Source: a virus. Taken from it: 28,949 nt of DNA. The notes under the pieces are model-generated. The model was not told the origin of the DNA, made no database searches, and was given only the letters and a program-made list of their open reading frames with translations. Each line of letters begins with the position of its first letter. Positions within the stretch are counted from its first letter, which is position 1. The stretch is from IMG/VR virus record IMGVR_UViG_3300030333_006780, positions 1 through 28,949 of that record. One strand, given 5' to 3'. Shown here piece by piece: positions 1 to 28,949 of this stretch. The position numbers and the translations under genes are program-made.

Positions 1-2
1 TA

Positions 3-2465
3 ACTATAGCAGGAGATTTAACCGTAAATGGAGCTGTAGTTCTAAATTCAACAATTAGTGTTAGCGGAGCAAGTTTTCATCTTGATGCAAATTCTGAATT
101 AAGACAATCTGTTGGTGGAGGTACTGGAAACACCGTGTTTGGTAAAAATGCTGGAGATGATTTTAGTGGAGATGATGCTGATTATAATACTTTATTTGGG
201 GATGCAGCAGGAACAGCGATAACTACAGGTGATTATAATGTCTGTATAGGCTCTCAGGTAGGTAAATCTAATCAAACTGGAAGTCACCAGATTAATATAG
301 GATATAAAGCTGGAGAGAATTACTTAGGTAGCCATCAAATAGCAATAGGAAGCTATGCTTTACAGGACGATACTACGGGAGAAGGTTGTGTTGCGGTAGG
401 TTATAATACTTTAAAACAACAGAAAAGTTATAATACTACTGGTATTCCTTTTGCTAACACAGCTGTAGGTCATGAATCCTTAAGCAATCATAATAAAATT
501 GGAAGTGATGCCTATGGTTATAATACTGCTTTAGGTTATTTATCAGGACACAATTTATCAAATGGTGAAAAAAATACTTTTGTAGGAGCTTATGCGGGAA
601 ACGGAGATGCAGTTGCTACTCAAACATATAGTCTCAATATTGGTATTGGGTATCACGCCCTATCTTCTGAACTTTCTTCAGGAGCATCGAATATAGCAAT
701 AGGTAATTACTCATTGTATAAATGCGGAAGTATTAGCAATAATATAGCAATAGGGAATTATTCTTTATATACTGCACAATCTTGGGGAGAAGATAATATA
801 GCAATAGGCGAAGAAGCACTTTATAAAACTAATGCTCCTGACTCTCAATATAATATAGCTGTAGGGAAACAATCTCTTTATGAGCTTACTTCTGGCGCAA
901 AAAATATATCATTTGGAAGAGATTCTGGAAAAGAATTGACTACTGGCGATGAAAATGTATTTATAGGTTATGAAGCTGGAAAAGGAGCAGCTGCAATAAC
1001 TGGTAATAAAAATCTTATAATCGGTTCTGAAGCTGGGAAATATTTACGTGGAGCAGGAGCTAATAATGTATTTATAGGTTCCGAGGCTTGCGGATATGAT
1101 ACTTCTCCTAATAACAATGAGACTACTGATTCTGTTTATATAGGAAGGCAAGCTGGATATAAATCATATGATGGAGATTTTAATATAGGTATCGGGTCTG
1201 AGGTTTTAAAGAATGTTACAACTGGTGATGGCAATGTTGCAATAGGATATGCTACTTTAGCTGATGTTGCAAACGTAAGCAATAATGTTGCTGTTGGAAA
1301 TGGAAGTTTAGGGAAATTAGCTTCAGGCTCTGGTTTTAATACTGCAATCGGACCAGGAAGTGCTGCATATACCACGAGTGGACAATACAATGTGTATGTA
1401 GGTGATAATGGTGACTATTGTGGAGGAAATGACAATATTTTGATTGGTCGAAACGCTGGACAAGGCAATAGTGGTAATCCTATTGCTGGAGAGAATAATA
1501 TACTCATAGGATATAAAACTGGTTATGATTTAGAAGGAGCAGATTGCGACTTCAATATTTTAATGGGTTATGGTGCTTCACAAAATCTTAAAACAGGTGC
1601 AAATAATATAACACTAGGAGCTGGCGCTATGACTGACGCAGATGGGTCAGAATCTTATAATATAGCTATAGGTAGCAATGCTTTACATGAGCTTAATAGT
1701 AGTGAGGATAATTATTTGATTGCTATTGGTAATTCTGCTGGATACAATAATTTATCAGGAAAATATAATTTTTTTGCAGGCCATGATTCTGGTCGAGGCA
1801 ATCCAAGTAGTAAACTTACAGGCAATAATAATACTTGTGTAGGTTATAAATCAGGATATTCATTGCAAGGAGCTGGAGCTCGTAATACTTTGGTAGGAGC
1901 ACAAGTTGGTGATAATATAACTACAGGAACTAATAATATTATGCTTGGATTTCATATAAGCGCATCAGCTGCAGATGTTACACATGAAATTGTTATAGGT
2001 GCAGGAGTTGATACTTCAAATGATTTTGATGGAGCTGGAACAGAAACAGTTAGAATAGGAAGAGCAAGTGATTATATAACTTGTGATTTTGGAGAAAATG
2101 CTGCATGGGCTCATTCATCAGATGTTAGAATTAAAAAAGATATAAAGGATAATGAGTTAGGTCTTGATTTTATTAATGATTTAAGAACAGTAAATTATAA
2201 AAAGAAAGCTCCAAGTGAGTATCCTAAAGAATTTAAAGGATATGACCCAAATGAAATTGAAAGAAAAAATCCAAATAGGATTCATTATGGTTTTATAGCT
2301 CAAGAAGTTAAAGAGGCTATGGATAAAGCTGGTCATTCGGAGTTTCCTATGTGGAATGAAAATGAAGATGGTATGCAAGAATTATCAGAAGCAGAGTTAA
2401 TAGCTCCTCTTGTAAAAGCAGTACAAGAATTGTCAAAAAAGGTCGAAGAACTAGAAAAAAATTGA
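3..2465 (+). CDS. Tail fibre/spike with beta-roll repeats and C-terminal S74 chaperone (5' partial)
   Basis: The frame is open from base 3, so the gene begins before the window; the GTG at 135 is only an internal codon. About 820 codons are visible. The first 45 or so residues look like fibre shaft. From about base 150 to 2050 there are many 17-25-residue repeats of the type N-x-A-I-G-x-x-A/S-L, like the trimeric left-handed beta-roll heads of YadA-type adhesins. The C-terminus (from about 2100) is a Peptidase_S74 intramolecular chaperone. It has Ser-Asp at 2118-2123 in the context SSDVRIKKDI, where family members self-cleave, then HYGFIAQEV and a terminal coiled coil (ELSKKVEELEK). Known family role: the chaperone trimerises the fibre and is then released. 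Inferred role: host receptor binding. Poor sequence conservation in the repeats is usual for fibres. Confidence 0.88.
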   Translation, partial: TIAGDLTVNGAVVLNSTISVSGASFHLDANSELRQSVGGGTGNTVFGKNAGDDFSGDDADYNTLFGDAAGTAITTGDYNVCIGSQVGKSNQTGSHQINIGYKAGENYLGSHQIAIGSYALQDDTTGEGCVAVGYNTLKQQKSYNTTGIPFANTAVGHESLSNHNKIGSDAYGYNTALGYLSGHNLSNGEKNTFVGAYAGNGDAVATQTYSLNIGIGYHALSSELSSGASNIAIGNYSLYKCGSISNNIAIGNYSLYTAQSWGEDNIAIGEEALYKTNAPDSQYNIAVGKQSLYELTSGAKNISFGRDSGKELTTGDENVFIGYEAGKGAAAITGNKNLIIGSEAGKYLRGAGANNVFIGSEACGYDTSPNNNETTDSVYIGRQAGYKSYDGDFNIGIGSEVLKNVTTGDGNVAIGYATLADVANVSNNVAVGNGSLGKLASGSGFNTAIGPGSAAYTTSGQYNVYVGDNGDYCGGNDNILIGRNAGQGNSGNPIAGENNILIGYKTGYDLEGADCDFNILMGYGASQNLKTGANNITLGAGAMTDADGSESYNIAIGSNALHELNSSEDNYLIAIGNSAGYNNLSGKYNFFAGHDSGRGNPSSKLTGNNNTCVGYKSGYSLQGAGARNTLVGAQVGDNITTGTNNIMLGFHISASAADVTHEIVIGAGVDTSNDFDGAGTETVRIGRASDYITCDFGENAAWAHSSDVRIKKDIKDNELGLDFINDLRTVNYKKKAPSEYPKEFKGYDPNEIERKNPNRIHYGFIAQEVKEAMDKAGHSEFPMWNENEDGMQELSEAELIAPLVKAVQELSKKVEELEKN
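690..808 (+). repeat. Near-identical repeat units in the fibre gene
   Basis: AATATAGCAATAGG recurs at 690-703, 741-754 and 795-808, at 51- and 54-nt spacing (17-18 residues), each encoding an N-I-A-I-G beta-roll unit. DNA-level identity, unlike most other units in the gene, suggests recent duplication or exchange. Confidence 0.6.
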
Positions 2466-2490
2466 TATAAATAATAATAAGGAATGTAAG

Positions 2491-2640
2491 ATGGAAAATA
2501 TAGATGAAAAAATAGAGAACTTAAAAAGCCAACAAGAACATGCTAAAGAATTGTTCATTAAATGTCAAGGCGCTATAGAGTTTCTTGAAGGATTAAAAAA
2601 AGAAGAAACTGAGAAGGAAAATAAAAGTTCTAAAAAATAA
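2491..2640 (+). CDS. Small coiled-coil protein (49 aa), unknown function
   Basis: A 49-residue ORF starting MENIDEKIENLKSQQ and ending KENKSSKK. It is almost entirely charged or amphipathic helix with heptad-like spacing, has one cysteine, and has no membrane segment. The start is supported by AAGGA at 2479-2483, 7 nt upstream of ATG. It lies 25 nt after the fibre stop and 2 nt before the next ATG, so it is part of a tight operon. Its position just before a membrane-protein cassette would fit a lysis accessory or a fibre assembly factor, but nothing in the sequence decides this. Confidence 0.6.
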   Translation: MENIDEKIENLKSQQEHAKELFIKCQGAIEFLEGLKKEETEKENKSSKK

Positions 2641-2642
2641 AC

Positions 2643-3026
2643 ATGGAAAGAGTATCTATTAAAATGGAAGATTACGTTAAAGGTGTATTAGGTGATTATG
2701 CTTATTTAATAATAGGAGGTTCGCTTTTATTTATATTTAAATCAACTATTGAATCTGCTGTAGAAGGATTAAAAATATTTCTTGGTAATGATTTGAATAC
2801 TGATGATGTAATCCATTTTGATGGTAAACCTGCTCGTGTTGTGCGTGTAGGTATTTGGAAAACTATACTATTTGTATACTCAGTAGGATGCGCTAATGGT
2901 AAACCTTATATTAAAGGTGGTAATAAGGTGGCTATACAAAATGGCGAATTAAAGAGTCATATAATAGAAAAACCATTACCTATGTTAGACTTGTCTAAAT
3001 GGGATGATTGTGAGGATGAAAAATGA
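2643..3026 (+). CDS. Small membrane protein with MscS-like beta domain
   Basis: 127 aa. There is one strong membrane helix at about residues 18-34 (AYLIIGGSLLFIFKST), then an amphipathic stretch (about 35-48), then a short beta domain. Its pattern, L-N-x-D-D-V-I-x-F-D-G-K-P-A-R-V-V-R-V-G-I-W-K-T followed by KVAIQNGELKSHII, follows the order of the MscS channel family: GD.I...G..G.V..I.I..T then IPN..L....I.N. The protein is less than half the length of MscS, keeping only a pore-helix-like segment and the beta domain. A second in-frame ATG at 2664 has the better SD-like sequence (GGAAAGAG at 2645-2652). The gene is coupled to the next one by ATGA. It could be a channel-forming lysis protein or a modulator of host osmotic channels. 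The MscS resemblance is my reading by eye, without a search. Confidence 0.6.
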   Translation: MERVSIKMEDYVKGVLGDYAYLIIGGSLLFIFKSTIESAVEGLKIFLGNDLNTDDVIHFDGKPARVVRVGIWKTILFVYSVGCANGKPYIKGGNKVAIQNGELKSHIIEKPLPMLDLSKWDDCEDEK

Positions 3027-3196
3027 AGGACACATTAAGAGTTTTATCTGCATACCCTGAAATAGGTATGGGTACTAGTTTTTTCTCAACATTAATAGGC
3101 TTTTTAAAGGTTTTAAACCCTATTCTAACGTTTGTATCATTATCGATTGGAATAATAGTTGGATTAATGACCTTATATGCTAAAATTAAAGGTTGA
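3023..3196 (+). CDS. Holin-like small membrane protein (57 aa)
   Basis: 57 aa, starting inside the previous stop (ATGA). The N-terminus is short and charged. It is followed by TSFFSTLIGFLKVLNPILTF and a strongly hydrophobic segment SLSIGIIVGLMTLYA, and ends in the basic tail KIKG. Two closely spaced hydrophobic segments with a basic C-terminus and a length under 70 aa are typical of small phage holins. Its place beside other tiny membrane proteins, downstream of a tail fibre gene, agrees. AGG at 3012-3015 serves as SD with about 7 nt spacing. No endolysin is visible in the window, so the lysis assignment rests on topology and context only. Confidence 0.6.
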   Translation: MKDTLRVLSAYPEIGMGTSFFSTLIGFLKVLNPILTFVSLSIGIIVGLMTLYAKIKG

Positions 3197-3198
3197 TT

Positions 3199-3336
3199 AT
3201 GAGTGCAGCTTTATCATTTTTAGCTGGCTTTATACTTGTCTTTGGAATAGGCTTGGTGATGTATTGTAAAGTTATGTTAGAGATAGATGAAATGCTTGAT
3301 GATAGCCTTGAAGAAGATAAAGAGAAATGGGAATAG
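3199..3336 (+). CDS. Single-TM small protein with acidic tail (45 aa)
   Basis: 45 aa. One N-terminal transmembrane helix (about residues 3-22, ALSFLAGFILVFGIGLVMY) is followed by an acidic cytoplasmic-type tail (DEMLDDSLEEDKEKWE). It starts 2 nt after the holin-like gene, with AAAGG upstream. The topology suits an antiholin, an i-spanin-like protein or a regulatory membrane peptide of the lysis cassette. It is too short for a full i-spanin, and no o-spanin lipobox is seen nearby. Function unknown. Confidence 0.5.
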   Translation: MSAALSFLAGFILVFGIGLVMYCKVMLEIDEMLDDSLEEDKEKWE

Positions 3337-3482
3337 ATAATATGTGGAAAAAAGAGTTTGAATTAGAGTTATTAGATATTAAACTAAGATTATCAAAGCT
3401 TGAAAAGAATTCACATCCAAAAAGAGATTTTATAACATGTGTTTGTTGTAAGAAAAAGATAAAAGAGAAAAAGGAGAAATAA
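3327..3482 (+). CDS. Small Cys-containing basic protein (51 aa, start uncertain)
   Basis: 51 aa from ATG 3327, or 46 aa from the in-frame ATG 3342. The longer form overlaps the preceding gene by 10 nt and has GAAGAAG at 3311-3317 as a weak SD. A helical amphipathic N-terminal half (FELELLDIKLRLSKLEK) is followed by a Cys-rich knot C-V-C-C and a very basic tail (KKKIKEKKEK). It may bind metal together with a partner or dimerise. Its stop overlaps the next start as TAATG. I do not recognise a family. Confidence 0.5.
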   Translation: MGIDNMWKKEFELELLDIKLRLSKLEKNSHPKRDFITCVCCKKKIKEKKEK

Positions 3483-3634
3483 TGGGTTCATTATTAGGAG
3501 TAGTAGCTACTAAATTATTAAGTGAAAAAGTCTTAATTGCTATTTTATTAAAAGTTGCTGAATGGCTTGTTAGTAGAAGTAGTAACGATTTAGACGATAA
3601 AATATTAGCTGAGGTTAAAAAATCGTTATCATAA
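3482..3634 (+). CDS. Small amphipathic/membrane-associated protein (50 aa)
   Basis: 50 aa. It is coupled at both ends by TAATG overlaps and has a strong SD, AAGGAG at 3471-3476. The N-terminal two thirds are hydrophobic and helical (LLGVVATKLL, then VLIAILLKVAEWLV). The C-terminal third is polar (SSNDLDDKILAEVKKSL). Short proteins of this build occur in phage lysis or virion cassettes, but I cannot assign a function. The coupling implies equimolar production with the neighbouring zinc-ribbon protein. Confidence 0.55.
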   Translation: MGSLLGVVATKLLSEKVLIAILLKVAEWLVSRSSNDLDDKILAEVKKSLS

Positions 3635-3960
3635 TGAAAAAAGAACTTCCAAATCGACTTATCCTTGTAGAGGATTTAGTGGATAAAGTTAAAGGAAGGT
3701 TGCTTGATAGACTTGTTAAAAATCAAGTTAAAATCTTTAAGGATAATCCACGTATATGTCCATCTTGCGGCTTGACTGATATAGTTGGCATAGAGATTAT
3801 GGGAGCAAAAGAAGGAATACTATTATGGGAATGCGAAGATTGCTATGAGATGTTTTTAAGATATGAAGCTAATGAAACAGAAATAGAGCTTCAAGGAGCA
3901 AAGCATTGTTGGACCGTACCTAGTTCTTGGGGTCGCGTTCCTAAAAAAGAATATAACTAG
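3634..3960 (+). CDS. Zinc-ribbon protein, unknown function
   Basis: 108 aa. A helical, charged N-terminus (1-38) leads into a zinc ribbon with Cys pairs C42-x2-C45 (CPSC) and C67-x2-C70 (CEDC) separated by a beta-rich 21-residue segment. A Trp-containing tail follows. Zinc ribbons of this spacing bind nucleic acid or proteins. The gene starts on the previous stop (TAATG), and its own TAG stop forms part of the SD (TAGGAG) of the next gene. The tight link to the downstream phosphoesterase suggests that the two act together, which is inference only. Confidence 0.65.
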   Translation: MKKELPNRLILVEDLVDKVKGRLLDRLVKNQVKIFKDNPRICPSCGLTDIVGIEIMGAKEGILLWECEDCYEMFLRYEANETEIELQGAKHCWTVPSSWGRVPKKEYN

Positions 3961-3971
3961 GAGTTTTTTGA

Positions 3972-4754
3972 ATGAAGAAGAAAAAAGGTGGAGTGCTAAA
4001 GCGTGCTTTAGTAACTCCAGATAAGCATGCACCTATACATGATAAAGCTGCTATCAATGTTGTATGCAAAGCAATAGAACTGGTCAAACCTGATATATAT
4101 GTCGATTTAGGTGACCTAGGAGAGTTCTCAAGTGTTTCTCACTGGCAGTGGAAAAGAAAAAAGAAACCACCTTTGGAATATATAATGCCAAAGGTAGATA
4201 AAGACATAGAAGGTGTAAATGAGTTACTTGATATAATAGATAAATCTTTGGATAAAGTAGGTTGTAAAGAAAGACACATTTGTGCAGGGAATCATGATGA
4301 ATGGTTAGATAGATTCGTAGAAGAGCATCCTTATCTAAACTATCGCTTTAAAGACGTATGTCGTTTTAAAGAGCGAGGATACAAATATCACCCACCTGGG
4401 AAGTATCTAAAAATAGGAAAGCTCTATTTTTATCACGGGCATCACTTTGGTGGTCAATACCACACAGCGAATCATCTAAGGAAACTAGGTGCCAATATAA
4501 TGTATGGTCATCATCATTCCCTGCAACAAGATAGTGTGACATACATGGATGGACCTAAGTCTGCTTGGTCGCTAGGATGTTTAAAAGATATGAGTGCAGA
4601 GAAAAATCAATGGTTAGGTGGAAGACAACATAAATGGGCTCATGCATTTGCAATAGTAGATTACTACAGAGGTGGTAGGTTTACAGTAGATATAGTTCAA
4701 ATAATAGACGGAAGGACAACAGTATGGGGAGAGTTGCTAGATGGGAACAAGTAA
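3972..4754 (+). CDS. Calcineurin-like metallophosphoesterase
   Basis: 260 aa. It carries the full metallophosphoesterase motif series: D17-x-H19 (PDKH), G47-D48 (GDLGE), G106-N-H-D109 (AGNHDEW), H155-G-H157 (YFYHGHHF) and G179-H-H-H182 (MYGHHH). These residues bind two metal ions and support hydrolysis of phosphodiester or phosphomonoester bonds. The canonical second Asp of the GDxxD loop is replaced (GDLGEF). The SD is TAGGAG at 3958-3963, 9 nt from ATG. Phage members of this superfamily include DNA/RNA phosphatases and SbcD-like nucleases; this one lacks the SbcD cap and length. It lies between the lysis and tail genes, not in a replication module, so the substrate is unclear. Confidence 0.88.
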   Translation: MKKKKGGVLKRALVTPDKHAPIHDKAAINVVCKAIELVKPDIYVDLGDLGEFSSVSHWQWKRKKKPPLEYIMPKVDKDIEGVNELLDIIDKSLDKVGCKERHICAGNHDEWLDRFVEEHPYLNYRFKDVCRFKERGYKYHPPGKYLKIGKLYFYHGHHFGGQYHTANHLRKLGANIMYGHHHSLQQDSVTYMDGPKSAWSLGCLKDMSAEKNQWLGGRQHKWAHAFAIVDYYRGGRFTVDIVQIIDGRTTVWGELLDGNK

Positions 4755-4820
4755 TTATAGTTCCTAATGATTATTGGACAAGTTCACATAAAACAGAATC
4801 TTATATAAAGAAGGAGAATA

Positions 4821-7800
4821 ATGCCAAGAAGTTTAAAAGAAATAAAGAAATTTAATGTTGGTACAATTACAGGTTTATCTGAAAGTGATATACCTGAAGA
4901 TTCGCCTGCGTTTTCTTTAAATATTGATTCAAATAAAGAAGCTGGAATTTTAGATGCTATTAATACTGATAAGATAGTAGCTGCTGTTGGTGCTAGTTTA
5001 TGTAGATTTCAAGAAAATGTAAGCTGGAATTCAGAAGAGCTTAATACCGTAGATTCTGCAACATCTAATTTAAGCAGAGTTAGAATATCTAATGTATCTA
5101 TATTTAAAAATAAAAATGAAGGAACTTTGAAATTTGTAGGTACAAAAGGAAGAGAAGAGAATCTTCAAGCTTTTAATATAGAGCCATTCCTTGAAAGGGT
5201 TTCTTTACAAACATTTCAACCAGCGGCTACAATAGGAGTTAATGATACTTTCATTCCGTTTGCAACTGATAGTTCTGAGATGTCAGGGAGTACTGGTGCT
5301 TTTAATGATATATCTGGAGTAAAGGCAGGGGATTACTTATCTTTTTCAGAATCTGGTACAAATTTCTACGGAAGACAAAATAGTGAAATACTTCAAGTAA
5401 CTAGTGTTAATGTTGTTGAAAATAGGATATATATTAAAAGAAAATGCTTTGGCACTTTATCTCAAGAATTAAACTCTTCTAAAGAATATGAATTTTATTT
5501 AAATAGAATTACAATAGGTGATTCTCAAAGCCGAACATTAGCAGGTACTTGTTTTATTGGTGGATGGAGTAGATATTCTGGAAATCATATTAATGGTAAT
5601 TCTTCTTATATTTCTAAGTTTGATACAACAAATTCAAGATATGCGGGTAGAATTGATACTTCAGCTGCAAGTAGGACTGTCAATTATTCTGGAAAAACTA
5701 TAACTTTTAATAATATGGCAGAAGCAAATGATTCACCTTCTCATTTAAGATTTTATGAAGGAGATATTATAACTGTATATGAAAATGCATCTACAAATAA
5801 TAATGGATATAGAGGTAAAATAATAAAAAAAGAAGGTAGTACAAATGTAACCCTAACATTAGATACTGCTTTACCTGAAAATGAAGATGAATCAAGCAAC
5901 ATAGTTTATTTAGAAGCTAATTTATTAAAAAATCATACATTTCAACATGCTCAAAGCAATGGAACGCAAAGTCCAGGAGCATCTAATCAGTACAAAGTAA
6001 ATGATTGGTTGCATAAAGCTTGTTCATGGGGAGCTTCTGGTAGCCCTAGTGGAGGAGACCCAGAAAGAACATTTAATGTATACGCAAATCAAACTAGTAA
6101 TAAGGTATCTGTAGTAAGCTCAGGAGGATATTGGGATGAAGCTCAACCAAGAGAGTCTAATTTAGGTTCTGAACTAGCTGTAAATGGAGATATGGAAACA
6201 TTTCCAACACTAGGTACAACTAATGATACTTTTACAGATGATTCTGCTCAAGGTGACCAACAAATAGTTATGGTTACAAGTAGTGATGAAGCTAATAATG
6301 GTAGTAAGAGTGCAAAATGTACACTTGATGGAGATACTACAGGTTGGGTTAGTTACAATAGAGATGATTATGTAGTAGGTAAGACTTATAAAGCTGAAGT
6401 ATATATGAGAAAAGGCAGTGGTCAGGCATTCACTTCTTTCCAAATGTTTGCTGCTAATGCTTTAAGAACTGAAACATTATCTGGAGAAATACTAACCCCA
6501 ACAGAAACATTCAAAAAAGCTTCTATTATTTTTAGAGCTACTCATACAACTATGATGATAAATATGAAATTTATCGGAACTGATGGTCATTTCAGCTATA
6601 TAGATGATTTTAGTATAAAGGAATATGGAGATGCATCTGCTTTATATTACCCTTTTGAATCTAATGATAAATACTTGAGAATAACTTCTGAGTACAAAAA
6701 GACAACACTTTATTTAGAAAATGATATTTCAACAACTTCAACTTATTTAGATATTAAATTTGTTGGAACTGCTGCTAATAAGAATGCACCAGAAATATTA
6801 GCTAAAGGAGATATAATAAGCCTTGAATCAAGCACATTTGATGCCAATACTGAATATATGAGAGTTGTATCAATAGAAGATAATGTTGTTAGAGTTGTTA
6901 GAAAAACTTTTGGAACTAGTCCTGTGGCAATATCAGCTAGTCTTAGTGCTAGGATATATAAAAATAGAAATCACCATATAACTCAAGATGTTGAGTCAAA
7001 ATATTTAAAAGCTGGACAAAGATATAAATTAACGTTTTATGCAAAAACTTCAGATGCAAATTCTTCTGGAGCTATAGCATTAAATATTAATGGTGGTTAT
7101 TTTTCTTCAGATGGAAAATGGACACCTAAAAGCGTCAATAAACAAGAAGGATATATTAGCAGAAAGAATGACGTATCGGCTTCTGAAACTAGATGGATTC
7201 CATTTGTATCACTAGAAAAGCCAGATGGAGATACTATTATTAATGATAATGGATTAGATAGTTATTGGAGAAAATTCTGTCTTTATTTTGAATTACCTAA
7301 AGACAAATTATATACAGATTTAAAATTAGAAGTGGCTAGTAGGGGAAAAGAAGGCACTTCAATAGATTTAGACTTGTTTAATTTATGTGAAGATACTCCT
7401 GTCTATGCATATAGAGAAGGTTTAGATAAATTAAGTTCAATAGGAAAAATAGATAATAAAGGGAATAAAGATATTATTGCTTATAATTCAATAACAAATA
7501 AATTACTAGCATTAAAATCTTTTTCTATTGATAGAGACCCTTATTCTCAGAATAGAGAAGATTTTATAGAACATTCTCCTTTTGCAACTAAAGAATTAAA
7601 TGTATCTAAAAATAGTTTACCAATGATTCCTAATAATAGGGAACTTCATGTTGGATTTGGAGGTAATGAATCTAGCACATCTCCTCAATGGATTGGATAT
7701 ACAAATAGGAAAATATTTGGAAGAGACTTAACAAATGTATTATATCAAGATGAAGATACAGTCCATACCTATGATAAAATAACAGCAAACTCACTAAGTA

Positions 7801-10800
7801 AAGTTTGTGTAGCTGGGGAACATGAATATGTAAAAGCATATTGGAATAATTCTGGTGGAACAATTACTAATAATGCCGTTGGAACTGATGATTTAACAGA
7901 TAATACTTTAAGGATTCACCATACAGCACATTCTATGGAAATAGGAAATAATATTATTATAAGAAAATGGGGAGATACTCCCAATGAATGGGATGGTTCA
8001 GGTTTATGGATAGTTAAACTTATAGCGACTGATTATTTTGATTGTATAAGATATACTACTAAAGACCCTGACCCAGCAGAAGAAGGAATTATAGGAACTT
8101 CTAGTACTTCTTATAGTGCTCCTAATGTTACTGTGAATTGTGATGCAAGTCATAATTTATTAACAGGAGATAATGTTCTTATATTTGGAGGAACAGCTGA
8201 TGCAGATGTAAATACTACTCATAGTGTAACCGTAACAGATGCTGATACATACACTTTTTCTGATGCTGATTCATCAAGTATAGGGAATGATACTAACGTA
8301 GTAACTGTTAAAGAATTTAGAATAAACTATAGACCTTATCATTATTATGGATGTAAGGTTGGAGAGCCTTATATCTATAGAATATGGCCTGAAACTAGGA
8401 TTGATGAATCTTTAGCTGTAGATAATGAATTTCCAGCTGGATTAATAGAAAGAAGTCAACCTTTAAGTATTAGATTAAACTCTATTTGTACTTATTATGC
8501 TAAGGAATCTACAGACAATACCCCAGCTTTAAATGGTGGTAGAATATATGCATTAGGAGCTTATGGTACAAATTCAGGTGTTAATGAAGTTCTTGTAGTA
8601 GATGTTCAATTAAAATTTAATGAATGGAAGAAATTTACATTACCAGAATATGGTCCATCTACTTTAGCTTTCAAAGCTTATAAATGGAGTAATGAAAGAA
8701 CAGATGGGGATATAGAACTAAATAAAGGTGTATTTGGTGGTACTGCAGATGAGAGTACCCCCTCTATTAGATATGCGGGAACACCAACTGATATAATTGA
8801 AACAAAAGGAACTAAAGAAACTTTTGATAGCGATGTTGTTGAAGGTCAATGGCATGTAAATACTCCTTATGATTTTGATACTAGATTATGGGTTTTATGT
8901 AGTCCTGAAGGTGATAATAAATTTTCAGATGGAGATAGGTTTCTATTTTGTGGTCTTACTACTGAAGAAAACACAGCAGGAGGATATAGTATATATTTAG
9001 GCGACAGAACTCCTCCTACAACTTCTATTGTTAGTGACGAGTTTGATACAGGCAGAGGGAGTGAAGAATTTTTAGAAGGTGGGCCTGGGGCATCTCCGTG
9101 GTGGGATAATCCTTTATGGAACAGATATGCGGTTAGCGATTGGGAAGTTGGAGAAGAATATTTCGATGAGGATGGCAATCTTATTCCACCATCTACAATT
9201 ACTTATGAAAAATGGAAAGGAAAATATGGACCTACTGAGCTTGATGCAAAAGATATAGCAGACGCAGAAGCTACAGTCTGGGGTAGTTTGGAATTTGGAA
9301 GTGGAACTCAACTTGATTTAGAAAGCATGTTAAATCTTGGCGCTAATATTGGTTGGGATTGCGGACTATCGTCTGCAAGTGGCGATTTTTCAGCTATAGA
9401 GGGAGATAGAGTTGCTTTAGAAATACCTAGATTTGGTTTATTTGCTATGGCTGATAATGATGGTGATGGAGTAATTGATGGTACTGGAATACCCGTATGC
9501 AACAAGACAAGTCTTCCTAGTCAAATAACTACTGGAGGGACAGCTAAATGGATGGGTCCATATGGAGAAAAACATAGAAGGGTAACATCTCATTGTGTTG
9601 GCGTTATAGGAGGTTCTAATAAATCTTGGTGGAGAAGTTGGGGTAGAATATGTAAAGTTCCAGATGATGGAGAATATCATCCAGGCAATACTAATAAAAT
9701 AGCTAATTGGGGAGTATCTCCAGAAAATATTGAAAGTGGTGGTTGGAGTATGGATGCTCCTGAAAAAATAAATATGGATAAATTTATAGCCGTATGTCCA
9801 GATATACATTTTGGAGATATGCCTATGCCTCATAGCTTTGAAATAAATAATACTGGGAATGTACCTAGAAATTATACTGATACTGGCACAGGAAACTATA
9901 CAAAGGTAAAATTAAAAGCAACTCATTCTGAGCTTGGAATTAGTCAAGATACATCTTCATTACAAGCTGGAGACCCAATCTTTATAGCAGATTCATCTAC
10001 ACAAGCAGACCAATCTAATGCTAAGTATGGTAGTACTTATATAGTTAGAATATTATCTAATGATGAAATTCTTGTTCCAAGAGCTTTTGATGCAGATATA
10101 AATGATAAAATATTCTATGTTATGACTCCATATCTAAGAACAGTTAGTATGGTTTCTGCTTCAAGTGTTTATGGAACGAGAGGATGTTTGCCTGAGTTTG
10201 CTGGAGTAACTGGTTTTGATGGAGCTGGTGACCAGCATTATCATTGGGCTCACGATTTAAACGACCCTGCTAATGGAAATTGCTTTTGGGATAGAAAAAC
10301 AATAGCTAATGGAAATGATTTTTTATTAATGGGTCACGAAGAGAAAAAAGGTAAAGTAACTTATCCAGGCAATTTTGCAAAAACATTTTATCAGACTCCA
10401 ACTAGATGGGGTAGCGATGGAACTGGTAATTACAAAACAATACTTCCAGGAAGTATATTCAAATTATCAAGATTGAACTATAAAGCTGGTGTAATGATGA
10501 GACCTTTTGATATATCTGACAATACATTTCAAGATTTAGTTATTGGTAATGGAGTTAGCGTTGATATGCCTTGTTTTCCAGATGCAGTTCATAGATGGAA
10601 AGATGGAAGCAAAATACACTCTTCTATAGGAGATACAAGTGAAGATAATAAATTTTCAAGTAAATTATTTATAGCTTCTGATGTAGATGATGAAAGTTCA
10701 AAGCTATATATTATAGACCTTGATTTTCAATACCCTGGAGAAGGTTATTCAATGCCTTTAAGTTCAAGAACTTCTACTTTAGCAGAGGATTTAAATAATG

Positions 10801-13616
10801 GATTTCCAGAAGATGTTATGTTGGCTGGAACTATAAATGATTATACTCTAAATGAATATAATACTGGAGCAACTACTGATTACCCTTCAAGAGATATACA
10901 CCCTTCTGTAATTATACCTGGAAGACAAGAACTTCAGGGGGATATAATGACAAGTTCAGATACAGACAGATGGAACTTAATTACTGCAGTATCATCTCAT
11001 TGGAGAGATAAAAATGCGTTTACAGGTTTATGTATATCTATAATGGGGCAAAAAGGAACAATTCAAACAAGGCAAATAGTTTATAGCAATAGTCATCAAG
11101 CTGGAGGCTCTCCTGCTGCAACTGATGAAATTCAATTATTTTTACATGCTCCTCTTGGGAATGATGTTAGACAAAATAGCGAATATTGGATATGGTCTCC
11201 AGAACAAGTATGCACATCACCTGTTAGATTGTACAAACAAAAAGCATTACCTCACGGGTTAACACATCCTGATAGTACAACTAGCGCAAATGCTTTAGCT
11301 TGCAAATATGGTCCTTTTGGTACAATACCTGCTTATAGAGACAAGGAAGCTGCTAGACAAAGCAACTTAATAACATCAATGTCTGAGTCTGGTTATGTTG
11401 CTACTATAACATGTTTAAGGCCACATGGATTATCAACAAATGATGAGGTTGAAATAGTATCTAAATCTTCAGGGAGTATTAATTATGAAGATTATAATTA
11501 TCCTCAATCAGATTCATCTTACAATGGTATTTATAAAATAACTGTAACTGGAGCAAAGACATTTACATATACTCTTAATCCTGCATTAACATATACAAGT
11601 CCAAGTGTTAGTGGGGATTTTAATGCAGTAGCTGGGTGGAATGCACATGATTCATCAACCTCTGCAAGTAATCCTTTAAAAATAAGCTCAACTACGCCTA
11701 TAATTAAATCTATGTTTGGAGGATTAAATTTAAGGGCATTAAGGCATTATTCAGCACAAACAGCTGACCCTGCGATTGATGCTGGAGAAGGCGGTACTGG
11801 GGAAGCTAGAGTTGTTACTACAGCTGCTCATTTATTAGGAGATGGAGAACAAGTAACAATAGATGGCACTAGCTCAATTTATGATTCGACTTACTATACA
11901 AAAGATTCTACAGGTAGTCAATTTGATATAATGAGCACTGAGTCATCTGATGATGATGGTGATAGTGTAAAAATATATACAAATAAATGGGAATTACTTG
12001 TTGCAGAGACAACAGGAGATGGAAGAATCGGAATGGTATCAGCTGGAACTACAAGTTGGGATAAAGGAAATAGAGACGATAATATGATACGTTATGACTT
12101 CTTAACTGCTGATGAAGAAGATATATATTTGCAAGTTATAGAAGATAATTTAAATGCAGAGCCAGATTCAGTTGCAAATCAAGATGGCGACTATTTTATG
12201 GCTAATAATGAATATACATATAAAGTTTCATTTATATATGATGGGTATCAAGAAGGTCCTATAAGCTTAACTCAATGGAATTTTAAAAGTCAAAACTCAT
12301 ATTCAAGACTTAATCTTGTTATTAAATTATTGCAACATAGTTATAGGCTGAGCCATGTATGTGTATATAGAAGAGATTTTTCTGCTGATTCATTTAAGCT
12401 TGTTCAAGAAATTTCAACAAAATCTGGTTGGGTAAGAGACGGGGAAATTTATTCAAGAGCAATATCAGATGATGGGAGTCTTGGTGCTACTTATGAATCA
12501 AGAACATTAATGCCTGAGACATTAGATACAGTTAAAATAAAATACGGATTATCAGCAGAAATTGATGGATATTTATTTGTAGGAGATGTTTATCATAGTA
12601 GGGTTGACAATGCATCTAATCAAATATTTAGGTCAATGCCAGGACAGTTTAGCTTGTTTAATTATATATACGATTATCAAGTATTAAAATCTAGACCAAC
12701 TGCTTTAGCTAATTTTAATGGAAGATTATATGCTTTTGATAAGTCTAATATTTATAAAATAAATCCTCAAAGTTTAAGTATAGAAGACATATTTGAAGGA
12801 ATTGGATGTTTATCATCTGATAGTTTTACAGTAACTGAATTTGGTATGTTTTTCGCAGATAAGAATGGAGCTTATTTCCACAATGGTCAAACTCCAATAA
12901 AAATATCTGAGCAAATATATCAAAGTGGAGATTTGGATAATGATTTCTATGCTAATTTCCCTAATTCAACAGACAATATTAGAGATTTTTCATGGTTAAA
13001 TATAATGAACCAACCTAATCAAAGCTTGTATATCATTTATGATGCAAAATCTCATAGTGTTTTATTCTTTTTCGATTTTATTACAAAGAAAACTACAGAG
13101 TCTGTTGGAGTTGTATATGAGCAAACTTTAAAAAGAACTTATGCTTGGTCATATAATGTATCTAGAAAAAGATGGGATTTATGGGAGGTTTGTTCTGGTT
13201 CTTTAATTGGTAAACCATTCTTAGAGAAGAATGGAAAAGTATGTATAACTATTGATGATACTATACATGAATATAGAGGAGGCTCTTCAAAAAGAGATTA
13301 TACTTGGGTTAGTAAAAAACTTACAATGGGAGAAGATTCTATAATTAAAGTATTTAATAAAATTAAACTGAATGGAATAACAGAAGACTTAAATAAAGGC
13401 GGGAATTATATAGAGAGTGCTAATAGATTGTTGCTATTAACAAGTGAAGGTATTCCAACTTCTACATATTCTACACCATCACTTAGTTCTTCTTATCAAT
13501 CAGATTATAAATTAAGTGGAACAAAGAAAGGTAATTGGCTTCAAATTAAGCTTGATAGTATGACAGAACCTTTAGATTCTATAGGTATAGTATATAGAAG
13601 AAAGAGCACTAAGTAA
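4821..13616 (+). CDS. Giant tail protein: stabilization-like ends with inserted lectin-like modules
   Basis: 2931 aa, SD AAGGAG at 4811-4816. The N-terminus (FNVGTITGLSESDIPEDSPA, then LNID) resembles the start of phage stabilization/tail-tube-associated proteins. The C-terminal part (about 2400-2931) has the beta-propeller-like phrases GYLFVGD, NGRLYAFDKSNIYKI, FGMFFADKNGAYFHNG and a final SIGIVYRRKS, typical of the same group. Between them lie inserted modules. Residues 451-606 look like a CBM4_9-type jelly roll (NGDME, then GKTYKAEVYMRKGSG, then YIDDFSIKE). A second jelly roll appears split between about 367-440 and 720-860. Tail-type small domains occur at about 145-230 and 650-715, and an EF-hand-like loop DNDGDGVID at 1545-1553. 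Likely role: the tail hub/stabilizer carrying glycan-binding decorations. The module borders are by eye. Confidence 0.72.
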   Translation: MPRSLKEIKKFNVGTITGLSESDIPEDSPAFSLNIDSNKEAGILDAINTDKIVAAVGASLCRFQENVSWNSEELNTVDSATSNLSRVRISNVSIFKNKNEGTLKFVGTKGREENLQAFNIEPFLERVSLQTFQPAATIGVNDTFIPFATDSSEMSGSTGAFNDISGVKAGDYLSFSESGTNFYGRQNSEILQVTSVNVVENRIYIKRKCFGTLSQELNSSKEYEFYLNRITIGDSQSRTLAGTCFIGGWSRYSGNHINGNSSYISKFDTTNSRYAGRIDTSAASRTVNYSGKTITFNNMAEANDSPSHLRFYEGDIITVYENASTNNNGYRGKIIKKEGSTNVTLTLDTALPENEDESSNIVYLEANLLKNHTFQHAQSNGTQSPGASNQYKVNDWLHKACSWGASGSPSGGDPERTFNVYANQTSNKVSVVSSGGYWDEAQPRESNLGSELAVNGDMETFPTLGTTNDTFTDDSAQGDQQIVMVTSSDEANNGSKSAKCTLDGDTTGWVSYNRDDYVVGKTYKAEVYMRKGSGQAFTSFQMFAANALRTETLSGEILTPTETFKKASIIFRATHTTMMINMKFIGTDGHFSYIDDFSIKEYGDASALYYPFESNDKYLRITSEYKKTTLYLENDISTTSTYLDIKFVGTAANKNAPEILAKGDIISLESSTFDANTEYMRVVSIEDNVVRVVRKTFGTSPVAISASLSARIYKNRNHHITQDVESKYLKAGQRYKLTFYAKTSDANSSGAIALNINGGYFSSDGKWTPKSVNKQEGYISRKNDVSASETRWIPFVSLEKPDGDTIINDNGLDSYWRKFCLYFELPKDKLYTDLKLEVASRGKEGTSIDLDLFNLCEDTPVYAYREGLDKLSSIGKIDNKGNKDIIAYNSITNKLLALKSFSIDRDPYSQNREDFIEHSPFATKELNVSKNSLPMIPNNRELHVGFGGNESSTSPQWIGYTNRKIFGRDLTNVLYQDEDTVHTYDKITANSLSKVCVAGEHEYVKAYWNNSGGTITNNAVGTDDLTDNTLRIHHTAHSMEIGNNIIIRKWGDTPNEWDGSGLWIVKLIATDYFDCIRYTTKDPDPAEEGIIGTSSTSYSAPNVTVNCDASHNLLTGDNVLIFGGTADADVNTTHSVTVTDADTYTFSDADSSSIGNDTNVVTVKEFRINYRPYHYYGCKVGEPYIYRIWPETRIDESLAVDNEFPAGLIERSQPLSIRLNSICTYYAKESTDNTPALNGGRIYALGAYGTNSGVNEVLVVDVQLKFNEWKKFTLPEYGPSTLAFKAYKWSNERTDGDIELNKGVFGGTADESTPSIRYAGTPTDIIETKGTKETFDSDVVEGQWHVNTPYDFDTRLWVLCSPEGDNKFSDGDRFLFCGLTTEENTAGGYSIYLGDRTPPTTSIVSDEFDTGRGSEEFLEGGPGASPWWDNPLWNRYAVSDWEVGEEYFDEDGNLIPPSTITYEKWKGKYGPTELDAKDIADAEATVWGSLEFGSGTQLDLESMLNLGANIGWDCGLSSASGDFSAIEGDRVALEIPRFGLFAMADNDGDGVIDGTGIPVCNKTSLPSQITTGGTAKWMGPYGEKHRRVTSHCVGVIGGSNKSWWRSWGRICKVPDDGEYHPGNTNKIANWGVSPENIESGGWSMDAPEKINMDKFIAVCPDIHFGDMPMPHSFEINNTGNVPRNYTDTGTGNYTKVKLKATHSELGISQDTSSLQAGDPIFIADSSTQADQSNAKYGSTYIVRILSNDEILVPRAFDADINDKIFYVMTPYLRTVSMVSASSVYGTRGCLPEFAGVTGFDGAGDQHYHWAHDLNDPANGNCFWDRKTIANGNDFLLMGHEEKKGKVTYPGNFAKTFYQTPTRWGSDGTGNYKTILPGSIFKLSRLNYKAGVMMRPFDISDNTFQDLVIGNGVSVDMPCFPDAVHRWKDGSKIHSSIGDTSEDNKFSSKLFIASDVDDESSKLYIIDLDFQYPGEGYSMPLSSRTSTLAEDLNNGFPEDVMLAGTINDYTLNEYNTGATTDYPSRDIHPSVIIPGRQELQGDIMTSSDTDRWNLITAVSSHWRDKNAFTGLCISIMGQKGTIQTRQIVYSNSHQAGGSPAATDEIQLFLHAPLGNDVRQNSEYWIWSPEQVCTSPVRLYKQKALPHGLTHPDSTTSANALACKYGPFGTIPAYRDKEAARQSNLITSMSESGYVATITCLRPHGLSTNDEVEIVSKSSGSINYEDYNYPQSDSSYNGIYKITVTGAKTFTYTLNPALTYTSPSVSGDFNAVAGWNAHDSSTSASNPLKISSTTPIIKSMFGGLNLRALRHYSAQTADPAIDAGEGGTGEARVVTTAAHLLGDGEQVTIDGTSSIYDSTYYTKDSTGSQFDIMSTESSDDDGDSVKIYTNKWELLVAETTGDGRIGMVSAGTTSWDKGNRDDNMIRYDFLTADEEDIYLQVIEDNLNAEPDSVANQDGDYFMANNEYTYKVSFIYDGYQEGPISLTQWNFKSQNSYSRLNLVIKLLQHSYRLSHVCVYRRDFSADSFKLVQEISTKSGWVRDGEIYSRAISDDGSLGATYESRTLMPETLDTVKIKYGLSAEIDGYLFVGDVYHSRVDNASNQIFRSMPGQFSLFNYIYDYQVLKSRPTALANFNGRLYAFDKSNIYKINPQSLSIEDIFEGIGCLSSDSFTVTEFGMFFADKNGAYFHNGQTPIKISEQIYQSGDLDNDFYANFPNSTDNIRDFSWLNIMNQPNQSLYIIYDAKSHSVLFFFDFITKKTTESVGVVYEQTLKRTYAWSYNVSRKRWDLWEVCSGSLIGKPFLEKNGKVCITIDDTIHEYRGGSSKRDYTWVSKKLTMGEDSIIKVFNKIKLNGITEDLNKGGNYIESANRLLLLTSEGIPTSTYSTPSLSSSYQSDYKLSGTKKGNWLQIKLDSMTEPLDSIGIVYRRKSTK

Positions 13617-13617
13617 G

Positions 13618-14190
13618 ATGCCTTCTAATATAAAACTTGTAAACAAGATTACTTCATTCAAAGATGTTCAAACCTCTTTAAATGAGTTAGAGAAAATTTT
13701 AAGAAACTTTGAAAAAGTTATACTAACTCCAGCTGAGCTTGATGTCTTTGATAGAGAGGGAAAAACAGGTGAAACAAGAACGACTAAAAATATAGATGGT
13801 ACTTATTCTATACAATCTAGAACTAACAAAGGATGGGATTTTCCTTCATTAAAGCCTCATTATGATAGTGGTTGGACATCTGTAGCTAGTAATAATAATT
13901 ATACCTTTAAGCACTATTTAGGCTCTAAATTCATACTTTTACAAGTATATCTTAAAGATAGTAGTAATAATATATTTCTTATTGGAGCTGATAGTTACCA
14001 GTATTCAGGAGGCGATTATGAATCTGGTATATCTATTTTCATGAGAAGTGATAGTGAAATAAATATAGGTACTGGAAATGATGCAATCTTTATACATGAC
14101 AATACAGAATTAGGTAATAATCCAAGTTCTAATAAAATTACTGCTGGAGATTTAAGAATATTAGCTTGGAAAGTAGGAATCAGTAATTAA
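13618..14190 (+). CDS. Small tail fibre-like virion protein
   Basis: 190 aa, starting 1 nt after the giant tail gene. Residues 12-36 form a coiled coil (VQTSLNELEKILRNFEKV). They are followed by a DGTYSIQSRT segment common in phage fibres. A C-terminal beta domain begins Y82-D-S-G-W86 and ends LRILAWKVG. The YDSGW...LGS..ILLQVY...RILAWK layout is that of the small receptor-binding or lectin-like tips of many phage tail appendages. Likely role: a trimeric fibre or appendage protein attached to the preceding tail protein. No exact family is assigned. Confidence 0.6.
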   Translation: MPSNIKLVNKITSFKDVQTSLNELEKILRNFEKVILTPAELDVFDREGKTGETRTTKNIDGTYSIQSRTNKGWDFPSLKPHYDSGWTSVASNNNYTFKHYLGSKFILLQVYLKDSSNNIFLIGADSYQYSGGDYESGISIFMRSDSEINIGTGNDAIFIHDNTELGNNPSSNKITAGDLRILAWKVGISN

Positions 14191-14229
14191 ATACTTGGAT
14201 AAATTAATAAAGGAGTGTAAATTATACTA

Positions 14230-14940
14230 ATGATTTTAAACGATATATTTATATTAGACATGTCCATTATTCCTGTGGTTGGGGGTTTTGTAGGGGAAAT
14301 TCTTAAAGCTGCAATCCCTTCTTTATTAGGAAGTCTTTTTGGCTCAGAAGCTGGAGAAGAAGCTGCATCTGGGTATAATCCACAAATGGTAGATATGAAC
14401 CTAATTAAAGGTTATATGGCTCCTACTCGTAATCTTGTTGGCGAACAATTAGGATTAAGTAGACAATTAATGGACCCTGGTTCTGCTGTCAATCTATCGA
14501 TGAGAAATCTTTTATCTCAGAATGCTCAGCAACAAGGTCAAAATGTTGCTTCTAATGTAGGTAGGTTAGCGGCAATGAGAGGTATATCTCCTGGACAAGC
14601 TTCTATGCAGATGAATACAGCTGCAAATAATGCTATGGGTGGTGTTAATAACGCTTGGAGAAACATGATGCAAGAAAGATATGGACAAGGATTAGGTATT
14701 TTAGGTAATATGACAAATATATCTAAAGGATTAGATGAAAATATAGCTAATGCTTATGTATCAAATATTAATTCAGCTAATCAAGCTATGGCTGCTCAAA
14801 CTGAAGCTAAGGTATCAGGAGCTCTTGGTGGAATGCAATTAGGTCAGAGTCTATTTGATACTGTGGATTTAGGGGGAACTGAAGCGTGGTGGAACCCATT
14901 TTCTTGGGGAACAGGTCAAAACTTTTTTGGGAAAAAATAA
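14230..14940 (+). CDS. Probable internal virion/DNA-ejection protein (236 aa)
   Basis: 236 aa. A hydrophobic Gly-rich helix near the N-terminus (about 11-38, SIIPVVGGFVGEIL then IPSLLGSLFG) is followed by a long Gln/Asn/Ala/Met-rich helical region with QNAQQQGQNVASNVG and MQMNTAANNAMGG. The tail is W-rich (AWWNPFSWG). This low-complexity helical make-up and size match P22 gp7- or T7-like internal proteins ejected with DNA. AGGAG at 14211-14215 is 14 nt from ATG 14230, which is long; an in-frame ATG at 14260 gives a protein starting MSIIPVV but has no SD. The stop overlaps the next start (TAATG). Confidence 0.6.
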   Translation: MILNDIFILDMSIIPVVGGFVGEILKAAIPSLLGSLFGSEAGEEAASGYNPQMVDMNLIKGYMAPTRNLVGEQLGLSRQLMDPGSAVNLSMRNLLSQNAQQQGQNVASNVGRLAAMRGISPGQASMQMNTAANNAMGGVNNAWRNMMQERYGQGLGILGNMTNISKGLDENIANAYVSNINSANQAMAAQTEAKVSGALGGMQLGQSLFDTVDLGGTEAWWNPFSWGTGQNFFGKK

Positions 14941-15968
14941 TGGCAATTAATTATCAACAATTACAATCATATCGTCCTAACCTAAACATAGGTTCAGCGC
15001 TTGCTAATATGGCATCTAATATGCCTGACCCAATGGACAATATACAATCTTCTTTACAATCAACTATTCAAAAAAAATTACAGCCTTTAATAGCATTATA
15101 TGGAACAAGTTTAAATGAATGGGGAAATCAAACTGTAACTCCTCCTAACGCTTTTGATGCTTACAATGAATGGAAATCAAATTTAAGTAAAAGAGAATTA
15201 GAACTTGCACAAAAAAATGGTATTAATGCATTAACATTTAAACAATTATTTGATGGTCAGCAATCTTTAATTTTAGACGCTCTTGGCAAAAAAATGAAGA
15301 CATATCAATTATCAACTAATGCAGATGATAGTGATATGAGAGGTTTATTATCTGGAAACAGTCAATTAAGAGGCTATTTAAATGCTAATATAGTAGACCC
15401 TGATGTAAATAATTGGTTAACACCTCAAAAGAATTGGGCGCAATCACTAGGCGGTGTTGTAAAAGCAGCATTACCAGGGTATATTGCGACAGGAGAGATG
15501 GATACTGGTCCTGAAGCTTTAAGTAAAATAGCTGGATATGCTGCTACTGGATATGCTGCTACGAAATATGGACCAGGATTAGTTTCTAAGGGTAAGAATT
15601 TCTTTGGCATAAAAGGTGCTAAAGAAGCTGTAAAAGGAGCTTCTGATATTGTATCAAAAACTACTGCTAAAGCTGGAGAACAACTTACTTTAGATTTTGG
15701 AGGAAAACCAACTAGGAATGAAATATTGAAGCGTTTATCTTCTAAATTAGGTAAAAGTAAGGCTTTAAGTATACTTAAAAAATTACCTAAAAACCCTTAT
15801 CTTATTTTAGCATCATTAGTTGGAATGGGATTATACAACTTAGTTAAAAGTAAAGATACTTATCAATCATCAGTTGCAAAAAATGTAGCTCAAACTGCTG
15901 ATTTATCTAATCCTACAGAATCGTTCAATAAACAAATGGCGGCATATAAAGCAAAATACGGCCTATAG
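14940..15968 (+). CDS. Probable internal virion protein with C-terminal membrane segment (342 aa)
   Basis: 342 aa from ATG 14940, which overlaps the previous stop as TAATG. An in-frame ATG at 14886 would add 18 residues but lies deep inside the upstream gene. The N-terminus is polar; the middle contains Ala/Gly-rich stretches (YAATGYAATKYG) and basic segments. A hydrophobic helix lies near the C-terminus (PYLILASLVGMGLYNLV). The position between a Gln-rich ejection-type protein and the giant polymerase protein suggests a head-interior or ejectosome component that can contact membranes. I recognise no named family. Confidence 0.55.
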   Translation: MAINYQQLQSYRPNLNIGSALANMASNMPDPMDNIQSSLQSTIQKKLQPLIALYGTSLNEWGNQTVTPPNAFDAYNEWKSNLSKRELELAQKNGINALTFKQLFDGQQSLILDALGKKMKTYQLSTNADDSDMRGLLSGNSQLRGYLNANIVDPDVNNWLTPQKNWAQSLGGVVKAALPGYIATGEMDTGPEALSKIAGYAATGYAATKYGPGLVSKGKNFFGIKGAKEAVKGASDIVSKTTAKAGEQLTLDFGGKPTRNEILKRLSSKLGKSKALSILKKLPKNPYLILASLVGMGLYNLVKSKDTYQSSVAKNVAQTADLSNPTESFNKQMAAYKAKYGL

Positions 15969-15971
15969 GAG
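15966..15971 (+). promoter_or_regulatory. SD for the giant polymerase gene, overlapping upstream stop
   Basis: TAGGAG, 5 nt before ATG 15977. Its TAG is the stop codon of the preceding gene. The same stop-embedded layout (TAGGAGTTT) occurs at 3958-3966 before the phosphoesterase gene, indicating translational coupling. Confidence 0.7.
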
Positions 15972-15976
15972 TTTAA

Positions 15977-18900
15977 ATGGCTCAACAACAACAACTCGTT
16001 GAACAACCTCAGGAACAACAATGGGTTCCCCAATTTAATCGAGAACAAACTCGTAATTACATAAAACTATATAATAAGACTCCAGGAAGGTTTAATGAGG
16101 AGTTATTAAATAGAATTAGGCAACATGCTCAATATCATAATGTTCCTTTTTATGAAGGGGATTTTTCTTTATTAGAGGCCGTTAAACAAGCTGGTGCAGG
16201 ATTTGTAGAAGGTTTTACAACTCTTCATATAGCTGACCATCCAGATAATGAATGGGAAGCAGTATTTAGAAGTGCTGGTCATTTAGCTGGATTTGCTCCA
16301 GGAATAATGTCTGCTCCTCTACGTAAAATAGGAGTACTTGCTGGTTCTAAAACATTAGCAGAAGCTTCTAGGATGCTTCAAGGTGCTAAAGGTCTTCCAT
16401 TATTAGCTGCTACAAAAATTACTAAAAGAGCTAAACCATATGCTACTGCTATTAGAGATTCATCAACGATGAAAAGAGCAGCTGAAACAAATTCAGTATT
16501 AAAATATTTAAGAGGCAAGGAAGCTTCAGATATAATAGAAGGAGCATTTAATCTTGGTACTGCTAGTGCAATATCTACTTGGCAACAAGGAGTAGATGGA
16601 ATGATAGATGGCTTTTTTAGTGGAGCTGTTGCAGGTGGAGTATTTAAAGGTATTGGTAATAGAATTGCCATGAAAGACCCTAAAGCAGAGATGTATGCAA
16701 GAGGGTTAGCAGGTTCCTTGTTTATGGGTCTACCAGCTACTATTCGTGGTGCAACTATGCCTGAACAGATATATGAATATTTAATGGGAGCTTACTTTGG
16801 AGGTTCTGAAAAGTCTTGGAAACAAGTAGAAAGTGTTAAATTTTTACAAAAAGGTATTAAAAAATTAGATAAAGACCCTGAATGGGGTAAAAGATTTGAC
16901 CCTTCTGAAGTAGAGGGATTTTATAAGCTAGAACCACAGGTTCAAGAGTTAACAAAAACTAAATATGAACAATATGCTAAGCAGAGAGTAGACCAAGCAG
17001 GAGCAGGAGCATATGCTATTCTTGAAGAATTTGGTCAATTGGATAGAATTCCAGGAGAAACTCCTTCAAAGAAACTGAAGAACTTAGGGCAACAAGTAAT
17101 TAATGCTAGAGCTGACAGAGAGTTAGATATAAAAGCTACTACTAAGAAAGCTCTTGAAAAATCTATTGGTAAAAAAGGTTTATTCGTGGTATCCCCAGGT
17201 AAATCTGAAATGCAAAGCTATATTGAAAGCCTTGCCTCTAAAAAAGGTATATCTGTTGTTAAAATGATGCAACCAGAAGATAAACCTTCTGTTAAAACAA
17301 GGCCAAATGTATATGAAATTATTCTTAATAAAAAGGATGTAAAGACTGGTGATAGAATACTTAGAAAAGCTATTAGAAATGTTAAACAAATAGAAATAAA
17401 TACAACAGGGCAAACTACTTTAGATGAAGGTAAGTTTACAGATTATATATTTAACGCTTTAAATAGAGATGCTAGAAGTGTTTTTAGGTCTGACTCTGTT
17501 ATAGCTATAGACAATCTCAATATGAATACTATGAAAACTACTAAAGGTATTTCTAGATTACCTGTTCAGATGGGAGTGGATTTAAAAAAACCTACTTATC
17601 TTTATGACAAGTCTTTTCAAAGATGGTTTAAATATGACACTAAAACTGAAGCGTTTAAACCCCTTGAGGTTGGAGAAACTCCAGAGTTAACAACAGCTCC
17701 TTCTTTTTTCGGTAGAAAGACATTAGAAGGGAATGAAAAATTAGCTATAAAATCATTATTTGATACAAAAGAATTTAAATTTAAATCAGAAAAACTAAAA
17801 CCAAATAAAGAAAAGTTATTAGAAGAGACTGAAGAAAAGAGACTATCACAAGAAAAAGCTGAAAATGAGCTAGATACAAGTGAAAGAACATCAGGATTAG
17901 AGGGTAGTAGTATATCAGCACAAGTTGAATCAAAACTAAGACCTCATTCTAAGGAATTTAAATCTTTAGATGGAAAGGAATTAAAGTTAGAAGGCAGGGA
18001 ATTAGATAATAAACTATTAGACGTTGAAACTTCTATTGTTAAAAATGCTTTAAATTATATAACTGGCACCAAGCAAACTAAGTCAAGAGAGCTTATTAGA
18101 GATATTGAAGATGAAGTTGATATGCAACTTCCAAATTCTTTTAAATTGCAAATTAGAAAATATTTAGCTGGGTTAAATCAAAATAGACCTAAAAGATTCT
18201 TAAAAGTTTCTGATTCAGAAATAGATATAATTTCATTAGAATCCCCTTATACATATGGCAATGAAGTAAGAAATCAAAAACAACCTCCTACTGCTATAGA
18301 GGAATATTATGTAGAAAAAACAAAAAAGCCCTCTAAAGAGCCTGTTTTGATTGAATTAGATGCATTAACACATAAAGAAGTAGATTATAAAATATCTAAC
18401 TTTGATTATGTTGCAGCAAAGGTTGAAGCAGCTCAAATACAAGAGCGATTTGGTTTAATGCGAGGTGAATTTTCAGAAATCATGGAACAAAAATCTAAAT
18501 TAAAAACAAAAATGATAACAGATGCTGTTAAAGCTATGAATAAGAAAGGTTATCATTTGTATGGAGGTTCTGGAGATAAAGATAAATTGCAATTTATTAA
18601 ATATCATCCTGACTATAAGAAAGTTAATCTTGTTGCAAAAGGCTTTAATTCTAAAACAATGCCTGAAAGTATTTATAAACATGCAAAAAAAGAATATGGA
18701 TTAAGTAAAAAAGAACATGACGATATGATGCGTTCTATAGTAGCTTATGGAGAAGCGTTAAATGAAGTTCCTATAGAAACTATGGCTAAAAATAAAGGAG
18801 ACTTTATACAAAATGCTGTAAATGAAAATAAAAGAGCTCAAATATGGATGACGAATGGATTATCTGGAGATAAAGAGTTTATAAAAGACCCTAGTCAACA

Positions 18901-21900
18901 TGGTGAAAATCTTCATTTGTCTAAAAATAATAACTTTAAAGCCGTTATGATAGATGTAGAAGGTAATTCGAAAGACTTGTTGAATGCATTAAATGTTAAA
19001 TTACCTCAAGGAACAGATGGAGCTATATTAGGAACAACCGCTTCTATCAACGCTATGAATAAAGATGCTGGATTACCCCCTACTGGAAGCAACAAGTCAT
19101 TTTTAATTCAACGGAATCCAGATGGTACTATATTAGGTAAGTATATGATTGTTGCTGTTCCTCCCAAGTATTCTAAGATGATGGAATCTTATAAAAATAC
19201 TAATCCAGAACATGGAGCTGGTATTAACTTTTTGATGTATAAAAGTGGAATTAAACAAAAAGGATTGAAAAAAGCTGGAGATTATGAAGTTAAGAATGGA
19301 AAATTAGAGCTTATAGGAAATCCAGATGTATTTGAAATCAATCCATCATCATTTAAATACTCACAATCAGTATTAAATGATAATGCTATGATTGGATTAA
19401 GTGAAGTTGGTAATAGAGCTATTGGAGTAACTTTGATTAAACAGCTTATGACAAGTCAACATCCCGATATGTTTTCATCTGTACCTAAAGAAGTTATATC
19501 TGATATGTATAACGAAATAATGCAAAGAGCTCATGACGGAGACTCTATTGTAAATAATAAAGTAATGGATTTTTTAAACAATCCTAGTCCAAAATTAAAA
19601 AAAGAAATACTTGATAATTTTGAAGATATAGGTCTTCCTACTATATATTCTGCTTTAAAATCGAGAACTAAAGAGGGTAGAGAATTAGCTAAAGATTTAA
19701 TGCAAAAGATAGTAAAGATTCATAAAGATAGTGTTGAAATGCTTAGACAATCTGGAGAAATATCTGGAGTTGAAGCTCAAGAACAATTACAAGAAGCTTT
19801 ACAATTTACTTCAGCTGCTGATAAGTCATTAAAACTTATATCTTCAATTGAAGGTGCATATCCATTATATTTTGATAAAGGAGTTAAAAGATATGTTAAT
19901 CAAGCATTAAGAAGATTTGTAGGTCAAAGAGTACTTACGCCTAAAGTTAAAAATGCAGGTGTATTCAGAATGAGACCTTATGATAAGTTTATGCAAATAG
20001 AGTTTCCAGAGTTTAATAATGATGCTTTAGCAATGAAGAAATATGGAGTAAAATCTGATGAAATATTTAGATTAGGAGATGTAGCAAGAGACATGCCTTT
20101 ATTTACAACTATTAAAGGATATGAAAAAACAACTTTAGGTAAATTATGGGATGCTACAAAAGGCAAGAATGGACCAAGAACTAGTAATTTTTATAATAAA
20201 AATAAAGATAAAATTGAAGATGTTTTAGAAGCGTTAAGTGTAAGGGTTCCTCAAGACTCACCTTCAGGTGCTCAGGTTTTAAAATTTGTAGGCTTTACTG
20301 GAGTTAGAAACCATGAAGTATTGCTTCACAGCAGAGCTATGGAAGCTCAAGGTGGAGCTGACCTTGATGGTGATGAATCATTTATATATTTTGGTGGAAG
20401 AAATAAAGATGGCTCAGGTCAAGGTATGAAAAAAGAATGGAAGGATATGTTTAAAGCTCAGAAAAAAGAGTTTCATACTGAAGATGGAAAATCTATTAAA
20501 GATGCTAAAGACCAATATAGAGATAGAATTACACTTACTCCTGAAATAGCTAAAGAACAAGGATTAGACCCTAAATTTATACAAGAAGTCAATAGTAATT
20601 TTTATGCTAAATTTTCACCTGTTGTAAGAGCATTTACAGGTAGAAGAACAGCACAAAGTAGAGGTCAAATGGGACCCGTTGTTACTATGACAGCAAATTA
20701 TAGGCAAGCTTGGTCTTCTATGCTTAATTCAGCAAATGGAAAAGATTTAGTAATGAAAACAGTAGTTGATTCTAATTTCTTTTCAAAGCATATATCAACA
20801 GCAAAGCTTTTATCAGGAAATGTTGTTAGAAAATTATACTTAGTTCCAAGAAATAAAAGCTCAGAACAAAGAGATTTAACTAAAGCTTTAATAAATTTTA
20901 CTGCTGACCCTGCAAATGAAACTGGATTAATAGGCATAGGAGAAATGTCAAAACTTCTAAAAAAGGCTTATTTTAAAGAGAAAGTTATGTTTGAGTATAA
21001 AGGTCGAGAGTTTGAAGATACTCCCAAAAACAGGGCAAAATACGGCTTATCTGGCAAAGGGCTTAATGAAATGCTTAAAGTTTCTCATGAAATGGGCTTA
21101 AATGGGTCTTCGAAGTATAATTTTAATAGATACGACTTGGTTAGAAATATTAACTCTGCATTCTTTGGTAAAAATAGAGATGATAAAAGGATGTGGACTA
21201 ATTATGAAATTCAAGAAATGATTCAAGACATCAACAAGTATAGTACTTCAGAGCATACTACTGCTATGTTTAAATTTGCAAATACTTTAAAAGGTTTTAA
21301 TTTTCAAATATCTCCATTCGACTGGGTTAATGCTAGGTCATATAGAGATAGAATGTCTGAGTTTAATCAAGGTCTTAAAGATTCTTCTTTCCCTGAAAGT
21401 AAATTTAAAGATTTATTAAGCAGAACTAAAATAAGAGAAGGTAATAGCCCTCAAGTAGATTTTATTACATTAAATGATTTACATATAGAGAAAAATCAAA
21501 GAGCTTTAGCTACTGCGGAAATGAATAATAAAGGTTCTATTATTCAATTATTGAAAAATGCAACTAAAGGAAGACAGCAGAAAGTAAGCCCTGAATATAT
21601 AGCTCAAATAGAAAAACTTATTGAGACTAAAGGGCCTTTAAATGCAATTAGAAAAATATTAAATGAAGCTGAAGATTATTTCTCTAATGCTCTTCATAAT
21701 ATGTCAACTTTAGATGTTATTGTTGACATATATAATAAAGCTGAAGCATCTGGTAATAAAATATCTAACGCTGAAATGGATAGATTGGTTAAAAGAGCTG
21801 ATGAATTAAAACAAGATTATGCAGAAAAAGCAAAAGCAAGAAACAGACCTGATGTTCCAATTGAACCTGAGTCTATATCAGATTTAAAAAGTCAAACAGT

Positions 21901-24900
21901 CTTTGAAAAATTAAAAAGAAACGTTGCTAAAAGACAAGGAATAAGACTTTCTAAGAAAGTTAAAAAAGATTTACCAACTTTAAAAACTACTAGATTACAA
22001 GATTTAGGAAGTATAGACGCAAGAATTAAAAAGTTTAAAGATAGTCTTGAAAATACTTACTCTAAAGACATGTTTGATGCTTTAATTATAGGCTCTTTAA
22101 GACCTGCTACTCCTCAAAAATTGCAAAAATTTAAACAATTTAGAAGAAAACGTAATCAACTTGGTTTAGAAAAAGATATAGTACAATCAGTAGTTAAAGA
22201 AGGTTCAAGAACAAATCAAAGTCAATTATATTTAGATTCTAAAGAGATAGCTCCAAAGAGTATTATAAACTTTTTCAAAGTTAAGAATAAGTATTTCCTT
22301 GATGCCTATAAGCCCTATAAAAAACAAGATTTTGAAAATCTAGTTAAGAAAACTGAAAAAGAAATGGAAATAGTAGAACCTAATACTTCTATTGTTGAAG
22401 AAGGTAATTTTATTGAAAAATCACAGGGATTTAAAGGTATTAAAAAGGGTGATTTAGATGCAAAGCAATCTCAAGTTACCGCTGAATTAATAAATAATAT
22501 TAAACTATATAATGCTCAAAATAAAGACATGAATGCATTATTGGCTGGTATCTATACAAGAATAGACCCTGAAAATTTACCTAAAAGCTTAAATCAAATG
22601 ACAATAAGAGATTTTGAACTTATAAATAATTGGTTCAGATTTATTAAACAAGGAACACTTGAACAAAAGCTTAATAGAGCTTTAACTGATTTGGAAAAAG
22701 CTAAATTAAGTAAGATGGATTGGTATGAATTTCCTTTAACTACTAATAGAAAAATGATGAAATTTGATATGGTATTTCTACCTAAACAAGGATACTTTAG
22801 AGGTAAAGTAGGTGAAAAAGCTAAAGCTGGTATGGTTTTAAGACCCACTTATTATGGAGAAATCTTACAAGATACTATTGGAAAAGTACAAGATGCAGCT
22901 CAAGGTGAAGCTTTTAAACTGTCCAAGAAATTTACTGATGAAATTCAATATTTAAAACAAACTAATGTTGCTGAAGATGGCAATGCAATATGGAGAATGG
23001 CAGTTAGAAAACTTGAACTACCTCAAGGTTATAATATGGAACCTGCTAATAATATATATGATAAATTATTTAAAGAATCTAAGATTAATAATAATTGGAA
23101 AGAAATAAAAGACAAGCAATATATAGTTGATTTCGGTAAAGGTAAAGAAAGAACTAAAGTTAAAGGTAGTGATTTAATTGATATAACTATGAATAAGATT
23201 GATTCTTTCTTTAAAGGAATTCATCCTATTATAGCTGGTAAAGATATAACCTTAAAAGATGGAACTAAAGCTAAAGCCTGGGAAAAATATAGAAGAGGTT
23301 GGTATGATGAAGCTGAAACTCAACCTATATTAAACTATAAAGAATTTATAAAAGATGTTACTAAATCTATGGCTAAGGGCGAAGAGTTTACTATGGATTT
23401 AGGTATAGATGGTATGCGTCATATGGCAAGAGCTATGACTATTGACTTAATTCCAGCAAGTGAATACATAGGAACTGGTAAACATAATTTTGAAAAGATA
23501 ATGAGTGCTAAAAAATACTTTAAATTAAGTCGTAAAGAGCAAAAAGATTGGAGACCTCATAAAGAAATTATAGCTGAAGCTTATAAAGATGTTATTATTG
23601 AGAATACTGGCGAAAGAAAAGGTTATTTCCCTCATTATTATCCAGAAACTAGTAAAATTAAAAAGATGAGAGATAATGAATTAGATATTTTAATGAAAGA
23701 TACTAAAATGACTCGTCAAGAAAAAGAGTCTAAGTTAGCTGAAATTATGTTTAAATATAAAACAAGAACAGGTGATTGGGATTATGGTGATTATGCAGAT
23801 TGGGCTCAAATGAGAGATACTATTCTTCCTGGAGCTATTAAACAAGTTGAGCAGAAAGTTAGTCAAGCTAGAGAAAAAACTAAAATTAAAACTATTGTTC
23901 CTAAAATGGCAAACCAGTTTAAAAGAGAAAATCATATTGGAGGTTGGGATATAGACCCTGTTAATGTACAAACTTATGTAAATAATGTTACCAATACTTA
24001 TTTTAGACAGCTTGGTAATATATTAAATACTGTTACCCTTCATACTATGAAACAAAGATTAAGTAAAAAATGGGTTAAAGGTACTGAAGCTCAAAAAGAA
24101 GATGGTAGAAAATTAGCAAATGGATGGGTTCAATTTTGGAAACAATATGTTTCTGAGGCTATGGGTAATCCCACTATTGTATCTAAAGAATTATATAATG
24201 ACCCTAATATGAAAATACAAGGCACTTTATATGGAGCATTTGCAGATAATTTAATGGCTAAAAAAGTAAATAAATTAAGAGAAAAGCTTAAAACAAGGAA
24301 AGATGCAAAAATAGAAAAATATTTTGCAGATTATTCTGAAACTACAGGTAAAGATGCTTATGATATGAGAAGATGGTCACAAGTTGAAGCTCAATGGGAA
24401 CTTGCTACTTTAATGACACATCCCAAAACTCCTATTAATAATGTATTTGGAGGTACTTTACATACAGCTTCTTCAGCTAGTTTTACTAACCTTAGAAAAG
24501 CTAGAGATATTGAGTATTTGCAAAGAATTAATCCAAAATGGACAAGTCGTCAAAAAGTAACTGATTTTATGGAAGAAATAGGTGTTGGTCCAGAGTTACT
24601 TGCTCATGAGTATGGTTTGAATAAGCAATTTAAAGAAGGTGCTGCTCTTGAATTTACAAGAGAATTAGCTAAGAAATTTGGAGGAAGTAAAGATGCATCA
24701 TTGAAAGATGTTTTGTCTTTAAAAAATAAGCATGGTGTGAGTAGAAAAATTATGGATAAAGCTGTTCTTTTCATGTCTAAACCTGAAAAAGCTTTAAGAA
24801 GAGATTCTTTTATGGCTCATTATATTAAAGCCTGGGAGCGTTTAAATGGTGCAGTAACTAATCCTTACGACCCTATACTTATTGAAATAGGCAAGCAAGG

Positions 24901-25555
24901 CGTAAAAGCTACTCAATTCTTATACTCTTCTGCTTATAGAATGCCTTTTGCTCGTTCAGGATTAGGCAAAATAATGTCTAGATTCCAATTGTGGTCATGG
25001 AATGCTATAAGATTTAGAAAAGATTTATTCCATGATGCTAAAATTTATGGATTTGATAAAAATTCTGATGCTGTTAATAAATTTAAAAGAACTATGGCTA
25101 TAGATTCCTTTGTATTTGCATTATCTTCTATATTTATGTATTCATTATTCGACCAAATACTACCAGCTCCTTGGAATTATTTACAAGATACAGCACAATG
25201 GATGTTTGGTGATGAAAAAGAGCGAGAAAGAGCATTCTTTGGGACTTATCCTACTGCTATAGCTCCATTGGCTATGGTTACTCCTCCTATTGCAAGGCTT
25301 CCTATATCGGTTATTAGGGAATTTGCTGATGATGATTATAATAAATTAGCTGATTACTATATTTGGACTATGTTTCCATTTGGAAGAATGTTAAAAGATG
25401 TTGCTCATCCAGAGCAATCTATATTTAACAATCCAATGAGGATTCCTGAAAAAGTATTTGGATTTCCAATGACAGGATTAGCTAAAGAAGCTAAAAGAAT
25501 TAAAGAATCTACTGAAAAAACTCCAACTCCAGGCTTAAAACAAACAAGCTATTAA
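15977..25555 (+). CDS. Giant virion protein with two-barrel single-chain RNA polymerase core
   Basis: 3192 aa. The central region has the ordered signatures of two-DPBB single-chain RNA polymerases (QDE-1, YonO and crAss-like vRNAP). D1014-G1015 (GTDGAILG) is followed by K1055 (LGKYMIVAV) and K1093 (YKSGIKQKG), matching the lysine-bearing first barrel. R1423-V-P1425 is followed about 35 residues later by GGAD1462-L-D-G-D1466, the catalytic metal loop (DxDGD; beta' has NADFDGD, RDR enzymes GSDLDGD). GRRTAQSRGQMGP at 1555-1567 follows. The N-terminal ~1000 and C-terminal ~1600 residues are helical, with hydrophobic stretches (3042-3062 FVFALSSIFMYSLF) like ejected internal proteins. Inferred role: packaged in the head, ejected with DNA, transcribing early genes. 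Residue matches are seen; packaging is inference. It could alternatively act only late, or be catalytically defective. Confidence 0.82.
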   Translation: MAQQQQLVEQPQEQQWVPQFNREQTRNYIKLYNKTPGRFNEELLNRIRQHAQYHNVPFYEGDFSLLEAVKQAGAGFVEGFTTLHIADHPDNEWEAVFRSAGHLAGFAPGIMSAPLRKIGVLAGSKTLAEASRMLQGAKGLPLLAATKITKRAKPYATAIRDSSTMKRAAETNSVLKYLRGKEASDIIEGAFNLGTASAISTWQQGVDGMIDGFFSGAVAGGVFKGIGNRIAMKDPKAEMYARGLAGSLFMGLPATIRGATMPEQIYEYLMGAYFGGSEKSWKQVESVKFLQKGIKKLDKDPEWGKRFDPSEVEGFYKLEPQVQELTKTKYEQYAKQRVDQAGAGAYAILEEFGQLDRIPGETPSKKLKNLGQQVINARADRELDIKATTKKALEKSIGKKGLFVVSPGKSEMQSYIESLASKKGISVVKMMQPEDKPSVKTRPNVYEIILNKKDVKTGDRILRKAIRNVKQIEINTTGQTTLDEGKFTDYIFNALNRDARSVFRSDSVIAIDNLNMNTMKTTKGISRLPVQMGVDLKKPTYLYDKSFQRWFKYDTKTEAFKPLEVGETPELTTAPSFFGRKTLEGNEKLAIKSLFDTKEFKFKSEKLKPNKEKLLEETEEKRLSQEKAENELDTSERTSGLEGSSISAQVESKLRPHSKEFKSLDGKELKLEGRELDNKLLDVETSIVKNALNYITGTKQTKSRELIRDIEDEVDMQLPNSFKLQIRKYLAGLNQNRPKRFLKVSDSEIDIISLESPYTYGNEVRNQKQPPTAIEEYYVEKTKKPSKEPVLIELDALTHKEVDYKISNFDYVAAKVEAAQIQERFGLMRGEFSEIMEQKSKLKTKMITDAVKAMNKKGYHLYGGSGDKDKLQFIKYHPDYKKVNLVAKGFNSKTMPESIYKHAKKEYGLSKKEHDDMMRSIVAYGEALNEVPIETMAKNKGDFIQNAVNENKRAQIWMTNGLSGDKEFIKDPSQHGENLHLSKNNNFKAVMIDVEGNSKDLLNALNVKLPQGTDGAILGTTASINAMNKDAGLPPTGSNKSFLIQRNPDGTILGKYMIVAVPPKYSKMMESYKNTNPEHGAGINFLMYKSGIKQKGLKKAGDYEVKNGKLELIGNPDVFEINPSSFKYSQSVLNDNAMIGLSEVGNRAIGVTLIKQLMTSQHPDMFSSVPKEVISDMYNEIMQRAHDGDSIVNNKVMDFLNNPSPKLKKEILDNFEDIGLPTIYSALKSRTKEGRELAKDLMQKIVKIHKDSVEMLRQSGEISGVEAQEQLQEALQFTSAADKSLKLISSIEGAYPLYFDKGVKRYVNQALRRFVGQRVLTPKVKNAGVFRMRPYDKFMQIEFPEFNNDALAMKKYGVKSDEIFRLGDVARDMPLFTTIKGYEKTTLGKLWDATKGKNGPRTSNFYNKNKDKIEDVLEALSVRVPQDSPSGAQVLKFVGFTGVRNHEVLLHSRAMEAQGGADLDGDESFIYFGGRNKDGSGQGMKKEWKDMFKAQKKEFHTEDGKSIKDAKDQYRDRITLTPEIAKEQGLDPKFIQEVNSNFYAKFSPVVRAFTGRRTAQSRGQMGPVVTMTANYRQAWSSMLNSANGKDLVMKTVVDSNFFSKHISTAKLLSGNVVRKLYLVPRNKSSEQRDLTKALINFTADPANETGLIGIGEMSKLLKKAYFKEKVMFEYKGREFEDTPKNRAKYGLSGKGLNEMLKVSHEMGLNGSSKYNFNRYDLVRNINSAFFGKNRDDKRMWTNYEIQEMIQDINKYSTSEHTTAMFKFANTLKGFNFQISPFDWVNARSYRDRMSEFNQGLKDSSFPESKFKDLLSRTKIREGNSPQVDFITLNDLHIEKNQRALATAEMNNKGSIIQLLKNATKGRQQKVSPEYIAQIEKLIETKGPLNAIRKILNEAEDYFSNALHNMSTLDVIVDIYNKAEASGNKISNAEMDRLVKRADELKQDYAEKAKARNRPDVPIEPESISDLKSQTVFEKLKRNVAKRQGIRLSKKVKKDLPTLKTTRLQDLGSIDARIKKFKDSLENTYSKDMFDALIIGSLRPATPQKLQKFKQFRRKRNQLGLEKDIVQSVVKEGSRTNQSQLYLDSKEIAPKSIINFFKVKNKYFLDAYKPYKKQDFENLVKKTEKEMEIVEPNTSIVEEGNFIEKSQGFKGIKKGDLDAKQSQVTAELINNIKLYNAQNKDMNALLAGIYTRIDPENLPKSLNQMTIRDFELINNWFRFIKQGTLEQKLNRALTDLEKAKLSKMDWYEFPLTTNRKMMKFDMVFLPKQGYFRGKVGEKAKAGMVLRPTYYGEILQDTIGKVQDAAQGEAFKLSKKFTDEIQYLKQTNVAEDGNAIWRMAVRKLELPQGYNMEPANNIYDKLFKESKINNNWKEIKDKQYIVDFGKGKERTKVKGSDLIDITMNKIDSFFKGIHPIIAGKDITLKDGTKAKAWEKYRRGWYDEAETQPILNYKEFIKDVTKSMAKGEEFTMDLGIDGMRHMARAMTIDLIPASEYIGTGKHNFEKIMSAKKYFKLSRKEQKDWRPHKEIIAEAYKDVIIENTGERKGYFPHYYPETSKIKKMRDNELDILMKDTKMTRQEKESKLAEIMFKYKTRTGDWDYGDYADWAQMRDTILPGAIKQVEQKVSQAREKTKIKTIVPKMANQFKRENHIGGWDIDPVNVQTYVNNVTNTYFRQLGNILNTVTLHTMKQRLSKKWVKGTEAQKEDGRKLANGWVQFWKQYVSEAMGNPTIVSKELYNDPNMKIQGTLYGAFADNLMAKKVNKLREKLKTRKDAKIEKYFADYSETTGKDAYDMRRWSQVEAQWELATLMTHPKTPINNVFGGTLHTASSASFTNLRKARDIEYLQRINPKWTSRQKVTDFMEEIGVGPELLAHEYGLNKQFKEGAALEFTRELAKKFGGSKDASLKDVLSLKNKHGVSRKIMDKAVLFMSKPEKALRRDSFMAHYIKAWERLNGAVTNPYDPILIEIGKQGVKATQFLYSSAYRMPFARSGLGKIMSRFQLWSWNAIRFRKDLFHDAKIYGFDKNSDAVNKFKRTMAIDSFVFALSSIFMYSLFDQILPAPWNYLQDTAQWMFGDEKERERAFFGTYPTAIAPLAMVTPPIARLPISVIREFADDDYNKLADYYIWTMFPFGRMLKDVAHPEQSIFNNPMRIPEKVFGFPMTGLAKEAKRIKESTEKTPTPGLKQTSY

Positions 25556-25740
25556 TTTTCTTTTAATTTTCTTTCTATTTCACTAAAAGGTTCAACAGTA
25601 TAATGGTAATAACACTCCATATGCATTATAATACTTGCATCTTCATGAAAATATCCATCATTATCTAAAAAACCTCTTGATGCTTTATAGCAAGGAGCTG
25701 AAGTTGTTATCAACTCCTTGCATTTCTCACATTTAATCAT
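25552..25740 (-). CDS. Small zinc-binding protein (62 aa)
   Basis: 62 aa with C4-x2-C7 near the N-terminus and H40-x2-C43 (plus H46) near the C-terminus, a likely single zinc site of LIM/treble-clef-like spacing; C17 is extra. It is the last gene of the leftward block. Its TAA overlaps by 4 nt the stop of the giant polymerase gene running the other way. Its ATG overlaps the stop of the upstream gene (ATGA at 25737-25740). An AAGAGAAG sequence serves as a weak SD. Likely an early regulatory or host-interaction protein; function not assigned. Confidence 0.65.
   Translation of the reverse strand: MIKCEKCKELITTSAPCYKASRGFLDNDGYFHEDASIIMHMECYYHYTVEPFSEIERKLKEN
25690..25721. repeat. Inverted repeat in zinc-protein gene
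   Basis: GCAAGGAG / CTCCTTGC, 8 perfect bp plus an inner TGA/TCA after one mismatch. It lies inside the 62-aa gene, 135 nt beyond the stop of the polymerase gene. No T-run follows on either strand, so it is not a standard terminator. Confidence 0.45.
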
Positions 25741-26057
25741 ATTCTTCTCTTATTATCTTTATCTTCAATCATCCCCCAGAGTAAGCATAAATATACTATC
25801 GCATCTGTTATTCGACCTCTAACATCTTCTCTCTGAGATTTGTGACCATTAACAAAAGAAGAAATTCCGTCTATATGTTTCAACAAGTAAACCATTAATA
25901 CATTTTCTCTTGTTGATTTTATATAATCGGCTACTCTCTCGAAGTTAGCGAAGGAATTATTATCCTTCCTTGCGTACTCCTTCTGACCCGCTTCCCTCAC
26001 CGTCTGTATTTCCTTGAAGATTTGGTTTATCAGGTTTTCCATTTCCTTTTGAGTCAT
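25737..26057 (-). CDS. DUF1599/MazG-like small helical phage protein
   Basis: 106 aa, all-alpha. Motifs are K-E-Y-A (26-29), then N-S-F-A-N-F (34-39), Y-L-L-K-H-I (57-62) and GRITDAIVYLCLL (81-93). The layout 'YA..D.....F.NF ... L.KH ... E..RI.DA..YL.L' is a recurrent phage family resembling DUF1599/Nmad1 and MazG-like nucleotide-handling proteins. A role in nucleotide pools or DNA modification is possible. The frame is open up to a TTG at 26084, but ATG 26057 has a strong AGGAG at 26065-26069 with 7-nt spacing, so I choose that start. It shares 98 nt with the upstream gene in another frame. Confidence 0.65.
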   Translation of the reverse strand: MTQKEMENLINQIFKEIQTVREAGQKEYARKDNNSFANFERVADYIKSTRENVLMVYLLKHIDGISSFVNGHKSQREDVRGRITDAIVYLCLLWGMIEDKDNKRRI

Positions 26058-26280
26058 TTTCCCTCTCCTGTTTTCTTTTTTCAATTTCCTTCTCTACGTA
26101 TTTGTTGAAATCTTCCATATCCCCTTTCATCCTAATATACATACCTATTATATTGTCTAAATTCTGTAATATATTTCTATTTTGATTTACAGAATTCGTA
26201 ATCAAGGACAATCTTTCATTCATTTCTACAATTACATTAGCCATTTCTTTTATTGTAGGCTTTTTCTTAAATTTCGCCAT
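25960..26280 (-). CDS. Coiled-coil phage protein with Gly-rich tail (106 aa)
   Basis: 106 aa. A basic N-terminus (AKFKKKPTIKEM) is followed by a long amphipathic helix (about 14-75) rich in N/L/I heptads, with the phrase DNIIGMYIRMKGDMEDFNKYVEKE. A hydrophilic Gly/Ser/Lys tail follows. The SD is excellent: AAGGAG 5 nt before ATG 26280. The Gly-rich tail lies entirely in the 98-nt region shared with the next gene, so its composition may be set by the other frame. The first 75 residues look like a real, conserved-type small phage protein; function unknown. Confidence 0.65.
   Translation of the reverse strand: MAKFKKKPTIKEMANVIVEMNERLSLITNSVNQNRNILQNLDNIIGMYIRMKGDMEDFNKYVEKEIEKRKQERENDSKGNGKPDKPNLQGNTDGEGSGSEGVRKEG
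26065..26069 (-). promoter_or_regulatory. SD deciding start of the DUF1599-like gene
   Basis: AGGAG on the minus strand, 7 nt before ATG 26057, lying inside the coding sequence of the upstream overlapping gene. It favours ATG 26057 over the TTG at 26084. Confidence 0.7.
26160..26196. repeat. 10-bp inverted repeat in coiled-coil gene
   Basis: AATTCTGTAA (26160-26169) and TTACAGAATT (26187-26196), a perfect 10-bp stem with a 17-nt loop, inside the 106-aa coding sequence. Confidence 0.5.
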
Positions 26281-26521
26281 CTAGGCTCCTTTCCTTCATT
26301 TCTTTTTTATAGTTTTTACTTCCAAAACACTCTCTGTAAACACATTTTCTACATACAGGTTCTAAAATCGGAGGTACATATTTAGGCACATACTGCTGGT
26401 GCCTAAATCTGTATCCTCTTTGTATTTTACCTATGTCACAAACTGTGCATTTAAAGTATTTAGTCTCATCCAGTAATTGAACAAGTCTCGGTTTTGCTTT
26501 TTTTCTTTCTATACTGCTCAT
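26267..26521 (-). CDS. Zinc-ribbon protein (84 aa)
   Basis: 84 aa with C25-x2-C28 (CTVC) and C57-x2-C60 (CRKC), 28 residues apart, plus C65. This is a four-Cys zinc ribbon, with Arg/Tyr-rich residues between the pairs (GYRFRHQQYVPKY) suggesting nucleic-acid contact. It overlaps the next gene by 14 nt and begins 56 nt inside the previous one, with AAAGAAAGAGA as a weak SD. The segment between the Cys pairs is encoded by a strong perfect inverted repeat (26375-26413). Likely an early DNA/RNA-binding regulator. Confidence 0.6.
   Translation of the reverse strand: MSSIERKKAKPRLVQLLDETKYFKCTVCDIGKIQRGYRFRHQQYVPKYVPPILEPVCRKCVYRECFGSKNYKKEMKERSLDGEI
26375..26413. repeat. 14-bp interrupted hairpin in zinc-ribbon gene
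   Basis: ATTTAGGCAC (26380-26389) and GTGCCTAAAT (26399-26408) form 10 perfect bp with a 9-nt loop. After a 1x1 mismatch, TACA/TGTA adds 4 bp. It lies wholly inside the 84-aa coding sequence, between its two Cys pairs. Confidence 0.6.
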
Positions 26522-26759
26522 TCTCTTTCTTTAATTTAGCTGTATATCTTTTCATAGCTTTTTTTGAATCAGTTATTAAATTTTTTATAGTTCTAGTATT
26601 TATCGATACAGACTCTTCGTCTTTTACAATATATACTTTTTCAACCTTGTTATTAATATAAAACCTGATTCCCTCAAGAAGCTTAACACCAGTTAAAGTA
26701 TCTCTTCCAACTACTTCTTCAATTATTTTTGAGATTGCTTCATAGTCTTCTCTTGACAT
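26466..26759 (-). CDS. Small charged protein (97 aa), unknown
   Basis: 97 aa. An acidic helical N-terminus (REDYEAISKIIEEVVG) is followed by a mixed alpha/beta middle (FYINNKVEKVYIVKDEESVSI) and a very basic helical C-terminus (DSKKAMKRYTAKLKKENEQYRKKKSK). The SD AAGGGAG lies 7 nt before ATG. It overlaps the 44-aa coiled-coil gene upstream by 37 nt and the zinc-ribbon gene downstream by 56 nt. No family recognised; the charge split suggests nucleic-acid or partner binding. Confidence 0.55.
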   Translation of the reverse strand: MSREDYEAISKIIEEVVGRDTLTGVKLLEGIRFYINNKVEKVYIVKDEESVSINTRTIKNLITDSKKAMKRYTAKLKKENEQYRKKKSKTETCSITG

Positions 26760-26857
26760 AGTGCTAACTCCCTTCTTAAGAATTTTATTTCTTCATTGGC
26801 TTTATCAAGTTGAACTTGAAGATGCCGTCTTTTATCATATTCTGTTTTCAATGTCAT
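26723..26857 (-). CDS. Very small coiled-coil protein (44 aa)
   Basis: 44 aa (MTLKTEYDKRRHLQVQLDKA...), a nearly continuous heptad-type helix ending LRRELALCQEKTMKQSQK. It is strongly supported as expressed by a perfect AGGAGG (26863-26868 on the minus strand) 5 nt before ATG, and it otherwise fills the gap between two annotated genes. It overlaps the upstream 71-aa gene by 23 nt and the downstream 97-aa gene by 37 nt. Function unknown; dimerisation is likely from the heptads. Confidence 0.6.
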   Translation of the reverse strand: MTLKTEYDKRRHLQVQLDKANEEIKFLRRELALCQEKTMKQSQK

Positions 26858-27050
26858 CTTTGCCTCCTATATTCTTCAGGATTAATTCCTGATGGTTTTT
26901 AGGAAACCTTCCTGTTGGCCCTCCAGTCTTATATACTGGGAAGAGTCCCTTATTACCGCACACAAATAAGGGACAACTATCCACCCAGTAACCTTCTCTA
27001 AGCTCTGTTAACACGGAACAATATTTCTTGTTTCTTTTAAAAGCTGCCAT
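26835..27050 (-). CDS. Small Cys-containing protein (71 aa), unknown
   Basis: 71 aa. The basic N-terminus (FKRNKKYC) leads to YWVDSCPLFVCGNKGLFPVY and a Gly/Pro/Lys-rich tail. Three cysteines (C11, C25, C31) could bind metal but lack a clear fourth ligand. AAAGAGAT upstream is a moderate SD, and it overlaps the nuclease gene by 14 nt. Most of the central third is encoded by a two-part inverted repeat (26934-26990), so part of the protein sequence may be shaped by nucleic-acid structure. No family recognised. Confidence 0.5.
   Translation of the reverse strand: MAAFKRNKKYCSVLTELREGYWVDSCPLFVCGNKGLFPVYKTGGPTGRFPKNHQELILKNIGGKDDIENRI
26934..26990. repeat. Two-part long hairpin in 71-aa gene
   Basis: The inner stem GTCCCTTATT (26945-26954) / AATAAGGGAC (26965-26974) is 10 perfect bp with a 10-nt loop. 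The outer stem TACTGGG (26934-26940) / CCCAGTA (26984-26990) is 7 bp, joined by a 4x9 internal loop. No T-run follows, so not a typical terminator. Confidence 0.6.
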
Positions 27051-27462
27051 GTATCTCTTTGATAGGTACTAATACTAATTCACTAGCCATATCATCTCCA
27101 CCCATTATTATTTTAGCTTTATTTTCTTTAACAAGTTGTTTTAATCGTCTTTTTAAGGCTTTTACAGGCATAAGTATAATACTTTTAATTTCGCCCTTTA
27201 AAGTGAGTATTTGAGCCCACCATTCAGCTTCTGTAACAGATAAGCCGCTTTTATTGCCTTGATTCATTAGCTCTATAGCTATATTCCCTGTTTTTTTCCA
27301 TTGGTCTCTTTCGGTTTTAATTTCTATCTTACCAATAGATAATATTCTTGCTAAACTATATTCAAATTCTTCACCAAATTTTAAATCAATATCAAATTTT
27401 GATGTATAATCTTTATTCCATTTAGCTGTGAAATTATCAATTCCACCATTGTTGCCACTCAT
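27037..27462 (-). CDS. PD-(D/E)XK-like nuclease
   Basis: 141 aa. Residues 29-64 follow a resolvase/VRR-type nuclease core: an acidic helix residue (GEEFEYSLARIL, E31/E32), then E47-I-K49 (KIEIKTERD, the (D/E)XK strand) and TGNIAIE with E64. KSGLSVTEAEWWAQIL (71-86) follows, a pattern often seen in small phage PD-(D/E)XK proteins. The C-terminus is basic and extended (ALKRRLKQLVKENK). SD AAGGAG lies 5 nt before ATG. Such enzymes cut branched or damaged DNA, or degrade host DNA. The assignment rests on motif spacing; the first acidic residue is the least certain part. Confidence 0.62.
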   Translation of the reverse strand: MSGNNGGIDNFTAKWNKDYTSKFDIDLKFGEEFEYSLARILSIGKIEIKTERDQWKKTGNIAIELMNQGNKSGLSVTEAEWWAQILTLKGEIKSIILMPVKALKRRLKQLVKENKAKIIMGGDDMASELVLVPIKEIHGSF

Positions 27463-27622
27463 TCAGTCTCCTTTGTCTATCTTGTTTGATTTTCTTTATT
27501 TCTTTGTCAGTCACTCTTTTTTGTTGACTAGCAATTAGTGTTCTCTTTTTTCTTTGCGAATCACTTGAAAGATTTTGTAAACTCATCTTTTTAGGTACAA
27601 CTTTTCTCTTATGTTTTATCAT
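27437..27622 (-). CDS. Small highly basic protein (61 aa)
   Basis: 61 aa with more than a third Lys/Arg. It has a helical C-terminus with alternating charges (TDKEIKKIKQDRQRRLNEWQQWW). The SD GGAG lies 6-7 nt before ATG 27622, and the ATG overlaps the stop of the upstream 49-aa gene (ATGA). It overlaps the nuclease gene by 26 nt. Its strong positive charge suggests nucleic-acid binding, but no fold is recognised. Confidence 0.55.
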   Translation of the reverse strand: MIKHKRKVVPKKMSLQNLSSDSQRKKRTLIASQQKRVTDKEIKKIKQDRQRRLNEWQQWWN

Positions 27623-27768
27623 TTCTTTCTCCTGCTTTTATATGAAAATAAAACATTCCCATATGAATTTGTCATTGCTGGTTTTTTATTTCTACCTTTA
27701 TTTTTCTTAGGGTGTTTTTTAATCCAGTCTAACATTCTTTTCTTTTTCTTTTCACTCATTTTTTTCAT
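27619..27768 (-). CDS. Very small basic protein (49 aa)
   Basis: 49 aa (MKKMSEKKKKRMLDWIKKHP...), Lys/Arg-rich along its whole length, with a Trp-containing helix and the tail SYKSRRKK. ATG 27768 overlaps the stop of the preceding gene (ATGA), with GGAGA 3-4 nt upstream. An in-frame ATG at 27759 is also possible. The stop overlaps the next ATG. The gene fills an otherwise empty 140-nt gap in a chain of overlapping genes, which argues that it is real. Likely a nucleic-acid-binding peptide. Confidence 0.58.
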   Translation of the reverse strand: MKKMSEKKKKRMLDWIKKHPKKNKGRNKKPAMTNSYGNVLFSYKSRRKK

Positions 27769-27956
27769 ATTTCTCCATATACTCTTTTTATTAGATTTCT
27801 AAGAGTTTTGCTATAAATTCTTTTAGCTTTTTTATCAAAATCTTTTACAGATTTATTACAATACATAAAAACATAATTTTCCTTATTACATCTTATTTCA
27901 ATGTTGTACTTAGGATGAAACTTCCATGTAAAGTATTTTCTATATTTAGTTTTCAT
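27765..27956 (-). CDS. Small basic protein (63 aa), unknown
   Basis: 63 aa, rich in Lys/Tyr/Phe. The N-terminal half looks beta-rich (YFTWKFHPKYNIEIRCNKENYVFMYC) and the C-terminal half is a basic helix (VKDFDKKAKRIYSKTLRNLIKRVYG). The SD is GGAGAAAAA before ATG 27956. Its stop overlaps the next start (ATGA). The beta-then-helix build suggests a small DNA-binding or inhibitor fold, but I cannot assign a family. Confidence 0.55.
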   Translation of the reverse strand: MKTKYRKYFTWKFHPKYNIEIRCNKENYVFMYCNKSVKDFDKKAKRIYSKTLRNLIKRVYGEI

Positions 27957-28147
27957 TTTTTCTCCAATTCTTCGGGGTAAGTAATAATTGACATTACGTT
28001 TCTAAACTGAATTTTGACATTAGTTATAAAAAAACACATACTTACCCCTAATTTTATGAGAGCCTCACATATTCCTTTGCCTTTCGCCGCCAGACTTATT
28101 TGTATGCTGTTGTTCCAGGACTTACAGGACCAGTTGTTGGCTCTCAT
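27953..28147 (-). CDS. Doubtful ORF over structured segment (64 aa)
   Basis: A 64-codon frame from ATG 28147 to 27953. It has no SD (the upstream sequence is TTTTAATTAGCAA), an atypical amino-acid make-up, and lies over two large inverted repeats. Only its last part (MSIITYPEELEKK) is coupled by ATGA to the next gene. A shorter start at 28039 (28 aa) is possible. I think that most of this stretch may be non-coding or structural. Confidence 0.3.
   Translation of the reverse strand: MRANNWSCKSWNNSIQISLAAKGKGICEALIKLGVSMCFFITNVKIQFRNVMSIITYPEELEKK
27974..28048. repeat. Inverted repeat next to the GC-enriched segment
   Basis: Perfect 10-bp arms, GGGGTAAGTA (27974-27983) and TACTTACCCC (28039-28048), with a 55-nt interior. 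The interior holds TTGACATTA twice as a direct repeat. It abuts the 28056-28147 repeat, so the two would form adjacent stem-loops on one transcript. Confidence 0.55.
28056..28147. repeat. Inverted repeat bounding a GC-enriched segment
   Basis: Perfect 9-bp arms, ATGAGAGCC (28056-28064) and GGCTCTCAT (28139-28147), enclose 74 nt. The 92-nt segment is about 47% G+C by hand count, well above its surroundings. It sits 8 nt beyond the HNH stop and could be the closing stem of a structured RNA. It has no tRNA T-arm (GTTCGA) or other known motif I can recognise. Confidence 0.55.
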
Positions 28148-28154
28148 TTGCTAA

Positions 28155-28667
28155 TTAAAAGTCTCGGCTTGACATTTTTCTTAATACATATTTTCTTAAA
28201 TCGTATTCTTGTCTATCAAGCCATTTTAATAATTTCCTAAAATTTCTATCTGTTAAAGGTCCTTTTCTTGTATTGCATCTTCCACATATCATTTGAAGGT
28301 TTTCAGGAGTAGAGTTACCACCCAAGCTGAGAGGAATAATATGGTCACATACCATATTATTAACAAGTAACTTAGAATTGCAATAATTACATTGTTTTCC
28401 ATAAACTCTATATAATAATTCTCTAACTTCTTCAAGAGATATATTAAATTCAACTTCATATTCCTTACTCCTTCTTTTTAATGTAGACCTTAATGTAGAA
28501 GATTTTTTCATCAATCTATGGAATGTTTTTTTAGCGTACGTTCCATGGTTCTTTTTCAATTTTCTATTGAATTTTTTCTCCCAAATAGTCAACCTATTAG
28601 GGGACTTTCGCCCCCTTTTAGGTTTATAATACCGCTTCTTTTTATGCTCTTCCAGCTTCATAGTCAT
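28155..28667 (-). CDS. HNH endonuclease
   Basis: 170 aa. The N-terminal 75 residues are very basic (YYKPKRGRKSPNRL and KRRSKEYEVEF), likely for DNA binding. The HNH core contains C93-x2-C96, then C107-D108-H109-I-I-P-L-S-L-G-G, PENLQMIC, and C128-x2-C131-N-x-R-K-G. This is the zinc-stabilised beta-beta-alpha-metal nuclease with D108/H109 as the catalytic pair. It cuts DNA; free-standing phage versions are often homing enzymes or act in packaging. There is no packaging gene nearby and no interrupted gene, so a homing or early role is more likely. It overlaps the upstream gene by 26 nt; a second start is ATG 28661. Both starts have weak SDs. Confidence 0.88.
   Translation of the reverse strand: MTMKLEEHKKKRYYKPKRGRKSPNRLTIWEKKFNRKLKKNHGTYAKKTFHRLMKKSSTLRSTLKRRSKEYEVEFNISLEEVRELLYRVYGKQCNYCNSKLLVNNMVCDHIIPLSLGGNSTPENLQMICGRCNTRKGPLTDRNFRKLLKWLDRQEYDLRKYVLRKMSSRDF
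28335..28361. repeat. 11-bp hairpin inside the HNH motif
   Basis: AATAATATGGT (28335-28345) and ACCATATTATT (28351-28361), 11 perfect bp around a 5-nt loop (CACAT). It encodes the residues just before and through the catalytic CDHII of the HNH enzyme. Confidence 0.6.
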
Positions 28668-28857
28668 TTAACTTTATTTTAATATCACTCACTATTGATA
28701 AATTTAACTGAGCTTCAAATTTCCAAAACCCTATTACTAAACTAAACCCAGAAAATCTATCTTCCTTAGTTCTTACTATTCCTAGTTTAAACAAGCTTAA
28801 TAATATAAAGATAAATCTATCTTCAAGCAAATGTATACTTATTAACCATCCTGGCAT
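28642..28857 (-). CDS. Small phage protein (71 aa), unknown
   Basis: 71 aa, hydrophobic and aromatic N-terminal half (PGWLISIHLLEDRFIFILLSLFKLGIV), then RFSGFSLVIGFWKFEAQLNL and a polar tail. It is probably a compact beta protein and less likely a membrane protein, because charged residues interrupt the hydrophobic run. A very strong SD, AAGGAGG (28863-28869), lies 5 nt before ATG. The start overlaps the upstream stop (TAATG). The phrase EDRF occurs twice from a 12-nt direct repeat in the DNA (AAATCTATCTTC on the plus strand). No family recognised. Confidence 0.6.
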   Translation of the reverse strand: MPGWLISIHLLEDRFIFILLSLFKLGIVRTKEDRFSGFSLVIGFWKFEAQLNLSIVSDIKIKLNDYEAGRA

Positions 28858-28949
28858 TACACCCTCCTTAATCTAAATGATGGAGTCCATTCAACTTCTG
28901 AATCAAATAGTTCTCCATCTGTGTTTTTAAATAACCTAACAGCTCTAGT
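28857..28949 (-). CDS. C-terminal end of an upstream gene (partial)
   Basis: The last 30 codons of a gene that enters from beyond the window's right edge, in an open frame ending TPSFRLRRV, with TAA overlapping the next ATG (TAATG). The content (FKNTDGELFDSEVEW) is soluble and charged. Too little is present for a function. Confidence 0.55.
   Translation of the reverse strand, partial: TRAVRLFKNTDGELFDSEVEWTPSFRLRRV

Follow-up and report, generated by a model that had tools for sequence, protein, structure and literature searches.

What does a phage gain from a protein that looks like the core of a mechanosensitive channel? The gene that raises this question is found at 2643..3026 on the + strand of a virus sequence. 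The window we analysed is 28,949 bases long and forms the start of a virus record of 52,711 bases. A direct repeat of about 88 bases, near-identical in its two copies, is found at both ends of this record, which suggests that the record is a complete genome. The mini-MscS-like gene, mini-MscS from here on, sits in a + strand run of structural genes between a tail-fibre gene and a metallophosphoesterase (MPE) gene. Its assignment rests on conservation, dN/dS, structure models and a profile comparison. It encodes 127 residues, or 120 residues if translation begins at the ATG at 2664..2666 (M8, + strand). This alternative start aligns with the start of the relatives and is probably ancestral. Since the relatives begin where this internal ATG sits, the true product may have 120 residues. 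The stretch 2643-2663 is conserved in the window's subfamily only.

The protein belongs to a sizeable family. At least 82 relatives are found in IMG/VR with a single-sequence search and at least 132 with an alignment search. We assembled 107 distinct gene sequences from viral loci, and the identity of relatives to the window protein is mostly 57-95%. Within the window's subfamily, 44 pairs give a dN/dS of about 0.057, so the protein is under strong purifying selection. It has no match by sequence in Pfam, PHROGs or the PDB. The original prediction named PF00924 as its check, and neither the window protein nor any of 47 family members matches this family. MscS membership therefore cannot be claimed by sequence, and we call the protein MscS-like in architecture.

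The cultured phage records searched offer no relatives either. Searching them by tblastn with divergent members gives chance-level matches only. The sole tblastn match in cultured phages is to Salmonella phage S.Kent (E 0.5), which we consider chance; it is antisense to an ORF that by eye is purH-like. There are mscS genes in "phage" records, but these are partly bacterial contigs and the genes are for full-length channels. OR850920, OR851380 and AGRM01000002 are phage-collection records with a bacterial mscS and are probably mislabelled bacterial contigs.

Since sequence families are silent, it is worth considering the architecture. TM1, TM2 and the alpha/beta cage of MscS are absent, and both the sequence and the models have one hydrophobic helix only. 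This single predicted TM helix (residues ~12-33, 2676..2741, + strand) matches TM3a of MscS. It is preceded by an acidic N-tail and followed by a basic flank, with mean net charges of -2.4 and +1.2. These charges suggest an N-out/C-in orientation, as for TM3 of MscS. An amphipathic continuation (residues ~34-48, 2742..2786, + strand) matches TM3b; the amphipathicity of residues 33-48 has p=0.04. The MscS-type beta (Sm-like) domain comes next (residues 50-109, 2790..2969, + strand). It is four- to five-stranded and has an insertion in the beta3-beta4 hairpin. The protein ends about 18 residues past this domain. Where MscS has its cage there is a conserved C-terminal tail, KPLPMLDLxxWDDC (2970..3011, + strand), in which P111, L112, L115, D116, L117 and W120 are invariant across the family. 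Most of the motif that first drew attention to the gene (DDVI...VAIQNGEL) is invariant or almost invariant in the family as well.

Two template-free AlphaFold models were made, one for the window protein and one for a 70%-identical orthologue from a lysozyme-containing locus. The window protein was modelled with AlphaFold2 from the family's own alignment. Its model has a long helix (8-47), strands at 56-59, 62-69, 73-84 and 87-99, a short helix and a last strand at 107-109. Confidence is moderate for both, with a pLDDT of 67 and a pTM of 0.43 for the window protein and 78 and 0.53 for the orthologue. When Foldseek is run against the PDB, ranks 1-43 for the window model and ranks 1-35 for the orthologue model are all MscS-family structures, at modest E-values (5e-3 to 0.1). 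VIA-align 2 gives the MscS family ranks 1-39 for the window model, and the best match is EcMscK (Z 8.1, 82 residues, 1.9 A, model residues 18-111). The orthologue model has MscS-family structures at VIA-align ranks 1-46 with a best Z of 8.4. The miniature MscS of Trypanosoma cruzi is among the VIA-align matches. A Z of about 8 is not decisive alone, as the tool itself notes, and unmatched models can reach it; it is the uniform MscS list that carries the weight. It must be noted that the two models are replicates and not fully independent, since most of their alignments are common to both. The structural alignment puts MscS 92-180 onto residues 13-111 of the window model, which is TM3 plus the beta domain. 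Among viral predicted structures, three unnamed small proteins match at E < 1e-3.

Profile comparison is another line of reasoning. An MscS profile was built from a 34-sequence alignment of E. coli MscS and cyanobacterial homologues. A broader phage set aligned to it with hhalign scores 26.6 (p 3e-4). All 300 column-shuffled controls score lower; they average 12.1 (sd 2.3), and the highest reaches 24.4. The set of 47 phage sequences scores 24.7 (p=7e-4), and at least one of 200 shuffles is higher (max 25.7). The hhalign register is the same as the structural register; it pairs TM3b, the GD-V of beta1, beta2, the T of beta3 and the IPN-like IQN before beta5. Taken together, the models and the profile comparison support a predicted TM3-like helix joined to an MscS-type beta domain, which bears out what was originally read from the 127 residues.

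How does this compare with known proteins? It shares with E. coli MscS, MscK and YnaI the TM3-like helix, the amphipathic continuation and a beta domain of the same topology that ends in a similar way (IPNGKI in MscS, IQNDKL in the phage protein). It differs from MscS in its missing TM1, TM2 and cage, in its lack of a PF00924 match, in the insertion of about 12 residues in the beta3-beta4 hairpin and in an identity of only about 15%. The Gly/Ala pore face is missing too, as the TM helix has no significant face of this kind like that of TM3a (small-residue moment, p=0.6). TcMscS of Trypanosoma cruzi has an N helix, TM2, TM3 and a beta domain but no cage, and is a functional heptameric channel (PMC12334622). 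The phage protein is likewise a TM core plus a beta domain without a cage. However, TcMscS is eukaryotic and keeps TM2 and the N helix, while the phage protein is smaller and has the TM3 equivalent only. Viral MscS-like proteins have already been published (PMC6163359). One case of a phage protein that remotely matches MscS is gp51 of the Paraglaciecola phage PANV1, which HHpred matches to 6RLD with probability 99.7 (PMC9239159). Going by the published description, it comes from another phage type and host, its TM helix is uncertain, and the paper analyses neither its context nor its function. A literature search that covered few subscription journals found no published phage protein made of TM3 plus the beta domain only, nor its lysis context.

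The next question is whether the neighbourhood is a lysis cassette, as originally proposed. Upstream in the window are a tail-fibre-like ORF (3-2465), with many GxNxxIG-type beta-roll repeats and a chaperone-like end that is S74-type by eye, and a 49-aa coiled-coil protein with a weak match to phrog_580 (2491..2640, + strand), which lies between it and mini-MscS. Downstream, also on the + strand, is tm57 (3023..3196), a 57-aa single-TM protein that overlaps the mini-MscS stop. It is followed by a ~45-aa single-TM protein with an acidic tail (the t40 family, 3199..3336), a 51-aa coiled-coil protein with a CxxC (3327..3482), a 50-aa protein of phrog_402 (3482..3634), a 108-aa zinc-ribbon-like protein (3634..3960) and the MPE-like gene (3972..4754). 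The predicted "holin-like gene" is thus real as an ORF, but it is holin-like by size and context only. Its best holin match in PHROGs is not significant (E 0.24; best in the tm57 family 0.1). The cassette claim is partly supported. There is a small-membrane-gene context, and several related clades have lysozymes, but no recognised lysin is near mini-MscS in the window, and searching the record gave no PF00959 lysozyme. A candidate hydrolase in the record (39574-40116) has no significant family match and was rejected.

Some other features of this 52.7-kb genome can be recorded here. Two giant ORFs lie amid the structural genes at 4821-13616 (2931 aa) and 15977-25555 (3192 aa). An HNH / endonuclease VII-like gene is at window 28155-28667 on the - strand (PHROG E 7e-21). 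Ten Ns from record position 28950 (L156:951-960) are a scaffold gap within the adjoining RecA/DnaB-like ORF. Two neighbouring ORFs at about 31990-33601 of the record, on the - strand (L156:3991-4725, 4658-5602), resemble, by eye, a protein of ThiF/E1 type and a metalloprotease of JAB/JAMM type (HSHH...D). They are a possible ubiquitin-like-pathway pair in a phage.

Context was counted over 92 distinct mini-MscS relatives. tm57 overlaps or closely follows mini-MscS in 51 of these. In another 23 a PF00959 lysozyme is 0.8-1.5 kb upstream (counted within 2.5 kb). tm57 and this lysozyme are found together in 0 of the 92, though their exclusion is not absolute, since both a lysozyme and a divergent tm57 occur in the L092 clade. 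The lysozyme matches PF00959 (E 2.7e-13) and PHROG endolysin (E 2e-19) and is about 40% identical to annotated marine-phage lysozymes. The gene that overlaps or directly follows it is often a 49-57-aa TM protein or an XhlA-like coiled-coil TM protein. In other relatives an XhlA-like protein is coupled to mini-MscS instead; the XhlA-like matches are sub-threshold. One clade has the order terminase, hydrolase, mini-MscS, portal. About 30 bp separate the end of its lysozyme-like or transglycosylase-like gene from mini-MscS, which lies downstream. This hydrolase call comes from motif reading and a sub-threshold match, and transglycosylase is a call by eye. Read in tip order, the mini-MscS tree has these contexts interspersed, so the association has probably been rearranged more than once. 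Homology of tm57 to the lysozyme-overlapping TM gene is seen only by way of an intermediate, the L092 clade; hhalign gives 4.9e-7 if this clade is included and 0.025 if it is not. A tblastn search with the lysozyme-overlapping protein found nothing beyond chance matches, in cyanophage terminases.

Within the window's capsid lineage, 3 of 20 long contigs have mini-MscS. This is a lower bound, since several of the contigs are fragments. It does imply that lysis does not need mini-MscS. The MPE region is present and read in records without mini-MscS, so the gene is accessory. Among 13 records tested, tm57 was found only in those that also have mini-MscS. Related phages without mini-MscS have other small TM proteins at the same site, XhlA-like in some cases. 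Some of these looked BhlA-like by eye, but there was no BhlA match. Three records without mini-MscS (L344, L347, L348) have a conserved 102-aa TM and coiled-coil protein (phrog_18771) at the site. It occurs with an XhlA-like gene in two of the three, which makes a candidate alternative lysis pair. The mini-MscS site is best described as a variable island of small membrane proteins with a character that is lysis-like but unproven.

The carriers are uncultured, apparently marine phages. The capsid protein has no close cultured relative; the best is Roseobacter phage CRP-810 at 27.5%. A 46-kb phage contig with mini-MscS and tm57 (L155, QCPL01000010.1) belongs to a single-cell assembly of Prochlorococcus that was deposited as a bacterial genome. 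The contig may be an infection or a co-sorted virus. Full-length bacterial MscS is found in that assembly and in 39 of 39 genomes searched of its phylum.

We argue, with moderate confidence, that mini-MscS is a minimal MscS-like ring channel that would permeabilise the host inner membrane, or set the timing, late in infection. One TM3-like helix, N-out, would lead into a cytoplasmic MscS-type beta domain and the short conserved tail. We infer that the ring would assemble through the beta domain, as a heptamer by analogy with MscS and TcMscS. The ring would then be a pore, or a tension-sensitive regulator of one, in the host inner membrane. It may act late together with tm57, XhlA-like proteins and the endolysin to control membrane permeability at lysis. 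A point against a channel is that a single TM in each subunit might not suffice for a pore of the MscS type. A new type of phage lysis pore is also conceivable. The one-helix MscS-derived ring, which would be the smallest MscS-type channel, could work as a holin or pinholin gated by tension or voltage, or could time a holin, and would so link membrane tension to the moment of lysis. We consider this narrower proposal unlikely. Like small phage holins and XhlA-type proteins, mini-MscS is a small TM protein encoded among other small membrane proteins, and several relatives have an endolysin nearby. It differs from them in its folded cytoplasmic beta domain, which holins are not known to have. 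There is no significant holin match among family members either; the best holin PHROG has an E of 0.24, in one member.

The alternative that survives best is that the protein has the MscS fold but is not a channel. It would be a membrane-anchored beta-domain scaffold or adaptor that recruits a partner with its invariant KPLPMLDLxxW tail. Conservation peaks in the beta domain and the tail and not in the TM helix, which fits a scaffold, as does a helix with no Gly/Ala pore face. However, the closest structural matches all span TM3 together with the beta domain. We consider a scaffold a minority possibility.

An osmotic safety valve is less probable still. In this scenario the protein keeps an infected, wall-stressed cell intact until assembly is done, which is protection of the host and not killing. 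Osmoprotection is the known role of MscS-type channels, and TcMscS, whose core is reduced in a similar way, is mechanosensitive (PMC12334622). But the possible host has an MscS of its own, as do the 39 genomes searched of its phylum. One study found no protection of E. coli by MscS against lysis from beta-lactams (PMC8372035), and frequent proximity to lysozyme genes does not fit a protective role.

We have little faith in a virion or DNA-entry protein that would form a membrane channel for genome ejection. The gene does sit between tail-fibre and tail genes, and the MPE gene, which adjoins mini-MscS in most relatives and is mostly upstream of it there, weakly matches phrog_1745 "DNA transfer protein" (2e-6). 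Yet one clade has mini-MscS between terminase and portal, and the gene is accessory in the lineage.

The last two scenarios are both very improbable. A dominant negative would co-assemble with or poison host MscS so that the cell bursts more easily; what mini-MscS retains is just the pore-adjacent core, and the possible host phylum has full-length MscS, but at such low identity to MscS mixed rings are unlikely. A Sm/SH3-like barrel that arose by convergence, with a membrane anchor and no relation to MscS, would explain the lack of a sequence-family match, the Sm/Tudor-like folds lower in the structure match lists and the moderate model confidence, but not why the MscS family fills the top Foldseek ranks for both models, why the alignment spans TM and beta domain, or why the profile alignment repeats the structural register.

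The minimal ring channel is therefore the reading we carry forward. If mini-MscS conducts, it would be a channel smaller than TcMscS and would show that TM3 and the beta domain suffice for an MscS pore. If it acts in lysis, a pressure-relief module of the host would have become a lysis tool of phages, and the coupled tm57 would count as a holin candidate in a widespread group of uncultured phages with few recognised lysis genes.

Follow-up and report, generated by a model that had tools for sequence, protein, structure and literature searches.

The virion RNA polymerase (RNAP) of phage N4 is a giant podoviral protein that is injected and transcribes early genes. It has a T7-type fold and is unrelated to the double-psi barrels. 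The virion RNAP (vRNAP) of the crAss-like phage phi14:2 (6vr4; 2180 aa; Phi14:2_gp077 in KC821624) has two barrels in a single chain. Phage P23-45 encodes gp96, a tape-measure-fused virion RNAP with a DFDGD loop, and gp64, a non-virion RNAP (PMC10770324). Here, we describe a giant phage protein whose central region is compared with these enzymes.

We analyzed a window of 28,949 nucleotides, which covers positions 1 to 28,949 of a virus record 52,711 bases long. The first 89 bases recur, with one mismatch, at the end of the record; hence, the genome is probably a complete molecule of ~52.6 kb, cut inside a tail-fibre gene. The plus strand encodes a terminase (phrog_38), a P22-like portal (PF16510, P22_portal; E = 2.6e-74), an SU10-like capsid protein (PF17236, SU10_MCP; E = 5.1e-30), tail genes, a 2931-aa fibre-like protein, three small genes, and the 3192-aa giant protein. 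A replication arc on the minus strand (HNH endonuclease, primase-helicase, Sak4, ThiF, and JAB-like genes) meets the giant gene tail to tail. The giant gene is on the strand of the terminase, portal, and capsid genes and opposite the replication genes, a layout from which we infer "late" and "early" arcs. Judged by its head genes and genome size, the carrier phage is not crAss-like and falls outside the Crassvirales. Related portals were found in 438 viral contigs, with only remote relatives among phage records; portal and giant protein occurred together in at least 4 contigs. Relatives of the HNH, primase-helicase, Sak4, and ThiF genes were found at 102, 94, 59, and 51 loci around the giant gene (the loci overlap, and the counts are not independent). 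The giant gene is laid out as follows.

15977 to 25555, plus strand: giant protein gene (3192 aa), which bears the predicted RNAP core; one ORF, with 70 non-redundant long relatives in viral contigs.
15977 to 16906, plus strand: glycine-rich conserved N-terminal module, residues 1 to 310 (conservation profile, 70 relatives).
16907 to 18346, plus strand: poorly conserved stretch, residues 311 to 790 (conservation profile, 70 relatives).
18557 to 22156, plus strand: two-barrel RNAP region as modelled, residues 861 to 2060 (AlphaFold2 and Foldseek).
24374 to 25552, plus strand: C-terminal module, residues 2800 to 3192, the best conserved part of the giant protein (conservation).
Residues 3040 to 3058: hydrophobic segment within the C-terminal module.

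Of 84 long copies, which include some duplicates, 68 had the hydrophobic segment. A model of the C-terminal module (pLDDT, 71.6) had no significant fold match in the PDB.

A reading made earlier from the sequence alone had placed a two-barrel RNAP core in the giant protein, on the basis of a short series of motifs. A scripted motif check of the 3192-aa ORF found the residues named in that reading, D1014-G1015, K1055, K1093, and the RVP element at 1423 to 1425. The string GGADLDGDE is also present, but it spans residues 1459 to 1467 rather than 1461 to 1467 as first given, with DLDGD itself at 1462 to 1466. The Arg-x-Pro element was expected about 35 to 40 residues before DxDGD, and the spacing from RVP to DLDGD is 39. 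The residues and elements of the core are listed below.

18830 to 18835, plus strand: K952-R953, invariant, matched to K893-R894 of the phi14:2 vRNAP (alignment; the best ungapped 45-column profile diagonal has the same offset).
18989 to 19471, plus strand: lysine-bearing barrel, residues ~1005 to 1165, limits approximate and set by eye (strand pattern of the model; hhalign).
19016 to 19021, plus strand: D1014-G1015, invariant.
19094 to 19096, plus strand: K1040, invariant, absent from the sequence-only list.
19139 to 19141, plus strand: K1055, invariant.
19253 to 19255, plus strand: K1093, invariant, paired by hhalign with crAss-like K1065.
19439 to 19444, plus strand: K1155-Q1156, invariant, absent from the sequence-only list.
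19955 to 20416, plus strand: DxDGD-bearing barrel, residues ~1327 to 1480, limits approximate and set by eye (strand pattern of the model; hhalign).
20243 to 20251, plus strand: RVP element, residues 1423 to 1425, with R and P invariant.
20360 to 20374, plus strand: predicted metal-binding DLDGD loop, D1462 to D1466, with all three Asp invariant.
20618 to 20725, plus strand: tentative candidate for a bridge helix, residues 1548 to 1583, with conserved R1551 and R1562 (two adjoining helices of the model; conservation).

DxDGD occurs once in the 3192-aa protein, against 0.04 occurrences expected from composition. By itself, this motif is weak evidence, because the adjoining 2931-aa fibre-like protein contains DxDGD twice yet lacks the accompanying motifs; conservation in relatives is what decides above chance. 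In 70 non-redundant full-length relatives from viral metagenomes, D1014, G1015, K1055, K1093, R1423, P1425, D1462, D1464, and D1466 were 100% conserved, and the same residues were again invariant in the alignment of 65 sequences used for modelling. Further residues invariant in both sets were N951-K952-R953, K1040, Q1094, G1096, K1155-Q1156, S1430, G1439-F1440, H1451, and G1460-A1461. Among the record's frames of at least 100 aa, RxP followed by DxD(G/I/A)D was found only in the 3192-aa protein. The two strings in the neighboring protein are the kind of observation that would fit a coincidental DxDGD and RxP, as in calcium-binding or fibre proteins, but conservation, the structure model, and the fold match all contradict such a coincidence, and we give it next to no weight.

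Loop position 1465 was Gly, Ala, or Ile in 58, 4, and 3 of the 65 sequences, respectively, with the three Asp unchanged. Fixed Asp and a variable Gly are what metal binding by the three aspartates would lead one to expect. The Ala or Ile found in 7 of 65 relatives could also be taken as a sign that the polymerase fold has degenerated and lost catalysis, surviving as a domain that is structural or grips DNA. However, 65 to 70 relatives retain the three Asp, the RxP, and the lysines without exception, and the crAss-like enzyme, which is reported to be active, has Ile at the position of the loop glycine (DFDID). We consider a dead fold very unlikely.

We modelled residues 861 to 2060 with AlphaFold2 using the 65 sequences (mean pLDDT, 87.9; pTM, 0.85) and compared the model with solved structures using Foldseek. 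The best PDB match was 6vr4, the phi14:2 crAss-like virion RNAP (E = 7.6e-7; probability, 1.00; 11% identity), followed by QDE-1 (5fsw; E = 6.6e-5; probability, 1.00; 8% identity). Thermus phage single-chain RNAPs ranked third and fourth (E, ~0.02), and multisubunit RNAPs came next. Only the first two matches passed an E value of 0.001, and global TM-scores to solved structures were low (0.30 and 0.18 to 6vr4); hence, we claim a match of the catalytic core and not overall similarity. Against BFVD (predicted viral structures), the top two matches were unnamed viral proteins with 41% and 21% identity, followed by more unnamed proteins and crAss-like phage proteins (E, 1e-12 to 1e-5). In the model, both barrels lie in one polypeptide and adopt a predicted RNAP catalytic-core fold, matching known enzymes at the level of the core. 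A two-barrel active-site architecture is shared by the DNA polymerase PolD (PMC4996933), and the region might on that ground be a DP2-like DNA polymerase; yet all 50 of the 50 PDB matches listed by Foldseek were RNAPs and none was a DNA polymerase, which makes this identity extremely improbable. The model, the Foldseek matches, and the profile comparison described below together support the two-barrel core. Its extent is larger than the proposed 18900 to 20700: the modelled region runs from 18557 to 22156.

To compare the two families by profile, we assembled relatives of the phi14:2 RNAP from 80 loci (77 sequences aligned). With whole regions as input, the best hhalign alignment covered exactly the stretch from RxP to DxDxD, in 59 gap-free columns, and placed R and D 39 residues apart in both families. 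Its score was 30.4, against 16.6 ± 2.0 (maximum, 21.1) in 100 column shuffles; a reversed crAss-like profile, a harsher control, scored 26.0 at a different place. Full-length hhalign gave a probability of 1.2% (P = 0.042). Because of this low probability and the score of the reversed profile, the sequence evidence away from the barrels is weak. For the DxDxD barrel alone, the P value against the crAss-like profile was 1.2e-4. The lysine barrel alone scored 24.2 (shuffle maximum, 17.6), with K1093 aligned to crAss-like K1065. Ungapped profile diagonals were noisy except for the top one, of 45 columns, which was consistent with K952-R953. The giant protein has the invariant DxDxD loop and upstream Arg-x-Pro of single-chain two-barrel RNAPs, in register with the crAss-like profile.

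Invariant residues occur in a common order in both families: KR, D, K, K, K, Q, RxP, S, and DxDxD. At three spacing tolerances, 7, 10, and 14 collinear invariants were matched, compared with null maxima of 6, 9, and 10 in 300 trials. The distance from K1040 to K1055 (15) equals that from K1012 to K1027 in the crAss-like enzyme, and the distance from K1055 to K1093 (38) equals that from K1027 to K1065, an equality noticed post hoc; hhalign opens a gap of 9 residues between K1055 and K1093. The collinearity test pairs the lysines differently from hhalign, with a total above the null at all three tolerances. Since the pairing differs between methods, and K1040 and K1155 are also invariant, K1040, K1055, K1093, and K1155 are all candidates for the catalytic pair.

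Relatives were first detected in three viral contigs; alignments of conserved parts then yielded 32 and 167 loci, and the C terminus of the giant protein is encoded in 167 viral contigs. Pfam, PHROGs, and PDB sequence searches with the giant protein and 15 relatives identified no RNAP family, so annotation with these libraries misses the polymerase. Two PDB profile matches, a huntingtin fusion and a keratin, coincided with the query's helical tail and were rejected. By tblastn against INPHARED (50,697 phage records), neither the polymerase region nor the C terminus or the 2931-aa protein had a match; by contrast, the phi14:2 RNAP matched 106 phage records. Sequence searches of this kind do not connect the giant protein with the crAss-like vRNAP family. 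A C-terminal profile found no relative in GTDB genomes, and hence these pointed to no host or prophage. We conclude that the giant-protein polymerases are a new family among the single-chain two-barrel RNAPs, a kind of enzyme already known. The family is described nowhere in the annotations searched; it may be among the 23 RNAP families of PMC10770324.

The fold relation, invariant residues, collinearity with the crAss-like enzyme, and gene position were all obtained by computation, and from them we infer catalysis, packaging, injection, and early-gene specificity. We consider it very likely that residues ~861 to 2060 form a single-chain RNAP core with two double-psi barrels, within a giant protein that is likely packaged, injected, and responsible for transcribing early genes. 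One barrel would contribute the invariant K1040, K1055, and K1093, and perhaps K1155; the other would bind Mg through the DxD(G/A/I)D loop, with the Arg-x-Pro ahead of it. As a product of the structural-gene arc, the giant protein would most likely be packaged in the virion and injected along with the DNA, and the polymerase would then transcribe the early (minus-strand) arc before, or instead of, the host RNAP. By analogy with phi14:2 (PMC7886860) and P23-45 (PMC10770324), the best explanation is a virion polymerase that is injected and transcribes early genes. Consistent with injection are the giant fusion in the structural arc, the conserved C-terminal module with its hydrophobic segment, and the absence from the genome of a second protein with RxP followed by DxDxD. 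Alternatively, the two-barrel RNAP could act late in the infected cell without being injected, with the giant fusion serving only a structural role. The second, non-virion two-barrel RNAP of P23-45 provides a precedent (PMC10770324), but fusion to a ~3200-aa protein of the structural arc is the arrangement of the injected phi14:2 and P23-45 enzymes, and some relatives carry effector-like inserts, as in injected polyvalent proteins (PMC5512222). We regard late action as unlikely and favor injection, by which a large group of uncultivated phages, distinct from the crAss-like phages, would probably deliver a transcription enzyme of its own to the cell.

We searched for promoters that such an enzyme might use. 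In the early arc, GTGCTNATAT occurred a few times, not above chance, and no repeated word exceeded chance; sigma-70-like sites were found only at the level of shuffled sequence. Where the two arcs diverge, ~50 nt of a non-coding block are near-identical in one relative, with a shorter match in two more; the block is a candidate promoter or origin.

Some relatives have inserts of 50 to 174 residues in the polymerase region, at recurring sites after positions 940/983, 1076, 1109, 1501/1511, and 1605 (numbered by alignment to the window protein, which itself has none of these inserts). Searches of Pfam or PHROGs matched inserts to SLOG/cpYpsA (L027 and L046; E = 4e-13 and 2e-12), DUF7831 (L085; E = 3e-30), and phrog_9995 (L030; E = 6e-39). 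Weaker matches, below curated cut-offs, were to GNAT (L023 and L033) and DUF4326 (L091), and inserts in L005, L040, L054, and L055 bear HExxH and look metallopeptidase-like by eye only. It is possible, though somewhat less likely than not, that a large uncultivated group of phages with P22-like portals carries a separate branch of two-barrel RNAPs at the centre of an injected polyvalent megaprotein, and that effector-like domains dock interchangeably in loops of the polymerase. In that scheme, the metallopeptidase-like, GNAT, SLOG/YpsA, DUF7831, and DUF4326 inserts would be the effector-like domains, and transcription and host takeover would be delivered in one molecule.

With the giant protein, the range of single-chain two-barrel RNAPs in giant proteins of phages widens from crAss-like and Thermus phages to take in an uncultured group. 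It offers one more carrier architecture in which to study how such enzymes traverse the virion, and its new sequence family can be placed with respect to the crAss-like vRNAP and eukaryotic QDE-1. Like the phi14:2 RNAP, it has two barrels in a single chain, with RxP 39 residues before DxDxD and collinear invariant Lys, Arg, and Asp, and is probably a very large structural protein adjoining other giant structural proteins. It differs in its loop (mainly DLDGD rather than DFDID), in the large conserved modules that flank the polymerase on both sides in one 3192-aa chain, and in its carrier, a phage of ~52.6 kb with a P22-like portal and an SU10-like capsid protein rather than a crAss-like phage of ~100 kb. 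As in P23-45 gp96, a two-barrel RNAP lies inside a giant virion protein, if the present protein is indeed a virion component. The polymerase is central here, whereas that of gp96 is N-terminal and clamp-less, and P23-45 itself is a very long-tailed Thermus phage. For gp96, the shortest of the fragments initially assayed is reported to lack activity (PMC10770324). Structures of the gp64 type were weaker fold matches (E, ~0.02). QDE-1/RDR (5fsw), the second-best fold match, represents eukaryotic RNA-dependent RNA polymerases of RNA interference. YonO, from the prophage SPbeta, is described as another single-chain two-barrel RNAP (PMC5467207). The likeness to the N4 virion RNAP is functional only, and the giant protein is not of the same kind.

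An 89-base terminal repeat with one mismatch (window 1-89 versus L003:8624-8712, in a further stretch of the virus record) indicates that the record probably covers the entire genome. A tail-fibre gene runs across both ends of the record. Features noted besides the giant gene are the following (L002 is another stretch of the record; genome coordinates are record positions).

Window 3972-4754, (+): gene for a metallophosphoesterase (phrog_221, E 5e-29)
Window 4821-13616, (+): gene for a 2931-aa fibre-like protein
L002:3991-5602 (genome 31990-33601), (-): overlapping ThiF/E1-like and JAB/MPN-like genes, early arc
L002:10254-10423 (genome 38253-38422): non-coding block separating the two divergently oriented arcs

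The fibre-like protein had no match in Pfam, PHROGs or INPHARED, and both of its DxDGD strings look like chance occurrences. The metallophosphoesterase gene sits amid tail genes.

Among relatives of the giant protein, insert positions of enzyme-like domains recur within the polymerase region; the inserts are varied in the giant genes of loci L004, L005, L023, L027, L030, L033, L046, L054, L085 and L091.

The non-coding block, a candidate promoter or origin, has ~50 nt near-identical in related record G001 and a 64-nt match (84-86%) in G002 and G003.

The ThiF/E1-like gene matched PF00899 (E 1e-20), and the JAB/MPN-like match was weak; relatives were found in 51 and 27, respectively, of the overlapping loci fetched around the giant gene. 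The overlapping pair suggests a phage ubiquitin-like module, to which the adjoining 521-aa gene perhaps also belongs.
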